This document shows, piece after piece, positions 1 to 64,000 of a stretch of 64,000 nt of DNA. Below the pieces are notes generated by a model that was given only the letters and a program-made list of their open reading frames with translations, did no database searches and had not been told where the DNA came from. Every line of letters starts with the position of its first letter. Position 1 is the stretch's first letter. Where the stretch lies: NCBI RefSeq assembly GCF_040267685.1, contig NZ_CP158367.1:1240001-1304000 (forward strand), given 5' to 3'. This DNA comes from Proteinivorax tanatarense. GTDB lineage: Bacteria > Bacillota > Proteinivoracia > Proteinivoracales > Proteinivoracaceae. The translations under genes were made by a program, and so were the position numbers.

Positions 1-85
1 ATTTAGGGTGGCTTGCAGTGTCTATTTTTACATTCATAAAACCACTTTTATGTATGAAATTCTCGTCTATAGTTTTCCACTTCAT
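1..85 (-). CDS. 5' end of an unidentified gene, cut by the window edge
   Basis: An ATG at 85 (minus strand) follows a good GGAGGTG ribosome binding site at 90-96, and 28 codons stay open to the window edge. The visible N-terminus starts MKWKTIDENF and is hydrophilic, with no signal peptide. Too little is present to name a family. It lies just downstream, on the same strand, of the terminator that closes the DUF1622 gene. Confidence 0.5.
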   Translation of the reverse strand, partial: MKWKTIDENFIHKSGFMNVKIDTASHPK

Positions 86-111
86 GTTGCACCTCCATTT
101 TCAATATAAAA

Positions 112-140
112 ACAGATGGCCTTATACCTTGGTCATCTGT
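112..140 (-). terminator. Rho-independent terminator of the DUF1622 gene
   Basis: Inverted repeat ACAGATGGCC (112-121) / GGTCATCTGT (131-140), with one mismatch or wobble. On the minus strand it is followed by a T run. It sits directly after the stop codon of the membrane protein at 151. Confidence 0.7.
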
Positions 141-150
141 AGTCAAATAG

Positions 151-528
151 CTATTTTTTATGTTTAATTTCATCATCGTCATGGATTTCACATTCCCCTT
201 GTAGGCAATTTACAGTATGACTTATCTCCCAATGAATCAATACACTTAGAGATGCTCTTATGATTATTATAGCACCTAAAATAAATATTTCTTCTAATTC
301 GCGGATTAAAATAGTTCGTAGTATTTCACCAGCTAATGCAAACTCGAGTCCCAATGCCAAACCACGGGCTAAACTTAACCTTAACTTTTCAGCAGGTTTA
401 AACAAGGAAAAAATATAGCCTGTTAATACAATAATTGAAACAGCAACTATTACCAGAGCAGCAAACCATTCCAGCAATATAGCTAGAAAGTATATGATGT
501 TATGAGTTAAATCTACAAACCACTCTAT
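151..528 (-). CDS. DUF1622 family membrane protein
   Basis: Small integral membrane protein resembling the DUF1622 family, whose function is unknown. Three hydrophobic segments are visible, with the family-like sequence around LARGLALGLEFALAGEILRT and a second conserved block RASLSVLIHWEI. The first ordinary start is the TTG at 475-477, but it has no ribosome binding site and would remove the usual N-terminal segment. In frame upstream, codons from 528 read (I)EWFVDLTHNIIYFLAILLEW, like the family N-terminus, and AAAGGAGG lies 8 nt before the ATA at 526-528. Initiation at ATA (or the ATT at 532-534) is therefore likely, unless a base was misread. Single gene closed by its own terminator. Confidence 0.72.
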   Translation of the reverse strand: MEWFVDLTHNIIYFLAILLEWFAALVIVAVSIIVLTGYIFSLFKPAEKLRLSLARGLALGLEFALAGEILRTILIRELEEIFILGAIIIIRASLSVLIHWEISHTVNCLQGECEIHDDDEIKHKK

Positions 529-585
529 TCTAATCCCCTCCTTTTATTATATGTTGTGAAAAAAGAGGGGATTTTAAACTGATTT

Positions 586-1539
586 CTAAAAGTTTTTATA
601 ACGCTTTTGAAAAGCACTACCACCTGTATAATTAAACAGCCTTCCTTGGTAGGTCTTACGCTGTTCCATTTCCCACTCTATAGCTTCCTTAACCTTCCAC
701 CAGCTAGTACTCCAGTTTGAGTTAGGTGCTATTTCTTTAGGTGCTCTTCCAATTAATCGTTGTAAAGTTATTTCTGGGTCTAAATGTTCTAAAAAAGCGA
801 TAACTCTTTGGATATATTCTTGCATACTTATTAACTGGAATTCACCCTGGTTAAATTGTTTTTCCATAACAGTATCTTTAACTATAAAAAGAGAGTGGAG
901 TTTTACTTGATGAGTTTTAAGAGCGGAAACTATCTTGGCAGCTTCAATGGAATCTCTCATGTTATCCCATGGCAGGTTTAAAATTAAGTGAGTACAGATT
1001 TCAAAGGGGTACTTTTTTATAAGATTTACACAATCAATATATTCAGCTAATGAATGTCCACGATGAACTTTTTTTAAAGTATGATAGTTAACTGACTGTA
1101 ATCCCAACTCGATTGACACATTAATTTTAAATTTTTGAGAAATCTTTAATAAAAAGTCTAGATGTTCCTTTGTCACAGAATCAGGACGGGTGGAGATGGC
1201 GATTTCTACTACTCCAAATTTAGCACCTTGTAAAATATACTTTTGAAAATCTTCCATAGGCAAATATGTATTTGAGTAATTTTGGTAGTAAGCTATAAAC
1301 TTTTTTGCATTATACTTTTTTGCTATACGCTTTTTCACATCTACTAACTGCTCTTGGACAGAGGCTTCTTTAAACTTAGTATCATATCCAGCGCCACCTT
1401 CATCACAGAAGGTGCACCCACCAGTGCCTAAAAATCCATCTCTATTTGGGCAAGTAAGAGGAAGGTTAATAGCCAGCTTGTAAACCTTTTCTCCGTACTT
1501 TTGTTTTAAATACTCAGAATATTTATTGTATAATACCAT
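586..1539 (-). CDS. TIGR01212 family radical SAM protein (YhcC/YtqA-like)
   Basis: Radical S-adenosylmethionine enzyme of the YhcC/YtqA type. Cys30, Cys42 and Cys45 form the long-spaced C-X11-C-X2-C cluster motif of this subgroup (CPNRDG...GGCTFC), unlike the classical CxxxCxxC. Later family blocks are visible: EIAISTRPDS (radical SAM barrel), ELGLQS and LILNLPWD. At 317 aa the protein is full length. Family members have been proposed to act in tRNA or sulfur modification, but no reaction can be assigned here. Monocistronic; the ATG is preceded by a GGAGG site. Confidence 0.88.
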   Translation of the reverse strand: MVLYNKYSEYLKQKYGEKVYKLAINLPLTCPNRDGFLGTGGCTFCDEGGAGYDTKFKEASVQEQLVDVKKRIAKKYNAKKFIAYYQNYSNTYLPMEDFQKYILQGAKFGVVEIAISTRPDSVTKEHLDFLLKISQKFKINVSIELGLQSVNYHTLKKVHRGHSLAEYIDCVNLIKKYPFEICTHLILNLPWDNMRDSIEAAKIVSALKTHQVKLHSLFIVKDTVMEKQFNQGEFQLISMQEYIQRVIAFLEHLDPEITLQRLIGRAPKEIAPNSNWSTSWWKVKEAIEWEMEQRKTYQGRLFNYTGGSAFQKRYKNF

Positions 1540-1628
1540 TTTTACCTCCTACATATAGAACATTTTTGTCTGTTAATAGGCATAATACCTACTATAGATT
1601 TCGTGGAGAATTTAAGAATGTAAATGGG

Positions 1629-1658
1629 AAAAAACTAATAATAGCCAATTAGTTTTTT
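1629..1658. terminator. AT-rich hairpin with T tracts on both strands
   Basis: AAAAAACTAAT (1629-1639) pairs with ATTAGTTTTTT (1648-1658). It lies between two genes that are both on the minus strand. It is not needed as terminator for the 1803-2627 gene, which has its own at 1749-1780. The rest of the 1540-1748 gap shows nothing clear apart from upstream sequence of the radical SAM gene. Confidence 0.4.
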
Positions 1659-1748
1659 CTAAAATCAGTATAGAGGGACTAAAATGCTGATTGAAGTTTA
1701 AATTCAATCTTACTAATATTATGGCATATTTCTGGCTGGGAATCAAAA

Positions 1749-1780
1749 GAAGCTATGCAAAAATGTATTTGCATAGCTTC
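1749..1780 (-). terminator. Terminator of the anchored coiled-coil protein gene
   Basis: Perfect 13-bp inverted repeat GAAGCTATGCAAA (1749-1761) / TTTGCATAGCTTC (1768-1780) with a 6-nt loop, 20 bp after the stop codon of the minus-strand gene. Only a short T-rich tail follows. Confidence 0.65.
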
Positions 1781-1802
1781 TGTACTAGCTATAAAGTTTT
1801 CT

Positions 1803-2627
1803 CTATAAGTCAGTTTTTGACAAATTAGGTATCAGGCTATATAGTTGAGACTCAATACCTTTATAACCTAACTTTAAGTCTTCTACTTCTTCAGTTAATA
1901 AGTAATAACTATCTTGAAAAGAAGTTATAAAAGCCATTACAGCTTTGTATTCTTGTTCCCAATAGTTCCAACTCTGCTCTATTAACCTAAGGTCACTTTC
2001 GTTAATATCATCATTTGTATGGGTTAGTCGATATGTAATATTAACAGGTGTTATGGAATATAAAGCAGATTTATACAGGCTATCTTGTTGGTCATCTGTC
2101 ATATATGGAAAAGAAGTTTCCGAAAGTTCATCTATAAACGTTATATATTCTTCCTTGTTGTTTGACCACTTATCAAGTAGATTTGAAGCTTGAGTAGTTT
2201 CAATATTATAAATATCGTCTTTTAATGTTTGTTCAGACAGTTCATAAATTAAATAAAGTTCCTCCATTTTCTCAAAAGTAGGGTTAAACACTTCGTCCTT
2301 TGCTTGTTCCACTTCTTCTAGTAAAGATTTTTTTTGTGTATATTCTTTTTCAGCATTAACTAACCTTCTAAGTACTAGTATTAACTGCTCTTTCTTGCTT
2401 TCCAAGGATTCATTATCATAATCATTGGTTTGGTAAAAAGTTAAAGCTTTTTGGTACTGGGTATTTTCTATATATTGGTATCCATTGTAAAAATCCATTT
2501 TTTCATAAAGATAACTTTGTTGAAATACAGGATCACTGGAATTATTGTTGGTATAGAAGATAAATGAGCCCAAGCCCAAAGTTGCTAAAATAATAATAGA
2601 TGCCAATACTTGTACTAATTTAGTCAA
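1803..2627 (-). CDS. Unrecognised membrane-anchored, helical protein
   Basis: No family recognised. Residues 5-26 form one N-terminal transmembrane or signal-anchor helix, followed by about 245 residues rich in Glu, Lys, Gln and Tyr. Long heptad-like stretches (about 70-130 and 215-260) suggest an extracytoplasmic coiled coil. No Cys follows the hydrophobic segment, so it is not a lipoprotein. Strong ribosome binding site (AGGAGG) before the ATG. Monocistronic with its own terminator. Likely an envelope protein, by topology only. Confidence 0.6.
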   Translation of the reverse strand: MTKLVQVLASIIILATLGLGSFIFYTNNNSSDPVFQQSYLYEKMDFYNGYQYIENTQYQKALTFYQTNDYDNESLESKKEQLILVLRRLVNAEKEYTQKKSLLEEVEQAKDEVFNPTFEKMEELYLIYELSEQTLKDDIYNIETTQASNLLDKWSNNKEEYITFIDELSETSFPYMTDDQQDSLYKSALYSITPVNITYRLTHTNDDINESDLRLIEQSWNYWEQEYKAVMAFITSFQDSYYLLTEEVEDLKLGYKGIESQLYSLIPNLSKTDL

Positions 2628-2758
2628 GTGCTTTCCTCCTTTTTCCCTCTTTTTTTAATTTTAGTACAAAAAAAGCCAAATTTCAACAACTAAAATTTAT
2701 TTTGTTAAAGGATGTTCTACTCCAATAATCAGCGTTTAAAAAACTTCACTTAGTCAAC

Positions 2759-2787
2759 TTGACTTATGTCACATATTATTTTATACA
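2759..2787 (+). promoter_or_regulatory. Sigma-A-type promoter of the ferredoxin operon
   Basis: TTGACT (2759-2764), 17-bp spacer, TATACA (2782-2787), about 95 bp before the ferredoxin start. Matches the housekeeping consensus in 5 of 6 and 4 of 6 positions. Confidence 0.6.
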
Positions 2788-2879
2788 GGGGAGGTATAAT
2801 GATAATTAAGAAATGAAATAATGACGGAATCAGTTTTAAAGATTTGAGAAACTGAATAAAAAATGGAGGAGGGTTAATA

Positions 2880-3068
2880 ATGAAAGTAACAGTAGAGGAA
2901 TCTTGCATTGGATGTGGTTTATGTGAAAGTATTTGTCCTAAGGTTTTTAAGTTAAACGAGGATAACTTTGCAGAAGTGGTTGTAAACCATGTAGAAAGCG
3001 GTGATGAAAAAATAGTAAACGAAGCGGAAGAGAACTGTCCAGTGTCCGCAATAAAAGTCAGAGGTTAG
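2880..3068 (+). CDS. Ferredoxin, single [4Fe-4S] cluster
   Basis: Small soluble electron carrier of 62 aa. Cys9, Cys12 and Cys15 (CIGCGLC) plus Cys53 followed by Pro are the expected ligands of one [4Fe-4S] cluster, as in Thermotoga/Bacillus-type ferredoxins; Cys19 is the extra family cysteine. ATG with a GGAGGAGGG site. The methyltransferase gene starts 2 bp after its stop (or 11 bp if its ATG at 3080 is used), so the two are cotranscribed. It could serve the polyprenyl/terpene genes downstream or any anaerobic reductase in the cell. Confidence 0.93.
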   Translation: MKVTVEESCIGCGLCESICPKVFKLNEDNFAEVVVNHVESGDEKIVNEAEENCPVSAIKVRG

Positions 3069-3070
3069 GA

Positions 3071-3781
3071 GTGGAGTATATGAAGTTTTACAAAGAAATA
3101 GCTATACATTATGATGATATTTTTCCAGTTAAAAGTTCTGTAATTGAATTTATAGCAAACAGGACTCCCCCAAAAGGAAATGTTTTGGATGTAGGTTGTG
3201 CAACTGGAAGCCACGGGATAGAACTGTCTAAACTTGGATATCAAGTCAAGGGTGTAGACATTTCAAAAGAAATGATAGAAATAGCTAAAGATAAGTCAGT
3301 GGGACTAAGCAATATATCCTTTGCTACGCAAGATATTTTTGCTTTAGACGAAGAAAGTTGTTACGACACAATTATATGTATAGGTAATACTCTACCTCAC
3401 TTTACTAGTTTAGAAGAAATTAAAGATGTACTTACAAAGTTTAAAAAGATGTTAAAGCATGGGGGCAAAGTTATTGTTCAAACTGTAAACTATGATAGGG
3501 TGTTAAAACAAAAAACTGACTCTTTGCCGACGATTACAAATAAAAATTTGAAATTTATCCGAGAATATTCTTTTAATGGTGGACTAATCGATTTTAATAC
3601 GATACTAAAGGTAGGTAGGGGTAATTTTAAAAATAGCGTTAAGTTATACCCATTAACATCGAAAAATATCGAAGAGTTATTGGCAAAATTAAAATATAGT
3701 ACATTAGAATTTTACGGTGGATTTGATGAAAGTAATTTTAACATTGCCAGTTTTCATATGGTATTGGACTGCACATTATAG
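3071..3781 (+). CDS. Class I SAM-dependent methyltransferase
   Basis: Rossmann-fold methyltransferase. Motif I VLDVGCATGSHGIEL lies near residues 38-52, the acidic ribose-binding residue in VKGVDIS, and motif IV around TIICIGNTL. The substrate cannot be read from sequence. Two starts are possible: GTG at 3071 or ATG at 3080; the ATG has the better-placed site (AGGAGTGGAG). It lies between ferredoxin and polyprenyl diphosphate synthase genes in one operon, so a prenyl lipid or quinone-like substrate is a reasonable guess, although it lacks clear UbiE/MenG hallmarks. Confidence 0.85.
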   Translation: MEYMKFYKEIAIHYDDIFPVKSSVIEFIANRTPPKGNVLDVGCATGSHGIELSKLGYQVKGVDISKEMIEIAKDKSVGLSNISFATQDIFALDEESCYDTIICIGNTLPHFTSLEEIKDVLTKFKKMLKHGGKVIVQTVNYDRVLKQKTDSLPTITNKNLKFIREYSFNGGLIDFNTILKVGRGNFKNSVKLYPLTSKNIEELLAKLKYSTLEFYGGFDESNFNIASFHMVLDCTL

Positions 3782-3841
3782 CGGTATAACCTTACAGTAG
3801 TTAGGGAAAGATAATTTTAAATACTGTAAAGGTGGGAAGGT

Positions 3842-4798
3842 ATGCTTAGTAGCTTAAAAAATGAACTAAACTTAGAGAGCATGTTGGCTGAGGTGGAACT
3901 GCGATTATTAGATTACACAAAGAGTGATAGTGAAAAATCCCAGTACTTATCTCAGTATTTAATAAAAAAAGGAGGTAAAAGGTTAAGGCCTCTTCTTGTA
4001 ATTTTGTGCGCAGAAGGAAGAAATGAAAAAGACGTAATAGATGTAGCGGTAGCAGCAGAACTTATTCATACTGCTTCACTTGTACATGATGATATAGTAG
4101 ATGATTCCCCCAAAAGAAGAGGTGTAGATACAATAAATAGTCTTTTGTCAAATTCCTATGCCGTATTAACTGGAGATTTTTTGTTTGCTAAGGCTTTTGA
4201 AATACTATCAAAATTTCAAGAAAAAAAGGTTTTAGAAACATTTACAAAAGCTATTACTGCTATGAGCATAGCTGAAATAGAGCAACTGAGCAATAAGAAT
4301 AACTTAAAAAAGACCTATAAACAGTACTACAGTGAAATATATGGTAAAACTGGAGCTTTGTTATCGGCGTGTTGTAAAAGCGGAGGAATGATAGCAGGTT
4401 ATAGAGAACGGGAAATTATTGCCTTAGAAACATATGGCAAGGAATTAGGCTTTTCTTTTCAGATTACAGATGATTTGTTAGATGTTGCGGGAAATGGTGA
4501 CGAGTTGGGTAAACCTAAGTTTCAAGACCTAAAAGAGGGCCATATTACTTTGCCTATTATAAACCTGTTAGCAAAAGATGGGCAGTTAGACGTTGCCGAA
4601 ACCCTAAAAGAATCAAGCAACATTGATTTCTCCGTGGTAAGCAAACTAATAAAAGAAGGAGAAGTAGATGAATATTGTTATAACTTAGCAGTTGCTCATG
4701 TAGATAATGCTTTGAAAAGCATTGAGTGTTTTGGCAATGAAAGTCAAAGAGATGCTTTGAACAAACTAGCAAAGCTTACATTAAATAGAAGTCAATAA
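3842..4798 (+). CDS. Long-chain polyprenyl diphosphate synthase
   Basis: Trans-isoprenyl diphosphate synthase, 318 aa. KGGKRLRP (43-50) binds isopentenyl diphosphate. The first aspartate-rich motif DDIVD is at 83-87 and the second, DDLLD, at 210-214, before KPKFQDLKEGH. The residues just before the first motif (TASLVH) are small rather than aromatic, which in this family allows long products (about C30-C35 or more). Last gene of the ferredoxin operon, convergent with a YtpB-like terpene synthase that would use a C35 diphosphate. Heptaprenyl diphosphate synthase component II is the closest well-known role; no component I gene is in the window. Confidence 0.88.
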   Translation: MLSSLKNELNLESMLAEVELRLLDYTKSDSEKSQYLSQYLIKKGGKRLRPLLVILCAEGRNEKDVIDVAVAAELIHTASLVHDDIVDDSPKRRGVDTINSLLSNSYAVLTGDFLFAKAFEILSKFQEKKVLETFTKAITAMSIAEIEQLSNKNNLKKTYKQYYSEIYGKTGALLSACCKSGGMIAGYREREIIALETYGKELGFSFQITDDLLDVAGNGDELGKPKFQDLKEGHITLPIINLLAKDGQLDVAETLKESSNIDFSVVSKLIKEGEVDEYCYNLAVAHVDNALKSIECFGNESQRDALNKLAKLTLNRSQ

Positions 4799-4819
4799 TT
4801 GAGCTGAGAATAAAATAAA

Positions 4820-4862
4820 TCAAAAGAGAGCAAGTTTTAATAAAAAACTTGCTCTCTTTTGA
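4820..4862. terminator. Bidirectional terminator between convergent prenyl genes
   Basis: Perfect 19-bp inverted repeat (4820-4838 and 4844-4862) with a 5-nt loop and T-rich ends on both strands. It serves both the polyprenyl synthase gene and the convergent YtpB-like gene. Confidence 0.85.
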
Positions 4863-4979
4863 TTATTATTGTAGATTAACTGGTTACTTTAACAAGCGGG
4901 GCCACAGCCAGTATAATTTCGTGTGGTTTACTTAACAATAAGTGGGAAAATACATCCGAAGACTTATCGAAGAAATATC

Positions 4980-6008
4980 TTACAAAGTTCTTTTTTCTCT
5001 TAATTTAAGGCAGTAATTATATAAAAGTGTAGTGTCGGACCCAGCCAAAGACAAAAGATCTTTTGCAAATGGGTCTAGATTTTGTTTTTTTACTTTTGGA
5101 TCTGATAAGTACATGGCTAATAGACCACGAACAATTAAAACATGAAAGCTGCTATTTTTAAGTTTTGCAGCTGATTCTAAACTTTTTTCTACAAAGAACT
5201 TTAGCCTATCATTAAGCACTTCTTTTTTAGGATAGTAGCTAATAAAGTTTAACTCTCCTTGCTCTTTGTCTTCATGCTGATCTACTAAGTAGTCTAGCAA
5301 TATATGTAATCCTGTTATCCACGGAAAGTAAGCCTCTTTTATAGATTCCACATCATTTTCTGAAAGATTCTTAGACGAAGCTTCTAGTGCTAATGCAAAA
5401 GTCGTTAAGGTAGAGCCAGTAGCCGCGGCAAATTCCCACCAAAACAAGTCATTGGCATCTTTTTGATTTTCATGCCATGTTATCAAACGATGTTCTCTAT
5501 CATTAATTTCCAGATGCTTTAATGACTGTAAGTCAACATATAATGAAGTTAAATGATAGCAATCCTTTTTTATCTTTGAAAAAGATGGCAAACTACTGCC
5601 AGTCTTAACACATTCATCAACTAAAAAATCTAAATAACCCCCATCGTTTTTTTGAGGATAGTGCTCATAGAAATGATGAGATGTTTCTTTGTCAAAAACT
5701 TCTAACATAGAATTGTGTAGATTTCTAAAAGCCTTCTCACTGTTAACGTCATTGTTATCACATAAATTATCCAAATAATCTGAAATGGTTTGAAAGGCGG
5801 TTATAAAGGGGATGAGATTGTAATTTTTAACGCTATAAATATTTCCACCTAGACAGTGAAACTTTTTATGCTTAATACTTTCTAAAGCCTGCACTTTAAG
5901 CTCTGGCGAAGGGCAATCTTCAAGAAATTCTTTGTAAATAGCTAGTTGGTTTTTAACTTTAGGAAAAACATTATATATAAATTTACTTAATGTTATGTAA
6001 GGTAGCAT
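4980..6008 (-). CDS. ytpB: DUF2600 / YtpB-type terpene synthase
   Basis: Homologue of Bacillus YtpB, tetraprenyl-beta-curcumene synthase, which cyclises heptaprenyl diphosphate to a C35 sesquarterpene. Family signatures: ISDYLDNLCD near 75-84, which takes the place of the classical DDxxD metal motif, and a C-terminal block around LLDYLVDQHEDK followed by LNFISYY. The frame opens at 6050, but the ATG at 6006-6008 has an AAAGGAG site 7 nt upstream and yields the family N-terminus (MLPYITL), giving 342 aa. Convergent with a polyprenyl diphosphate synthase, its likely substrate supplier. No squalene-hopene-type cyclase is in the window, so the final product is unknown. Confidence 0.83.
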   Translation of the reverse strand: MLPYITLSKFIYNVFPKVKNQLAIYKEFLEDCPSPELKVQALESIKHKKFHCLGGNIYSVKNYNLIPFITAFQTISDYLDNLCDNNDVNSEKAFRNLHNSMLEVFDKETSHHFYEHYPQKNDGGYLDFLVDECVKTGSSLPSFSKIKKDCYHLTSLYVDLQSLKHLEINDREHRLITWHENQKDANDLFWWEFAAATGSTLTTFALALEASSKNLSENDVESIKEAYFPWITGLHILLDYLVDQHEDKEQGELNFISYYPKKEVLNDRLKFFVEKSLESAAKLKNSSFHVLIVRGLLAMYLSDPKVKKQNLDPFAKDLLSLAGSDTTLLYNYCLKLREKRTL

Positions 6009-6029
6009 TAAAAAACTCCTTTGCCTTTT

Positions 6030-6046
6030 TAATAATGATATTATTA
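6030..6046. promoter_or_regulatory. Palindrome in the leader of the ytpB-like gene
   Basis: TAATAAT-GAT-ATTATTA is a perfect 7-3-7 inverted repeat about 10 bp upstream of the ribosome binding site of the terpene synthase gene. Possible operator; AT-richness makes chance plausible. Confidence 0.3.
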
Positions 6047-6627
6047 CCATTAAATTATGGTTTTACTATAAATTATATAGTTAAATCAAAAGAAGCCTCT
6101 CTATTTTGGTAGCTGAACACCCTACATTTAAGAATAAATTCCATCGAAAGTATTTATATCTCTAAAGACAAGAGATTATGAGGGAATGTAAACATAAGCT
6201 TTATGACTCTAATCAACAACATCAGTCAAATTTCTAGCAAAAGAACAACTAATTATGTAGTAATTTGACAAACATCTGTTCCCCGGGAAATAATATCTTT
6301 GTTTTAAAAAACTATTAAAGCACTTTATAGTCGTTTAGCATGTAGGTTCACTTAATGAAAAACGTTGTAGCTGGTATTAGAGAGGCAGAGGTGACTTTTG
6401 TGTTAACTCTGCCTATAAAAATTGGAGCGAAGAAGGAGTTCAACAAATTTAGTAGAATTAAAAATTTAAGAAAGATAACAAAATTTTGACACTACACTCT
6501 TCAGATGTAGGAAAGAGGAGGAAACACTTTTTCATTTGGATTATGCCCTGGCGCATACATAGAGGAACAAATCGGGGTTGTTTTTGGGGTCTGTTTAATA
6601 AAACTATATAAAGAGAGGTAAGTAAAG
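6047..6627. other. Non-coding gap upstream of the nitrilase-like gene
   Basis: About 580 bp without a supported gene. It holds a diverged piece of the dispersed hairpin repeat at 6379-6420 and presumably promoters for the two diverging genes. No open frame with a credible ribosome binding site was found. Confidence 0.5.
6379..6420 (+). repeat. Partial, diverged copy of the dispersed hairpin repeat (tail only)
   Basis: AGAGGCAGAGGTGAC...GTTAACTCTGCCTATAA matches the second hairpin and tail of the repeat at 7585-7620 (about 28 of 38 positions), including the imperfect stem GGCAGAG/CTCTGCC. The first hairpin is not recognisable here. Confidence 0.5.
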
Positions 6628-7353
6628 ATGAAGATAGGGTTAGTTTCCTGTTTAATGAAAGATAATGATATAGCACATCAGCTGGCACAAATGGAGCATT
6701 ATGTTTCCAATAATCATAACTGTGATTTAATATGTTTTGGAGAAAGCTTTCTTCAAGGGTTTGAAGGATTAACGTGGAAATATGATGAGGACATCAAAAG
6801 AGCCTTAGCTCAAGACGATCCCATCATTTTTCACATTAGGGAATTGGCTAACAGCTATAACTGTGGCATCTCCTTTGGTTTTATTGAAAAAGAGAATAAT
6901 ACTCTTTATAGTAGCAATATGGTTGTTGATCTAAATGGGAAAATTATAGATGTATTTAGAAGAGTTTCTATCGGATGGAAGGAACCAATTGCAAGTTCAA
7001 TGTATAAGGAAGGTCAAGGCTTTCATACCTTTACTTATATGGATAAAGTATTAGGGGTAGCCATATGTGGTGATGTTTGGCATGACTGTTTTCTAAAAGA
7101 ATTAGAACAAATGAATATGGATGCGCTTCTATGGCCACTCTACGTGGATTTTTCCATTGAACAATGGAATGAATCATTCCAGAAGGAATATGTTGAAAGA
7201 ACACAGAAATTACCTTACCCTGCTTTGATGATAAATAGTTTCGTTGAAAATTCTCAGCGTGCAAAAGGTGGATGATATGTGTTTCATAAAAATGAAATAG
7301 TTTCAGCCCTGTCAGTTGGTAATATAGGAATTTTAGAGTTTGATTTAAATTAA
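6628..7353 (+). pseudogene. Carbon-nitrogen hydrolase (nitrilase superfamily) interrupted by in-frame TGA
   Basis: Amidase/nitrilase-fold enzyme. Glu39 (FGES), Cys147 (AICGDVWH) and a lysine near 118 fit the Glu-Lys-Cys catalytic set. The frame stops at TGA 7273-7275 after RAKGG, yet the same frame continues for 25 codons (YVFHKNEIVS...GILEFDLN) to TAA at 7351-7353. That is exactly the family's C-terminal strand region and gives the usual length of about 241 codons. The simplest reading is a recent nonsense mutation. Selenocysteine is unlikely because the position is not catalytic. The 215-aa product would lack its last strands but keeps the active site. Confidence 0.75.
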
Positions 7354-7446
7354 TATTAGTTATGATTAAAATGTACTAACCAGAGTAGAATAAAAATCAC
7401 GAAAAGGACCTAACCCTATATGTATCAGGGGATAGAGCCTATGGTC

Positions 7447-7620
7447 AGATGCATTAGGTGGTAGGAGATAGATGATAGAAGATAGAAGGTTGAAGATAGA
7501 AAAAGCGCAGAGCGTTTATACGCTGCTGCGCTTTTTTCTATTGATGAAGATTGGACGTATCTTATACTAGATCTTCCTCAAAGAGGTAGGGGTTGATCCC
7601 TGTGTCAACCCTGCCCATAA
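7447..7620 (+). repeat. Dispersed hairpin repeat, copy 1 (complete)
   Basis: About 170 bp. It has a purine-rich start (ATGCATTAGGTGGTAGGAG, then GATAGA motifs), hairpin A at 7501-7537 (AAAAGCGCAGAGCG / CGCTGCTGCGCTTTTTT, terminator-like), and a tail with hairpin B (GGTAGGGGTTGA 7585-7596 / TCAACCCTGCCC 7605-7616). Similar units occur at 14090-14236, 18678-18806 (inverted) and 18911-19042. Together with the flanking AT-rich sequence it fills the gap up to the next gene. Confidence 0.75.
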
Positions 7621-7751
7621 GGTATTAACATTATATGGTTAAAAATTGTATTGTTAAATTTTACATTTTAAAGAAGGTATTTCACAATTTTTGTAAAATT
7701 ACATAATTATAGATAAAAAGAATTTGTAACTTTGGGAGGTATATATTTAAT

Positions 7752-8270
7752 ATGGCTATATTGATAAAAGCAATAAATAGCTGTGAGCCAATAAATGATA
7801 TGGTAATTGAAAAAATGGCAATGGTTTATTGCTATGAAGAACCTGGTCAAATCGAAAGTGTAAAAGAATATTGGTCTAACTGGCTAACAGGTGAAAATGA
7901 AGGTGATAAGCTAACAGTTGTTGCGGAAGATATTAAGGAACAATGTTTAGCTGGAGTTGTCCGTTTTTGGAAAACACCTCACTGTGGCAACAAATGGTTG
8001 ATTGAAGGTCTTGAAGTAATTAAACCTAAAAGGAAAAGTGGATTAGGAAAAAGTATGGTTGAGTACGGCCTTAACTTTCTTAAAAGTAAAGGAGTGGACA
8101 AAATATCTGCTAACATTTCTAGTAAAAACGTTGCATCTATTAAACTACACGAAAGTCTTGGATTTAAGAAGATATCCTCAGGAGCAATCAATAGTTATGG
8201 AGATTTTAGACCGTACATGGATGAGTATCAGCTAGTTTTAGCTAGTTTGTGGGATAATGAAGTATCCTAA
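7752..8270 (+). CDS. GNAT family N-acetyltransferase
   Basis: Acetyl-CoA-dependent acetyltransferase fold, 172 aa. The acetyl-CoA loop is visible as KRKSGLGKSMVEYGL near residues 93-107, and the following strand/helix reads NVASIKLHESLGFKK, the usual C-terminal GNAT signature (NxxSxxLYExxGF). The substrate is unknown. Single gene with a GGGAGG site; upstream lies a hairpin repeat, downstream a non-coding stretch before the ECF sigma locus. Confidence 0.85.
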   Translation: MAILIKAINSCEPINDMVIEKMAMVYCYEEPGQIESVKEYWSNWLTGENEGDKLTVVAEDIKEQCLAGVVRFWKTPHCGNKWLIEGLEVIKPKRKSGLGKSMVEYGLNFLKSKGVDKISANISSKNVASIKLHESLGFKKISSGAINSYGDFRPYMDEYQLVLASLWDNEVS

Positions 8271-8682
8271 TAAATAGCTGAATAACTTCTACAATGTTTA
8301 TGAAGTAAGAAGTCAAACTTTTTATCTATAGTCCGAATACCCAAACTAATTTGGGTTGTTAAAATTAGATAATCACCATAAAATAGAAGTTATTATAAGT
8401 ATTCTAATAGGTGTCGGTAAAAAAGTTATTACTTTTGTTTTCCAAGAAATGTATTTTAAATCTGCTCTAACCTTGCAAAAGTTTCTCCATTACCCCACAC
8501 TAAAAACCTTCTAAACAGTTTTATGAGACGATTCTAACTAGTAGTTTGCTTATAGTTTAGCAGCTCATCAAACTCATGGTTAAAGTTAGCAAAAGAAATT
8601 TGTTTATATTTTTTATTGGATTCTCCTCCCTTCAGGTAATCAAAAGTTAATTCTATTATTTTCGATAAAAGAGGGGGATTCC
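8271..8682. other. Non-coding gap with a repeated 60-bp segment
   Basis: No gene found. Positions 8351-8410 match 15971-16030 at about 48 of 60 positions, which links this gap to the degenerate region after the ABC remnant near 15.9 kb. The remainder shows nothing recognisable. Confidence 0.45.
8351..8410 (+). repeat. 60-bp intergenic repeat, copy 1
   Basis: Shares TTGGTTGTTAAAATTA-like sequence, ATAAAATAGAA and ATTCTAATA with 15971-16030. Both copies are AT-rich and non-coding. Confidence 0.5.
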
Positions 8683-8738
8683 TTTAAAATTATTTCAAAC
8701 ACTTTTGCTTATTGGATCGTTATATTAGTGAATGGCTT
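8683..8738 (+). promoter_or_regulatory. ECF-type promoter of the sigma factor gene (duplicated element)
   Basis: CAAAC (8696-8700), 17-bp spacer, CGTT (8718-8721): the AAC/CGT layout of ECF promoters. The 56 bp around it recur at 10544-10599 with only 2 mismatches, at identical spacing, before the ABC exporter genes. The expected transcription start is near 8728, downstream of the TTG at 8712, which therefore cannot be the start codon of the sigma gene on this transcript. Confidence 0.75.
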
Positions 8739-8771
8739 TTGAAGGAGAATTTAAATGAGTGGGGGATTAGA

Positions 8772-9242
8772 ATGGTACTTGATACGCTTTATCTTCAATA
8801 CAGTAAAGAGTTGAGATCTTATGCTAAAAATTTATCTGGTGTGTCTGAAGCTGAGGATTTAGTACAAGAAACCTTTATTAAGGCTATGGCAAACCTTGAT
8901 GTTTTAAAAACGATACCGGAAAACAAAAAAAGGGCTTGGCTTTATCAGGTGCTGAAAAACAGTTTTATAGACAGAAAAAGAAAAGATAAATCTAACGTTT
9001 CTCTAGAAACTTGTCATGAGCCTAGTTATGAAGAAGATATTTTTTCTAAGCTTGAAGTACAGCAGCTAATGTCCCATCTATCCCCAGAGCTTCAGGACAT
9101 TGTCTTTAAGAAGTATTGGATGGGAATGACCAGTGTTGAAATTGCTAAAAGCCTATCTATTCCCCCTGGAACAGTTAGATATCGCCTTCATAACGCCATA
9201 AAAATTATGAGAAATAAAAAGAGGAGGAGAAAGTATGTCTAA
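8772..9242 (+). CDS. ECF (group 4) RNA polymerase sigma factor
   Basis: Sigma-70 family factor with only regions 2 and 4. Region 2 is visible as LRSYAKNLSGVSEAEDLVQE followed by KRAWLYQVLKNSFID, and region 4 as a helix-turn-helix around MTSVEIAKSLSIPPGTVRYR. The frame opens at TTG 8712, but that codon overlaps the -10 element, so ATG 8772 (156 aa) is chosen. Its own ribosome binding site is weak. A strong GAAGGAG instead precedes an out-of-frame ATG at 8755; one extra G in the GGGGG run at 8761-8765 would join that ATG to the sigma frame. The repeat-protein gene starts 8 bp before its stop. Confidence 0.85.
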   Translation: MVLDTLYLQYSKELRSYAKNLSGVSEAEDLVQETFIKAMANLDVLKTIPENKKRAWLYQVLKNSFIDRKRKDKSNVSLETCHEPSYEEDIFSKLEVQQLMSHLSPELQDIVFKKYWMGMTSVEIAKSLSIPPGTVRYRLHNAIKIMRNKKRRRKYV

Positions 9243-10449
9243 AATAATTGATAACGTGGTCATCTTAGATGTTACAGATATCAGCGAAAAAGCTGTTGAA
9301 GAAATTGAAGGAATTGGTAACGTAGTTATGATGTTTTATAGCCAAGAAACAAAGGAAATTGCATCGCAGCTTAACATAACAAACTTAGTAAGATCATATA
9401 TGGTGCCGAAAGGGGCAGAAATAAAGACGGTAAACGATACTTTTGAGATAACAGAAAATTACCTTAGAGAAGTCACTACTGAGCCATATATAGTTGTAAA
9501 TGGTACTGTTATTATAAAGGGTGATGTTTCTGCTGAGCAGCTTAAAAGTAAAATTAGCGGATTGATTGTTAACGGAACGTTGTTGACTCCTAATAGATTA
9601 GAAGGTGCGGCAAAAGAAAAGCTTATAGATCTAAATGGTGAGACTATAGAGTATGATGAGACGGCAAGAATCATAAAAAGAGATGGACGTATTGACAACG
9701 CTCTTCTAATGTCACTAGATGACGGCAGTAATGTTTGTTTTATCGAGCCTGTGAAGCTACTGGATAATATTGATTTAAAGATAGTGGAAGAAAAATTAGG
9801 CAAGGTAGAGTTTGCAGAAAAGGTGATAATTAAAGAAGAATTTTTCAATGTATTAAAGGATAAAATTAGCAACTTAGATACGGCGAGAATTGAGATTGTC
9901 CCTTCTGATCATTTATTTATTGACGAAAATTTGAATATAGATGAATTAAATATCAAAAGGTTTAATAAAGCTAAAGTTATGGTTAAAGGAAATGTAACGT
10001 TTAGAGGTGATGTAAGCTCTGAGCAAGTTCAAGAGCATATTGATAGCCTAGTGGTGGACGGCATAATTGCCTGTCCTAACAAAATAGTAGAGTGTATATT
10101 TGATATCTGCCAAGATCCACAAACAGAAATTATAACGTATGAAGGTGAAATGATAACAAATAATTCCAAACTTAACATATCAGAATCAATGCTAAAATAT
10201 AAAACTGAAAGTGTAGCAATAATTAACTTTGGAAAGATAGAGGTAGATGATGATGTGAGTGAGGAGTTGCTAAATGAAAAAATTGAAAAATTTTATAACT
10301 ATGGAAAAATATTAGCTGACGAGAAACATCTAGGAATTATCCACGGAAAAGCTAAAACAAATGCAGGTTTAATCATAGATAAAAAAGATGTTAAATTAAA
10401 CGAAAAGCAGCAAAAACAAGGCACCAACGCAGTATATTTAAAGCTTTAA
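9235..10449 (+). CDS. Unrecognised repeat protein co-translated with the ECF sigma factor
   Basis: 404 aa, no signal peptide or membrane helix, so cytoplasmic. No family recognised. About three related blocks are visible: VNGTVIIKGDVSAEQLKSKI (near 86-105), VKGNVTFRGDVSSEQVQEHI (near 250-270) and INFGKIEVDDDVSEELLNEK (near 330-350). Each is a beta-hairpin-like G-x-V/I pattern, then GDVSxEx and an amphipathic helix, then a VxGxI...PN turn. The start overlaps the sigma gene by 8 bp, with AGGAGGAG upstream, so translation is coupled. Position and coupling suggest a partner or antagonist of the sigma factor, but it has no zinc or ASD anti-sigma motif; this is inference. Confidence 0.7.
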   Translation: MSKIIDNVVILDVTDISEKAVEEIEGIGNVVMMFYSQETKEIASQLNITNLVRSYMVPKGAEIKTVNDTFEITENYLREVTTEPYIVVNGTVIIKGDVSAEQLKSKISGLIVNGTLLTPNRLEGAAKEKLIDLNGETIEYDETARIIKRDGRIDNALLMSLDDGSNVCFIEPVKLLDNIDLKIVEEKLGKVEFAEKVIIKEEFFNVLKDKISNLDTARIEIVPSDHLFIDENLNIDELNIKRFNKAKVMVKGNVTFRGDVSSEQVQEHIDSLVVDGIIACPNKIVECIFDICQDPQTEIITYEGEMITNNSKLNISESMLKYKTESVAIINFGKIEVDDDVSEELLNEKIEKFYNYGKILADEKHLGIIHGKAKTNAGLIIDKKDVKLNEKQQKQGTNAVYLKL

Positions 10450-10471
10450 ACTAGATATGCTAAAAGAGAAG

Positions 10472-10502
10472 AGAGAGTTAAAAATAACTCTCTTTTTTTT
10501 TG
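10472..10502 (+). terminator. Terminator of the sigma/repeat-protein operon
   Basis: AGAGAGTTA (10472-10480) / TAACTCTCT (10485-10493) with a 4-nt loop and a following run of at least 8 T. Confidence 0.85.
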
Positions 10503-10543
10503 CAAACCTCCAACCTCCAACTTTTCCAACAAAATATCTTTCT

Positions 10544-10599
10544 TTTAAAATTATTTCAAACACTTTTGCTTTTTGAATCGTTATATTAGTGAATGGCTT
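10544..10599 (+). promoter_or_regulatory. ECF-type promoter of the ABC exporter genes (copy of the sigma gene promoter)
   Basis: CAAAC (10557-10561), 17 bp, CGTT (10579-10582). 54 of 56 bp are identical with 8683-8738, including sequence beyond the start site. Placed after a terminator, so the exporter genes form their own transcript under the same sigma factor. Confidence 0.75.
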
Positions 10600-10638
10600 G
10601 AAGTATAGGGAGTTTTAAATTATAAGGAGGGATCTTAA

Positions 10639-12357
10639 ATGCCTTTTAAGTATCTAAAAAGTATGGTTTGCAAACGAGACTTTACCTTTATAACAATATG
10701 TCTAGTAAGTGAAATAGCTCTGACATTACTAATTGCACAAAAATTTAGGTTGTTGGTGGATAGTGCTATAGATGGTAATTATCAGCTTTTTTACACAAAC
10801 CTTATTGCGTTAATATTGTTTACAGTTTTAATTGCGGTATGTATCTCATTTAGAACCTTTACTATAGGCAAGATAAGTGAAAAAATTACTTATTATTTGA
10901 GAAAGCAAGGCACTGAAAAGCTAGTTGACCTTCCTCAATCTAAGTTAGACAAAATGCACTCTGGTGACGCTATGTCCAGGCTTAGTAATGATTTGCAACT
11001 AGTAAAACAATTTGTAGAAAATGATGGATACTTTTTATTACTTAGACCGTTAATGGCTGTTGCAGTTTTTACCTACTTATTTTATTTAAATTGGCAGTTA
11101 ACTTTAATTAGTTCTGCGGTGTTGCCGGTACTTTACATAATAATGATACAACTAGGCAAGCCCTTAGGAAATTACAGCAAAGAGTTGCAAAGTGAATTAG
11201 CTAATATTAACAAAACCACCCAAGACACTTTAGGCGGGGTTTCGGTAGTTAAGTCCTTTAATTTACAATCTATAATTGATAAAAAATATAGGAAACAAGT
11301 AAAAGCTTCTATTGATAGTGGAATAAAGTTAGATAAAAGAAAGACGGTATTGGAAAGTTTGATGATAGGGCTCTCTTTTCTTCCTCAATTAGTGACCTTT
11401 GGAGTTGGTGGATACTTAGCGGTAATTGGATATTTAAGTGCCGGAAAACTGTTGGCTTTTATTAACTTGTTAAACTATTTGACTTTTCCTATGAAATTGC
11501 TGCCAGGGCATTATGCTAGCTATAAATCAGCTTTGGAAGGACTAAAAAGAATTCAGAAACTTTTAGATGAAGAAAATGAAAGAGATACAGGAAAAGCCTT
11601 TGAAAAAGAGAATGTCGAAACTTTAGTGGAAGTAGAGAACTTAACGTTTGGTTATAATGATAGCCCTGTTTTAAAAAACTTGACATTTTCAGTAAAAAAG
11701 GGTGAGACTGTTGCATTAGTGGGTCCCAGCGGCAGTGGCAAGTCTACAGTCTTTAAGCTGCTTACAGGATTTTATTCAGGCTATTATGGCACTATAAAGA
11801 TGTTTGAAAAAGATATACAAAGTTGGAAGCTGGATAGTTTAAGGGAACAAATTGCTACGGTAAGTCAAGACACCTATTTATTCCCGGAAACTATTGAATA
11901 TAACTTAAAGGTGGGTAATGAAGATTGTTCAGAGGAGGAGATGGTAAAGGCTGCAATTAATGCCAATGCTCATGAATTTATCAAAAATGAACCCTATTGG
12001 TATAAAACTATGATAAAGGAAAGAGGCGAGAATTTTTCCGGAGGTCAAAAGCAACGGTTGGCATTAACTAGAGCTATTGTCAAGAACCCAAAACTTATGT
12101 TGCTTGATGAAGCTACATCAGCTTTAGATACTGAATCAGAAGCTATAGTACAAAACGCCATAAGTAAAGCGATGACAGGTAGAACATGTATAGTAATAGC
12201 CCATAGGCTATCAACTATTGTACAGGCAGATAGAATTTTAGTGCTAAACGAAGGATGCATAATAGAGGAAGGAACACACCAAGATTTATTAGAACAAAAA
12301 GGACTTTATTATGATCTTTACTACAAACAGTTCAAGAAGAAGGGAGGCGTGGCATAA
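10639..12357 (+). CDS. ABC exporter half-transporter A (membrane domain plus ATPase)
   Basis: Type I (MsbA/LmrA-like) ABC exporter half, 572 aa. About six membrane helices occupy residues 1-300. The ATPase domain follows: Walker A GPSGSGKST near 361-369, signature FSGGQKQR near 465, Walker B LMLLDEATSALD near 486-497 and the H-loop in IVIAHRLST. All catalytic residues are intact. Strong AAGGAGGG site. The last base overlaps the next gene (TAATGA), so the two halves are expected to form a heterodimer. The substrate is unknown; the ECF-type promoter suggests an envelope-stress or antimicrobial role. Confidence 0.92.
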   Translation: MPFKYLKSMVCKRDFTFITICLVSEIALTLLIAQKFRLLVDSAIDGNYQLFYTNLIALILFTVLIAVCISFRTFTIGKISEKITYYLRKQGTEKLVDLPQSKLDKMHSGDAMSRLSNDLQLVKQFVENDGYFLLLRPLMAVAVFTYLFYLNWQLTLISSAVLPVLYIIMIQLGKPLGNYSKELQSELANINKTTQDTLGGVSVVKSFNLQSIIDKKYRKQVKASIDSGIKLDKRKTVLESLMIGLSFLPQLVTFGVGGYLAVIGYLSAGKLLAFINLLNYLTFPMKLLPGHYASYKSALEGLKRIQKLLDEENERDTGKAFEKENVETLVEVENLTFGYNDSPVLKNLTFSVKKGETVALVGPSGSGKSTVFKLLTGFYSGYYGTIKMFEKDIQSWKLDSLREQIATVSQDTYLFPETIEYNLKVGNEDCSEEEMVKAAINANAHEFIKNEPYWYKTMIKERGENFSGGQKQRLALTRAIVKNPKLMLLDEATSALDTESEAIVQNAISKAMTGRTCIVIAHRLSTIVQADRILVLNEGCIIEEGTHQDLLEQKGLYYDLYYKQFKKKGGVA

Positions 12358-14084
12358 TGAAAAGATTGATAAATTTTTTCAGTTTGCTAAAGAGGCACAA
12401 AGCAAGGTACTCTTTAGGGGTGCTATTCTCTTCAGTTATTGAATTTAACCAAATATTAATAGCAACAATGTTCATAGTGCTATTTGATGGAATAGTAAAG
12501 CAAGAAATGAGCATGGTTTTAAATGCTATATATTTGTTTTTAGCTGTGGTTTTAATAACTATAGTTTTTGAGTTAATAGCTGTTACTTTAGTTAGGGTAA
12601 CTACTAGAAAAATAATTGGTTCACTAAGGTTAAAGATCTTTGGCAAAATGCTTAGCCTTCCTCAGCGTGAATATAGCACAAACCACAGCGGAGACTTCAT
12701 TTCTAGAGCTACAAACGACATACAAACTTTGGAGCAAACATTAACAGGGCATTTATTAAACTTAAGTAGCTCCCTCTTACCATGCATAGCATGTATAATA
12801 TATATGTTTATTATAAATTGGAAGTTTGCCCTGGGATTGTTGGTTTTGAATTTTGTCAACTTATCTATAATTAGTTTGTTTATTAAACCTATGAAACAAA
12901 AAAGTCAAGACATTCAAAAACAAACAGGTTCTGCAACTGAGGGGATTTCTGATGTGGTAGCTGGAGCTTCGGTTATTAAGCTATATAATATAAAAATAAA
13001 GATGAAAGATAAGTTTGATTTAAAAAATAATAAAGTGTTTCAAAAGTCGATGCAAAGAACTAAAATTGTAGCGTTAATGGAAGGACTAAATAACTTTTTG
13101 AGTCGCTTGGGCTCTATCGGTGTGATTTCAGTAGGAAGTATTTTTGTAATTAAAGGGGATATTTCATTTGGGGAAGTCTTAGCCATGCACCAATTAAATA
13201 CTGCAGTAGGATATTCTTTTGAGACTTTAGGAAGTTTTTTAAATCAAGTTCAACACTCTTTAGCCGGTTTAGATAGGATTAATGAGTTGCTGGATAAAGA
13301 AGATGAACCCCAACGATTTGACAAGATGCCCCAGATAAATACTAATAGTGCGTTAGCCTTAAAGAACTTAAGCTTTTCTTATAATGGCGAAGAGAATGTT
13401 TTAAACGATATTTCCTTTGAAGTAGGACAAGGGCAAAGTGTTGCTATTGTAGGTCCTAGTGGGGGAGGCAAGAGTACCATTTTTAAAATTATTCTTGGTT
13501 TACATCAGTCACAAAAAGGTAGCATGGCCTATATGGGTAAGATGGCTCACGAATATTCAGTTGAAGGTCTCCGAGACCTAACATCTTATGTGCCACAGGA
13601 ACCGTACCTTTTTAGCGGAACTATAAAAGAGAATATTTCCTATGGCAAAAGCCAAGCTACAGACTTTGAAATTTATGCAGCAGCTAAAGCAGCTAACGCC
13701 CATGATTTTATTTTAGATTTAGAAAATGGGTACGATACTATAGTTGGCGAACGGGGAGCCTTTTTATCCGGAGGACAAAAACAGCGTATTGCAATAGCTA
13801 GAGCGATTGTAAAAAATGCTCCAATTTTACTACTCGATGAAGCGACATCTTCGCTGGACAATGAGTCTGAAGTATTAGTACAGGCAGCGATAGAAGAAAT
13901 TATGAAAGAAAAAACCACAATAGTAATAGCTCATAGGCTTTCAACCATAAAAAATGCCGACCGTATATTAGTAGTTGATGACGGTAAAATCGTAGAAAGT
14001 GGCACCCATGAGGAGTTATTAAAAAAAGGTGGCCTATATTCTGGGCTACACAAAGCACAGTTTGAAAATCAACAAGGGGCTTAG
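12357..14084 (+). CDS. ABC exporter half-transporter B (membrane domain plus ATPase)
   Basis: Second half of the exporter, 575 aa, with the same architecture: N-terminal membrane domain, Walker A GPSGGGKST near 366, signature LSGGQKQR near 470, Walker B ILLLDEATSSLD. The Walker B glutamate is present in both partners, so neither ATP site is clearly degenerate, unlike many heterodimeric exporters. Translationally coupled to half A. Two fragments of a closely similar gene survive as a remnant at 15841-15972, showing that this locus was once duplicated. Confidence 0.92.
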   Translation: MKRLINFFSLLKRHKARYSLGVLFSSVIEFNQILIATMFIVLFDGIVKQEMSMVLNAIYLFLAVVLITIVFELIAVTLVRVTTRKIIGSLRLKIFGKMLSLPQREYSTNHSGDFISRATNDIQTLEQTLTGHLLNLSSSLLPCIACIIYMFIINWKFALGLLVLNFVNLSIISLFIKPMKQKSQDIQKQTGSATEGISDVVAGASVIKLYNIKIKMKDKFDLKNNKVFQKSMQRTKIVALMEGLNNFLSRLGSIGVISVGSIFVIKGDISFGEVLAMHQLNTAVGYSFETLGSFLNQVQHSLAGLDRINELLDKEDEPQRFDKMPQINTNSALALKNLSFSYNGEENVLNDISFEVGQGQSVAIVGPSGGGKSTIFKIILGLHQSQKGSMAYMGKMAHEYSVEGLRDLTSYVPQEPYLFSGTIKENISYGKSQATDFEIYAAAKAANAHDFILDLENGYDTIVGERGAFLSGGQKQRIAIARAIVKNAPILLLDEATSSLDNESEVLVQAAIEEIMKEKTTIVIAHRLSTIKNADRILVVDDGKIVESGTHEELLKKGGLYSGLHKAQFENQQGA

Positions 14085-14089
14085 TGGGG

Positions 14090-14236
14090 TATTAGGTGTT
14101 AGAATATAGAATAAAGAAAAAATCGCAGAGCGTTTATACGCTGCTGCGCTTTTTTCTATTGATAAAGTCATGATGTGCCTGTAACAACTGTTCCTCAAAG
14201 AGGTAGGGGTTGACCCCTGTGTCAACCCTGCCCACA
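14090..14236 (+). repeat. Dispersed hairpin repeat, copy 2
   Basis: Same order as the copy at 7447: GTATTAGGTG start, hairpin A at 14117-14155 (CGCAGAGCG...CGCTGCTGCGC plus T run) and a tail with AGGGGTTGACCCCTGTGTCA. It starts a few bases after the ABC operon stop, so hairpin A could serve as its terminator. Positions 14237-14408 hold a further GTGCATTAGGTGATAGA fragment and the promoter region of the peptidase gene. Confidence 0.75.
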
Positions 14237-14414
14237 TGGTAGCAAATTTGGATAGACATACTCAGAAAGAGGTATGATTAAGTGCATTAGGTGATAGACT
14301 CAGGTGGCAGAAGTATGAAAAAATTAAAAACATTTACAATAGACAATTCTTTAACTTAATAAGATAATGATGAATAAGAGAGTCATAAAACTTTAAAAAA
14401 GGAAGTGATTGTTT

Positions 14415-15647
14415 ATGTTGTTATCAAATAGAAATCAGGTGGAAAAGCTGAATCAATGGATTGAAGTAAAATTGACTAAGTTATTACCTAGGCTTATGAA
14501 AAAACATAACCTGGATATGTGGATTGTCACTACTGAGGAGTATAACGAGGATCCGGTATTTCCCTTTTTGGTTCCCCAGCCTTTTTTAAGGGGGGACTTG
14601 GGGTGTATTTTTCCTCCTAGCTGCCCAATTAGTATTTTAGTATTTGCCTTAGAAAATGACAGTCTCAAAAAGTACTGTATATCTCCACTAGGCTATACCG
14701 GCTACCAGCAAATTTTTAACGGTACAAATAAGGTTTGGAATGATGTAGCTACTTTGATTAAAAAGCATGAGCCAAAGCAAGTGGCATTAAACATTTCTGC
14801 AGATATGAATCATGGAAATGGATTAAGCTATAGTCATTATTGTCATTTGATTAAAGATAACGACCAACTGAAAGGCAAAATAACAAGTTCAGATAAACTG
14901 GTGGCAGCTTACCTTAGCACCAGGCTATCAGAAGAGATAGACCACTATAAACAGGTCTGTGAGTTAGCTCAATCGGTAATTGAGGATTCTCTAAAAGAAA
15001 TTAAGGTAAATGAAACCACTGCGCAAGATTTAAGTTGGAACGTAAGAGAAAAATTTGAACAAATGAACCTAAGGTCGTGGTTTCACCCAGCTGTTATGGT
15101 GCAGCGCAAAGGAACTAAAAGGGTTTCCATTGACGCTCCATTAAAGTATGGAGACCTTGTTCATTTAGATGCAGGTGTTCAATATATGGGGTTGTGCACC
15201 GACCATCAACGTCTTTCCTATATAGGGGGTGTAAAAGACCCAGCGTTTTTAGAACTAACTGATAAGATGGAAAAAACAACTCAGCTTCAAGATATAGTAA
15301 TTGAGCAAATAGAAAGCGAAAAGACAGGCAATGAAATTTTGCAAAAAGCTAAAAGGCAAGCTGAACTCCTCAAAATAGACACAAGAATTTACTGCCATCC
15401 TATAGGAGGACATGGTCATGGAGCAGGTCCACTAATAGGGACATGGAACCAACAGGAGTACACAGATAAAGGCAAGTATGAAATAGCAGAAAACAGCTGC
15501 ATGGCTTTAGAGTTAGCAACTGTACAACAACTAAAGGCGTGGGATGGAAAAATAGTTGCAATACCCTTAGAAGAAAACATATTTATAAATAAAACTGAAG
15601 TAATTATAATGGGCAAAAGGCAAACTGAGCTTCTAATTGTTGAATAA
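14415..15647 (+). CDS. M24 family metallopeptidase (Xaa-Pro aminopeptidase-like)
   Basis: Pita-bread-fold peptidase, 410 aa. The five metal ligands of the family can be placed: Asp in HLDAG, Asp in CTDHQR, His in GGHGHGAG, Glu in MALELAT and Glu in PLEENIF. The N-terminal half (about 1-170) is a creatinase-like domain with WIVTTEEY. The frame opens at TTG 14409, but ATG 14415 stands 9 nt after AAGGAAG and is preferred. No signal peptide: cytoplasmic. Own terminator downstream. Whether it cleaves X-Pro peptides or another substrate cannot be told from sequence. Confidence 0.85.
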   Translation: MLLSNRNQVEKLNQWIEVKLTKLLPRLMKKHNLDMWIVTTEEYNEDPVFPFLVPQPFLRGDLGCIFPPSCPISILVFALENDSLKKYCISPLGYTGYQQIFNGTNKVWNDVATLIKKHEPKQVALNISADMNHGNGLSYSHYCHLIKDNDQLKGKITSSDKLVAAYLSTRLSEEIDHYKQVCELAQSVIEDSLKEIKVNETTAQDLSWNVREKFEQMNLRSWFHPAVMVQRKGTKRVSIDAPLKYGDLVHLDAGVQYMGLCTDHQRLSYIGGVKDPAFLELTDKMEKTTQLQDIVIEQIESEKTGNEILQKAKRQAELLKIDTRIYCHPIGGHGHGAGPLIGTWNQQEYTDKGKYEIAENSCMALELATVQQLKAWDGKIVAIPLEENIFINKTEVIIMGKRQTELLIVE

Positions 15648-15652
15648 CATTA

Positions 15653-15687
15653 AAAATGACGAAGCCACACTGGCTCCGTCATTTTTT
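15653..15687 (+). terminator. Terminator of the M24 peptidase gene
   Basis: Imperfect stem AAAATGACG-AAGCCA / TGGCTCCGTCATTTT followed by a T run at 15682-15687. Confidence 0.8.
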
Positions 15688-15805
15688 AGGTATATGAACT
15701 TTTACCACAATATCTTAAGGTATTAATCTCTGACATATACCCCCCTCTGTTTAGACCATCTTTTTTAGCTGAGCGAACTTTATTTGCCATAATAGTTGCT
15801 GATGT
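15686..15805 (-). pseudogene. Remnant of an FMN-binding lipoprotein gene (C-terminus only)
   Basis: Read on the minus strand, about 15733-15805 encodes ANKVRSAKKDGLNRGGYMSE, clearly related to ANKIRSAIQDGLNRGLYVKE at the end of the intact FMN-binding lipoprotein at 19171-19641. Nothing of the rest of the gene remains. The matching segment continues open to a stop at 15686-15688. Confidence 0.7.
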
Positions 15806-15840
15806 AACTAGCCATAGGTGAATTCATTCTTCGGACTAAG

Positions 15841-15972
15841 TGCAATACTTAGCAGGTTTAGATAGAATTTACCAGTTGTTGGATACTAGCTCACAACTTT
15901 AAGCTATAAAAACTGTCTACAGTATATTAGCAGTTGATGACGGTAAAATTGTAGAGAATGGTAGTCATAAAT
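15841..15972 (+). pseudogene. Remnant of an ABC exporter gene (two fragments)
   Basis: 15848-15883 encodes AGLDRIYQLLD, matching 13263-13298 of exporter half B (AGLDRINELLD). 15917-15970 encodes VYSILAVDDGKIVENGSH, matching its C-terminus (ADRILVVDDGKIVESGTH). The roughly 650 bp between them, including the whole ATPase core, are missing. Confidence 0.7.
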
Positions 15973-16030
15973 TGGTTGTTAAAATTAAATTATTACTATA
16001 AAATAGAAATAATTAGAATTATTCTAATAA
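15971..16030 (+). repeat. 60-bp intergenic repeat, copy 2
   Basis: Follows directly on the ABC remnant and matches 8351-8410 at about 48 of 60 positions. Supports an old duplication of the surrounding locus. Confidence 0.5.
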
Positions 16031-16147
16031 ATAGGAGATTTGAAAAAGCTATTTTCGGTTGTTAAATTCAACTTTGCTTTATTAAAGCTTTCTTCTTTCT
16101 GTGGCTTTCTTTATCAAAAAATAAATTAATTAAAGAGGTGGTAGTAA

Positions 16148-16495
16148 GTGAATAAAAGAGAAAAAATTTCAAAAATGCTTATGACATTAATAATTTGCTT
16201 TTTTATTTTTTCTATTATTTATCTAGGAACACTTAGATTAGTTGATGTAAAATTAGCAGAACAATTCGCCGAAGGCTTAAAAAATGAAAGGGAGATTATT
16301 AATACTAATTTTTTGGGTTTAAAAATGCAAACTATGGAAGTTGAGTACAAAAATGAGGAAAAAAAAATGGATATAATCCTCACTGCACATCGTGCCTACT
16401 ACATTGTTTCAGCTGTTATCGCAGGGTTACTGAGCGCTGCAGTGATTTTTCTTGTGCATTTTGTTAGTGGTGCTTTATGTAAGCAAGAAATATAG
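16148..16495 (+). CDS. Unrecognised small membrane protein upstream of ABC genes
   Basis: 115 aa with two membrane helices (about 9-30 and 83-108) and a charged segment of about 50 residues between them, probably exposed on one side. No family recognised. GTG start after AAAGAGGTGG. The ABC ATPase gene begins 12 bp after its stop, so it is part of that operon and may be an accessory subunit or immunity-type protein; this is inference from position only. Confidence 0.6.
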   Translation: MNKREKISKMLMTLIICFFIFSIIYLGTLRLVDVKLAEQFAEGLKNEREIINTNFLGLKMQTMEVEYKNEEKKMDIILTAHRAYYIVSAVIAGLLSAAVIFLVHFVSGALCKQEI

Positions 16496-16507
16496 GGGAG
16501 GAAGGTC

Positions 16508-17247
16508 ATGAAAGAAATTATTAGGTTCAAGCAGTTTTCTTTTGGGTATGTTTCAACGGCTAAAGTTTTAAAGAAAATAAATCTTGAAGTTAAACAAGGA
16601 GAATGCCTTGGTCTTTTAGGGGCTAATGGAAGCGGGAAAACAACTCTTATAAAGTGCCTTCTGGGTGAGCTAAAAGGTATTGGTAGGGTAGAAGTATTTG
16701 GAATGGTTCCTAATATAAGTTCGCCTAAATTTAAAAATGGTATAGGAGTTGTATTTGATCACGACTTACTTATTGATTATTTAACGTTAGAAGAATACTT
16801 GTTTTTTGTTGGAAACACATACAAGCTAAAACAGGTAGAAATAAAAGAAAAAATAGATTATTATCTAGAATATTTTAAGCTACAACAGAGTAAAAAGCGA
16901 ATAATAAAATTTTTCTCTCATGGTATGAGAAAAAAAACTCAAATTATTGCAGCTTTAATTCATAGCCCTAATTTGTTAATAGTTGATGAGCCTACTTTGG
17001 ATTAGATATAGAAATGATATACTATTTAAAAAAATTACTTCTTAAACTTAAAGATGAATGTAATATGACTACTCTAGTTTCAACCCATAACATGTCTTTT
17101 GTGGAAGAGGTATGTGGTAGTATTGCTATAGTTAATGATGGGGAGATAGTAAATCGCTTAAGCAGTGATGAGAAAAGTAGTTTTAACCTGGAGAAGGTAT
17201 TTATGAATAGTGTTAATGAAGGAAATAATCAAAATGTGGATATATAA
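16508..17247 (+). pseudogene. ABC transporter ATPase with a single-base frameshift
   Basis: ATP-binding subunit. Walker A is LGANGSGKTT near 38-47, the signature is degenerate (FSHGMRKK) and Walker B reads LLIVDEPTL. The frame then stops at TAG 17003-17005. Inserting one G into TTGG at 16997-17000 restores DEPTLGLDIEM, the standard D-loop, and the reading continues to 17247 (about 246 aa, normal length) with the H-loop STHNMS. Either a real one-base deletion in a G run or a sequence error. The 165-aa product would lack the D- and H-loops and be inactive. Confidence 0.8.
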
Positions 17248-18619
17248 ACTAATTATTAAGGAGAAACTCTATTCTTTTAAAAACGTAATTCGGATTTTGT
17301 TAGTTAGATATCCCTTCCAACTCACTTTAGGTTTAGTAGCACTTGCTTTTGTATTCTATGCAACATATCAAATAATAAATAATTTTTATGGAGGATTGAT
17401 GGCAACAGACGATTCTAGCATAATTTTATTTATTTATTTTCTAAAGCGTGAGTTTATATTATTATTTGGAATAAGCTCCTTATCAATATTAATCTTGACA
17501 GATAAAAGTGTTAAAATCTATTGGCAGATAAATAAGCAACTTCCTATTAGGCCGGATACAGTGTATTTTGCTCACTTAACTTTATATTTTACTTTACTGT
17601 CTTTACCATCGCTATTGTTAATAACAATTTGTGCATCGATATTAAAAGTAAGTGTAATTAAGACACTTGTTCTATTATTATTTTATGTTGCGATTACTCT
17701 TGGATATATTTTCTTATGTTTTAGCATTTCTAAGCTTATTAGTTCAAAAACTACAGATAAACAATGTTATTTTATTGCATGTGTTATAACAGTAGTTACT
17801 TTGTCTATAGGCTTTTATTATTATCTTGACAACTTATCATTAAACTCAATATTAAAGGGTAATAATTTCTTGAGTTACATAATATTGTTGTCCCCTAATA
17901 TATTAGGGATACTATTAATGTATACGTTAAGAAAAGCAGATATTAGCTTGGTAGAGAATAAGCGGTATTTATATCAGTATGCAGGTGCGCCTAAAATATT
18001 AAAGAAGATTGAAAATATATATTTACGTATTTTAGTATTAGAAGTTAAGCGTAATTGGAAAGTATATGGTGCTTTTATATCAATACCTGTTACTTTAGGG
18101 GCAATCAATACTTTTTTCTTACAGCATCCTGATTATTCACTCGTTTTTTTTACGCTAGCTTCAACGGGAACTGTTTCAATAGGATTCTATAATAGTTACA
18201 TAGAATCTTTTAAAATTCTTCCACTAAAAGAAGAGGTGAATTTGCTGCTAAGGTGGGTATTTATGGTATTTCTTATTAGCCTTCTTTACATTTTATTATC
18301 CTTGACTTTTGCAAACTATATGCTTATTTCAGATTACATAGAAATAATATTGTTGTCGACAATATTTTTTATAATATGTTATTTAACTAAGATACCATTA
18401 ATAAAGAATGGTAAGGAAAACGACAAATTTTGTTCGCTTGGAGTGTTTGGGCCATTGGTGTATAAGTTTTTTTTTGAGTCACTTAATATGATCTATAGCA
18501 TGATTTTTAGTTCCGAAATTAATTATATCTATTTTTGTTCTTTAGTGACTTCGGGGTTAGTTGTATTAGTTTTTTTTGAGTTAAAAGACAAAAATGATAC
18601 AAAATATTTAAGCTCTTGA
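17234..18619 (+). CDS. Multispanning membrane protein, probable ABC permease
   Basis: About 461 aa and strongly hydrophobic, with roughly 10-12 predicted membrane helices, no enzyme motif and no recognised family. It overlaps the end of the frameshifted ATPase gene, so it is most simply the permease of that transporter. The frame opens at GTG 17210, but ATG 17234 with GAAGGA upstream is the better start. If the ATPase really is broken this permease may have no partner, unless another ATPase substitutes. Confidence 0.65.
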   Translation: MWIYKLIIKEKLYSFKNVIRILLVRYPFQLTLGLVALAFVFYATYQIINNFYGGLMATDDSSIILFIYFLKREFILLFGISSLSILILTDKSVKIYWQINKQLPIRPDTVYFAHLTLYFTLLSLPSLLLITICASILKVSVIKTLVLLLFYVAITLGYIFLCFSISKLISSKTTDKQCYFIACVITVVTLSIGFYYYLDNLSLNSILKGNNFLSYIILLSPNILGILLMYTLRKADISLVENKRYLYQYAGAPKILKKIENIYLRILVLEVKRNWKVYGAFISIPVTLGAINTFFLQHPDYSLVFFTLASTGTVSIGFYNSYIESFKILPLKEEVNLLLRWVFMVFLISLLYILLSLTFANYMLISDYIEIILLSTIFFIICYLTKIPLIKNGKENDKFCSLGVFGPLVYKFFFESLNMIYSMIFSSEINYIYFCSLVTSGLVVLVFFELKDKNDTKYLSS

Positions 18620-18677
18620 TAGGAATATTATTTATTCAAATAAACAGCTTTCAAGGTAAAACTTTTTTCAGTATAAC

Positions 18678-18806
18678 TTTAACACATCCTGGGCATCCCC
18701 TACCTATATGAATAATACCTAGTTAGGCTAAATCGAACAAGCACAATAACGTATAAACGCTTTGTGCTTGCTTTTTCTATACCTCCTACCAGCTAATGCA
18801 TCTTAA
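18678..18806 (-). repeat. Dispersed hairpin repeat, copy 3 (inverted)
   Basis: The reverse complement reads GATGCATTAGCTGGTAGGAGG, then GAAAAAGCAAGCACAAAGCG..., then a tail with GGTAGGGG, in the same order as the copy at 7447. Hairpin A is diverged and its stem is rebuilt with other bases. Tail to tail of this copy and the next spans about 365 bp. Confidence 0.6.
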
Positions 18807-18910
18807 TTATGCTGAGAAGCGTTATCGGCCTTATGATTATCCATTCCACCTTGGTCGTCAAGCTTGATGTGTATTATGGGTAGCAACTCTTGAAGTCTTA
18901 TACAAGCTGA

Positions 18911-19042
18911 GAGATAGGGGATAGATGATAGAAAAAGCACAGAGCGTATTACGCTGCTGCGCTTTTTTTCATTTAACTAAGACACGATGTGTCCTATTCT
19001 AGATTTCTTCACAGATGTAGGGGTTGGACCTCTGCGCTCGAC
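18911..19042 (+). repeat. Dispersed hairpin repeat, copy 4
   Basis: GAGATAGGGGATAGATGATAG start, hairpin A GCACAGAGCGTATTACGCTGCTGCGC plus T run, then ATGTAGGGGTTGGACC in place of hairpin B, whose right arm is decayed. Confidence 0.65.
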
Positions 19043-19067
19043 TATTTAAATTTTATCGTGCTAATTT

Positions 19068-19093
19068 GTCATCCAGAACGAAGTGAAAGATCT
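19068..19093 (+). repeat. GTCATCC...GATCT repeat (source of spurious HPERSERS translations)
   Basis: GTCATCCAGAACGAAGTGAA followed by AGATCT is a diverged copy of a short repeat widespread in bacterial genomes; its false translation reads CHPERSERS. A second, also diverged copy is at 38775-38800. Confidence 0.6.
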
Positions 19094-19170
19094 ATGGACT
19101 TTAAAAACGCATTCAACTATACTAGACAATTAATTAACCTGTCTACTGTTATAGCCTGTTTTAGGGTTAA

Positions 19171-19641
19171 TCATTCTTTAACGTATAAACCTCTATTTAG
19201 TCCATCCTGTATAGCAGAACGAATTTTGTTTGCTCGCAGAGTGGCGGCGGTGAAACCGTCGATATCTTCTGCAAGATTGACAGGGTCATACAATTCCTCT
19301 AAAGCCTCGGTTATATTTGTTCCTTGTATAGACTCTAGCACTTGTTCATGCTGACTAGTTAGTGACTCTATTGTTTCATCTTCAGTTTCTAAATAATCTT
19401 GTCCGTTGTAGTATAAATGTCTAAAACTTATACTTTCGATGTTATTGTCATTTAACGAAAATTGCACATTTACTTGGATTTCATCGCCATCGATAAATAC
19501 ACCTCTATATGTTCCATCCTCATAGTTTCCCACAGCAGGTGTTTGGTTTTCATCAACTCCCTGCTGTGGAGCACCAGGCTGACAACCAATTAATAGAAAC
19601 GTAATAGCGAATAGTGATGTTAATATTTTTAAGTTTTTCAT
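19171..19641 (-). CDS. FMN-binding domain lipoprotein
   Basis: Secreted lipoprotein of 156 aa. The signal peptide has lipobox LLIGC, with Cys20 as lipid site. The FMN-binding domain (NqrC/RnfG-like, PF04205) occupies the rest: YEDGTYRGVF at its start and DGFTAATLRANK near 131-142, where the Thr of the D-x-x-T-x-A-T-type motif would be covalently flavinylated by an ApbE enzyme (family knowledge; no apbE here). Probably an extracytoplasmic electron carrier. Its upstream region is cut by the IS21 insertion about 230 bp away. A decayed relative remains at 15686-15805. Confidence 0.85.
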   Translation of the reverse strand: MKNLKILTSLFAITFLLIGCQPGAPQQGVDENQTPAVGNYEDGTYRGVFIDGDEIQVNVQFSLNDNNIESISFRHLYYNGQDYLETEDETIESLTSQHEQVLESIQGTNITEALEELYDPVNLAEDIDGFTAATLRANKIRSAIQDGLNRGLYVKE

Positions 19642-19928
19642 GGTCTACACTCCTTTTGGGCAAATGGTATTTTTATGGTGTCCTTACTTACAGAATTTAT
19701 TCAAGCATGTTCTTGTTTAAAGTATTAAGAGCAGTTTAGGATAGTGTTTTAGTTACCTAAAATATTTAATATTAAATGTGAGGTTGAAGGTGATGCAAAA
19801 CTTTAACATAGTGTTAATATTAAAAAAAAGGTTTTAATGTAAAAATAACGAACAAAATTAAATAGGGTGTAACTGGCAAGTAGAATTGGAGAAATTTTGG
19901 CAATTAATTTTCCCTAACCTTTTTCCAG

Positions 19929-20690
19929 TTAAAACCTAGAATTTTCTTCAAAAAATGATTCTCTGTGTGCTAATCTATAACTTTTACCTGACATATTAAA
20001 TAACTCACATCTATGAGTGATTCTATCTAAAACAGCTGTAGTTAAAGCTGGGTCACCCAATAGTTCAGTCCAGTCTTCTAGACCTTTATTTGAGGTAATA
20101 ATAAGTGATGCTTGTTCATGAAGTGCCGTTATGAGTTGGAAAAACAGGTTAGACTCTTCCCTAGATATCGGCAAGTAACCTAGTTCATCGATGATTAGTA
20201 AGCTAGAGGACAAAACCTTATTTATTTTGCCTTTACTTTTTCTTGATATCTCTTGGGTTTTTAAACAGTGCATAAGGTCGTTCATAGTAACAAAGCTAAC
20301 CTTGTACCCCATCTCAACAGCCCTGTAGCCTAGTGCTATTGCTAAGTGAGTTTTACCGACCCCAGGAGGGCCCAAAAAAATTAAATTATACATACGGTCT
20401 ATCCATTCCAATTCCGATAAACTGTTAACTTGTCTTTGAGTTATGGACTTTTGAAAATCTAAATCAAAATCTTCTATAATTTTAAGTGTAGGAAAACCAG
20501 CGTTTTTTAGCCTTCTTGCCTGTGCTTTTTCTTCTTTTAGTTTCATTTCTTCCTGAAGTATGTTTAACAAAAATTGCTGATATGAAATGCTTTTTCCATC
20601 TGCATCTTGAACGACTTGAGAAGCGTTTGTATTTAAGTAGTCAAGCTTTAATTTTTTAGCATTTTCTTTGATTAGCTCCAATTTCTCCAC
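19929..20690 (-). CDS. istB: IS21 helper ATPase IstB
   Basis: AAA+ (DnaA/DnaC-like) ATPase of 253 aa that assembles on target DNA and recruits the IstA transposase. Walker A is FLGPPGVGKTHLA near 104-116, Walker B LLIIDELGYLP near 165-175, sensor residue in IITSNK. GTG start; the gene overlaps the end of istA by 35 bp, the usual coupled arrangement. Confidence 0.95.
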   Translation of the reverse strand: MEKLELIKENAKKLKLDYLNTNASQVVQDADGKSISYQQFLLNILQEEMKLKEEKAQARRLKNAGFPTLKIIEDFDLDFQKSITQRQVNSLSELEWIDRMYNLIFLGPPGVGKTHLAIALGYRAVEMGYKVSFVTMNDLMHCLKTQEISRKSKGKINKVLSSSLLIIDELGYLPISREESNLFFQLITALHEQASLIITSNKGLEDWTELLGDPALTTAVLDRITHRCELFNMSGKSYRLAHRESFFEENSRF

Positions 20691-22245
20691 TGTGACTGTC
20701 CCCTTTCAAAGAATTAGTATACTCTTCAATACTTCTTATTTCAGGCTTTAAATCCTGATACTTTGAAGGGGTAGAAATGTCTGCCTTAAAGTACTTTTTA
20801 TTAAGTTGTCGTTTTTCTTCCTCCTTAAAGTATTGGATTGTATCCTTAAGCATGCCAGCGCTGTAGAGTTTTCTTTCAACGCAGTAATCAATAGCTTTTT
20901 GTACAAGTGACGGGTTTTCAGATGTCACTGTTTTAATTATTAGGTTAGATTGATCTTTAAAGTATCTAGATTTTTCAGCCCTAATGATATCAACAAACGT
21001 TATTGCCTTATCAGTTTCTCCTAAACTTTTTAAAACTTTCTCACGCATTTCGTCGCAACTGTACTTTCTTGATTTTTGCCTATCTGGGTGGTCTATTGTT
21101 ACTAGCTGACCTTTTCCTTTAGCAATTTTATGTGTGATAATCAACTCATTAGTATCTTTATCAATTATTTCGATACAATCTTTTTTAACTGATAAATTAA
21201 CTTCTTTACCTGGTGAATAAGTCCCTATGGGTACTTGATATCTGTTTTGTTTGTAAAATACTGTATTGTTTTTTCTTACTAGATAGGTTAAAATTTTAGT
21301 ATCAGTTGATTCAGCAAAGAGGGTAGGTATTGGCATTAAGTGTTCCTTTTCCAGAGCAAACACTTCTGCCGGTACCTTCTTTGTTGTTTCATGGACTTTT
21401 TTATTGCCGGTTCTTTCTAGCCATTTTAGATTATCATCATTAAAGGATTCAATATCTACAAATTTTCTATGTTTAGCGAAGTTATTCTTGGCATACTTTA
21501 CTACAGCTTCTACTTTGCCTTTGCTTTCAGGATCAGCCTTTCTGCAAAGGTACACTTTAAACTTAAGAGAGTTAAGATAATTTTGAAATCCTTCGGTATA
21601 TAATATATCTCCATTGTTTTCAGAAACTACTAGTACTTTATCTTGATCATAAACTATCTCTTTGGGTCTGCCGCCAAAGTACTCAAAAGCTTTGTTGTGG
21701 GCTTTGATGAAACTTGATGTTGTAAATGGCTTGTCCGACCACCATACGAACTTGTATCTTGAATGGGATAAAACCATTCCAAAACAATATGCTTTTACTC
21801 TTTTATTATCATGTGTCTTAAGCCATATCTCTCCTAGATCAACTTGAGCTTGATACCCCATAGGAAGATTTTCTATTTCTTCATACTGCCTAACTGATGT
21901 CACTTTGGGCAAGTCATATTCTTTTCTAAGCTTGTTTACATAGAGCCTTAGAGTTCTTTCCTTAAAATCTAGCTCACCATGTTTTTCTAAAAGCCAATCA
22001 TAAATCTGAGCGGCTGACATATCTCGGTATTCTTTAATCCATTCTAAAATTTGCTTTTTGTATTTATCCACCTTCTTTCTCCGTGATTGAGCTGTATTAT
22101 GGAGCTCTGAAAACTCATCAAACTCCATATCCCAGTACTTTGATACGGTCTTGTAGTCAATCTCTAGTAGCCTTGCAACTTGGGATTTATTTAATCCCCT
22201 AGACCTATTTTCTTTAATTTTGGCAAACATATCCCACCTCTTCAA
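20656..22245 (-). CDS. istA: IS21 transposase IstA
   Basis: DDE-type transposase, 529 aa. The N-terminal helix-turn-helix (NKSQVARLLEIDYKTVSKYW) binds the element ends. The catalytic core shows QVDLGE (first Asp), EIVYDQDK (second Asp) and the later Glu in SKGKVEA, the usual IS21 spacing. The C-terminal beta-barrel contains YQVPIGTYSPGK. The TTG start has GGAGG 8 nt upstream. Full length and undamaged. Confidence 0.95.
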   Translation of the reverse strand: MKRWDMFAKIKENRSRGLNKSQVARLLEIDYKTVSKYWDMEFDEFSELHNTAQSRRKKVDKYKKQILEWIKEYRDMSAAQIYDWLLEKHGELDFKERTLRLYVNKLRKEYDLPKVTSVRQYEEIENLPMGYQAQVDLGEIWLKTHDNKRVKAYCFGMVLSHSRYKFVWWSDKPFTTSSFIKAHNKAFEYFGGRPKEIVYDQDKVLVVSENNGDILYTEGFQNYLNSLKFKVYLCRKADPESKGKVEAVVKYAKNNFAKHRKFVDIESFNDDNLKWLERTGNKKVHETTKKVPAEVFALEKEHLMPIPTLFAESTDTKILTYLVRKNNTVFYKQNRYQVPIGTYSPGKEVNLSVKKDCIEIIDKDTNELIITHKIAKGKGQLVTIDHPDRQKSRKYSCDEMREKVLKSLGETDKAITFVDIIRAEKSRYFKDQSNLIIKTVTSENPSLVQKAIDYCVERKLYSAGMLKDTIQYFKEEEKRQLNKKYFKADISTPSKYQDLKPEIRSIEEYTNSLKGDSHSGEIGANQRKC

Positions 22246-22387
22246 TTCTCATACCTCCTCTGATAAATTAACTCTTTAATTTTATCAGAAGGGGTATTTT
22301 TTTAGTAGATAACTGGAAAAAATTCTCCGTTTCTATTTGCCAAAATCTCTCCATTTTAGTTTACCATTTACATAGGGAGGTGTTGAC

Positions 22388-23056
22388 TTGAAAAATAAGG
22401 GGATTTATGTAGCAGTATCTTTAATTTTTGCAGTTTTTATTTTGGGGGTGATTTTCATAGGACTATGGCCTGGGGATACTGACCAAGAAAACGCAGAAGA
22501 CGAATATAGGTCTACTGATGAACCAGTAAAAACTACTGAATTAGATCAGAAGGATAGTCAATCTTCTGATACTGATAATCAAGACGTTGATGAGGAAGTT
22601 AATGAGGAAGGTGAGAAAAGTGTAAAAACAACTAATGAATCTGATGTAGCTAAAAGTTCTGATAAAAGCGCTAACCCTGATAGTTTAGGGGAGCTACTTG
22701 GTGTTAAAAGTTCAGATATAGAGTTTTACGATAATGCATTAAGTGTAGTAAAAGGAAAAGATTTGACTTTGGATGTTACCTATTCAGAACATAATCAAAG
22801 AACTTTAAAACAGTTGATTGAAGATAGTTTAAATATGCAGGCGGAATATATAGATGGAACTATAACAGAAGAAGGTCCATATTATAATTTACTTGTATTT
22901 TATGAAGATAGAGCTTATACAGTTATAATTTATGAGAAATATCTACTTATAATCCATCCTAATTCTTACTTTGGTATTGATATATATTCAATGAAAGAAA
23001 AAGATCTACATCAAATAATTAATACATATGATTTTAAATGGATGAGTAGAGGCTAA
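22388..23056 (+). CDS. Unrecognised membrane-anchored protein with acidic linker
   Basis: 222 aa. One N-terminal membrane helix (about 5-28), then about 75 residues that are very rich in Asp, Glu, Ser, Thr and Lys (disordered, extracytoplasmic), then a compact C-terminal domain of about 120 residues (LGELLGVKSSDIEFYD... to the end). No family recognised. TTG start with GGGAGGTG; this site begins in the TAGGG target duplicate of the IS21 element, so the gene has been cut off from its original upstream region. Confidence 0.6.
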   Translation: MKNKGIYVAVSLIFAVFILGVIFIGLWPGDTDQENAEDEYRSTDEPVKTTELDQKDSQSSDTDNQDVDEEVNEEGEKSVKTTNESDVAKSSDKSANPDSLGELLGVKSSDIEFYDNALSVVKGKDLTLDVTYSEHNQRTLKQLIEDSLNMQAEYIDGTITEEGPYYNLLVFYEDRAYTVIIYEKYLLIIHPNSYFGIDIYSMKEKDLHQIINTYDFKWMSRG

Positions 23057-23736
23057 TTCTGAGCTATTTTTTGTAATATGTAAACCAGAGCCTTATTGTA
23101 CTTAGTATAGGGAGAAAACTTTCTATGATAATTATAAAAAAACTAAACTTATGAACTGATATTTGCTTTGTTTATTACCCTAGATACAAAAAATGTTACT
23201 ATTCAAATTCAGTAGTAACACTTATGTATAGGTGAAAACAAACTGAGTATTTTTTGGATAAAAAAAATAATTACTCACGTTAGAGCTAACTAAAAAACTG
23301 TTCAGTGACGTTTACTGACCTTAACTTTGAACAACCCTACTTATAAAAAATTAAGGGTTGTTTTTTGATTCAGTCATTGTATAGGTTAAAATAGTTTATT
23401 TTTAGGAAGCATTTTTTAGTTGCCATAAAAAAATCATAGTTAATTAGCATTATTGTAGAGTTTTAAGCTTTAGATAAATTTATAAAGAAGGGTAAATCCT
23501 AGAGAGGATGAGCTTATATCTCGAAGCAAGTTTAAAGAGTTAGCCTTTGACTTTAAAGGCAGTATTTGAAAATACAGAACTAAGTTTTTACATATAATAT
23601 TATCCAATTAGGTTTCTATTTGATTTTATAGCAAAAGAATTTAATATAAAATTTAAAATCAAATGAAGGGTTTAAAAATTCTGTGTAGAAATAGTTATTT
23701 AACATAAATGGAAAATTAAGGGGGAGAAGGGGTTCT
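23057..23736. other. 680-bp non-coding gap
   Basis: No gene with a credible start. The only clear structure is the terminator at 23331-23366. The remainder is AT-rich and must hold the promoter of the LRR protein genes. Confidence 0.5.
23331..23366 (+). terminator. Rho-independent terminator
   Basis: AACAACCCT (23331-23339) / AGGGTTGTT (23355-23363) with T run to 23366, about 275 bp after the anchored protein gene. Confidence 0.75.
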
Positions 23737-24906
23737 ATGGATAGAGAAAAAATTTTTAACTTAACTGGAGTTGCAGTCACTTTTTACTTTTTATTTAAAG
23801 GGTGGCACTTAACGTTTCATCCATTATTAATAGTATCCATTTTATTAATAAGAGAATTCATGATTGGAGATACAAAAAAGCTACTGTATGGTTTGCTATT
23901 TAGCTATATTTTTATTCTTTATAGTTTTTACTTTTCATCAATTATATTACTTATAGCTTATATAACTTATAATATATACTTAGTAGTAAAAAAAGAAATA
24001 ACAATGGCGGATACAAGAAGACTGCAAACTTTGCTACTTGCTTGTTTGCTTTTTTTAGGAGATATACTACAGCATCAATATTTTATCATAGATTATTTTG
24101 AATACATGATGCTATTATTTTTTACAACTTTTTTAACTTATAACGTGTATTCAAGTTCTGCTACTTATAAATCTAGAAATATTGCGTTGTTGTTGTCAGG
24201 TATAGTTATATTGACGTCAGCCCATGTTTATACAATAAATAGCCGAGTCATAAAGGATGCTACATTAAATAGAAATGTGCATGATTTATACGATTCTCGT
24301 TTTATTAGCGCAGAAACAGAGATAGTTGAGGAAAGCCCTGATTTAGAAAGACTTGATTATGTAATTATTAATAGAAGCTTATTAAATAGTGTAAACAGTT
24401 TACAAGGAATTGAAAACTTCCCTAATATCTGGGAAGTGCAGTTATATGGACAGGATAAATTAACCAGTTATAATGAACTGGCAGCTTTAGATAACTTAAC
24501 AAGCCTAAGGATATCTAATCCTAATCCACAATTCCAGATAGAACACTTGCCGACTTTGGCCAATTTAGAGGAATTTTGGTATAGCAATGAATTAACTAAT
24601 GTTGAAGTTAAGTTTTGCAATTTCCCCAATTTAAAAAAACTAAATCTTAGTGAAAGTCTTGGTTTCGAAAATAGGGCGAGAGACGGCTCTTTAACTGTAG
24701 ATATTAGGCAAAATCCACTTATCGAAACTATCAGCATAAGATCAATCACAAGTAACCAGATTGAGATTATTGGGCTTGAAGAAGCGGAGAATTTAAAGGA
24801 GATTTCGATATCGTATTCTAATTATAAGGATGACAATAAGGCAAAGCAGGTTGAACAGTATAAGGATGAGATTAGAAAAATAAGGCCTGATATAGAGGTG
24901 AGATAG
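23737..24906 (+). CDS. Membrane protein with C-terminal leucine-rich repeats, copy 1
   Basis: 389 aa. Residues 1-170 are hydrophobic with about six membrane helices. Residues about 200-375 form irregular leucine-rich repeats of 22-25 residues (LERLDYVIINRSLL, GIENFPNIWEVQLYG, LAALDNLTSLRIS, LPTLANLEEFWYS, FPNLKKLNLS). The end reads YKDEIRKIRPDIEVR, shared by all three copies. Function unknown; the repeats are probably outside the cell and bind something. First of three tandem paralogues and the most distant in its membrane part. Confidence 0.7.
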   Translation: MDREKIFNLTGVAVTFYFLFKGWHLTFHPLLIVSILLIREFMIGDTKKLLYGLLFSYIFILYSFYFSSIILLIAYITYNIYLVVKKEITMADTRRLQTLLLACLLFLGDILQHQYFIIDYFEYMMLLFFTTFLTYNVYSSSATYKSRNIALLLSGIVILTSAHVYTINSRVIKDATLNRNVHDLYDSRFISAETEIVEESPDLERLDYVIINRSLLNSVNSLQGIENFPNIWEVQLYGQDKLTSYNELAALDNLTSLRISNPNPQFQIEHLPTLANLEEFWYSNELTNVEVKFCNFPNLKKLNLSESLGFENRARDGSLTVDIRQNPLIETISIRSITSNQIEIIGLEEAENLKEISISYSNYKDDNKAKQVEQYKDEIRKIRPDIEVR

Positions 24907-24948
24907 TAAACTGCTTACTGAAAAATATCAAACAAGGAGTGTTTGTTT

Positions 24949-25956
24949 GTGGAGTTAAAGGAAAAAATTCTATATTTATTTGGGGTACTGATAGTGTTGG
25001 TTTTGTTTATAAATCACCAATTGATGACTATTTTTAGTCCAGTTTTTATATTGGGGTTTATATTTATTAGAGAAGCTATTTTAAAGCAAAGTGGTAAAAT
25101 ACAAGCCATACTTTTTGTCACTCTATTAGCCATAGGTAGAATTATTGCTGAATATCATTTCCAAGCAGTTTATTATTTTGATAATATTTTGATAGCATTT
25201 TTTGTGGGATGTTTAATTTATAATATTTATAAGAGCTCATCAGCTAAAAAACTTAGGAATGCTACAGCGTTAGTAGTAATAGTAGCGTTACTTATAACTT
25301 CTAATATCTATGTTAGCGCTTATATGGAAAGTCAAAGAGTATTTAAAGATGCAAATCTTCAAAGGATAGTCTCTGATGCTTATGAAGCTAGATTTATTGG
25401 GGCAGATATTGAGTTAAAGGAAGGAAGTTCTGACTTAGAAAGGTTTGATCATCTAAGCATAGGGGGAAGAAGAACGGTAACAAGCTTAGAAGGAATCGAA
25501 AACCTCCCTAACTTAGAGAGTTTGTATATTGGGCAAAATATGTTAATTGATTATAGTGAGCTTGCAGAACTTGAAAATTTAAAAAGGTTGAAGATAACTG
25601 ATCCACATCCAGGTTTTAAGCTTTCAGATCTACCAAAGCTAGAGAATTTAGAATTCCTTACGATACAGAATCATTGCTTTGGTAATCAAGGTGATATTAT
25701 AGAACTTACAAACTTCCCAAATCTAACCAAATTAAGTTTATATGATTTGTTTGATGAAGGGAAGTTACTAACGATTGACATAACAGAGGCGCCGTATCTT
25801 GAAGATTTAAGTGTTAGCAACTTAGGTAAAGTAGTAGGCTTAAAAGAAGCGGGAAATTTAAAGAATATAACGATCATGAGTATTATTAACTACACCGAAG
25901 TAAAAAATTATAAGGATGAAATTAGGAAAGCAAGGCCGGATATAGAGGTGAGATAG
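24949..25956 (+). CDS. Membrane protein with C-terminal leucine-rich repeats, copy 2
   Basis: 335 aa from GTG 24949, which stands 9 nt after GGAG; a TTG at 24943 is too close to it. About five membrane helices occupy residues 1-125, then LRR blocks such as LTSLEGIENLPNLESLYIG, LAELENLKRLKIT and LPKLENLEFLTIQ, ending in NYKDEIRKARPDIEVR. DNA up to about 25450 is almost identical to copy 3 at an offset of exactly 1050 bp, including the intergenic sequence, whereas the LRR half differs strongly. Cotranscribed with its neighbours (42-bp gaps). Confidence 0.7.
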   Translation: MELKEKILYLFGVLIVLVLFINHQLMTIFSPVFILGFIFIREAILKQSGKIQAILFVTLLAIGRIIAEYHFQAVYYFDNILIAFFVGCLIYNIYKSSSAKKLRNATALVVIVALLITSNIYVSAYMESQRVFKDANLQRIVSDAYEARFIGADIELKEGSSDLERFDHLSIGGRRTVTSLEGIENLPNLESLYIGQNMLIDYSELAELENLKRLKITDPHPGFKLSDLPKLENLEFLTIQNHCFGNQGDIIELTNFPNLTKLSLYDLFDEGKLLTIDITEAPYLEDLSVSNLGKVVGLKEAGNLKNITIMSIINYTEVKNYKDEIRKARPDIEVR

Positions 25957-25998
25957 TAAACTGCTTACTGAAAAATATCAAACAAGGAGTGTTTGTTC

Positions 25999-27018
25999 GT
26001 GGAGCTAAAGGAAAAAATTTTATATTTATTTGGGGTACTGATAGTGTTGGTTTTGATTATAAGTCAGCAATGGATGACTATTTTTAGTCCAGTTTTTATA
26101 TTGGGGTTTATATTTATTAGAGAAGCTATTTTAAAGAAAAGTGGTAAAATACAAGCCATACTTTTTGTCACTCTATTAGCCATAGGTAGAATTATTGCTG
26201 AATATCATTTCCAAGCAGTTTATTATTTTGATAATATTTTGATAGCATTTTTTGCGGGATGTTTAATTTATAATATTTATAAGAGCTCATCAGCTAAAAA
26301 ACTTAGGAATGCTACAGTCTTAGTAGTAATAGTAGCGTTACTTATAACTTCTAATATCTATATTAGCGCTTATATGGAAAGTCAAAGAGTATTTAAAGAT
26401 GCAAATCTTCAAAGGATAGTCTCTGATGCTTATGAAGCTAGGTTTATTGGTGCAGATATTGAGTTAGAGGAAGGAAGTTCTGACTTAGAAAGGCTTGATC
26501 ATTTAAAAATAGAGGGGCGAACGGTGAGAAGCATAGAAGGAATTGAAAATTTTCCCAACATTTGGGATTTAAAGATTTATGGACAAGATAGGTTACTTGA
26601 TTATAGCAAGCTTGCAAAACTTGAGAATTTGAAAAGGTTGAGGATAACTGACCCGCATCCAGATTTTAACCTTTCAGATCTTCCAAAGCTAGAGAACCTA
26701 GAGTCGTTTTCAGTATGGCAACATTCCTTTGGTAATCAAGAAAATGAAATCATAGAACTTTCAAACTTTCCTAATTTAACAAGATTAGACATATATGAAG
26801 ATTTGCTTGCTGAAGGTGAGCCGTTAACGATAGACATAACAGAGGCGCCCCATCTTGAAGATTTAAGTGTTACTAATCTAGACAAAATAGTAGGGTTAGA
26901 AGAAGCGGAGAACTTGGAGAGTATAACGATCAGGAATCCTCATGATTACACAGAAGTAGAAAATTATAAGGATGAAATTAAAAAAATAAGACCGGATATA
27001 GATATAGATGTGTGGTAA
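25999..27018 (+). CDS. Membrane protein with C-terminal leucine-rich repeats, copy 3
   Basis: 339 aa from GTG 25999. The membrane half (about residues 1-155) differs from copy 2 at only about ten residues. The LRR half is a mosaic: GIENFPNIWDLKIYGQDRL resembles copy 1 (ENFPNIWEVQLYGQDKL), while DPHPDFNLSDLPKLENLE resembles copy 2. It ends with NYKDEIKKIRPDIDIDVW, slightly extended. This pattern points to recombination between copies and changing binding surfaces on a constant membrane base. Confidence 0.7.
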   Translation: MELKEKILYLFGVLIVLVLIISQQWMTIFSPVFILGFIFIREAILKKSGKIQAILFVTLLAIGRIIAEYHFQAVYYFDNILIAFFAGCLIYNIYKSSSAKKLRNATVLVVIVALLITSNIYISAYMESQRVFKDANLQRIVSDAYEARFIGADIELEEGSSDLERLDHLKIEGRTVRSIEGIENFPNIWDLKIYGQDRLLDYSKLAKLENLKRLRITDPHPDFNLSDLPKLENLESFSVWQHSFGNQENEIIELSNFPNLTRLDIYEDLLAEGEPLTIDITEAPHLEDLSVTNLDKIVGLEEAENLESITIRNPHDYTEVENYKDEIKKIRPDIDIDVW

Positions 27019-27440
27019 AGCAGGGTTAGATTAAAAACTTACTGTTATGGTGGGAAAGTATTATACCGGCATAGTATAATCTTTTTCGCTTTAATTAATG
27101 GCGGATAAACTTGGTGGAGGTAAGTTAATAAATATTATATGACTATTTATGTAAGGAAAAAAGAGATGTTGAGTTGTTAGTCTGAGTTATGATTAATACT
27201 TAATGTTGATTTTCGCGCATGCAGATTTGTGTTTATAATCGGATATGTTTTGATAGTCTTATAGTACCTTCCAGCTGGGACTTAGCATTTGATGCACTAA
27301 AAAAAAGGTTTTTAGATAAGCTTAACAAGAAATGATATGACTTTTGTCATATCATTTTGTTTATATAGGCACTACCGGTAGTGGCAAAGCTGGTATAAAA
27401 TGAATATAACTAAGAGGAGAAAGAGGAGGGAGACAGTATT
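27019..27440. other. Non-coding gap before the Lnr-like ABC operon
   Basis: About 420 bp. A terminator-like hairpin lies at 27330-27358; otherwise no gene or repeat is seen. Confidence 0.5.
27330..27358 (+). terminator. Hairpin, probable terminator
   Basis: AAATGATATGAC (27330-27341) / GTCATATCATTT (27346-27357), perfect 12-bp stem with a TTTT loop and a short T tail. It is 310 bp from the last LRR gene and 80 bp before the ABC operon. Confidence 0.6.
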
Positions 27441-28373
27441 ATGGTTTTGCAATGTCAGGACGTTGTTAAAAGGTATAAGGAAAGTTTAGCCTTAGATAAT
27501 GTAAGCTTAAATATTAAAGAGGGTAGCATATTCGGTTTGTTAGGACCCAATGGTGCAGGAAAAACATCGTTAATTAACTGTATTGTCGGGCTTATTCAAA
27601 AAGATAAGGGGTCCATTTATGTGTTTGGCAGTGACTTGAGCAAAAATGGAATTGGCATAAAAAAGAAAATTGGTATCGTGCCCCAAGAAATCGCTGTTTA
27701 CCGTGACCTAACAGCTTATGAAAATGTAGCTTTTTTTGCAAAGTTATATGAAGTAGATAAAAGAGAGATTAAGGCAAGGGTAGAGGAAGCTTTAGAGTTT
27801 GTAGGCCTTTTAGACAAAAAAGATCAATTTAGCAAGACCTTTTCCGGTGGGATGATGAGAAGGCTTAACATAGCTTGTGCTATAGCTCATAGCCCTAGAC
27901 TTATCATAATGGATGAACCTACAGTGGGTATAGATCCCCAATCTAGGGAGCTGATTTTACAGTCGGTTAAAACATTAAATAAAAGAGGATCTACGGTAAT
28001 TTACACATCACACTATATGGAAGAGGTAGAAAAAATATGTGATGACATCGCTATTATGGATCATGGTAGAGTGATAGCTAGAGGCAGTAAAGAGGAGCTT
28101 ATTGCATCCATTGAATTTCAACAAGTGGTAGAAATTAAGGTAGATAAAGTCACCGAGGAGTTGTTGACCAATCTAAGAGATGTTCAAGGGGTTCTAGAAG
28201 CTAATGAGGAAAAGGGCAAAATTACTGTAACATGTTCAAAAAATAACGATCTGGTTAGCAAAATCATTGAAGCAGTTACTAACAGCGGTGGAAAGGTAAC
28301 TGCACTAAGTGTTGAAAAACCAAACCTTGAAGGGGTATTTTTAACTCTAACCGGTCGATCTCTTCGGGATTAG
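27441..28373 (+). CDS. ABC-2 type transporter ATPase (LnrL/YfiL-like)
   Basis: 310-aa ATP-binding subunit of the drug-exporter type. Walker A is GPNGAGKTS near 35-43, the signature FSGGMMRRL near 137-145, Walker B LIIMDEPTVGIDP and the H-loop TSHYME. A C-terminal extension of about 90 residues ends in VFLTLTGRSLRD, typical of this group. ATG with GGAGGGAG. The order ATPase, two ABC-2 permeases, histidine kinase, response regulator matches the content of Bacillus subtilis lnrJK-lnrLMN (linearmycin resistance) in a different order; the substrate here is not proven. Confidence 0.9.
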   Translation: MVLQCQDVVKRYKESLALDNVSLNIKEGSIFGLLGPNGAGKTSLINCIVGLIQKDKGSIYVFGSDLSKNGIGIKKKIGIVPQEIAVYRDLTAYENVAFFAKLYEVDKREIKARVEEALEFVGLLDKKDQFSKTFSGGMMRRLNIACAIAHSPRLIIMDEPTVGIDPQSRELILQSVKTLNKRGSTVIYTSHYMEEVEKICDDIAIMDHGRVIARGSKEELIASIEFQQVVEIKVDKVTEELLTNLRDVQGVLEANEEKGKITVTCSKNNDLVSKIIEAVTNSGGKVTALSVEKPNLEGVFLTLTGRSLRD

Positions 28374-28388
28374 AGGTGGTGTCTAATT

Positions 28389-29518
28389 ATGAAGATATTT
28401 ACAATTGCTTACTATACATGTTTGCGAAATTTAAGAGATATAAGCTCTTCAATGTATATGGTGGCATATCCTATTTTGTTGATCTTAATTTTAGGAAATG
28501 CCTTACAAAACGACTTTGAAGTACGCCAAATAGATACAGTTAAGGTTTCTGTATTAAATGAAGAAAAAACTTATTTAGGGGAGGCATTTGAGCAGTTTAT
28601 AAGCACGGTTGAAAAGGAAGAGTTGATAAGTGTCGATGTAGTATACAGTTATGATGAGGGAATAAACAAAATAGAAAGCGGAGATAAATTTGCATTTATA
28701 CACTTGCCAGCCCAATTAGAAGAGGGTAGGATTAACACATATTCAAAGCATGAACAAGGTCTTAACTATACTATATTTACCAATATAATGAATTCCTTTA
28801 TAAAAGGTGCAATACAACTTATGCTATGAATGTAATAGATGATGGTCAGCTTCAACATTACCAGCATTTTGAGGGAGACATTGATTCTGTTTATCTCGGT
28901 GATGATTTTAAGCCGCCGTCTGCCATGGATTACTATGGTATAACGATGCTTATAATGACGTTAATGTGGGGCTCTTTATATGCTAATGAAAATATGCAGG
29001 AGATTAAAAATGAAACTATGGGCTCTAGGTTAAGGACCTCTCCTATAAAAGATATTGAAATTATATCAGGGAAACTCCTAGCTACACTACTGACATTGAT
29101 GGTTCAGGGCACTATTATAATTATTTTTACAAAATTTTCTTTTGGAGTGAACTGGGGTGATAACCTCCATATGATTTTTGTAACTATGCTGTTTTTTAGC
29201 ATCATGACAATAAGCTTGGGTATTTTAAACTTTTTTATGGCAGCTAAAGACGGCGGGGCAAGTCCGGTGACATTTTTAAATTTATTTGTTATTGTTTCGA
29301 CTTCCTTAAGTGGGGGATTTATACCAATTCAAAACCCTGGCGGCATTTTAAGCTTTATGAGAGTTTTATCACCTAACTATTATGGACAAAACTTATTGTT
29401 TGAAAGTATTTACAGTCCAAACCCTTATTATTTACGCTCCTTTGTTGGATTGTTAATTATAACAGCGGTGTTTATTACGCTGGCACTTATAGCTAAAAAA
29501 AGGAGGGAGCTTAAGTGA
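28389..29518 (+). pseudogene. ABC-2 type permease 1, split by a frameshift
   Basis: Two open pieces, 28389-28829 (146 aa) and 28826-29518 (230 aa), together make one ABC-2 permease of about 376 aa: an N-terminal helix, a large extracytoplasmic loop, then six helices with the family-typical LSPNYYGQNLLFE near the end. The pieces lie in different frames and meet at ATGA 28826-28829. No ribosome binding site precedes the second ATG, so a one-base deletion is more likely than a natural split, although coupled translation of two halves cannot be excluded. The neighbouring permease is intact at 371 aa. Confidence 0.75.
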
Positions 29519-30630
29519 GTATCTTTATATCTAACTTTAAAAGACTAAAAAGAAAAGGTAAATCATTTATTTATATGTTGCTCTTTCCTATTATTTGGCT
29601 AACTGTCATCTCGTTAATTTTTTCGGGATCCTTCCAAGGAATTAACATTGCAGTTGTTGATTATGATAATACGCAGCTTAGTAAGGCTTTAATAGCTAGC
29701 TTGGAAGAAGAAAACAATGTTATGTTAGTTAATGAACGGGAAATACAAAGCCATCTTGTAAGACGGGAGGCTGATTACGGCATTGTAATACCAAAAGGCT
29801 ATAAAAATAGCATTTTAGCAGAAGAGGATATGAGCTTAACAGCTTATAAAGGTATAGAGCCTTATGTAGCTATGACGGCTGAAATGACAATCCAAAATTT
29901 TATATCAGGTGCTAAAAATATAGCAAAGTCTGCAGAGGACTGGCAGCAGTTTAACAAAGGTATGGAGGAGCTGGGATCCGGAAACTACAGTTATACCATA
30001 ACAAGGCCTGAGCAATCTGAGGAAATACCACTTTGGGGGATTTTCTCTGCCATAGGTTTTTTAGTTATGGGGATGCTTTTCCTAGCAACTAGTACAACTT
30101 CACTTATTATGGAGGATAGAAAAATCCTTACCTTTAATAGGATAGCGATTTCACCTTTATCGATAAAAAGTTATATGCTGCAAAATTTATTAAGTTTTTG
30201 GGTTATTTCTTTGTTTCAGGTGCTTCTAACTTTTGTGATATTATCGCAAATTTTTAACATAAACTTAGGCCAGTCGCCTTTTATGTTATATGCATTTTTC
30301 GCTTTATTTTCTGTGGTTTCTTTAGCCTTTGGTATAGCTATAACCAGTGTTTCAAAAAATGTAGCGCAAACCGATGTGCTAGCAAACTTTTTAATTGTTC
30401 CAATGGCAATGCTTGGAGGAGCGTTATGGCCTTATGAAATGATGCCCCAGGTTTTGCAACAAATAGGCCTTTTTCTACCAACTTACTGGGCAATAGACGG
30501 AGCTAATCAAATTGTTATTGGGGCCACTTTTATGGAAATACTGCCTAATATTATAGTGCTGACACTATTTGCTATAGTATTTTTCTTAATTGGAGCAAAG
30601 AAAAAAGGCTTAAGCAATATAGAGGAATAA
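29515..30630 (+). CDS. ABC-2 type permease 2
   Basis: 371 aa. One N-terminal membrane helix (about 17-38), an extracytoplasmic domain of about 140 residues (INIAVVDYDNTQLSKALIAS...), and a C-terminal bundle of five to six helices from about 178. GTG start overlapping the previous gene by 4 bp (GTGA), with AAAGGAGGGAG upstream. It forms the transport channel together with permease 1 and the ATPase at 27441. Terminator follows at 30634. Confidence 0.87.
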   Translation: MSIFISNFKRLKRKGKSFIYMLLFPIIWLTVISLIFSGSFQGINIAVVDYDNTQLSKALIASLEEENNVMLVNEREIQSHLVRREADYGIVIPKGYKNSILAEEDMSLTAYKGIEPYVAMTAEMTIQNFISGAKNIAKSAEDWQQFNKGMEELGSGNYSYTITRPEQSEEIPLWGIFSAIGFLVMGMLFLATSTTSLIMEDRKILTFNRIAISPLSIKSYMLQNLLSFWVISLFQVLLTFVILSQIFNINLGQSPFMLYAFFALFSVVSLAFGIAITSVSKNVAQTDVLANFLIVPMAMLGGALWPYEMMPQVLQQIGLFLPTYWAIDGANQIVIGATFMEILPNIIVLTLFAIVFFLIGAKKKGLSNIEE

Positions 30631-30633
30631 AGC

Positions 30634-30670
30634 AAAGGTCTAGTTGAGTTTTAGCCAACTAGACCTTTAT
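30634..30670 (+). terminator. Terminator between ABC operon and two-component genes
   Basis: AAAGGTCTAGTTG (30634-30646) / CAACTAGACCTTT (30656-30668), perfect 13-bp stem. The kinase-regulator pair therefore has its own transcript or depends on read-through. Confidence 0.8.
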
Positions 30671-30778
30671 TAATAACTGATGTACGACGCGATATAGTAA
30701 AGATAAGCTTGAGGGCTTTACCAGTTTGAAATTTAATGATAAATTATAAATAAAAGGTTGCGAAAGTAGTGTTGTAAA

Positions 30779-31885
30779 ATGAAAAGTTTATACCTAAAAC
30801 TTATTTATTTAATATTTGTGATAGTTAATTTAATCACCTATCAGAAATTAAGCTACCTAGATGTTATAATAACTTTGTTGTTACTAATTATAATCCTTTA
30901 TCGCGACAAATTTTCCAAATATAACAAGGCTGCTTTGGTGGGCCAAGTTATTATCATAATTTTTGCAAGCATTTTAAACCCTGTCTATAGCCCGTTGTTG
31001 GCCTTGGGGTTGTATGAAGTTTTTTTCAATAGGCTAGAAATCTTTGCTTTACCAATTTTAGCTGTCACCTTAACTTTAGAATTAGAGTTTCTGGTGTGGT
31101 CAGTGTTTTTATTACTAATAAGCTGGTATTTTGGCAAAACATCTAGAGCCCTTTATGACAGCAAGGTCAGTCTTAAGGAAGCCTATGATAAAGAAAGAAA
31201 ATTAAGATACAGCTTAGAGAAAGCAAAACAAAATTTACTAGAATCTAATAATCAAACTGTGTACTTAGCTGGGCTTAAAGAGCGAAACAGAATAGCTGTT
31301 CGACTCCATGATGAGCTAGGCCATTGTATAGCAGGGCAGCTTTTTCAACTACAGGCTATAAAAAAAGTGTTTAAACGAGAAGAAGACAAAGCGGAAAAAA
31401 TGTTGGAAGACTGTATAGAAAAAATGAGGTCAAGTTTAGAATTGCTGCGAACTACAGTACATGATTTAAAGCCTAAAGAGGATATAAATATTGGGTTTGT
31501 TGACAACTTAATAAACAACTTTAATTTTTGTAAGATTCGGTATAATAAACAAGGAGATTTTAATCAAATATCCTCTTCGCACTTAGGAATTATTTACTTT
31601 AACATTAAGGAAGCTCTTACAAATGTAGTTAAACACTCTAACGCAACAGAGGTGGAAATTTCTATAAACAGCAATCAAAAGTTTACTAGAGTTTTTGTTA
31701 AAGATAATGGACGAGGGTGTCAAGGCAATATAAAGGAGAATTTAGGATTATCTTCTATTAAGGAGAGAGTGAAATATGCTGGTGGTACTATATCTATAAG
31801 CTCTGAAAAAGGGTTTTTAATGGTTTTTTTACTACCTCAAAATAGCAAGGAAGGGGATGTGCTATTTGAAAGTGTTAATAGTTGA
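30779..31885 (+). CDS. Sensor histidine kinase, NarL/DesK type
   Basis: 368 aa. Four to five membrane helices in residues 1-125, a coiled-coil linker (about 130-165), a HisKA_3 dimerisation domain with the phosphoacceptor in RIAVRLHDELGH, and an HATPase_c domain with DNGRGCQGN and LGLSSIKERV. There is almost no extracytoplasmic sensor domain, so it probably senses signals within the membrane, as LnrJ-type kinases do. The regulator gene overlaps its end by 29 bp. Together with the ABC-2 genes it fits an inducible membrane-drug defence system. Confidence 0.88.
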   Translation: MKSLYLKLIYLIFVIVNLITYQKLSYLDVIITLLLLIIILYRDKFSKYNKAALVGQVIIIIFASILNPVYSPLLALGLYEVFFNRLEIFALPILAVTLTLELEFLVWSVFLLLISWYFGKTSRALYDSKVSLKEAYDKERKLRYSLEKAKQNLLESNNQTVYLAGLKERNRIAVRLHDELGHCIAGQLFQLQAIKKVFKREEDKAEKMLEDCIEKMRSSLELLRTTVHDLKPKEDINIGFVDNLINNFNFCKIRYNKQGDFNQISSSHLGIIYFNIKEALTNVVKHSNATEVEISINSNQKFTRVFVKDNGRGCQGNIKENLGLSSIKERVKYAGGTISISSEKGFLMVFLLPQNSKEGDVLFESVNS

Positions 31886-32489
31886 TGATGATGGGCTTAT
31901 AAGGGACTCTTTAAAAATGATTCTAGATTTAGAGGAAGATATAGAAGTTATAGCTACAGCAAAAAACGGAAAAGAATCGATTGATTTAGCCTTGAAGCTG
32001 TGTCCTGATGTTATTCTTATGGATATAAGGATGCCTGAAATGGACGGAGTAGAAGCTACAAAGGTTATTAAAGATAAATATCAGCATGCTAAGATTCTAA
32101 TTTTAACAACTTTTAAAGAACAAAGCTATATAGCAAAGGCGATAAAAAGTGGTGCTAACGGTTATATTTTAAAAAGTCAAAGGTCTGAAGATATAGTTGA
32201 TGCTGTTCGCTCTATATATAAGGGTGGTAATTCAATTTTAGATAGTGATGTAATAGATAATTTAAAAGGCATGCTTAAGGAAGAAAAAAGCGATTTCACC
32301 TTAGATCAAAATTTAAGTCATAGAGAAATAGAGATACTAGAGCTTGTAGCTGAGGGACTTTCCAACAAGGAAATCGCCGATATCTTGCATCTAAGTCCGG
32401 GTACGGTAAGAAATTATATAACCAGCTTGTTAGACAAACTCAGCTTAAGAGATAGAACCCAGTTGGCAATATATTACTTAAAAAACTAA
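31857..32489 (+). CDS. NarL/LuxR-family response regulator
   Basis: 210 aa. The receiver domain has acidic residues VDDD near 9-12, the phosphorylated Asp in LMDIRMPEMDG near 55 and the conserved Lys in LKSQ near 105. The DNA-binding LuxR helix-turn-helix is LSHREIEILELVAEGLSNKE through GTVRNYI near 150-185. Partner of the kinase at 30779 and presumed regulator of the ABC-2 operon. Terminator at 32543. Confidence 0.92.
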   Translation: MCYLKVLIVDDDGLIRDSLKMILDLEEDIEVIATAKNGKESIDLALKLCPDVILMDIRMPEMDGVEATKVIKDKYQHAKILILTTFKEQSYIAKAIKSGANGYILKSQRSEDIVDAVRSIYKGGNSILDSDVIDNLKGMLKEEKSDFTLDQNLSHREIEILELVAEGLSNKEIADILHLSPGTVRNYITSLLDKLSLRDRTQLAIYYLKN

Positions 32490-32542
32490 AAGATTACCTT
32501 TTATCACCCTTCTTATAGCTACATCAGTAAAATAGTGAGCAT

Positions 32543-32586
32543 AAAGAAAGGCAACTTCGCTAGATTGCAAAGTTGCCTTTCTTTTT
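32543..32586 (+). terminator. Terminator after the response regulator gene
   Basis: AAAGAAAGGCAACTT (32543-32557) / AAGTTGCCTTTCTTT (32570-32584) followed by T. About 50 bp before the end of the convergent pyrI gene. Confidence 0.85.
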
Positions 32587-32634
32587 ATCGTAGGATAACT
32601 GGTTGTAAGCCTCCCCACTGATTGAAGTCTCACT

Positions 32635-33069
32635 TTATAATTTTATCCTTTTTAAGCTAGTAGTTTCCTCGCAGTAGGAGCATATATATCCGTCTTCTCT
32701 GTTGTTTAACGTAAACTCAGGTGATACATCCTTTTGCTCAAAACTTATACACCTTGGGTTTTTACATTTTACTATGCCTTTAATTTTCAAAGGTAAAGAT
32801 ACGCTCTTTTTGTCAATTATTTTTTCATCTTTGATATAGTTAATTGTTATGTTGCTATCTAAAATTCCAAGGTATTCAAGAGGAAGGTCATAGAAATTTT
32901 CAATTTTGACCACATCTTTTTTACCAGCTTTTGAACTGTCTGCATTTCTTAGCAAAATAACAGGCTCGTCGATATCTTTTAAGTTTAGTTTTGAAAAGAT
33001 TTTTAATCCGTTTCCTGGAGTAATATGGTCAATTACAACACCATTTTTTATAGATGCTACCTTAAGCAT
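32635..33069 (-). CDS. pyrI: Aspartate carbamoyltransferase regulatory subunit
   Basis: 144 aa. Binds nucleotide effectors and holds catalytic trimers together, making the enzyme allosteric. The N-terminal nucleotide domain begins MLKVASIKNGVVIDHI, and the C-terminal zinc domain has four cysteines: CKNPRC near 107-112 and CSYC near 135-138. Its start overlaps pyrB by 8 bp. A pyrI subunit is common in enterobacteria and archaea and occurs in clostridia, but not in Bacillus. Confidence 0.95.
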   Translation of the reverse strand: MLKVASIKNGVVIDHITPGNGLKIFSKLNLKDIDEPVILLRNADSSKAGKKDVVKIENFYDLPLEYLGILDSNITINYIKDEKIIDKKSVSLPLKIKGIVKCKNPRCISFEQKDVSPEFTLNNREDGYICSYCEETTSLKRIKL

Positions 33070-33997
33070 TGGTTTGTCCCCCTTTAATTAGTGTATGAAT
33101 TAATGCCATGCGAATATAGACTCCCAGCTTTGCTTGGCGGAAAAAGCCAGCCCGTGGGTCGCTATCCACTTCTATTGAAATCTCATTAACTCTAGGTAAG
33201 GGGTGAAGGACAAGCATATCTTCTTTGCCGTGTGATAACACACAGTTGTTGATGATGTAGTTATCCTTTAGTTTTAGATAGTCTTCTTCATTGAAAAAGC
33301 GTTCTTTTTGAATTCTCGTCGAATATAGCACATCGGCATCAGAAATTGCTGATTTTAAGTCTGTGCTTTCTTCAAACTCTGCGCCCATTTTAGTAAGTTG
33401 TTCTCTTAGGTAAGCAGGAATTTTAAGCTCTGAAGGAGAGATAAGTGTAAACTTGTTTCCTTTATATCTAGCTAAAGCAAGCAGTGTAGAATGAACAGTT
33501 CGCCCATGCTTTAAGTCTCCTACAAAAGCAAAGTTTTTGTTTTCTAAACTACCTTTTTCAGTAACTATTGTAAATAAGTCGGTAAGAGTTTGAGTGGGAT
33601 GTTGATGTCCTCCGTCACCACCGTTTATAACAGGCACCTGTGAGTACTCTGACGCTAATAATGAGGAACCCTCTTTTGGATGGCGGATAACCATAATATC
33701 GCAATACCCGTCCATAACTCTTACGGTGTCCCAAAGGCCTTCCCCTTTTTTTGCAGAACTTTGATCGGAATCAGAAAAACCCAACACTTGACCACCCAAC
33801 CTAAGCATTGCAGATTCAAAGCTAAGTCGGGTTCGAGTACTGGGTTCAAAAAACAACGTTCCTAAAATATGTCCTGCTAGTGAGTTGCTATACTTAGCAG
33901 GATTTTTTTTCATTTCTTTTGCTAAATTAAAAAGATAGTCTAACTCCTCCAAAGATAAATCTAAAGAATGACATAAATGTTTACAGTTTAATTTCAT
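33062..33997 (-). CDS. pyrB: Aspartate carbamoyltransferase catalytic subunit
   Basis: Joins carbamoyl phosphate and aspartate, the first committed step of pyrimidine synthesis. Carbamoyl-phosphate loop FEPSTRTRLSFESA near 49-62, later motif HPLPRVNEI near 265-273. The frame is open from 34090, but ATG 33997 has TAAGGAGGTC 8 nt upstream and gives the standard 311-aa protein (MKLNCKHL). A PyrR-type hairpin sits directly before that ribosome binding site. Divergent from the pyrC operon. Confidence 0.97.
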   Translation of the reverse strand: MKLNCKHLCHSLDLSLEELDYLFNLAKEMKKNPAKYSNSLAGHILGTLFFEPSTRTRLSFESAMLRLGGQVLGFSDSDQSSAKKGEGLWDTVRVMDGYCDIMVIRHPKEGSSLLASEYSQVPVINGGDGGHQHPTQTLTDLFTIVTEKGSLENKNFAFVGDLKHGRTVHSTLLALARYKGNKFTLISPSELKIPAYLREQLTKMGAEFEESTDLKSAISDADVLYSTRIQKERFFNEEDYLKLKDNYIINNCVLSHGKEDMLVLHPLPRVNEISIEVDSDPRAGFFRQAKLGVYIRMALIHTLIKGGQTNA

Positions 33998-34015
33998 TGT
34001 TGTTGACCTCCTTAT

Positions 34016-34029
34016 GGCCTCTCTGGACC
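34016..34029 (-). promoter_or_regulatory. PyrR-type RNA hairpin at the pyrB ribosome binding site
   Basis: On the pyrB transcript GGTCCAGAGAGGCC matches the PyrR-binding consensus ARUCCNGNGAGGYU, with a compensated end pair. It ends 1-2 nt before TAAGGAGG, and it begins within a few bases of the predicted transcription start. There is no room for an attenuator, so control at translation initiation is likely. Confidence 0.75.
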
Positions 34030-34031
34030 GA

Positions 34032-34059
34032 ATTAAAGAAAGTGAATATTTCTTGTCAA
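34032..34059 (-). promoter_or_regulatory. Promoter of pyrBI
   Basis: Minus strand TTGACA (34059-34054), 16-bp spacer, TTTAAT (34037-34032). Start expected near 34025-34030, which puts the PyrR-type hairpin at the very 5' end of the mRNA. Confidence 0.6.
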
Positions 34060-34131
34060 AAACTATAGCATATCTTAAAAAAAAATGCAAATTTTTTTAG
34101 CTTTTGATTTAACTATCTTTAAAATTTACTC

Positions 34132-34160
34132 TTGACAAATAAATAGGCAGGGTGTAAGCT
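34132..34160 (+). promoter_or_regulatory. Promoter of the pyrC operon
   Basis: TTGACA (34132-34137), 17-bp spacer, TAAGCT (34155-34160, weaker). Transcription would start near 34167, leaving about 195 nt of leader before pyrC. Confidence 0.5.
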
Positions 34161-34197
34161 TGAAGTCAAGCAATAAATGAGTAAATACAAATTTTAA

Positions 34198-34216
34198 TTT
34201 TGCCCGAGAGGCAAAA
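34198..34216 (+). promoter_or_regulatory. PyrR-type hairpin 1 in the pyrC leader
   Basis: TTTTGCC-CGAGA-GGCAAAA: the loop side CCCGAGAGG fits the conserved core CCNGNGAGG of PyrR sites, on a stem of different sequence. Confidence 0.55.
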
Positions 34217-34251
34217 AAATTTTGTCTAAATTTAAGTAACCTTTTTTAAAG

Positions 34252-34269
34252 TTAGTCCCGAGAGACTAA
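34252..34269 (+). promoter_or_regulatory. PyrR-type hairpin 2 in the pyrC leader
   Basis: TTAGTCCCGAGAGACTAA matches ARUCCNGNGAGGYU at all but one position (A for G) and keeps the stem. It ends directly before AAAGGAGG, the ribosome binding site of the leader peptide, and a CCTTTTTT at 34240-34247 could extend the stem to cover that site. Confidence 0.65.
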
Positions 34270-34284
34270 AAAGGAGGGAATATT

Positions 34285-34365
34285 ATGATAAAACAAATTA
34301 AAACAGCAGAACCTAATCTTAGGGGTGCTGTCTTTTTTTATGTAAAAAAGGGGGAAAAAAGATGA
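34285..34365 (+). CDS. Leader peptide of the pyrC operon
   Basis: 26 codons, MIKQIKTAEPNLRGAVFF followed by YVKKGEKR, with a strong AAGGAGGG site 8 nt before the ATG. The stop codon overlaps the pyrC start (ATGA at 34362-34365). An intrinsic terminator lies inside the coding sequence, with its T run read as Phe-Phe. The strong start signal and exact overlap argue that it is translated and controls pyrC expression, as pyrL does for enterobacterial pyrBI by a different detailed arrangement. Confidence 0.65.
   Translation: MIKQIKTAEPNLRGAVFFYVKKGEKR
34303..34338 (+). terminator. Attenuator terminator in the pyrC leader
   Basis: ACAGCA (34303-34308) / TGCTGT (34326-34331) enclosing CCTA/TAGG, followed by CTTTTTTT. 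It lies within the leader peptide gene, before pyrC, so transcription of the operon can end here. Confidence 0.65.
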
Positions 34366-35618
34366 TTTTAAAAAATGGACAGGTTTTTATAAACGGGAAG
34401 CTTATTAAAGAAGATATTTTAGTAAAAGAGAACAAAATAGTAAAAGTTTCTAAACAGATAGAAGGAGAGTTACCAATTGTAGATATTACAGGAAAAATCG
34501 TGTTGCCGGGTTTTATAGATATCCATACTCATCTACGTACCCCCGGGCAAGAATATAAAGAAAATATAGAGTCGGGGACAAAGGCAGCAGTGGCAGGTGG
34601 GTTTACGGCGGTTTGTGCCATGCCAAACACCAACCCAGTATTAGATAACAAAAAAGAAATTGCTAGATTTCTTGAAAGGGGAAAAAAAGAGGGTGTATGT
34701 AAAGTGTTTGCTTTTTCTAGCAAAACTTTTCAGCAGCAAGGTAGAGAATTAGTAGATTTTGAGGCTGTATCTGATATGGTGATTGGATTTTCAGATGACG
34801 GTCAGCCGGTAGTAGAAAAAGATATGATGGAAAAAGCGCTATTAAAAGGTAGTAGTTTGAATAAGACTATTGTTTCTCACTGTGAAGTAAAAGAAGACGG
34901 ACATATAAATAAAGGTGAAGTAAGCGAAAAATTAGGGATAAAAGGCATTTCCAACAAATCTGAGTGGCAGATGGTCAAAAGGGAGATAGGGCTTGCTAAA
35001 AGGCATAATACACCTGTGCATATAGCTCATGTTAGTACTAAAGAAAGTGTAAATCTTATAGCAGAAGCTAAAAGAAATGGAGCGCCTGTTACAGCGGAGG
35101 CTTGCCCCCATCACTTTTTATTAACCGACAAAGCTGTTGAAGAAATGGGGGCAATTGCAAAGGTTAACCCTCCTCTTAGAAGCGAAGCAGATAGGCTAGC
35201 TGTTTTAGATGCAATAAAAACTGGAGTAATAGATGCAGTAGCTACAGATCATGCACCTCATAGTCCTGAGGAGAAAATGGAGGTTGAAAAATCTCCATTT
35301 GGAATTGTAGGGTTAGAGACTACAGCAAAGCTTATGTTGGATTTAGTCAACAAAGGGGAGCTTACACTAGCTAAAGTTGTGGAGTTATTAAGCGAAAAAC
35401 CCCATAAAATATTAGGGCTTACAGGCGGAGAAATTAAACAAGGTGTACCAGCTGACCTTACCATAGTTGATATGGATAAAGAGTATATCATAGAAGAAAA
35501 ACCTAGATTTTCTAAGGGACAAAAGACACCCTTTGCCTTTAAAGCAGGAAAGGGTGATGTTCACATGACTATAGTCGATGGGAACATAGCTTATAAAAAT
35601 AATGAGAAGGAGGGGTAA
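34362..35618 (+). CDS. pyrC: Dihydroorotase
   Basis: Zinc amidohydrolase closing the dihydroorotate ring, 418 aa. Metal-binding DIHTHLRTPGQ near 52-62, substrate-binding NTNP, the DDGQPV loop, metal His residues in SHCEVKED and IAHVSTK, and catalytic Asp in ATDHAPHS near 301-308. First enzyme gene of the rightward operon; its start overlaps the leader peptide stop. The order pyrC-F-K-D-E follows, without carAB or pyrR. Confidence 0.97.
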   Translation: MILKNGQVFINGKLIKEDILVKENKIVKVSKQIEGELPIVDITGKIVLPGFIDIHTHLRTPGQEYKENIESGTKAAVAGGFTAVCAMPNTNPVLDNKKEIARFLERGKKEGVCKVFAFSSKTFQQQGRELVDFEAVSDMVIGFSDDGQPVVEKDMMEKALLKGSSLNKTIVSHCEVKEDGHINKGEVSEKLGIKGISNKSEWQMVKREIGLAKRHNTPVHIAHVSTKESVNLIAEAKRNGAPVTAEACPHHFLLTDKAVEEMGAIAKVNPPLRSEADRLAVLDAIKTGVIDAVATDHAPHSPEEKMEVEKSPFGIVGLETTAKLMLDLVNKGELTLAKVVELLSEKPHKILGLTGGEIKQGVPADLTIVDMDKEYIIEEKPRFSKGQKTPFAFKAGKGDVHMTIVDGNIAYKNNEKEG

Positions 35619-35619
35619 T

Positions 35620-36510
35620 ATGTTTGCAGCAAAGCTTTCTAAAGCAATAAAAGAAAAAAACAACCCATGTGTGGTGGGGTTAGATCCTACCATGGAAATG
35701 ATGCCTGAGTTTTTACAAAAAAAGTATAATGTATCTGTGCAAAAGGAAAACATCCCTCAGATGTTTTTGGAGTTCAACAAAAATATAATAGACAGTGTGG
35801 CTGATTTAACGCCTGCCATAAAGGTTCAGGTGGCATTTTATGAGCGCTACGGGTTGGCAGGGATTGAAGCCTTTTATGAAACCTTAAAGTATTGTAAAGA
35901 AAAAGATGTTCTAACCATAGCTGATGTGAAAAGGGGGGATATAGGTAGCACAGCTTTAGCATACGCAGAAGGTCTTCTTCAGGAGCCTTCCATAGATAGC
36001 ATCACAGTAAACCCCTTGTTTGGAACAGATGGGTTAACGCCTTTTGTAGATGTAGCTAAAAAAGAGGGAAAAGGTCTTTTCATTTTGCTAAAAACATCTA
36101 ACCCTTCGTCCGCAGAACTACAGGATCTAGAGGTTGAAGGAGGTCAAAAGGTTTACCATAAAATTAGCGACATTATAGCTACTTTAGATGAAGATTGTAA
36201 GGGAGAATACTCTGATATGGGTGTAGTGGTGGGTGCTACTCATCCAGCCCAGCTAGCTGAGCTAAGAAAGAAACAAAAAGGTTTTATGCTAGTTCCAGGC
36301 TATGGCGCCCAAGGAGGTAGCGGTAAAGATATCGTAGATGCCTTTGATGATGAAGGGCTAGGGGCCGTTGTAAATTCATCAAGAGGTATTACTTCCTACT
36401 ATAAAAAAGTTAAAGCAGATGAAAAAGATTATGCAAAGTTTGCTAAAAAGAGCTTAGAAAACATGATAAAAGATATAAACTCTGCTTTAGCTCAAAAAAG
36501 GGGCAAATAA
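35620..36510 (+). CDS. pyrF: Orotidine 5'-phosphate decarboxylase (type 2)
   Basis: Final step to UMP. 296 aa, the longer type-2 form. Catalytic Asp-Lys-x-x-Asp set in IADVKRGDIG near 104-113; phosphate loop LVPGYGAQGG near 226-235. The frame extends to 35602, but the ribosome binding site (GAAGGAGGGG) lies inside that extension, so ATG 35620 is the start, 1 bp after the pyrC stop. Confidence 0.96.
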   Translation: MFAAKLSKAIKEKNNPCVVGLDPTMEMMPEFLQKKYNVSVQKENIPQMFLEFNKNIIDSVADLTPAIKVQVAFYERYGLAGIEAFYETLKYCKEKDVLTIADVKRGDIGSTALAYAEGLLQEPSIDSITVNPLFGTDGLTPFVDVAKKEGKGLFILLKTSNPSSAELQDLEVEGGQKVYHKISDIIATLDEDCKGEYSDMGVVVGATHPAQLAELRKKQKGFMLVPGYGAQGGSGKDIVDAFDDEGLGAVVNSSRGITSYYKKVKADEKDYAKFAKKSLENMIKDINSALAQKRGK

Positions 36511-36511
36511 T

Positions 36512-37222
36512 ATGCTTACAGGTAAGGTAGAAAAAAATCAATTTTTAGCTGATGATATATTTGAAATGGAAATTAAGTACTCAAATCTTTCTGCAAAGCC
36601 AGGACAGTTTATCAATGTAGTATGTGATGGCAAGTTGTTACCACGACCTATAAGCGTTTGCCAAAGTAAAAAAGAAAGTTTTGTGCTAGTTTATAAAGTG
36701 GTGGGTGAAGGAACTAAATGGCTTAGCAAAAGGATTAAAGGTAGTGAAATAAGGTTTTCGCCACCTTTAGGGAGAGGTTTTAATCTAGATATCAAAAACA
36801 AAAAGATTGCTATATTAGGAGGGGGAATGGGGATAGCTCCAATTCTTTCAGTAGCTCAAGCACTAGATAAAGCAGATGTTTTTTTAGGGTATAACAACGA
36901 TGAATTTTTGCATGATAAATTCCCAAACAAGATATACAAAAGTTTCGCATCCGAAGGGGAGACAGTAATAGATAGGTTTGTAAATTCAAAGGTGGGCAAA
37001 TCTTATGACTATGTAATAGCCTGTGGTCCTGAAGGAATGCTTAAAGCGCTGCAACAGGTTTGCAAAGAGAAAAATATACCCGGTCAAATCTCTATTGAGC
37101 AGCATATGGCTTGTGGAGTTGGGGCTTGCCTTGTTTGCAACTGTCAAACTAAACATGGATATAAGCTAGTGTGTAGCGATGGTCCGGTTTTTCCTATAGA
37201 GGAGGTTGTTTTTAATGACTAA
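36512..37222 (+). CDS. pyrK: Dihydroorotate dehydrogenase electron transfer subunit
   Basis: 236 aa, ferredoxin-reductase fold carrying FAD and a [2Fe-2S] cluster. It passes electrons from PyrD to NAD+ in the class 1B enzyme. FAD motif RPISVCQ near 50-56, NAD loop GGGMGIAPI near 109-117, cluster cysteines in CGVGACLVCNCQ plus Cys in LVCSDGP. Starts 1 bp after pyrF and overlaps pyrD by 8 bp. Confidence 0.96.
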   Translation: MLTGKVEKNQFLADDIFEMEIKYSNLSAKPGQFINVVCDGKLLPRPISVCQSKKESFVLVYKVVGEGTKWLSKRIKGSEIRFSPPLGRGFNLDIKNKKIAILGGGMGIAPILSVAQALDKADVFLGYNNDEFLHDKFPNKIYKSFASEGETVIDRFVNSKVGKSYDYVIACGPEGMLKALQQVCKEKNIPGQISIEQHMACGVGACLVCNCQTKHGYKLVCSDGPVFPIEEVVFND

Positions 37223-38123
37223 TTTAGCTACAAACTTTGCGGGACTTAAATTGAAAAATCCAGTAACTGTAGGATCAGGGACTTATGGGTTTGGCTCAGA
37301 GTATAAAAGGTTTTATAACCCTAATATTTTAGGGGCTATCACTTCAAAGGGTATGACGCTAAATGAGAAGGAGGGCAATCCTCCTGGACGCAGCATAGAA
37401 ACCCCTAGCGGCATGCTAAACTGTGTAGGTCTGCAAAATCCTGGGGTGGAGTTTTTTGCTAAAGAGCACCTGCCTAAGTTGAAAGAAGATGGATGTACAG
37501 TTTTTGCCAATGTGGCTGGCAAAGATGTTGATGAGTATGTGGAGATTGTAAGATTTTTAGACAGTACTGAAGTTGATGCCGTAGAGGTAAATCTAAGCTG
37601 TCCTAATGTCGCAGAAGGGGGTATTGCCTTTGGAACAGATCCTAAGGTTGTAGAAGAGGTTACACGCAAAACAGTGGCAGTAACTTCAAAACCGATTATC
37701 ATCAAGTTAACCCCTAATGTTGCAGATATAGTATCCATTGCACAAGCTGCCCAAAATGGAGGAGCCCACGGGATTTCTTTAATCAATACTTTGTTAGGTA
37801 TGTCTATAGATACAAAGAAGAGAAGGCCGGTGCTAAGTAACACCTTTGGAGGACTTTCAGGTCCTGCAATAAAGCCTGTAGCTTTAAGAATGGTTTATCA
37901 GGTTTATCCTCATATCGATATACCTATTATAGGTATGGGAGGAATAGTTAACTCGCAGGACGCATTGGAATTTATCATGGCGGGGGCCCAAATGGTTGCT
38001 GTAGGGACTGGAAATTTTGTCAATCCATTGGCTTGTCAAGAAATCATTGAAGGGTTAGAGATGTACCTAGAGGAAAATGATATTGAAGATATAAACCAAC
38101 TGGTAGGAATCGCCCATAAATAA
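37215..38123 (+). CDS. pyrD: Dihydroorotate dehydrogenase, catalytic subunit (class 1B)
   Basis: FMN-dependent oxidation of dihydroorotate to orotate, 302 aa. Catalytic Cys in VNLSCPNV near 128-135, substrate loop NCVGLQNPG, FMN phosphate loop GMGGIVN. The frame opens at TTG 37206, but ATG 37215 is 9 nt after GGAGG. It pairs with the overlapping pyrK gene, as all class 1B enzymes require. Confidence 0.96.
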   Translation: MTNLATNFAGLKLKNPVTVGSGTYGFGSEYKRFYNPNILGAITSKGMTLNEKEGNPPGRSIETPSGMLNCVGLQNPGVEFFAKEHLPKLKEDGCTVFANVAGKDVDEYVEIVRFLDSTEVDAVEVNLSCPNVAEGGIAFGTDPKVVEEVTRKTVAVTSKPIIIKLTPNVADIVSIAQAAQNGGAHGISLINTLLGMSIDTKKRRPVLSNTFGGLSGPAIKPVALRMVYQVYPHIDIPIIGMGGIVNSQDALEFIMAGAQMVAVGTGNFVNPLACQEIIEGLEMYLEENDIEDINQLVGIAHK

Positions 38124-38137
38124 AGGAGGAGTTATAA

Positions 38138-38707
38138 ATGGATAAAAAGATATTAGAGGCTTTTGAAAAAAGTAACGCTCTACAAACTGGACACTTTGTG
38201 CTAACGTCTGGAAGGCACAGCGATAAATACATGCAATGTGCTCAGGTTTTTCAATATCCTAAGTACAGCAACTTGCTATCGGAAGCTTTGGTAGATAAAA
38301 TTAAACACCTTGAAATAGATGTGGTAGTAGGGCCAGCTATGGGAGGTCTTATCTTTGGTTTTAACGTAGCACAAAAGCTTGGAGTAAAAAGCATATTTGC
38401 CGAAAGAGTGGAAAAAAAGATGACTTTTAAAAGAGGGTTTACCATAAAACCCGGTGAAAAGGTGCTAATTGTAGAAGATGTTATTACAACCGGTGGTTCT
38501 GTAAAAGAAGTTATGGAGGTTGTAGAAGGCCTAGGTGGAGAGGTAGTCGCAGTAGGTTGTGCCGTTGATAGAACAGCAGGCAAGGATGTGGGGTACGAAT
38601 TTTACAGCTTATATGAAATGGATATAAAAAGTTACGAACCTCATAACTGCCCGATGTGCAAGGAAAAAATGCCAACTACAAAGCCTGGGAGTACCGGGAA
38701 GAAATAA
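38138..38707 (+). CDS. pyrE: Orotate phosphoribosyltransferase
   Basis: Transfers ribose phosphate from PRPP to orotate, 189 aa. PRPP loop VLIVEDVITTGGS near 109-121; GPAMGG and the flexible catalytic loop EKKMTFKRGF are visible. Slightly longer than average because of a C-terminal CPMCKEKMPT tail with two Cys. Last gene of the operon, followed by a strong terminator. Confidence 0.96.
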   Translation: MDKKILEAFEKSNALQTGHFVLTSGRHSDKYMQCAQVFQYPKYSNLLSEALVDKIKHLEIDVVVGPAMGGLIFGFNVAQKLGVKSIFAERVEKKMTFKRGFTIKPGEKVLIVEDVITTGGSVKEVMEVVEGLGGEVVAVGCAVDRTAGKDVGYEFYSLYEMDIKSYEPHNCPMCKEKMPTTKPGSTGKK

Positions 38708-38724
38708 ATGAATCCTATTATAAT

Positions 38725-38765
38725 AAAAAGGAGCTGGCCTGCTAAAACAGGCCAGCTCCCTTTTT
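38725..38765 (+). terminator. Terminator of the pyr operon
   Basis: Long stem AAAAGGAGCTGGCCTG / CAGGCCAGCTCCCTTTT with a 6-nt loop and a T run. Confidence 0.92.
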
Positions 38766-38774
38766 GTTGAAGAA

Positions 38775-38800
38775 GTCATCCTGAGCTTGCCGAAGGATCT
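38775..38800 (+). repeat. GTCATCCTGAGC...GGATCT repeat
   Basis: GTCATCCTGAGCTTGCCGAA plus GGATCT, a copy of a short repeat widespread in bacteria; the diverged second copy is at 19068-19093. Confidence 0.65.
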
Positions 38801-38852
38801 AGCCCAAAGGGCGCAGGACCACACAAATGTCAAACCCACGTAGGTCAGTTCA

Positions 38853-39181
38853 GGGTTTGTCATTTACCTCTGGGCTACGGAGTTCCTCTGCTGCAGACAG
38901 CTTATCAGCACCTATCTTCGGTGTTGCAATTGCTAGCCCAGACCAGTCACGTATTAGAAGATACGCTCCCGGCCCTGTTCCATCAACTGCGCCTAGAATC
39001 TAGGCACTCCTAAGCAGTCTGGCCATTTGGGTATCCTTATATGGTTACCAAAGTTGATTCCAACTTCTAACTTCCCACTTCACACTACTCACAAGCATTA
39101 ATTTCTGGCCATTTGTCCAACCTCTTACTTCTCACCTCATACTACTAGTACTAATCCGCCCTGCCAGTAAATGACAAACCC
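38853..39181. mobile_element. MITE-like element with perfect terminal inverted repeats
   Basis: 329 bp bounded by GGGTTTGTCATTTAC (38853-38867) and its exact complement GTAAATGACAAACCC (39167-39181). TTCA flanks both ends (38849-38852, 39182-39185) as a 4-bp target duplication. No open frame of note. Inside, TGGGCTA (38871-38877) pairs with TAGCCCA (38934-38940), and two TCTGGCCATTTG units at about 39018 and 39104 head similar pyrimidine-rich stretches. The rest of 38766-39510 holds nothing else recognisable except the next promoter. Confidence 0.7.
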
Positions 39182-39440
39182 TTCAGTAAGCACAAGCGGT
39201 AAAATCTATAGAACCAACTACTGTATCTACGGCCAAGCAGAATAAGCAAATTTGGAGTGAGTTTCAGACCCAGCATGTAGCTAATTTATACGTTTTCGCG
39301 GCTAATTTTTTTGTTAATGGTAATCAGTAGTATAAGGTCTGATGTTAGTAAAAACCACCATAACAAAATAGGGGACCCGTTATCCCAACAATTGTAAATT
39401 CGCTTTTATAAGCTTTCGTCTCTCATACTCAAACTACCTA

Positions 39441-39469
39441 TTGTTTCCACATCCGAAATTCCTTATAAT
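39441..39469 (+). promoter_or_regulatory. Promoter of the MFS transporter gene
   Basis: TTGTTT (39441-39446), 17-bp spacer, TATAAT (39464-39469), 40 bp before the start codon. Confidence 0.6.
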
Positions 39470-39510
39470 AGAACTATGGCTGAAAAATTGTACGGATATG
39501 GGGGAGAGAC

Positions 39511-40821
39511 ATGGAAAACAATGTAGTATTAAATCAAAAAGATAAATTGGCAAGCAAAGTGCCTTTTTTTTATGGGTGGATTATTGTTGTTGTAGGTATT
39601 TTCGGGGTGTTTTTTTCCGGTCCTGGACAGACATACTCCGTTTCTGTTTTTATAGAGTCATATATTGAAGAGTTTAGTTGGTCTAGATCTTATGTATCCA
39701 GCTTATATTCAATAGGAACACTCTGTGCTGGGCTTTTGATTTCTTTTGTTGGCAAGCTTTTAGATGTTAAGGGGCATAGGAGGGTAATGCCTGTTATTAT
39801 TTCGCTTTTTGCCATAGCATGCTTTTGGATGGTATTTGTATCTGCTCCATGGATGCTGCTTTTAGGGTTTTTCTCTGTAAGGCTTTTAGGGCAGGGGTCG
39901 ATGACTCTTATGTCATCGACTTTGATACCACAATGGTTTTACAAGCATAGAGGGAAAGCGCTCAGCCTTATGGCTATTGGAGCAGTTTCAAGTTCATTTA
40001 TCTTACCTCCTTTAAACACCTGGATAATTCAAAATATTGGATGGCAGGTAGGCTGGTTGGTCTGGGGGACTCTTTTATTAGTTATTATGCTTCCTATCGC
40101 TATAATTTTTGTAAAGAACAGGCCGGAGGATATTGGTGAAGCACCAGATGGTCATAATCAAAATCTAGATTTAACTAAAGCCGATGTAAAACTGGCTAAC
40201 AACGAAACTTCATGGACGCTAAAAGAAGCTATGAAGACTAGGGCATTTTGGCTGCTGTTGTTTTGTGTAACAGTTCCTGCTGCTCTTAATACAGGACTGA
40301 CTTTCCACTTGGCTTCGATTATGGATTATTTAGGATTTTCTGGCGATAACGCCCCTATGCTTGCAGCATCGGTGCTAAGTATCTATGCTGTTTCTCAGTT
40401 TGTAAATAATTTTATAGCCGGTGTTGTTGGTGATAAATATAAAGATAACCTCATAATGGCTTTTACCTTTGTTGGTTTCTTCTTAATTGTGGCGATGTTT
40501 TTGACAGTTAAATACTTTAATTTGACATCAACAATAATGGTTGTTATTTTAGGAGTTATATGGGGAGGAGTAAATGGCTATTTTGCCATTACTAACAATA
40601 TGATTTGGCCTAATTATTTTGGCAGAAAACACTTAGGAAGTATCAAAGGTTTTACGATGACTGGCATGGTAATAGGGTCGGCGGCAGGTCCGCTACCATT
40701 TGGGTTTGCTTATGATATTTTTGGAGGATACACAGAGATTTTAATTATAACAGCAGTATTTCCAGCCCTAGCAATTATAGCTTCAGCCATATCACCAAAA
40801 CCTGTATCTAAAAAGGGATAG
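39511..40821 (+). CDS. MFS transporter, oxalate/formate antiporter (OFA) family
   Basis: 436 aa with twelve predicted membrane helices. The first segment reads FYGWIIVVVGIFGVFFSGPGQTYS (read in two parts: FYGWIIVVVG and GPGQTYSVSVF), typical of the OFA/monocarboxylate group. Conserved GRRKG-like loops are replaced by LDVKGHRRVMP between helices 2 and 3. Probably exchanges small carboxylates; substrate not determinable. GGGGGAGAG site before the ATG. The short membrane protein gene follows after 34 bp and may be cotranscribed. Confidence 0.87.
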   Translation: MENNVVLNQKDKLASKVPFFYGWIIVVVGIFGVFFSGPGQTYSVSVFIESYIEEFSWSRSYVSSLYSIGTLCAGLLISFVGKLLDVKGHRRVMPVIISLFAIACFWMVFVSAPWMLLLGFFSVRLLGQGSMTLMSSTLIPQWFYKHRGKALSLMAIGAVSSSFILPPLNTWIIQNIGWQVGWLVWGTLLLVIMLPIAIIFVKNRPEDIGEAPDGHNQNLDLTKADVKLANNETSWTLKEAMKTRAFWLLLFCVTVPAALNTGLTFHLASIMDYLGFSGDNAPMLAASVLSIYAVSQFVNNFIAGVVGDKYKDNLIMAFTFVGFFLIVAMFLTVKYFNLTSTIMVVILGVIWGGVNGYFAITNNMIWPNYFGRKHLGSIKGFTMTGMVIGSAAGPLPFGFAYDIFGGYTEILIITAVFPALAIIASAISPKPVSKKG

Positions 40822-40855
40822 TCCATAGATTAAATTAGTTAAATTTGGAGGTGGA

Positions 40856-41269
40856 ATTATCTTTAAAATTAACAAAAGCATTATGTTTGCAGTTTTTTTT
40901 ATAATCGCTTTATTTATCTTTGTCAGCGTTACATCTATGGAAGCTTTAGCACTTGATTCTGCATCAAGCTCATCGCCAGACGGGCAACTAATTTTTATCA
41001 GGATAATTTTGTTTTTCACATCTATTTTAGTTATAGGGATGGAGCTTTTTGCTATATACGATCCTGAAGAGGCCTATATGTTGTTTCGCAGAGGACTAAA
41101 ATATGAGAGAGATGTTGAACTTACAGATATGTACAAGGATTTTATTAGGTATGGCTCTGTTTTTGGATTAGCCATATACTCACTATTTTTTGTTTTAGCC
41201 GGTGAGCATATAGTGCTGCTTTTAGCTTATCTTACTGTATGTTACTTTTATTATCGCTCTACTAGGTAG
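40856..41269 (+). CDS. Small membrane protein, DUF6199-like; probable non-AUG start
   Basis: About 128-137 aa with three membrane helices. The segment between helices 2 and 3 (DPEEAYMLFRRGLKYERDVELTDMY, read from about residue 60) resembles DUF6199 proteins; weak recognition. The first ATG, 40883, is 31 nt after the only ribosome binding site (GGAGGTGG, 40847-40854). The in-frame ATT at 40856 or ATC at 40859 has normal spacing, so non-AUG initiation is suggested. Downstream of the MFS gene, ending at a bidirectional terminator. Confidence 0.55.
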   Translation: MIFKINKSIMFAVFFIIALFIFVSVTSMEALALDSASSSSPDGQLIFIRIILFFTSILVIGMELFAIYDPEEAYMLFRRGLKYERDVELTDMYKDFIRYGSVFGLAIYSLFFVLAGEHIVLLLAYLTVCYFYYRSTR

Positions 41270-41283
41270 TTGTGGATTTATTT

Positions 41284-41320
41284 AAAAGGTCAGGCAGGTT
41301 TAAACCTGCCTGACCTTTTT
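41284..41320. terminator. Bidirectional terminator between the DUF6199-like gene and cooS
   Basis: Perfect 36-bp palindrome, AAAAGGTCAGGCAGGTTT and its complement (41284-41319), with T-rich ends on both strands. Confidence 0.9.
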
Positions 41321-41321
41321 T

Positions 41322-43430
41322 CTATTCTAACCCCAGTTCCTTTCTCTTGCCTTCGATGTGGTCAACATAGGTTTGAATTGCTTTTTCAGCATCTAATTCT
41401 ACCATAAGCTTTCCAAGACCTAAGGTTTCAGTAGTTTTAGTCAGTGTTTCTACTACAACCTCACTTCCAGTAACAGAAGGCACAGGAGCTACATGAACTA
41501 GCCAACCTAAAGCAACAGCTGTACAAGCGTCTGCTACTGCTTTTTGCTCAAGGTATTCGGGAGCTCCAATTACTAACGGAAGTTTGTTGGTATCAACATC
41601 TAGTTCATCAGCAATTTCCATGGCGGTATGGGTCATTTTGCCTATATCAACACAAGCGCCATACGATAGTACAGGTGGTATCCCTAGCTGCTTACAAACT
41701 GCTTTAAGTCCGTCGCCAGCTTCCTCAGCAGCTTCTGGGTTAGTTAAGTTTGTGTACTCCATAACTGCAGATGTACAACCGCCTGAAAGCACTAGTATAT
41801 TATTTTCAATTAACCCTTTAGTAATCTTAAATATGTTGCTACCACCTTGACCATATTGTGCGGTGGTACAACCAACTATTGTAGCAATCCCACGAATATT
41901 TCCGTTGGCTATCTGTTCAATTAGTGGTTTAAGTGAGCCTCCTAAAGCTTCTTTTACCGATTCAGTGCTAAACCCAACGGTACAGTCAGAGGTGTGCTGT
42001 GGAATATATACTTCTCTATTTTCCTCTTTACGTTTTTTATAAGCCTCTAGTGCCATATCCAGCACCTTTTCAGCTTGCTCTTCCATTTTTTCTGGAACAA
42101 AATCAATAGTTTCTGTTCCCTGAAGTTTAATTACTGGATGGGTGCTGACAAGTTTTGTGCCAAAACGTTTAGCATATATAGGAAGAGTAGGAACAGTACA
42201 GTTATAGTCAAACATAAATAAATCTACAACTCCTGTGGCTAATAGATACTCTTCTGATAGCCATTCTCCTTCTTGGCCTACATAAGCACTCATTTGTTGC
42301 GAACCCTCATAGTTTAACAACTGTTGACCTTCACAGACGTGTCCGAGAACCTGTATACCTTCAGCTCCTGCTTCTTTTGCTTTTTGTTGCCACTTTTCAG
42401 TAGATGCCATTTCTATAGCAACGTGGGCGAGAAGGGGCATGTGACCATTTGTTATAATATTTATCTTTTCTTCTTTTAAAAGCCCCATATTTTGTTTGCG
42501 TTCAGTTATTTTTTGAGTTCCTATTAAAATTTCTTGTAAAATATCTAAGGCAAAGAGACCTTGGTATTCATTGGCTATACCCATACGTACCCCATTAAGT
42601 AAAAATGTTACAGGTTCAGATGTAAAGTTTGTCATGCACATAGTTTGGGCATAGGCAACTTCGCTATAACCGCCACCAGGGAAGATACCCAGTTTTCTCC
42701 ATAATTCCTTCCTTTTTGTTGGGGCAAAGGCGTTAACAAGCTTTGACTCTATATGGTAAGGACTGTGGATATCATCCATTACTAAGGTGGCTAACTCCAC
42801 TGCAACCTTGTTTATGTCGTTGTCTGTATCAATACCTAGCATTTCAGCGTATCGCTTAAGCTTACCCTCATCTCTAATTTTCAATCCACTTTCTGGACTG
42901 GTAGCAGCAGCTTTAAGTGTTCGAGCCGCTTGGTGAGCATGAAAAATATTGGCAGAAGTTCCTATAGTCACATGTCTATAGGTAAAGTTACGAGCTACCA
43001 TGGTGTGAGCATCTACTCCACATACACCTCTAGGGGCCTTTTTAGAAATTCTACACGGACCATTGGCACATAGCTGGCAGGACAAACCTTCGATACAGAA
43101 CTTACATTGAGGTTGTTGCTCAGAGAAGCGATCGAACACATTTGTCATATTAGATTTGTGAACTACTTGATACATTTCTCTCATGGCAGGATCTATAATG
43201 ACATTCAGTGGGTAGCCATCCTTGGATTGATCAGATGTTTTAATATGTTCACGCTGCCATTGATATAATTTTTCACCTTCCGGGGATTTTTCTAAATTTT
43301 GATAATCAACTTTAACTTTTGTATGCAAATCACTGTGATCTTTTGGATCGTTTGTACCAGCTAAAAGAGAATCATCAGCTTTGTCAGATACCTTGCCTGG
43401 TTTTATCGTTTTTTTAAATTTTTCAAACAT
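41322..43430 (-). CDS. cooS: Anaerobic carbon-monoxide dehydrogenase catalytic subunit
   Basis: Ni-Fe-S enzyme interconverting CO and CO2, 702 aa. Cys109 and Cys112 fit the bridging D-cluster; Cys118, Cys121, Cys126 (in QLCANGPCRI) and Cys136 fit the B-cluster. C-cluster region residues are visible in HVCEGQQLL, FDYNCTVP, VGCTTAQYG, SGGCTSAV and YGACVDIG. About 50-70 residues longer at the N-terminus than most monofunctional enzymes (usually about 630-650 aa). No acs, cooF or hydrogenase genes lie near it, so its physiological partner is unknown; the ferredoxin at 2880 is a possible distant one. AGGAGG site before the ATG. Confidence 0.96.
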   Translation of the reverse strand: MFEKFKKTIKPGKVSDKADDSLLAGTNDPKDHSDLHTKVKVDYQNLEKSPEGEKLYQWQREHIKTSDQSKDGYPLNVIIDPAMREMYQVVHKSNMTNVFDRFSEQQPQCKFCIEGLSCQLCANGPCRISKKAPRGVCGVDAHTMVARNFTYRHVTIGTSANIFHAHQAARTLKAAATSPESGLKIRDEGKLKRYAEMLGIDTDNDINKVAVELATLVMDDIHSPYHIESKLVNAFAPTKRKELWRKLGIFPGGGYSEVAYAQTMCMTNFTSEPVTFLLNGVRMGIANEYQGLFALDILQEILIGTQKITERKQNMGLLKEEKINIITNGHMPLLAHVAIEMASTEKWQQKAKEAGAEGIQVLGHVCEGQQLLNYEGSQQMSAYVGQEGEWLSEEYLLATGVVDLFMFDYNCTVPTLPIYAKRFGTKLVSTHPVIKLQGTETIDFVPEKMEEQAEKVLDMALEAYKKRKEENREVYIPQHTSDCTVGFSTESVKEALGGSLKPLIEQIANGNIRGIATIVGCTTAQYGQGGSNIFKITKGLIENNILVLSGGCTSAVMEYTNLTNPEAAEEAGDGLKAVCKQLGIPPVLSYGACVDIGKMTHTAMEIADELDVDTNKLPLVIGAPEYLEQKAVADACTAVALGWLVHVAPVPSVTGSEVVVETLTKTTETLGLGKLMVELDAEKAIQTYVDHIEGKRKELGLE

Positions 43431-43503
43431 GCTAATACCTCCTGTTCTTTTTTATAGCTTTTGTATAATGTATAATAAACATTCTAGTTTCTGAGTAAGT
43501 AGA

Positions 43504-44037
43504 TTATTTATTAAGTAGAATTCCCTTATAAATCAATTTACATCCCATAAGATAAATAAAAGCAATTCCCGTAAATGTCGTAATTGTAGCCATACTATAT
43601 GGAATTATAGTTTTATATAAAATTATAATTAAAGAAAGTGTCAACAAAAGGTAGATACAAAATATAACTAGAGATATTTTTTTAGACTGCAAGTTAAAAT
43701 TGTATGCATTATAAAAAAACACGGGAATAGTTGTTCCAAACATAGCTCCTGTAAGTGTTCTTAATAAATTGCTTGATTCAGTGATATTTAAATATGATAG
43801 AACACCATCAAAAATCATTGACAGAAAAAAGAATATAAAAACAAATTTTTGTGATAAAGTTGGAGTAGGTCTTTGATTGTAGAAATAAATAGAAAATAAA
43901 AGATATGAGAAAAATATCCCTGAATACATACCAGTGCAGCGTGAACAGAGCCAAAATTGGTTAGAAGTCCAAAAAAGGCTTCTGGAACTAGCCCTGTGAC
44001 AAAAAAAATCAGCTATTATTGACATGATATCTTCCAT
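43504..44037 (-). CDS. DUF2085 family membrane protein
   Basis: 177 aa with about five membrane helices. The family signature is at the N-terminus: CHRxxxRSxxW near 13-23, then FWLCSRCTGMYSG near 27-39, with a CxxC pair that may bind a metal or be redox active. Function of the family is unknown. ATG after AAGGGTGG. Located behind cooS-facing sequence on the same strand but not obviously in its operon (73 bp gap, cooS has its own start signals). Confidence 0.82.
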   Translation of the reverse strand: MEDIMSIIADFFCHRASSRSLFWTSNQFWLCSRCTGMYSGIFFSYLLFSIYFYNQRPTPTLSQKFVFIFFFLSMIFDGVLSYLNITESSNLLRTLTGAMFGTTIPVFFYNAYNFNLQSKKISLVIFCIYLLLTLSLIIILYKTIIPYSMATITTFTGIAFIYLMGCKLIYKGILLNK

Positions 44038-44094
44038 AACATACCACCCTTTAAAAGGTATTTATATAATCCTATACAAAATGTATAAAAAGTA

Positions 44095-44123
44095 TTGACA
44101 TATATCGGAAGTGTGCCTATAAT
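44095..44123 (+). promoter_or_regulatory. Consensus promoter upstream of the NAS-like gene
   Basis: TTGACA (44095-44100), exact 17-bp spacer, TATAAT (44118-44123): a perfect housekeeping promoter, 335 bp before the gene. Confidence 0.75.
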
Positions 44124-44128
44124 TTAGT

Positions 44129-44143
44129 TGAGAATAGTTTTCA
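44129..44143. promoter_or_regulatory. Fur-like operator overlapping the transcription start
   Basis: TGAGAATAGTTTTCA matches the 7-1-7 box TGATAATNATTATCA at 12 of 14 defined positions. It covers the expected +1 of the promoter at 44095, the right place for repression by iron-loaded Fur or a relative. Confidence 0.5.
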
Positions 44144-44457
44144 AGTAAAGGTACCCCGTTTAGTAAAGTTACACAAGTTAATCAGCTGTGAGGACAATTA
44201 AATGGCGGAAATCCAAGAGTTGTAAATGATAAGGCTAAGTGACTTAGTTAACAATCAGCTATAGAGTAAAGTTCTACTGATGAAATGTTGCTTTATAAGT
44301 GTTGGACTTTGTTAGTTGTAGGACAAAAACATGTTTAACATTCCATGCATTATTTATGCATTTTGTTATAATGACAACTGTTAATAACAACCTTTTTTTA
44401 ACATGAAGGACTGTTCTTAAAACAGCAAATATTTAGGTTATTTAGGGGGATTTAGGT
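44144..44457 (+). other. Long untranslated leader of the NAS-like operon
   Basis: About 315 nt between promoter and start codon, with no supported gene. It contains a second TATAAT at 44372-44377 without a clear -35 and the inverted repeat ATGCAT...ATGCAT near 44344-44361. I could not match it to a known riboswitch. Confidence 0.4.
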
Positions 44458-45012
44458 ATGTGGATTTCTCGTTTTACTCAGTGGTGCGAATGTAAAATGT
44501 GCTCAATAAAGCCAGTGCGGGAATTATATAGTTATGCATATAAAAAGGTGGTTATGGAGGAAATTGACTTAGCAGAATTAAATAAAGCTGATAATGTTTT
44601 GTTTATAGGTGGCGGAGCTATACCATATTCAGCCATGTATATATCAGAGTATTGCTCTAAAGTGACTGTGCTAGACTGTGATAAATGTTGTGCAACTAAA
44701 GCTCAGCAACTAATTAAAAGCTTGGATTTAAAAAATATTGATGTTAAATATATAAATGGTAAACATTTTGACTTTAGTTCTTATAGTATAATTTTTGTAC
44801 CTCTTCAGGCGGAGCCGAAAGGTGAAATTCTGAAATCAATAGCGGAAACTGCTCCTAAAGATGCAAAGATATTAATAAGGTCACCAAAGCCTAGCTCTAA
44901 ATGTTATACAACTTTAGATAATGCTCCTATAAAATTAAAAAAGTTTAGAAGTTTAAATCAACTAACTTTTGATAAAACTTTTTTATGTAGTGTAAAGGAT
45001 ATTACTTTATGA
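44458..45012 (+). CDS. Nicotianamine synthase-like SAM-dependent protein
   Basis: 184 aa. Rossmann-like SAM-binding region: VLFIGGGAIPYSAMYISEYC near 47-66 resembles the GxGxxPxS motif of nicotianamine synthases, followed by VTVLDCD and, later, FVPLQAEPKGEIL with ILIRSPKP, also NAS-like. Shorter than plant (about 320 aa) or archaeal (about 270 aa) enzymes, lacking the N-terminal domain. The N-terminus carries CECKMC. Could make an aminocarboxypropyl-type metallophore or modify a lipid; a plain methyltransferase is the alternative. The start of the next gene overlaps its stop (ATGA). Confidence 0.55.
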   Translation: MWISRFTQWCECKMCSIKPVRELYSYAYKKVVMEEIDLAELNKADNVLFIGGGAIPYSAMYISEYCSKVTVLDCDKCCATKAQQLIKSLDLKNIDVKYINGKHFDFSSYSIIFVPLQAEPKGEILKSIAETAPKDAKILIRSPKPSSKCYTTLDNAPIKLKKFRSLNQLTFDKTFLCSVKDITL

Positions 45013-45932
45013 AAAAAATTGCTAAAATTTTCGGATGGTTAGTTATTGTTATACTATTTGCTTATGGAATAACTAATTTAGAGAGGGAGGCATTTAGTCA
45101 AGCTTTTAATATGCCTTGGCATACAGTACTTTGTCTAATTATTTTGCAAGGAATTTCTTTTTCACTTGTTACACTACAATATAAATGGCTTATATCAAAC
45201 TGTAGTTATAAGATTTCTTATTTTAATATGTTTAGTATAAATTTAGCAGGAAAATTTATGGAGTCTATAACCCCTTCGATTAAAGCAGGGGGAGAAAGTG
45301 TAAAAATCTTGCTCTTAAAGAAAGAGTTAAAAATTGAATATCCCCAAATCTTTGCGATCTCGGTAGCTCAAAAGACTTGTAGTATTATTATATACTTGTT
45401 ATTAGTTGCCGGCGCTTTTATTTATGTTGATTTTACCTTTGAGTTATCTTTAAATGGTCCTATCATTTTTTTTGTCATATTATTAACCGCATTAGTGGTA
45501 TTTAAGTTTTTATTAAACAAATATTATGCAATTGTTGTAAGTAAAATTTTTCTAGTTATAAGTCATTTAAAAAAATTTGATGTAAAGTTGATAGTTGCTG
45601 TATTGGTAAGCAATTTAGTTGTTTGGGGATTGTACCCTTTGAAATTTTTGCTGATAGCTAATTTTTTTGGGTTTTCTTTAGATATTTGGCAGATTATGAT
45701 GGTAGTCTATCTTGCAGATGGAATAGCTATGCTGCCAACTACTCCAGGAAGTGTAGGAACTTTTGAAGGAGGAATGGGGGTTATGCTTTCTGCTCAAGGA
45801 GTTGATTTTGGTGCTGCCTTTGCCTCAGCTGTAATATTTAGGTTTTTCACTTTTTGGGCTCTAATGTTATTTTCTGCAGGTTTTATATCGGTAACAAAAT
45901 TGTTTGGTTACAATAAAAATATATCACTTTAG
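45009..45932 (+). CDS. Flippase-like membrane protein (LPG synthase TM domain, YbhN-type)
   Basis: 307 aa with about eight membrane helices. Belongs to the lysylphosphatidylglycerol synthase transmembrane / UPF0104 family (PF03706): FMESITPSIKAGGESVK near 83-99 and the C-terminal signature LPTTPGSVGTFEGGMG near 241-256. There is no soluble aminoacyltransferase domain, so it is not MprF itself; such stand-alone proteins are thought to move lipids or lipid-linked molecules. Translationally coupled to the NAS-like gene, suggesting handling of that enzyme's product. Confidence 0.82.
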   Translation: MKKIAKIFGWLVIVILFAYGITNLEREAFSQAFNMPWHTVLCLIILQGISFSLVTLQYKWLISNCSYKISYFNMFSINLAGKFMESITPSIKAGGESVKILLLKKELKIEYPQIFAISVAQKTCSIIIYLLLVAGAFIYVDFTFELSLNGPIIFFVILLTALVVFKFLLNKYYAIVVSKIFLVISHLKKFDVKLIVAVLVSNLVVWGLYPLKFLLIANFFGFSLDIWQIMMVVYLADGIAMLPTTPGSVGTFEGGMGVMLSAQGVDFGAAFASAVIFRFFTFWALMLFSAGFISVTKLFGYNKNISL

Positions 45933-46005
45933 TTAAACGTGTGTCCCATAGTATCTAAAAGGTTCTTTTAGTGACTCCACTTTAACTTGTACTATTTTAT
46001 AAAAA

Positions 46006-46042
46006 AAGCCACTAATGCAGATAGATGCACTAGTGGCTTAAA
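46006..46042. terminator. Terminator between flippase-like and NSS genes
   Basis: AAGCCACTA (46006-46014) / TAGTGGCTT (46031-46039) enclosing TGCA/TGCA. A-rich upstream, so it can act on the minus strand (NSS gene) and perhaps the plus strand. Confidence 0.7.
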
Positions 46043-46058
46043 GCTATTCTATATAAGT

Positions 46059-47420
46059 TTAAAATAATATTTCTCTTAAACTGTCCCATATACCACTTGC
46101 TAAAATGTAAAATAATATTATAGGCAAAATCCATTTAACTAGAAAAGCCCAATATTTTCCCATAGAAAAAGTATTTCCTTCTTCTTCTATGTGCTTAAGA
46201 GCGTTTTCAGGCTTCCAAACCCAACCAACAAAAGTAACTGTTAATAGACCTACAAGAGGTAGTATATACACCGCAGTAAGACTATCCGCAAAATCTAAGA
46301 AGGTATTTCCTAGGATAGTAAAGCTAGACCAAACACCTTCACCTAAAGCTGATGGTATTCCCAAAATAAAGATTGCAATTCCAGCTAAGATAGACGCTTT
46401 TTTTCGGCTCCATTTTAGCTCATCTATAAAATAGGAAACAGTAACTTCTAAAAGTGAAATAGCAGATGTTACAGCTGCTATAGAAAATAGAACAAAAAAT
46501 AAAGTTCCAAAGAAATTTCCAAAAGGCATTTCTCCAAACACAGCTGGTAAAGTTATAAAGATAAGCCCAGGGCCAGAATCAGGGTCTAAACCAAAAGCAA
46601 ATACTGCAGGGATAATAATGATTCCAGCTAACACGGCAATGCCTAAGTCAGCTATAGAAATCATAACTGCGCTTTTAGGTAAGTTTTCTTTTTTAGATAA
46701 ATAAGTACCGTAAGTCATAATAGCTCCCATACCTAAACTTAAGGTAAAGAAAACTTGACCTAGAGCACTTAGTACCGTTCCAATGGTGATTTGAGAAAAG
46801 TCAGGAGTTAAAAACCATGCCAAGCCTTCCATTGCTCCATCAAGGGTTATTGATCTTATAGCTAATGCAACTAGCAGAAAAAATAGTATTGGCATCAGTG
46901 TTTTACTTACTTTTTCAATCCCATTTTTGATGCCGCCGATGACAACTGAAACCGTTATAGTCATAAAGATAAAGTGCCATGCAATTGCCCAAAAGGGGTT
47001 AGTTACTAAATCTGTAAAAACATTGGCTATAGCATCATTATCAAGACCAGCAAAGCTACCTGTAAGAAACTTAAAAATATATGCCAGACCCCATCCAGCA
47101 ATTACCGAATAAAAACTAAGAATTATAAAGCCGGCGATAGTTCCGAGAATGCCAGTTATTCTAAATTTAGTTCCTGGTATAATTTCTGAAAAGGCACCTA
47201 CTATACTTCTTTGACCTTTTCGTCCCACAGATAATTCTGCAATCATTATCGGAACTCCTATTGCTAGTATGATAAGCAAATAAAGCATAACAAATGCTCC
47301 GCCACCACTTTGCCCAACTACTGTGGGGAAACGCCAAATGTTACCTAAACCAATAGCAGAACCTGCTGCCGCCATAATAAAACCTAAATTAGAACCAAAT
47401 TGATCTCTTTTGTTAGACAT
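46059..47420 (-). CDS. Sodium-dependent transporter, NSS/SNF family
   Basis: Na+ symporter for amino acids or related amines, LeuT-like, 453 aa and about eleven to twelve helices. Helix 1 carries the unwound ion/substrate site GSAIGLGNIWRFP near 17-29, followed by the GGGAF motif. The bacterial eleven/twelve-helix forms transport amino acids such as tryptophan, tyrosine or methionine; the specific one cannot be read here. ATG after GAGGTG. Single gene. Confidence 0.93.
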   Translation of the reverse strand: MSNKRDQFGSNLGFIMAAAGSAIGLGNIWRFPTVVGQSGGGAFVMLYLLIILAIGVPIMIAELSVGRKGQRSIVGAFSEIIPGTKFRITGILGTIAGFIILSFYSVIAGWGLAYIFKFLTGSFAGLDNDAIANVFTDLVTNPFWAIAWHFIFMTITVSVVIGGIKNGIEKVSKTLMPILFFLLVALAIRSITLDGAMEGLAWFLTPDFSQITIGTVLSALGQVFFTLSLGMGAIMTYGTYLSKKENLPKSAVMISIADLGIAVLAGIIIIPAVFAFGLDPDSGPGLIFITLPAVFGEMPFGNFFGTLFFVLFSIAAVTSAISLLEVTVSYFIDELKWSRKKASILAGIAIFILGIPSALGEGVWSSFTILGNTFLDFADSLTAVYILPLVGLLTVTFVGWVWKPENALKHIEEEGNTFSMGKYWAFLVKWILPIILFYILASGIWDSLREILF

Positions 47421-47612
47421 TTAAATCACCTCTGCTTTTTTTTAGGTACTAATTTATTTGCTTTGTATTCACCTCCATAACTTTGTAAATATAAAACAAG
47501 ATAGTATAATATAAAACTTCGATAAACAAGCAAATTTTCCTGCAGAATTTAGAAAAATTCAAAAAGTTATTATTTTCACATAAATGCGTGAAAGATTTCA
47601 CTTTCGACAAAA

Positions 47613-47647
47613 AATAAACTGCACTTGTAAAAGTGCAATTTATTTTT
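47613..47647 (-). terminator. Terminator of the SpoVB-like gene
   Basis: AATAAACTGCACTT (47613-47626) / AAGTGCAATTTATT (47631-47644), one mismatch pair, overlapping the stop codon; a T run follows on the minus strand. Confidence 0.7.
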
Positions 47648-49175
47648 TGAAGTTTAAAATTTGAAATAAAGGTTTAATTTCTTTAATAGTTATTGTTCCA
47701 GTAAATAACAATGAAATGCCAAAAAGAACTGAAGTGATAATTAAATTGAAAATCAGGCACTTTAATTCAAACGTATGAGTCTGTAAAAATACCTGTGAAG
47801 CTTTGTATGAAAACAGAGCACAAATTGATGGTTTAATAAACCAGTTTAGAATATCGAATTTAAAATAAAAAATTTTTTTTATGGTAAGATAATCTAAAAA
47901 AAATGCAAAAGTGTTAACTAATGTAAATGTCCAAACAGCTCCTATAATTCCCAGTTTGCTTACGAGAATTGAGAGTAGGGTTAAATTTAAAGTGGTAAAA
48001 ATAACAAGATTTCTTAAGGCAAGAGAGGGTCGACCTAATCCATGAAGTACAGAAGTAAAAATATGATGGGGGTATAAAAAAATGCAGGATATAGCTAAAA
48101 TACTTAGATAAGAACCAACTTGTTTATATCCAAAGATTATGTAAGGAATCTGTTCATTATATAAGCTAAGAATCAACGCTACTGAGAAACCTAGTAGAAT
48201 AGTAAATTTACAAGCGATTTGTATTCTAAATTGAGCTATTTTTTCTTGTTTTTGGGCTATAGCTTCAGAGATTCCTGGAATTAGGCTAACTGCTATAGGA
48301 AAACTAAAGACGGTGGGGAAAAAAATGAGGGGTAATGCCATACCGCTAAAATAACCTAAGGCTTCAACTGCCAACTCTTGTGAGTAACCGGCAACTCTGA
48401 GGGCTCTAGGAATAATAAGATTGCCTAATGAATGATTAGTTGTGGCTACTAAGCTACCTAGTCCTATGGGAATAGCTAGCACAAACAGGTTTTTAAGTAA
48501 TTGCTGAGCTGCTTTTTCCTCATGATATGACACTTTTTTTGGTTTTTTAGATGCAAAGAAATAAAAAATCGCCAACACTAAAAAACCGAAAATTTCGGCT
48601 ATCCCCATACCTAACACAGTACCTGAGGCGGCAGCTACAGTCCCCCTTTTTAATAGAGGGATTATAATCAAAGGTATTGAGATGAGTCTAAATATCTGTT
48701 CAGTAATTTGAGAGACAGAAGAAGGAACCATGTTTTTCTGTCCTTGAAAATAGCCTTGAAAAACTTGAGAAAGTGCTACAAAAAAAATAGAAATGCTAAT
48801 AAATCTTAGCGGTAAAGTCAGCCTTGGATCATCGTATAGAAGTAAAGCAATTTTAGGGGCAAAAATTAGTACAAATAAAGATATAGAGAAGGATGTAATG
48901 GTAACTATAAGCATAGTTAAACGGAAATTTTTATGGGTGTTTTTATAGTCGCCGCGGGCGATAAACTCAGATGTTGTTTTTGATAAACTTTGATTCATAC
49001 CTATGGTAGCTAACGTTAGACCCACTAGGTAGACGGTAAAAGTCATTTGATAAAGCCCCAGTCCTTGTGGTCCTATTGTTCTAGACAAGACTGTTTGATA
49101 AATCATACCCAAAAACCTAGCAACTAAAGAAGCGCACATTAACAAGAAGGTCTGTCTTAATAGTGATTTTTTCAA
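47640..49175 (-). CDS. SpoVB-like polysaccharide/lipid flippase (MOP superfamily)
   Basis: 511 aa, about fourteen membrane helices. The N-terminus (FLMCASLVARFLGMIYQTVL) and the blocks GPQGLGLYQM and TIGMNQSLSKT are typical of the SpoVB/YabM/YkvU group of the MurJ-like multidrug/oligosaccharidyl-lipid/polysaccharide exporters. SpoVB acts in spore cortex formation, so sporulation ability is suggested but not shown; related proteins move other lipid-linked sugars. TTG start with AGGGAGAGG. Monocistronic. Confidence 0.85.
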   Translation of the reverse strand: MKKSLLRQTFLLMCASLVARFLGMIYQTVLSRTIGPQGLGLYQMTFTVYLVGLTLATIGMNQSLSKTTSEFIARGDYKNTHKNFRLTMLIVTITSFSISLFVLIFAPKIALLLYDDPRLTLPLRFISISIFFVALSQVFQGYFQGQKNMVPSSVSQITEQIFRLISIPLIIIPLLKRGTVAAASGTVLGMGIAEIFGFLVLAIFYFFASKKPKKVSYHEEKAAQQLLKNLFVLAIPIGLGSLVATTNHSLGNLIIPRALRVAGYSQELAVEALGYFSGMALPLIFFPTVFSFPIAVSLIPGISEAIAQKQEKIAQFRIQIACKFTILLGFSVALILSLYNEQIPYIIFGYKQVGSYLSILAISCIFLYPHHIFTSVLHGLGRPSLALRNLVIFTTLNLTLLSILVSKLGIIGAVWTFTLVNTFAFFLDYLTIKKIFYFKFDILNWFIKPSICALFSYKASQVFLQTHTFELKCLIFNLIITSVLFGISLLFTGTITIKEIKPLFQILNFKK

Positions 49176-49289
49176 TTTTATCCTCTCCCTAGATAAAAGA
49201 TATTTAAGAAAGAATAAATATATTCTTTTTGAAGGATAAAAACAAGAAATGTTGAATTTCTAAGTAATAGATATTAGGGAGTGATAGCA

Positions 49290-49961
49290 TTGTTACAGGT
49301 ATTTGATTATTATGATAATAGCTTGGGTATGGTTGTAGGAGAATATGAAGGAGCTTTGTTAGTTGCATTGGGAAATCACAACTTAGACAAATATGGAGAA
49401 GACTTTGTTAATTTTACTGAAATGGAACATAGATGTGCTAGAAAACTACATGGTATTCAGAGCGAGAACAAAATAAACAAAAGAAAACTGTCCAAATCTC
49501 TTCAGTTATGGTGGGAGAAAAAATATTCACACCCTTTTAAGTATCATAAAGGTGTAATTTTGTTTAACTTGTATAAAAGGGATTGGACGGGGTTTAATGT
49601 TGTAAATGGTGTTAAAGCATCTCACTATATTTTGTTATCCTATAAATGGTTAGCCCCTCAGATAAAAACTGAATTGGATAAAAGTAAGTTATTTTTAGAT
49701 GATTTGGGGTTCCCTGGAATTTGTTGTACAGTGGATAATCACCCCAAAGTATCTTTTGGTGAGAAAGGATCGTGGATAAATAAAAAAAGAGATGGGCAGG
49801 TTAAAACCGTGCTATCTCTTAAGTCTGGTGATGTACAGTTTAGCAAAAAGTATCCTTTTTTAATTAATACCCAAAAAGGTGACAAGGCTTTAGTTGGTAT
49901 AAGCACTGATTATCCTATAGAACTATTTTGTGGGGGGACTTATTTTGAATTTAACGGCTAG
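49290..49961 (+). CDS. Unrecognised soluble protein
   Basis: About 223 aa, no membrane segment, no signal peptide, no recognised family. Aromatic-rich (YDYYDNSLG, LQLWWEKKY, YKRDWTGFNVV) with CC near the middle (GICCTVDNHP). Starts possible at GTG 49281 or TTG 49290; the latter has better spacing after AGGGAGTG. Its stop overlaps the end of the convergent MATE gene by 4 bp and there is no terminator between them, so the two transcripts must overlap. Confidence 0.6.
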   Translation: MLQVFDYYDNSLGMVVGEYEGALLVALGNHNLDKYGEDFVNFTEMEHRCARKLHGIQSENKINKRKLSKSLQLWWEKKYSHPFKYHKGVILFNLYKRDWTGFNVVNGVKASHYILLSYKWLAPQIKTELDKSKLFLDDLGFPGICCTVDNHPKVSFGEKGSWINKKRDGQVKTVLSLKSGDVQFSKKYPFLINTQKGDKALVGISTDYPIELFCGGTYFEFNG

Positions 49962-51352
49962 CTTGCTATATCCTTTGTTAAATCTGACTTATCACTAATA
50001 TTTACTAGCCTGTATGAAGCCCAGTTGCCGTGTTTGTAGTATAGCCAGTTTATCAATGCCCGAGTCCATTCATCAAGAATGACAGCAGCCCATAAACCGT
50101 AGATACCTAAATTAAAAATAATTCCTAAAGTAAAGCCCAAACCGACACAAATAAAAGCTGTGCCGATTAATGTAACCCACATTACCCATTTAGTGTTTCC
50201 AGCTCCTCGAAAAGTACCATTTAAAGACATATTGATTGCTTTGGCAGGCTGAGCTAATGCTATCATATAAAGAATGGTAGTGCCGGTTGCAATAGTATTT
50301 TCATTTGAAGTAAAGATCTTTAATAAATAAGGGCCAAATAAAATAAACACAGAACTTGCTGCTACCATAAAGATTATGGATATCTTTACAGAAAAATTAG
50401 TAATTTCTTTTGCTTTTATAAAATCGTTATTACCGACTGTTTGTCCTACTAATATAGAAGTAGCCATACTTAGCCCAAAAATTGGAACAAAAGATATTGC
50501 TTCTATCTTACTAGAGTATGAAGCTGCTGCTTGCACACTGGAGCCTAGTGACATGATTATTAGGTTAAGCAGAAACATACTACCTCTATAGAAGATCTGC
50601 TCGAAACCAGCAGGCGTACCAACATAGGCTATTTCCTTTAATAGATGAAAATTTGACTTAAAGATTTTTTTGAGTTTTAAGGAAAGTAGAAAATCCTTTT
50701 GGCTAATGATGATAATCAAAAATAGCAGTCCAATACTTCGAGAAATGCCGCTTGCTAAAGCAGGACCTTGAATATGTAAATTTTCACCAACCTTATATAG
50801 GAAAATATAATTTAGAGCGGTGTTTGATAAGTTAACAAAAACCATAGCAAGCATCGGTCTTTTTGTGTCTCCAGTACTTTTGATTACACCGCTTAATAGC
50901 ATCATTACACCTTGGATTGGTAAAAATACTACTATAATTTTCATATATATATTAGCTTGTTGGATGATTTCCTGGTTTTCTACAGGCATAAAATTTAGTA
51001 GTTTAGGCCCGAATAATGTTAGTAAAAAAGTAATAACAATGCTAGTTGTTATCATGAAAAACAAGGATTGGTGTACAATTTCACTAGCTTTTTTGGGGTT
51101 TTTGGCTCCAATATATTGAGCTATTAAAATATTGCTCCCAGTAACTAATACCATTAAAACGAGAGTAATTAACCCTAAAAGGGAGTTGGCTGTATTAACA
51201 CCATTGAACGCAATTTCTCCTAGCTTTCTGCTAATCATTATTGTATCTACCCAACCTATTAATAACTGTAGTGAAGTTTCAACGATTATTGGCCAAGCAT
51301 AACTTATTATCATTAAAGCTGATTCTTTTTTTAGCCCAAGTTTTGGCAGCAT
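49958..51352 (-). CDS. MATE family efflux transporter
   Basis: 464 aa, twelve helices in two related halves; Na+- or H+-driven export of drugs or metabolites. First half shows IVETSLQLLIGWVDTIM and LGEIAFNGVN; second half shows AAASYSSKIEAISF and ATSILVGQTVGNND. The frame opens at 51394, but ATG 51352 follows AAAGGAAT and gives the family N-terminus. Convergent with the gene at 49290. Confidence 0.93.
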   Translation of the reverse strand: MLPKLGLKKESALMIISYAWPIIVETSLQLLIGWVDTIMISRKLGEIAFNGVNTANSLLGLITLVLMVLVTGSNILIAQYIGAKNPKKASEIVHQSLFFMITTSIVITFLLTLFGPKLLNFMPVENQEIIQQANIYMKIIVVFLPIQGVMMLLSGVIKSTGDTKRPMLAMVFVNLSNTALNYIFLYKVGENLHIQGPALASGISRSIGLLFLIIIISQKDFLLSLKLKKIFKSNFHLLKEIAYVGTPAGFEQIFYRGSMFLLNLIIMSLGSSVQAAASYSSKIEAISFVPIFGLSMATSILVGQTVGNNDFIKAKEITNFSVKISIIFMVAASSVFILFGPYLLKIFTSNENTIATGTTILYMIALAQPAKAINMSLNGTFRGAGNTKWVMWVTLIGTAFICVGLGFTLGIIFNLGIYGLWAAVILDEWTRALINWLYYKHGNWASYRLVNISDKSDLTKDIAS

Positions 51353-51518
51353 AAACTTATTCCTTTCTGATTCAATAATAAAATATATTATCACTGTGAT
51401 TGTATTTGAGCAATACTATAATTAAATAAAAAGTAAAAAAATATTATTATAATAGATTAACTTTTGATCATAAGTGAAATAATAATATAGAAACCCCATC
51501 TTTTATGGAGGTGTAAAT

Positions 51519-51623
51519 ATGTCAAAATTTGAATGTTTAGATTGTGGGCATAAGCATAAAGGAGAGCAAAGGCCAAGAAAATGTCCTCAGTGCAACTGCA
51601 AAACTTTTGATAGGTGCAAGTAA
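51519..51623 (+). CDS. Small rubredoxin-like zinc-ribbon protein
   Basis: 34 aa, MSKFECLDCGHKHKGEQRPRKC in outline (two parts: MSKFECLDCGHKH and RPRKCPQCNCKTFDRCK). CxxCG and CPxC knuckles would bind one Zn or Fe, as in rubredoxin-like ribbons at the end of rubrerythrins. Strong GGAGGTG site 7 nt before the ATG. A hairpin (51630-51651) separates it from the thioredoxin-reductase-like gene 58 bp on, with which it may be cotranscribed. Confidence 0.75.
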   Translation: MSKFECLDCGHKHKGEQRPRKCPQCNCKTFDRCK

Positions 51624-51629
51624 TATTTT

Positions 51630-51651
51630 GGGATGTCCTACAGGGCATCCC
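51630..51651 (+). terminator. GC-rich hairpin, weak terminator
   Basis: GGGATGTCC (51630-51638) / GGGCATCCC (51643-51651) with a U-G pair. The T tail is poor, so read-through into the next gene is likely. Confidence 0.5.
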
Positions 51652-51680
51652 TTATTATACAAAGAAGGGGATAAAACAAC

Positions 51681-52538
51681 ATGTATGATGTAGCTATAAT
51701 AGGCGGGGGTCCAGCAGGACTTTCAGCAGCTTTAAATTGCAGAATAAGAAATAAAAGTGTTATTCTTTTTGCTCAAGATCCTAAAACTACTGATTTACAT
51801 AAAGCGGCTCATATGGATAACTATTTGGGATTCCCTAATTCTAATGGAGCATATTTATTAGATAAGTTTTGTCAGCATGTAAATAATTATGATGTTGAGA
51901 TCAAACAAGAAAAAATTATAGAGATATTTCAAATGGAGCCAGGATTTACTTTAGCTGCTAAAGACGATGTTTATAATTGTAAATCATTGATTCTAGCTAC
52001 TGGAATTCCAAAGTTTAAAGCAATAAAAGGAGAAGAAAAATATTTGGGTAAGGGTGTAGGGTATTGTGCTACCTGTGATGGGCCGCTATATAAAAACAAA
52101 AAAGTTGCGATTGTATCAAAAATAGCAGAGGGTGAGAAAGAAGCAAATTTTTTAGCGGAACTAGCAGATATTGTTTATTATATACCCTTATATAAAAGTA
52201 AATTAAGCTTAGCGAAAAATGTTAAAGTATTATATCAAAAACCTAAAGAGGTAAAAGGAAAGCTTAAAGCAGAAGAATTAGTACTAGAAAAAGATGTTTT
52301 ACATGTGGACGGGGTATTCTTTCTTAGAGAATCGATTCAACCTTCTCAGCTTATAGCAGGGTTAGAGTTTAACAATAAAGCTATAAAAGTAGGTAAAAAT
52401 ATGGCTACCAATATCGAGGGCGTATTTGCAGCTGGTGATTGTACAGGCAAACCATTACAAGTCGCTAAAGCCGTAGGAGAGGGGCAGATAGCAGGTCTAT
52501 CAGCTGTTTCCTACATTGATGGTCTAAAAACAATCTAA
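51681..52538 (+). CDS. Thioredoxin-reductase-like flavoprotein without NADPH motif
   Basis: 285 aa. FAD motif GGGPAGLSAAL near 8-18, second FAD motif GVFAAGDCTG near 249-258, and the redox CATCDGP near 131-137 (the CxxC of thioredoxin reductases). After the CxxC, where NADPH-dependent enzymes have GGGDSA, this protein reads AIVSKIAEGEKEAN and lacks the glycine-rich and HRRxxxR elements. It is also about 25 residues short. That pattern is known from ferredoxin- or otherwise reduced clostridial enzymes (FFTR/DTR type), so NADPH is probably not its donor. Terminator at 52544. Confidence 0.82.
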   Translation: MYDVAIIGGGPAGLSAALNCRIRNKSVILFAQDPKTTDLHKAAHMDNYLGFPNSNGAYLLDKFCQHVNNYDVEIKQEKIIEIFQMEPGFTLAAKDDVYNCKSLILATGIPKFKAIKGEEKYLGKGVGYCATCDGPLYKNKKVAIVSKIAEGEKEANFLAELADIVYYIPLYKSKLSLAKNVKVLYQKPKEVKGKLKAEELVLEKDVLHVDGVFFLRESIQPSQLIAGLEFNNKAIKVGKNMATNIEGVFAAGDCTGKPLQVAKAVGEGQIAGLSAVSYIDGLKTI

Positions 52539-52543
52539 AGTAA

Positions 52544-52571
52544 AAAACCAGGTGCTAAAGCACCTGGTTTT
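52544..52571 (+). terminator. Terminator of the thioredoxin-reductase-like gene
   Basis: AAAACCAGGTGCT (52544-52556) / AGCACCTGGTTTT (52559-52571), perfect stem with a 2-nt nominal loop. Confidence 0.88.
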
Positions 52572-52587
52572 GCTTATGAGGAGTTGT

Positions 52588-52689
52588 TTATCTTCTTTTT
52601 AACATTTTTCCGACCATAAGCGCAGCTAATGGGACCGCCATGAGCATCCACTTTTTATTGTTAGTTTTTTTTCTACGAAATAGCATCAT
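52588..52689 (-). CDS. 33-residue basic membrane peptide
   Basis: MMLFRRKKTNNKKWMLMAVP followed by LAALMVGKMLKRR: a short hydrophobic helix between two very basic ends. GAGGAGGGA lies 8 nt before the ATG pair. No family recognised. Small proteins of this build are common in Bacillota; it might also be a short-lived leader, but the ribosome binding site is strong. Confidence 0.55.
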   Translation of the reverse strand: MMLFRRKKTNNKKWMLMAVPLAALMVGKMLKRR

Positions 52690-52747
52690 AGGAATATCCC
52701 TCCTCATAATTATAGTGTTTATAAAAAAAGGGATTTATATTCTATAG

Positions 52748-53776
52748 CTACCTTGTCAAATAATGGTATAGAAGATTATAAGTAGCCATGAGTCCATCAA
52801 CATGAGTTCTTTCATAACTATGAGAATTATCAACGCCAGGACCAATTAAAGCTACTCGTATATTATTACCCGCTGCTAAAGCGGCACTAGCATCTGAACC
52901 GTAGAAAGGAAAAATATCTACTTTATAAGGAATCTTTTTCTCAAGGCAAATTTTTACTAGAGATTTGCGCATATCTAGATCATAAGGTCCTGATGAATCT
53001 TTTGCACATATTGATACACAATTCTCACTTCCTTGCTGTCCATCACCAACTACTCCCATGTCGACGGCAACCAGTTCATGGGTATTTTGAGGAATAAAAC
53101 TAGAGCCATGCCCCACTTCTTCATAGTTACTGATGAAAAAGTTAATAGTATTAACGGGAGTTATATTTTGTTTTTTTAAAGTTTTAATTGTCTGCAAGAT
53201 TATTGCTACCCCTGCTTTGTCATCTAAATGACGGGATTTTATATAACCGGATTTAGTTTTAAAAACTCTTGCATCAAAGGAAACAAAATCTCCAACAGCT
53301 ATGCCTAATTTTTCTGCATCTTCTTTAGTATTTATATTTTCATCTACTCTGATTTCAATGCTATTTTTATCTCTGGTTTGTTTAGCTGTATCCCCACCAT
53401 GTACATGGACCGATCCCTTAGTTAGCACAAAACTACCAGTGTAGTCGCCTTTACAACTATGTATTGTACAATTTTCAGTTTCTATACTGTTAAAGTCAAA
53501 TCCTCCAATTAAGCTGATTGCTAACCTGCCATTTCCCTTGATTTCTTTTACCATAGCTCCTAGGGTATCAATGTGGGCAGAAACAGTTATCGCAGATTCT
53601 TTTTCACCGGGTATAGTAGCGATAAGTCCTCCTTTTTCATTTGCATAAACTTCAACACCCAGGTCCTTAATTTCCTTCTTTATTTTCCGTTGGATATTAG
53701 CAGTATTTCCAGTAACTGATGGCGTATTACATAGTTCAGTTAGTTTTTCAACTATATAATTTTTTTCAAAGTCCAT
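52748..53776 (-). CDS. M42 family aminopeptidase (glutamyl aminopeptidase/endoglucanase group)
   Basis: Di-metal aminopeptidase, 342 aa, forming tetrahedral complexes in known members. Metal ligands and catalytic residues: SAHIDTLG near 67-74, DDKAGVAI near 182-189, the catalytic Glu pair in NYEEVGHG near 214-221, Asp in VAVDMGVVGDG, and His in the C-terminal NSHSYERTH. The frame opens at 53815; ATG 53776 after AAGGGGG is the start. Cytoplasmic peptide degradation. Confidence 0.93.
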   Translation of the reverse strand: MDFEKNYIVEKLTELCNTPSVTGNTANIQRKIKKEIKDLGVEVYANEKGGLIATIPGEKESAITVSAHIDTLGAMVKEIKGNGRLAISLIGGFDFNSIETENCTIHSCKGDYTGSFVLTKGSVHVHGGDTAKQTRDKNSIEIRVDENINTKEDAEKLGIAVGDFVSFDARVFKTKSGYIKSRHLDDKAGVAIILQTIKTLKKQNITPVNTINFFISNYEEVGHGSSFIPQNTHELVAVDMGVVGDGQQGSENCVSICAKDSSGPYDLDMRKSLVKICLEKKIPYKVDIFPFYGSDASAALAAGNNIRVALIGPGVDNSHSYERTHVDGLMATYNLLYHYLTR

Positions 53777-53881
53777 TTGATTTCCCCCTTTAGTGATTTT
53801 TCTTAATAATATCATAATATCTACTATTTATGAACTAAAATATGGTATGATATCTTTAAAAAGAGATTAAGGATGGTGTTT

Positions 53882-54898
53882 ATGTATACCTATAGAGGTA
53901 ATATCCATGTACACTCCAAGCTTTCTGATGGAACAAGAAGTGTAGAGGATATAGCACAGATAGCAAAAAAGGCGGGACTTGATTTTGTCTGCATAACTGA
54001 CCATAACTGCTTTGCATTTGAAAAAACTGGTTACTACGATGGACTCCTGTTAATAATGGGTAGTGAGCTAAATAAGAAAAAACATCATTATTTAGCTTTA
54101 GGAATTTCCAATGAAATTAAAACAAATTGTGATAATCCACAAGTAGTTATAAATGAAGTTAAAGCTCAGGAGGGTATAGGTATAATTGCTCACCCTTGCG
54201 AAAAAGGCTCAAATGTAATGTTTAATGGTGCTAGTTTTCCGTGGACTAATTGGGATGTGTATGGGTATGATGGAATTGAGGTATGGAACTTTTGCTCACA
54301 GTGGAAAGACCAAACAAAAAATAAAAGAGAAGCTTTAAAAAATTTAATTTTCTCTCCATATAAACCCATAACAGGCCCATGTAAAGAAAGCATGGCTATA
54401 TTTGACAAAGTTAGTCAAAATAGAAAAGTGTTTGCAATAGCGGGGACTGACATACATAGTCCCCAAATTGGTCCATGGGAGATTTTATCCTATAAACAGT
54501 TATTCAATGCACTCAATAATTATGTACTCACTGATAAGAGGTTACCTAAAGATGCCCTAGAAGCTGAAACAGTAATTTTAGATAGTTTAAGAAAGGGTCA
54601 GAGTTATTTTGCATTTGAAGTTAAGCATTTAGCAAAGGGGTTTAACTTTTGGATTTCAGATAATAAAGATACATTTGGTATCGGAAGCGATCTATGTTTT
54701 AAAAAGAACTTAAAGGCAGTTATTAGATTACCTAGGAACTTAATAGCGGAGATTTATTTAAAAAAAGATGGAAAGACCATTTACAAAGCAAAAGAATCTA
54801 AAGCGGAAGTTAAAGTTAATGAAAGGGGGATTTATAGAGTGGAGGTTTGGGAAGGATCAAGCCCATGGATATTTTCTAATAATATTTATGTTAACTGA
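53882..54898 (+). CDS. PHP-domain metal-dependent hydrolase
   Basis: 338 aa. Metal-binding motifs of the PHP (polymerase and histidinol phosphatase) fold: NIHVHSKLSDG near 7-17, ITDHN near 41-45, IAHPCEKG, and AGTDIHS near 195-201. The C-terminal 100 residues form a beta-rich extension. The exact phosphoester substrate is unknown. ATG 53882 is preferred over 53873 because AAGGATGG precedes it. Confidence 0.88.
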   Translation: MYTYRGNIHVHSKLSDGTRSVEDIAQIAKKAGLDFVCITDHNCFAFEKTGYYDGLLLIMGSELNKKKHHYLALGISNEIKTNCDNPQVVINEVKAQEGIGIIAHPCEKGSNVMFNGASFPWTNWDVYGYDGIEVWNFCSQWKDQTKNKREALKNLIFSPYKPITGPCKESMAIFDKVSQNRKVFAIAGTDIHSPQIGPWEILSYKQLFNALNNYVLTDKRLPKDALEAETVILDSLRKGQSYFAFEVKHLAKGFNFWISDNKDTFGIGSDLCFKKNLKAVIRLPRNLIAEIYLKKDGKTIYKAKESKAEVKVNERGIYRVEVWEGSSPWIFSNNIYVN

Positions 54899-54942
54899 CT
54901 TTGGATAAAAAAGCCACATGTATATGCTTTAGCAAAAAAAGA

Positions 54943-54961
54943 GGGCTGCTATAAACAGCCC
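54943..54961 (-). terminator. Hairpin terminator for the 69-residue gene
   Basis: GGGCTG (54943-54948) / CAGCCC (54956-54961); on the minus strand a long T run follows. It may also slow transcription from the PHP gene. Confidence 0.6.
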
Positions 54962-54971
54962 GAGTATTATG

Positions 54972-55181
54972 CTAACTATAAAAATCGCTAGGATAAGTGT
55001 TTAATTTAGTTTTTGCACTCCGTCTTTTATGACTATACGTAGAACTGTTAATGTTTCTAAACTTTTTCGTATGGTTTATGGGAATGTCTAACTCGTGGCT
55101 AAATTCTGTGCTACTGTAGCTATCATGCCCCAAGTCTTTTGTTGAACAAAACCTACTTCTGTAATTATCTTTTTTTGGCAA
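54972..55181 (-). CDS. Small hydrophilic protein, unrecognised
   Basis: 69 aa, Ser/Lys/Tyr/His-rich, no membrane helix, one Cys (Cys12). TTG start exactly 7 nt after AAGGAGG, and a terminator behind it, so it looks like a real gene despite the unusual composition. No function can be proposed. Confidence 0.5.
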   Translation of the reverse strand: MPKKDNYRSRFCSTKDLGHDSYSSTEFSHELDIPINHTKKFRNINSSTYSHKRRSAKTKLNTYPSDFYS

Positions 55182-55318
55182 GACAAGGCCTCCTTTTTGG
55201 TTGGCTACTATTACTTTGTGCTAATTTTTGTGAAATTATACACTAAAAAAACAAGGTATATCGGTTAATTGTTCAGGAGAAACTAATTAAGGAGAAGTTA
55301 AACTGGAGGTATTTAATA

Positions 55319-56014
55319 ATGCCTGAAGCATTAAATGTTTTCTTAAGAGCAGCTTTACTTTACTCCATAGTGCTATTGATGATGAGGCTTATGGGAAAAA
55401 GAGAGATAGGCCAACTCTCTCTTTTTGACTTAGTTGTTGCTATTATGATTGCTGAGCTTGCTGCGATACCAATGGAAGATACAACTGTTCCTTTACACAT
55501 TGGTATTATACCTATAGCAACGTTAGTAGGGGCTGAAATGTTATTGTCTTACATTACGCTAAAGAGTGAAAAATTAAGAAAAGCAATCGAAGGTACTCCA
55601 AGTATCATTGTAGAAGAGGGTAAGATATTAGGAAAAGAAATAGAGCGTTTGCGTTACAGTGTTACAGATTTGGTTTCGCAACTAAGGGAAAAGGATATTA
55701 GTAATATTTCTGATGTTCAGTATGCAATACTTGAAAATAACGGTGAACTAAGTGTGATTTTAAAGCCTGAAAAGCGACCTCTTACTCCTGGTGATGTTGG
55801 AATTAACCCTCCTGCTGGTGGCCTGCCACTACCTTTGATTTTAGATGGGCAGATTCAAAGCGAGAATTTAAAGAGAGCCAACAAAGATATTAAGTGGTTG
55901 GAGAACATAGTTAAAAAGGAAGGATATAAAATCGAAGAAGTTATTTATGCTCATGTCGATGCTCAAGAAAACACTTATGTCTGTAGAAAGGATATTGAAA
56001 GGGAAGTTCCATAA
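55319..56014 (+). CDS. DUF421 (YetF-like) membrane protein
   Basis: 231 aa. Three N-terminal membrane helices (about 5-80) with the family block LMGKREIGQLSLFDLVV, then a cytoplasmic domain containing GTPSIIVEEGKI and LRYSVTDLVSQLREK. Role in the cell poorly known (YetF-type proteins are linked to spore germination and membrane functions in Bacillus). Strong GGAGG site; single gene with its own terminator. Confidence 0.92.
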   Translation: MPEALNVFLRAALLYSIVLLMMRLMGKREIGQLSLFDLVVAIMIAELAAIPMEDTTVPLHIGIIPIATLVGAEMLLSYITLKSEKLRKAIEGTPSIIVEEGKILGKEIERLRYSVTDLVSQLREKDISNISDVQYAILENNGELSVILKPEKRPLTPGDVGINPPAGGLPLPLILDGQIQSENLKRANKDIKWLENIVKKEGYKIEEVIYAHVDAQENTYVCRKDIEREVP

Positions 56015-56020
56015 AAAAAG

Positions 56021-56038
56021 CCACCTAAAAAGGTGGCT
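56021..56038 (+). terminator. Terminator of the DUF421 gene
   Basis: GCCACCT / AGGTGGC with an AAAA loop, preceded by A run and followed by TT. Confidence 0.75.
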
Positions 56039-56063
56039 TAATGTATATGCAGTATAGGTTTGA

Positions 56064-56138
56064 TGGTGCGCCTACCAGGATTTGAACCTGGGCTCCCGGT
56101 TCCGGAGACCGGTGCTCTATCCCCTGAGCTATAGGCGC
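56064..56138 (-). tRNA. tRNA-Arg (anticodon CCG)
   Basis: 75 nt including an encoded CCA (TGG at 56064-56066 on the plus strand). Acceptor stem GCGCCTA/TAGGCGC, D arm with GCTCAGGGGATAGAGC, anticodon stem CCGGT/ACCGG around loop CTCCGGA (anticodon CCG, reading CGG), T arm with GGTTCAAATCC. All four stems pair. Between a DUF421 gene and a DMT transporter gene. Confidence 0.95.
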
Positions 56139-56186
56139 TGATTGTCAACTTATAGTATACCATAAAGTCATAAAAAAGCAAGGTAG

Positions 56187-56627
56187 TTACTTTACTAACA
56201 GCCTTGCTCCAACAATCATAAGAATAGTCCCTATAACCCTAGTGGCTCCTATGGGAATTCGTTCTAAGGTAAAAATGCCAAAATGGTCTAATATCACAGC
56301 GGTAACAAGTTGTGCAATTAATATAACTGATATTCCTAGGGCTGCTCCAGTTCTTGCTATAGTAAATGCCACAGCAACAATTATTACTACGCCCAAAATG
56401 CCGCCTAAAAAGAAGTAATGAGGGTGGGTTTTAGCTAAAGTAAATTTAGGCATTGTTCCGAAAAAAATAACTGCAATTATACTAGCTGCTAAACCAATAG
56501 CATGAACGACTAAAGACATTTCAATAACGCCGATTTTTTTTCCTAAAGCTGAATTAACTGTCCCTTGAAATGTCATGGCAGCACCGCTTATAGCTGCAAC
56601 AAGCAATGGTAAAATAGTTTTAATCAA
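56187..56627 (-). CDS. DMT-type transporter, DUF606 (YdcZ) family
   Basis: 146 aa, five membrane helices. The N-terminal GAAMTFQGTVNSALGKK near 15-31 and the helix HAIGLAASIIAVIFFG are family features; it corresponds to half of a ten-helix drug/metabolite transporter and probably works as a dimer. TTG start 9 nt after AAGGAG. Substrate unknown. Confidence 0.87.
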   Translation of the reverse strand: MIKTILPLLVAAISGAAMTFQGTVNSALGKKIGVIEMSLVVHAIGLAASIIAVIFFGTMPKFTLAKTHPHYFFLGGILGVVIIVAVAFTIARTGAALGISVILIAQLVTAVILDHFGIFTLERIPIGATRVIGTILMIVGARLLVK

Positions 56628-56714
56628 GTTTAAGCACTCCTTGTTGTTATTTTTAATGAGGGTACTTTTGTAGTATTATCATTACATAACAAAAATATAA
56701 ATGGAGGTTATAAA

Positions 56715-57122
56715 ATGGAGAGCAAAGTTGAAACTATAGTTAAATGGAACGGTGATACCAAGTTTGAAGGACAGAATAGTCAAGGGAATACTATAGATAT
56801 GAATCCTAATCAGCAGGATGGTTTAAGGCCAACTCAATTGGTTTTGATGGCAATTGGCGGTTGTACAGGAATAGATGTGGTGCAAATGTTAGAAAAAATG
56901 AAACAACCACTTAAAGGGTTGTCAATAAAAGTAGATGGGGTTAGAAGGGAGGAACACCCAAAAACTTATGAAATAATCACAATAAAATATTCTTTTGAAG
57001 GGGAATTAGATGAAAAAAAAGTACATAGAGCTGTGGAGCTATCGCAACAAAAGTACTGTGGCGTCTCTAATATGTTTGTTCCTACAGCAAAGATAGAGTA
57101 TATATTGGAAATAATTAAATAA
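56715..57122 (+). CDS. OsmC/Ohr-family protein
   Basis: 135 aa. The two redox cysteines of the family are present: Cys in IGGCTGIDVV near 48-57 and Cys in KYCGVSNMF near 116. OsmC proteins reduce organic hydroperoxides with thiol donors. Cytoplasmic; the usual fold elements (GLRPTQLVLMAIGG) are visible. Single gene just upstream of the Rrf2-cysK pair. Confidence 0.9.
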   Translation: MESKVETIVKWNGDTKFEGQNSQGNTIDMNPNQQDGLRPTQLVLMAIGGCTGIDVVQMLEKMKQPLKGLSIKVDGVRREEHPKTYEIITIKYSFEGELDEKKVHRAVELSQQKYCGVSNMFVPTAKIEYILEIIK

Positions 57123-57163
57123 GAGGGTATAATTTTAAATAGATATTAAAAAATAAAAGGTAT

Positions 57164-57192
57164 TGACTGGTAATTAACAACCATATATAATG
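57164..57192 (+). promoter_or_regulatory. Promoter of the rrf2-cysK operon
   Basis: TTGACT (57164-57169), 17 bp, TATAAT (57187-57192). ATACAAACCATGTAT at 57199-57213 just downstream is a candidate regulator site. Confidence 0.7.
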
Positions 57193-57234
57193 TAAGTATA
57201 CAAACCATGTATAGATTATAGAGAAGGTGATGGG

Positions 57235-57666
57235 ATGAAGATTTCTGCAAAAGGAGATTATGCTTGTAAGGCGGTTTTAGAACTAGCTCTAAAATACTCC
57301 CAAGGTAAACCGGTGCAAATCGGAGAAATTGCAAAGAATCAAAAAATACCATTAAAGTATTTGGAGCAAATTTTAGTTGTTTTAAAAAAAGGTGGACTGG
57401 CCAAAAGTAAAAGAGGAGCAGAGGGAGGGTATCTGCTAGCAAAAGAACCTCAAAATATAACTGTGGCAGATGTTATAACTCTAACCGATGGACCATTTGT
57501 AACGACTCCCTGCTCAGATGACAAGTGTGAAACTTATGATGATTGTTGTTTTTTACCTATATGGAGCAGATTGGAAAAAGAAATACACAAGGTATTATCT
57601 GAAACAGACTTTGCACAATTATGCGATAATGCTAATAAAAGGCGACAGCTAATGTATTATATATAA
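57235..57666 (+). CDS. Rrf2-family transcriptional regulator (CymR/IscR-like)
   Basis: 143 aa. N-terminal winged helix-turn-helix (KISAKGDYACKAVLELAL, EIAKNQKIPLKYLEQIL); KRGAEGGYLLAKEP wing. The C-terminal half has Cys in CSDDKCETYDDCC, which could bind an Fe-S cluster as in IscR, or be redox sensitive. Located 40 bp upstream of cysK, so control of cysteine synthesis (CymR-like, acting with CysK) is likely, though CymR itself lacks this cysteine cluster. Confidence 0.9.
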   Translation: MKISAKGDYACKAVLELALKYSQGKPVQIGEIAKNQKIPLKYLEQILVVLKKGGLAKSKRGAEGGYLLAKEPQNITVADVITLTDGPFVTTPCSDDKCETYDDCCFLPIWSRLEKEIHKVLSETDFAQLCDNANKRRQLMYYI

Positions 57667-57706
57667 GCAATGAAAGGTAATCTAATTATGTAAGGAGATG
57701 GTTTAA

Positions 57707-58627
57707 ATGATATATAATAATATTAATGAGTTAATTGGCAAGACTCCTCTAGTAGAGGTTCTAGATCCTAGCTTTCATGGGCGGTTAATTTTAAAATTAG
57801 AATTTTTTAATCCAGGAGGCAGTGTAAAGGATAGGATTGCACTGGCAATGTTTGAAAAAGCTGAACAAGAAGGGACGATCACTCCCGGTGAAACTACTAT
57901 TATTGAAGCAACCTCTGGCAATACAGGAATAGGGTTGGCGATGGTAGCAGCATCTAAAGGATATGAACTTATTCTGACTATGCCTGATACTATGAGTATT
58001 GAAAGAAGAAAACTATTAAAGTCCTTTGGTGCAAATCTAGAACTTACAGAAGGTAAAAAAGGAATGGCTGGAGCAATTGATAGGGCAAAAGAATTAGCTG
58101 AGGCAAACAGTAAGTCATTTATCCCTAGTCAGTTTTTTAATGATGCAAACCCTGAGATTCATAAAGAAACAACTGCTATAGAAATTTTAAAAGACACAAA
58201 TGAAAATGTGGACTATTTTGTAGCCGGTGTGGGTACAGGCGGAACTATAACAGGAGTGGGGCAAGTATTAAAAGAAAAAATAAAAAACATAAAAATAATA
58301 GCTGTTGAACCAGAAGATTCTCCTATATTATCTGGAGGAAAACCAGGACCCCATAAAATTCAAGGTATAGGCGCAGGATTCGTTCCAGAAATCCTTAGAA
58401 AAGAAGTAATTGATGACATAGCGACCGTTGGGCATGAGGAATCCTATGATGCTAGTCGATGGTTGGCAAAAAAACATGGTGTTTTAACTGGGATATCTTC
58501 AGGTGCAGTTTTAAATGTTGCTATAAAAATAGCAAGGGATGTCAACAATAAAGATAAAACGATAGTTGCTATAATGCCTGATAACGGTGAGAGATATTTG
58601 TCTACTCCCTTATATGAAGAAGTTTAA
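57707..58627 (+). CDS. cysK: Cysteine synthase (O-acetylserine sulfhydrylase)
   Basis: PLP enzyme forming cysteine from O-acetylserine and sulfide, 306 aa. PLP lysine in NPGGSVKDRIA near 35-45, substrate loop TSGNTG near 69-74, phosphate-binding GTGGTITG near 175-182. AAGGAGATGG site. Follows the Rrf2 regulator gene. Confidence 0.95.
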   Translation: MIYNNINELIGKTPLVEVLDPSFHGRLILKLEFFNPGGSVKDRIALAMFEKAEQEGTITPGETTIIEATSGNTGIGLAMVAASKGYELILTMPDTMSIERRKLLKSFGANLELTEGKKGMAGAIDRAKELAEANSKSFIPSQFFNDANPEIHKETTAIEILKDTNENVDYFVAGVGTGGTITGVGQVLKEKIKNIKIIAVEPEDSPILSGGKPGPHKIQGIGAGFVPEILRKEVIDDIATVGHEESYDASRWLAKKHGVLTGISSGAVLNVAIKIARDVNNKDKTIVAIMPDNGERYLSTPLYEEV

Positions 58628-58661
58628 ATAAAAATAAATGAAAATTTAAAGGTGGTATAAA

Positions 58662-59396
58662 ATGGATCCAGTGGCATTTAACATAGGTCCTATTACCGTG
58701 TATTGGTATGGGATAATAATAGGAGTAGGAGCTTTAACAGCATTATTTTTAATAAAAACTCTAGGTAAAAAAGAAGGGGTTGACCCTGAGATTTTCGATG
58801 AATTTTTACTTATTGCTTTGCCTATCGGTATTATCGGTGCGAGATTATACTATGTGCTTTTTAATCTTGATGCATATAGAGGTGATTGGGCAAGAATATT
58901 TTCTATATGGGAAGGTGGATTGGCTATACATGGTGGTGTGTTAGCTGGTACTGTAGTTGCTTATTTTTTTGCAAAAGTAAAAAAAATAGATTTTTGGCAG
59001 TTAGGGGATTTGGTTGCACCTGGACTAATATTAGCACAAGGTATTGGTAGATGGGGAAATTATGTTAATCAAGAGGCTTATGGTTATGAGACTGATTTAC
59101 CATGGGCTATGTATATTGATGGGGCGTATAGACACCCAACTTTTCTTTATGAATTTATTTGGAACTTGATTGTATTTGGTATACTCCTAGTTTTAAGAAA
59201 GAAAAAACTAGCTAGGGGTTCAATATTTGCTTTTTATTTAATTGGATATTCAGTTGGAAGGTTTTTTATAGAAGGATTTCGGACCGACAGTTTAATGATA
59301 GGATCTATCCGTACAGCCCAGCTAATTAGCGTAATACTTATATTAGTGGGTTTAGGATTATATTATTACTTAAATAAATATAAAGCTAAATCTTAA
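58662..59396 (+). CDS. lgt: Prolipoprotein diacylglyceryl transferase
   Basis: Membrane enzyme adding diacylglycerol to the lipobox cysteine of prolipoproteins such as the FMN-binding one at 19171. 244 aa, seven helices. Lgt motifs: YWYGIIIGVG, GARLYYVLFN, the HGG region (GGLAIHGGVLAG) near 85-96, the signature GRWGNYVNQEAYG near 127-139, and RFFIEGFRTDSL. Confidence 0.96.
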   Translation: MDPVAFNIGPITVYWYGIIIGVGALTALFLIKTLGKKEGVDPEIFDEFLLIALPIGIIGARLYYVLFNLDAYRGDWARIFSIWEGGLAIHGGVLAGTVVAYFFAKVKKIDFWQLGDLVAPGLILAQGIGRWGNYVNQEAYGYETDLPWAMYIDGAYRHPTFLYEFIWNLIVFGILLVLRKKKLARGSIFAFYLIGYSVGRFFIEGFRTDSLMIGSIRTAQLISVILILVGLGLYYYLNKYKAKS

Positions 59397-59464
59397 ATTT
59401 AAAGTCCAGTGTCTCTATAGAATTGATGAGGCGTTGGGCTTTTTGATACAGAACCAGTTGAATA

Positions 59465-59493
59465 TTGACAATAGAAGGTATAAACTATAAAAT
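59465..59493 (+). promoter_or_regulatory. Promoter of csoR-copZ with a candidate CsoR operator
   Basis: TTGACA (59465-59470), 17 bp, TAAAAT (59488-59493). ATACCTATACGGTTAGGGGG at 59501-59520, with TA following, resembles the TACC...GGTA-type pseudo-palindrome bound by CsoR and covers the start site. Confidence 0.5.
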
Positions 59494-59528
59494 TATAACA
59501 TATACCTATACGGTTAGGGGGTAATAAT

Positions 59529-59792
59529 GTGGGCTGTGAAAAACAAAAGTTGTTAGATCGGTTAAAGAGGATAGAAGGTCAAGTTCGTGGAATCCAAAAA
59601 ATGGTTGATGATGAAAGGTATTGTGTAGATGTCCTTACGCAACTAGCTGCTGTTAGAGCAGGTGTAAATAAGGTAGGTTTAATGGTTTTAGAGGGACACA
59701 CAAAAGGGTGTGTGGCTCAAGCTTTTGAGAATGATAATGAGGAAAAGGCTATTGAAGAGCTTTTAGAAGTTATGGGCAAATTTTTAAAATAA
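59529..59792 (+). CDS. csoR: Copper-sensing repressor CsoR
   Basis: 87-aa all-helical repressor released from DNA by Cu(I). The Cu ligand set Cys-His-Cys is present: Cys36 (RYCVD), His61 and Cys65 (GHTKGC). N-terminal RLKRIEGQVRGIQKMV typical of the CsoR/RcnR family. GTG start after GGGGG. Thirteen bases before copZ, so regulator and chaperone form one operon; no copA ATPase gene is in the window. Confidence 0.93.
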   Translation: MGCEKQKLLDRLKRIEGQVRGIQKMVDDERYCVDVLTQLAAVRAGVNKVGLMVLEGHTKGCVAQAFENDNEEKAIEELLEVMGKFLK

Positions 59793-59805
59793 GGAGTGAT
59801 TATAA

Positions 59806-60012
59806 ATGGTTAAAGTTATTTTTAGTGTATCCGGAATGTCATGTGAACACTGTAAAAATGCAGTTGAAAAAGCATTAAATAAACTAGAAGGAGTACAAAC
59901 TGTTCAAGTTGACTTACAGCTAGGTGAGGTAGCTATAAGTTATGATGAAAATATAGTGACAAGAGAAAAATTAATTAATACTATAACAGAAACTGGATAT
60001 AGTGTGATATAA
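59806..60012 (+). CDS. copZ: Copper chaperone CopZ (HMA domain)
   Basis: 68 aa, heavy-metal-associated domain with the Cu(I)-binding GMSCEHC near 10-16. Passes copper to export ATPases or to CsoR. Operon with csoR; strong terminator directly behind. Confidence 0.93.
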   Translation: MVKVIFSVSGMSCEHCKNAVEKALNKLEGVQTVQVDLQLGEVAISYDENIVTREKLINTITETGYSVI

Positions 60013-60041
60013 AAAAGGACCTTGTTGAGGTCCTTTTTTTA
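60012..60041 (+). terminator. Terminator of csoR-copZ
   Basis: AAAAAGGACCT / AGGTCCTTTTTTT with a 5-nt loop. Confidence 0.9.
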
Positions 60042-60366
60042 ATGGAGTGCTAAAGGTAAATATATAGATCTAGGATAAATTGGCCAAGGTTAATTTTCAC
60101 TCAATATCTTACTAAAGCCTAACAAGAAATCAGAATATACGATTAGGTTAATGAATTTCCTATATCCATAGATTTTCCTCCTACTTTTTTTAAGAAATAA
60201 ACACTGTCAAGGGTTGTAAAATTATCTCTTGCATCAAAATATCTGAGATTTTCAAGTTTTAGAAATAAAAAGATACGATGTTAAGCATCTTTTAAATGGC
60301 TTATTTGGTTCTAGTTTTAAAATATAGCCAATAAATATTAGGTAAATATTTATTGGGGGTGAAGGA
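60042..60366. other. Non-coding gap
   Basis: 325 bp, AT-rich, between the copZ terminator and the next gene. I see no gene, repeat or known RNA in it. Confidence 0.5.
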
Positions 60367-61239
60367 ATGAAAGGACAATATTTTGCAGTTATTAATCTTA
60401 AGGGTAACAGTAGGCTACTTTACGGTCTTGGAATTTTAGCTTTGCTAGTATTTTTAATGTTTTTAATTGTGTCATTTACCAATGTTTTAATTTCAGATTC
60501 CCGTGATTTTGAGCAGCTACCATACAAAGAAGTATTAAAAGAGCAATGGTATGGAGAATATAGTAGCGATAGCAAATATCCAAGGTTCTTTATTGCTGGA
60601 GGACATAATTATGATCAAAATATTTTAGCTCAACATGGAATAGACAATTTAGAGCTCGCAAGTGTTAATCATTTTAATGATATAGGTGTTTATGTAGTTG
60701 GTGCAGGTATAAGCAGAATTGATTATTTTGCTGAAGAAAGGGAGGTTTTTATTGAGGTCAAAAACGATGAACCAAATTATCAATTAGTCACTTTGGATAA
60801 ATTTTTGTTAGGAGAAGGACCTATAACTTATATTTTCGTAGATAAATCTAAAGGTGATATATTAAATAGTGAAGAGGACTACATATATTCTACTCCGGTA
60901 CAGTTTACTCTTCTAGAAGAGGGAAAAGACGATATAAAAGTAGATGGTTTAGAAAAATTTGTGGTTGCGGATTCTAACACTGTACCGATTTTAGCTGAGA
61001 ATGATATGTATTCAAATGATTTGCACTCAGATGATCAGTTGTGTATGTACGTTTTTGGGGGAGAAGTTGTGACTATACAACAAAGGGAAAATTTAACAAG
61101 AGTTTATTTCAATGAATCAGAAGGGTATCAGATTTTTTCGGTAAAAAAAGAATATTTTCAAGAAGGTGAAAATGTAATTAAATTTATAAGGGAATCTGAT
61201 TTAAGAGAATTTGATCAACATTCTTTAATACTGGAATAA
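60367..61239 (+). CDS. Unrecognised membrane-anchored protein
   Basis: 290 aa. One membrane helix near 20-42, the rest extracytoplasmic. Two segments look like strand-rich domains: about 70-140 (RFFIAGGHNYDQN, SRIDYFAEEREVFIEVKN) and about 150-290. The first recalls PrcB-like beta modules only vaguely, so no family is assigned. GGGGGTGAAGG before the ATG. Monocistronic, upstream of the dcw cluster. Confidence 0.55.
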   Translation: MKGQYFAVINLKGNSRLLYGLGILALLVFLMFLIVSFTNVLISDSRDFEQLPYKEVLKEQWYGEYSSDSKYPRFFIAGGHNYDQNILAQHGIDNLELASVNHFNDIGVYVVGAGISRIDYFAEEREVFIEVKNDEPNYQLVTLDKFLLGEGPITYIFVDKSKGDILNSEEDYIYSTPVQFTLLEEGKDDIKVDGLEKFVVADSNTVPILAENDMYSNDLHSDDQLCMYVFGGEVVTIQQRENLTRVYFNESEGYQIFSVKKEYFQEGENVIKFIRESDLREFDQHSLILE

Positions 61240-61370
61240 AATAGCACACATTTGGATAAAATATAATAAATTATAATATATAAAAAGTTCTGAAAAAAGA
61301 AGGGATTTTAGTTTGTGGTTTAGAATGTACTAATAAAGGTGTTTAATATAAAAATGGGAGGCGATATACT

Positions 61371-61520
61371 TTGTCAAAAGTGGAGGTTATGGAGTTTTTG
61401 TGTTTAAGCTGTGGGTTACAAGGTATGGTGCAGCATAATAACGGCTTCAACTGCCCCAAATGTGGTGAAAGTGTAATTAGTTCCACATCAAATGATGAAA
61501 CCTCCGAAGTATTTAACTAA
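61371..61520 (+). CDS. Small zinc-ribbon protein
   Basis: 49 aa. CLSCG near 11-15 and CPKCG near 28-32 form a CxxC...CxxC zinc ribbon; the tail is Ser/Thr/Glu-rich. TTG start 9 nt after GGGAGG; an ATG at 61389 is possible. Followed by a clear terminator, so it is a separate gene in front of mraZ. Confidence 0.65.
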   Translation: MSKVEVMEFLCLSCGLQGMVQHNNGFNCPKCGESVISSTSNDETSEVFN

Positions 61521-61535
61521 TATTGTCTTACCTTT

Positions 61536-61564
61536 CTAGTCCTAATGGACTAGATTTTTTTTTG
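61536..61564 (+). terminator. Terminator before mraZ
   Basis: CTAGTCC / GGACTAG with TAAT loop (61537-61553 with flanks) and a run of about ten T. Confidence 0.88.
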
Positions 61565-61620
61565 TAAAAATACCTTTCAAAAAAAGGGTTTTAGACTGTG
61601 TGGGTAGAAGATACATAAAA

Positions 61621-61655
61621 GTGGTTTGATGTGGGTAAAAGTGGAGTGAAAGTGG
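61621..61655 (+). promoter_or_regulatory. MraZ operator boxes
   Basis: GTGG at 61621, 61631, 61641 and 61652, that is, every 10-11 bp on one DNA face, directly before mraZ. MraZ is known to bind such TGGG/GTGG-type repeats with 10-bp period and repress its own dcw operon. Confidence 0.75.
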
Positions 61656-61662
61656 TGATGAT

Positions 61663-62094
61663 GTGTTCCTAGGCGAATTTTTTCATAACTTAGATGGAAA
61701 AGGAAGGGTTATAATTCCAGCCAAGTTTCGAGAAGGACTTGGTAGTGGGTTTATTATGACTCGAGGACTAGACAACTGTCTTTTTGTATATCCTAAAAAA
61801 GAATGGGCCCACATGGAAGAAAAGCTTAAATCACTCCCTTTTACCCAAGGAGATGCACGGGCGTTTGTAAGATTTCTTTTTTCGGGAGCTACTGAGTGTG
61901 AAATAGATAAACAAGGTAGGGTTCTTGTACCACAAACCCTAAGAAAATATGCACAGATAGAAAAAGAAGCTGTTATTATAGGTGTTTCGAACAGAGTTGA
62001 AGTTTGGAGTAAAGAAAAATGGGATGAATATAGTGAAAAAGCAGAACAATCCTTTGATCAAATTGCTGAAGAGATTGTTAAGTTTGATATTTAG
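61663..62094 (+). CDS. mraZ: Transcriptional regulator MraZ
   Basis: 143 aa, two AbrB-like SpoVT domains with the paired motif: [16 protein letters not shown] near 11-26 and [16 protein letters not shown] near 85-100. Represses the dcw cluster through the boxes just upstream. GTG start; rsmH follows after 12 bp. Confidence 0.96.
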
Positions 62095-62106
62095 GAGGAG
62101 TAACTA

Positions 62107-63033
62107 GTGAGTTTTGAGCATGAAACAGTTTTGCGAGATGAACTTGTAGAAAATTTAAAGATAAAAAAAGATGGAGTGTATGTAGACTGTACTTTAGGTG
62201 GTGGAGGTCATACTTACGAAATTCTAAAATGTCTTGATTCTAATGGTGTAGTTATCGGCATTGATCAAGACCAAAAAGCGATAGAATATAATTTAGCACA
62301 ATTCAAAGAGTTTAAAAATAAATTTCTTCCAGTAAAAAGTAATTTTGAGTTTGTCAAAGACAAAATACAGGAATTAGGTATAGATAAGGTAGATGGCATA
62401 TGTTATGACCTTGGAGTATCTTCACCTCAGCTAGACGATGGGGAAAGAGGGTTTAGTTACAATTATGACGCACCTTTAGACATGCGAATGGACAAAGCGA
62501 ATTCTTTCAATGCTTTAGATGTTGTGAATAATTACCCGGAAAAAGAGTTGGCTAGCTTGATAAGAGATTATGGAGAAGAAAAATGGGCAAAGCGAATTGC
62601 TAACTTTATTATCAAAGAGAGGCCATTAGAAACAACATTTCAGTTGGTCGAAGTAATTAAAAAAGCTATACCTGCTGCTGCTAGAAGAGAGGGGCCACAT
62701 CCTGCAAAAAGGACTTTTCAAGCTATAAGAATTGAAGTAAATGATGAGTTGGGTGTAATAAAAAGAGGAATAGAAAATGGTCTGAAATGTTTAAAGCCAG
62801 GTGGAAGAATGGCTGTGATAACGTTTCATTCGTTAGAAGATAGAATTGTAAAAAAAATATTTAAAAAGAAAGCCCAAGGTTGTATTTGTCCTAAAGACTT
62901 GCCTATTTGTGCTTGTCAAAACTCACCTAGTATTAGGATAATAAATAAAAAGCCAATCCTACCAAGTAATGTAGAAATACAAAAAAATCATAGGGCAAGA
63001 AGTGCAAAACTTAGGGTAGTGGAACTAATTTAG
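62107..63033 (+). CDS. rsmH: 16S rRNA m4C1402 methyltransferase RsmH
   Basis: 308 aa (also called MraW). N4-methylates C1402 of 16S rRNA. SAM motif [12 protein letters not shown] near 24-35, [15 protein letters not shown] near 105-114, and the C-terminal [16 protein letters not shown] start after AGGAGGAG. Second gene of the dcw cluster. Confidence 0.97.
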
Positions 63034-63068
63034 GTTGTTGTTCTAAAAGTTGAAGGGAGTGAATAAAA

Positions 63069-63443
63069 ATGATGGTAGCTGAAAGAAAAAAGCAAGTACA
63101 TAACTGGGGAAATGAATATCAAAACAATTCGACTTATACCCAAAAAGGTCGGGGGCCGATTCATCCATTTTTTAAGAATGCATTACTAATAATGATAATG
63201 GTTGGAATATCTGTTGGCGTCGTTTATAGGCATGCCAATCTTGTAGCAATGTCTAGAGAGGTTAACAGTTTAGCAGTTCAAAAAAACCAATTAGCTGATG
63301 AAAAAAATAGTTTACAAGTTGAGGTTGCTAAAGCTAGTTCACTATCTAGGGTAGAAACTGTTGCCACAGAGGAGTTGGGTTTGGTTGAGCCTCGTCCAGA
63401 AGAGTATAAAGTTGTTCGTACTTCCCCAGAACAAAGTGACTAA
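63069..63443 (+). CDS. ftsL: Cell division protein FtsL
   Basis: 124 aa bitopic division protein: basic cytoplasmic N-terminus, one membrane helix near 36-53, then an extracytoplasmic coiled coil (MSREVNSLAVQKNQLADE) that pairs with DivIC. Recognition rests mainly on position between rsmH and a penicillin-binding protein, as well as topology. Confidence 0.87.
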   Translation: MMVAERKKQVHNWGNEYQNNSTYTQKGRGPIHPFFKNALLIMIMVGISVGVVYRHANLVAMSREVNSLAVQKNQLADEKNSLQVEVAKASSLSRVETVATEELGLVEPRPEEYKVVRTSPEQSD

Positions 63444-63461
63444 AAGTGAGGATGATGGTAC

Positions 63462-64000
63462 GTGAAAGAACAACTTTCTAATGTGACCATAAGGAAAAGA
63501 GTAATGGTCACATTTGCCGTGTTTTTAACTCTATTTAGTTTTCTAATTGCTAGGTTGTTTTGGGTACAGTTTGTCCGTGGAGATTATTATTTAGAAAAAG
63601 CTGAGAACCAATGGAATCGACAATTGATTATAAGGCCGCAAAGAGGACAGATTTACGATAGAAATGGAGAGTTATTAGCTGGCAGTGCAACAGCTGAAAC
63701 AATAGTAGCGATACCTTCAGAAATAGAAAATCCAAAAGAGGTATCTGAAAAATTAGCAGAAATACTAGACATGGAACAAGAGACTGTATATGAGCGTATT
63801 ACAAAGCATTCGTCTGAGGTTTATGTTCAAAGGCGGGTGAGTGATGAGATTGCACAAGAAGTAAAAAGGTTAAATATGCGTGGTATAAGGACTACAATGG
63901 AAAGTAAAAGGTTTTATCCCAATGGGAAATTGGCTAGCCATGTTCTAGGATTTGCTGGAATTGATGAAGGCCTTGAGGGATTAGAACAGTATTACGAGGA
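63462..64000 (+). CDS. Class B penicillin-binding protein (FtsI/SpoVD), N-terminal part
   Basis: Starts at GTG 63462 and runs off the window edge; 179 codons visible. Short cytoplasmic tail with RKRVMVTF, one membrane helix (about 15-38), then the dimerisation domain beginning RPQRGQIYDRNGELLAGS, the hallmark of class B transpeptidases. FtsI (septal peptidoglycan) and SpoVD (spore cortex) both occupy this dcw position; the C-terminal PASTA domains that distinguish them are outside the window. Confidence 0.92.
   Translation, partial: MKEQLSNVTIRKRVMVTFAVFLTLFSFLIARLFWVQFVRGDYYLEKAENQWNRQLIIRPQRGQIYDRNGELLAGSATAETIVAIPSEIENPKEVSEKLAEILDMEQETVYERITKHSSEVYVQRRVSDEIAQEVKRLNMRGIRTTMESKRFYPNGKLASHVLGFAGIDEGLEGLEQYYE

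Follow-up and report, generated by a model that had tools for sequence, protein, structure and literature searches.

Boxes of the AAC/CGT type and autoregulation are common among ECF sigma factors and are established hallmarks of these proteins (PMC8103513). In the autoregulated ECF modules (group IV), a sigma factor with regions 2 and 4 only is preceded by a promoter of its own gene, with an AAC -35 and a CGT -10 element, and followed by a partner gene. The locus described here, within a 64,000-nucleotide stretch of the Proteinivorax tanatarense genome (the window), shares all of these traits; however, the partner here, a soluble protein with a repeat fold, belongs to no named family, and the strict promoter motif is found in relatives only before the sigma factor's own gene. 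Soluble partners encoded next to the sigma gene are also found in ECF systems with soluble anti-sigma factors (ZAS type, RpoE/ChrR; Asp23-type partners of ECF286/ECF292, PMC8999054), but the partner in the window has no ZAS or Asp23 Pfam match, is about 400 aa long and looks solenoid-like. Its predicted model has the repeating strand-turn-helix outline of leucine-rich-repeat-like solenoids (BT_1240, 3sb4), although Foldseek gave nothing significant (best E 0.05), VIA Z-scores reach at most 5.1 (to insulin-receptor L domains), and no sequence match, including any to a Pfam LRR family, was found; the fold matches to LRR proteins and insulin-receptor L domains are too weak for a family to be assigned. 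Finally, the locus shares with the two-gene ABC exporters of the TM287/288 kind and with BmrA/Sav1866/MsbA-like half-transporters two adjacent half-transporters, each with a membrane domain and an ATPase. It differs from them in that both ATP sites look intact and in having an ECF promoter, which its own paralogues do not have.

A sigma factor, its partner and an exporter

The features of the locus are listed in Table 1. In the sigma factor, Sigma70_r2 and r4_2 lie above the Pfam cut-offs (region 4 with PF08281/PF04545 matches), regions 1 and 3 are missing and nothing else exceeds the cut-offs; no NCBIfam equivalog cut-off is reached. This architecture, with an AAC -35 / CGT -10 promoter before its own gene (8698-8724), is that of an ECF sigma factor, and in a tree including ten other ECF sigma factors the repeat-partnered sigmas fall on one side of a single branch, with moderate support (79/87). 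Orthologous sigmas align from the methionine at 8772; were translation to begin at the TTG further upstream (8712), the coding region would run across the -10 element. A 19-codon open reading frame (MSGGLEWYLIRFIFNTVKS, window 8755-8814), in a frame different from that of the sigma gene, begins 17 nt ahead of the sigma ATG and has a good ribosome site, AAGGAG; a leader peptide or translational control is possible.

Table 1. Features of the sigma factor/exporter locus (window coordinates)
Feature	Position	Strand	Evidence
Promoter copy 1 (sigma promoter)	8679..8738	+	60-nt repeat; orthologous promoter in 18/18 relatives
Copy 1 boxes: -35-like AACACTT, N13, -10-like CGTTATA	8698-8704, 8718-8724	+	
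ECF sigma factor, 156 aa	8772..9242	+	Pfam PF04542 1e-14, PF08281 1e-11
Repeat-fold protein, 404 aa	9235..10449	+	Soluble, strand/helix solenoid model; family profile 1.4e-25
Intrinsic terminator, 17-bp stem and U tract	10464..10501	+	-18.3 kcal/mol, z -5.1
Promoter copy 2 (exporter promoter)	10540..10599	+	95% identity to copy 1
Copy 2 boxes: AACACTT, N13, CGTTATA	10559-10565, 10579-10585	+	
ABC exporter half-transporter 1, 572 aa, membrane domain and ATPase	10639..12357	+	PF00664 1e-38, PF00005 3e-34
ABC exporter half-transporter 2, 575 aa	12357..14084	+	PF00664 1e-34, PF00005 3e-31
Terminator-like hairpin with T run behind the exporter, where a local intergenic repeat begins	14118..14155	+	-16.0 kcal/mol, z -3.6

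The repeat gene overlaps the sigma gene by 8 nt. Its 404-aa product reaches no Pfam or NCBIfam family cut-off, and no anti-sigma family (ZAS, Asp23 and others) matches any of 18 family members at E<=0.01 in Pfam; matches to RHH_8 and Thioredoxin_3, each below cut-off and in just one of the 18 members, were discarded. The AlphaFold2 model, a fairly confident one (pLDDT 86, pTM 0.64), consists of repeating strands and helices, and no part of the protein is clearly membrane-spanning (19-residue hydropathy peaks at 1.4).

A strong terminator follows the repeat gene, ahead of the exporter promoter, and splits the sigma/repeat operon from the exporter, which thus needs a promoter of its own. The start codon of the second half-transporter gene lies on the stop codon of the first, a 1-nt overlap. 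An ABC_membrane and an ABC_tran domain are present in both products; the Walker A/B, signature and H motifs are intact in half-transporter 1, as are the ATPase motifs in half-transporter 2. The adjacency of the two half-transporter genes and their overlap make the heterodimer of the original prediction plausible, yet both ATP sites look intact.

The hairpin behind the exporter is part of an intergenic repeat of 120-160 bp that is present in three copies within 11.5 kb (window 7480-7640, 14100-14241 and 18912-19026). Each of the first two copies opens with a strong terminator-like hairpin, and between these copies lie an acetyltransferase gene and the whole module; the tail of the repeat has many short matches elsewhere in the genome (2838-2846 kb).

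Two copies of one promoter

The earlier observation was of two 56-bp stretches, 8683-8738 and 10544-10599, with two mismatches between them and CAAAC-N17-CGTT in each. This is exactly so (54/56 identical), both mismatches fall in the spacer, and the repeat extends to 60 bases (8679-8738 and 10540-10599) with three differences (57/60 identical). Copy 1 precedes the ECF sigma gene, and 39 bases separate the end of copy 2 from the start codon of the first half-transporter gene. A DNA search of the whole 3.09-Mb genome gave only these two full copies (E 3.7e-40 and 3.4e-21), besides two 28-base fragment matches, and TTTCAAAC-N15..17-CGTTAT occurs in the genome only at the two promoter copies. These counts bear on the idea that an intergenic element, dispersed or mobile, came by chance to stand before both genes and is what the repeat represents. 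Other local intergenic repeats and an IS21-type element are indeed present nearby, but an element with two full copies in 3.09 Mb, and with a conserved core that is a promoter before orthologous sigma genes in other families, fits this idea so poorly that we regard it, already disfavoured, as highly improbable.

In each of the 18 relatives whose available DNA reaches far enough upstream, AACACTT followed by CGT precedes the orthologous sigma gene, and the AAC-to-CGT spacing is 17 in every one; the search demanded AACACTT and CGT and allowed spacings of 14-22, so that presence and spacing are the only independent results. The longer element CGTTATA is found in 16 of the 18 (the exceptions being CGTCTAT in L024 and CGTTTTC in L047). 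Eight of the 18 relatives have near-identical sigma genes, leaving about six independent lineages. Some spacer positions are partly conserved across the family promoters. Just past the likely transcription start, a GTGAAAGC-like stretch (window 8725-8740) is partly conserved and occurs in most of the relatives L041-L059.

Exact AACACTT-N13-CGTTATA is present once per genome in 14 relatives, each time at the site before the sigma gene (coordinates compared), and twice in the genome of the window, before the sigma gene and before the ABC exporter. No second exact copy was seen in any relative examined, and the motif is absent at ten loci of other ECF sigma factors. The family comparison shows that the CAAAC/CGTT named at the outset is too short and that this longer motif is the specific one. 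As a finder of regulon members, the use proposed for it, bare CAAAC-N17-CGTT performs at chance level (16 genome sites versus 38 for the pattern read backwards) and was abandoned. Sites with one mismatch to the longer motif were likewise rejected as extra members: they number 13 in 17 genomes versus 29 in the reversed control, which allowed up to one mismatch, and each of the three in the window's genome overlaps an open frame. At this strictness there is thus no indication of additional regulon members.

The footprint in 18/18 relatives and the sole exact copy in 14 genomes support the proposal that the sigma factor drives its own gene, and the same footprint together with the promoter copy argues that the exporter would be under its control as well. 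Copy 2 might also be a fossil of the duplication, now unused or recognised by a different sigma factor, with the exporter driven from elsewhere; weak sigma-70-like matches throughout the AT-rich stretch (40 versus 27 in shuffles) would suit such a history. Copy 2 nevertheless retains every invariant position of the family promoter, with its two differences within the 56 bp confined to the spacer, and the strong terminator blocks read-through into the exporter, which makes a fossil unlikely.

The orthologous promoters also provide an internal yardstick that separates duplication from convergence. At 27 weakly conserved family columns the two window copies agree at 26, as compared with 26-52% agreement between the window sigma promoter and its orthologues at the same columns. 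Such identity where the family shows no conservation points to a duplication, as originally proposed: convergence on a binding site would not be expected to yield it, and copying would. On the comparative evidence as a whole, we consider it very probable that the sigma factor controls both promoters and that the second arose by duplication, a judgement that does not extend to the role of the repeat protein.

A conserved sigma/repeat pair

Homologues of the repeat protein were found first in G150 and then at 19 loci in Butyrivibrio, Lacrimispora, Eisenbergiella, Catonella, Christensenella and related genomes, the G082 locus being reached via its sigma gene. A single-sequence pattern scan for homologues found none, so that detection required a family alignment; with the window protein left out of its construction, the family profile recovers that protein with the value given in Table 1, and the G082 protein with 2.4e-25. 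The 608-aa matches in G161 and G096 were set aside as weak (E about 1e-5), the frame in G096 resembling a larger, unrelated protein. Plasmid records (L041 protein as query) and phage records (window protein as query) yielded no repeat protein. In the pairs L050-L059, from genomes labelled Catonella, Christensenella and Lachnospiraceae, the sigma proteins are 85-97% identical and the surroundings differ, which could reflect either mobility of the pair or mixing in some of the metagenome bins.

An ECF sigma gene lies directly upstream of the repeat gene in all 21 loci, the window included. This constant adjacency and the 8-nt overlap suggest that the two genes are co-transcribed. Because of its position and its constant pairing with the sigma factor, the protein is probably a soluble sigma regulator. 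Possibly it is instead the effector, the main product that the switch makes in quantity, the exporter being an added output here. The single exact promoter per genome in 14 relatives stands before the sigma gene itself, so that the sigma factor's only recognisable target there is its own operon, which keeps this account alive; in addition, no conserved gene follows the sigma/repeat pair in relatives, and the repeat protein matches neither an anti-sigma family nor any other family in Pfam and is unlike the anti-sigma factors known so far. Anti-sigma genes, however, usually occupy just this place, immediately downstream of the ECF gene and overlapping it (PMC8103513), and weaker promoters with mismatches would have escaped the search. 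A main product is thus, in our opinion, the less probable role, though one to be taken seriously, and it opposes only the last step of the mechanism proposed below.

Probable recruitment of the exporter in one lineage

The exporter has family-native paralogues: two pairs in its own genome (59-63% identical), one pair in the congener G001 that is syntenic with the 738-kb pair of the window's genome, and a more distant one in G002. No AACA-N15..17-CGT promoter precedes any of these paralogues (two own-genome pairs, one each in G001 and G002). Neither the repeat protein nor a sigma factor of comparable score was found in G001-G004. In G001, the blocks flanking the locus (window 3842-6050 and 19171-27018) are again found together, with their order inverted, and the 13 kb between them (window 6050-19171) are replaced by unrelated genes including three phage-integrase-family genes. 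A 13-kb difference between syntenic flanks places the module in a variable island. An IS21-type IstB and transposase pair (window 19929-22245) adjoins this island, and a protein with weak leucine-rich-repeat matches (LRR_EndoS, LRR_4; window 23737-24906) is syntenic in G001. Base composition, at 32-35% GC in the module and 34% in the window, was uninformative on whether transfer was recent. The simplest reading is that the exporter was recruited to the regulon in this lineage, loss elsewhere being the alternative; the exporter link rests on one genome.

We propose that the sigma factor guides RNA polymerase to AACACTT-N13-CGTTATA promoters. Copy 1 would drive its own two-gene operon, encoding the sigma factor and the repeat-fold protein and ending at the terminator, and copy 2 would drive the two-gene exporter operon, otherwise beyond reach behind this terminator. 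Together with its promoter, the sigma/repeat pair would be an old unit across Clostridia, which the exporter, a family-native paralogue, would have joined in this lineage only, through the copying of a promoter segment of about 60 bp. The most likely role of the repeat-fold protein is a cytoplasmic one, either holding the sigma factor or sensing its signal, and release would then switch the exporter on. The duplication, the terminator, the conserved promoter, the constant pairing and the lineage-specific exporter link are all read directly from the DNA; we infer the recognition of both promoters by one sigma factor and the role of the repeat protein. The "stress module" of the original prediction is an assumption as regards both the signal and the exporter substrate. 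More tentatively, and at somewhat less than even chances in our estimation, the locus may represent an undescribed class of ECF unit, in which a sigma factor and a cytoplasmic strand/helix solenoid regulator or sensor use a private, near-invariant promoter that mostly serves the unit itself and captures genes when copied, here an exporter.

The two copies would show the growth of a regulon by the physical copying of a promoter, a step that is usually only inferred. The same promoter precedes the sigma gene in many gut and rumen bacteria, with the copy before a drug-exporter-like pump in this genome alone. The role of an unnamed family of repeat proteins thereby becomes directly testable, and the widespread sigma/solenoid pair, with its highly specific match of sigma factor and promoter, may be usable as an orthogonal part.
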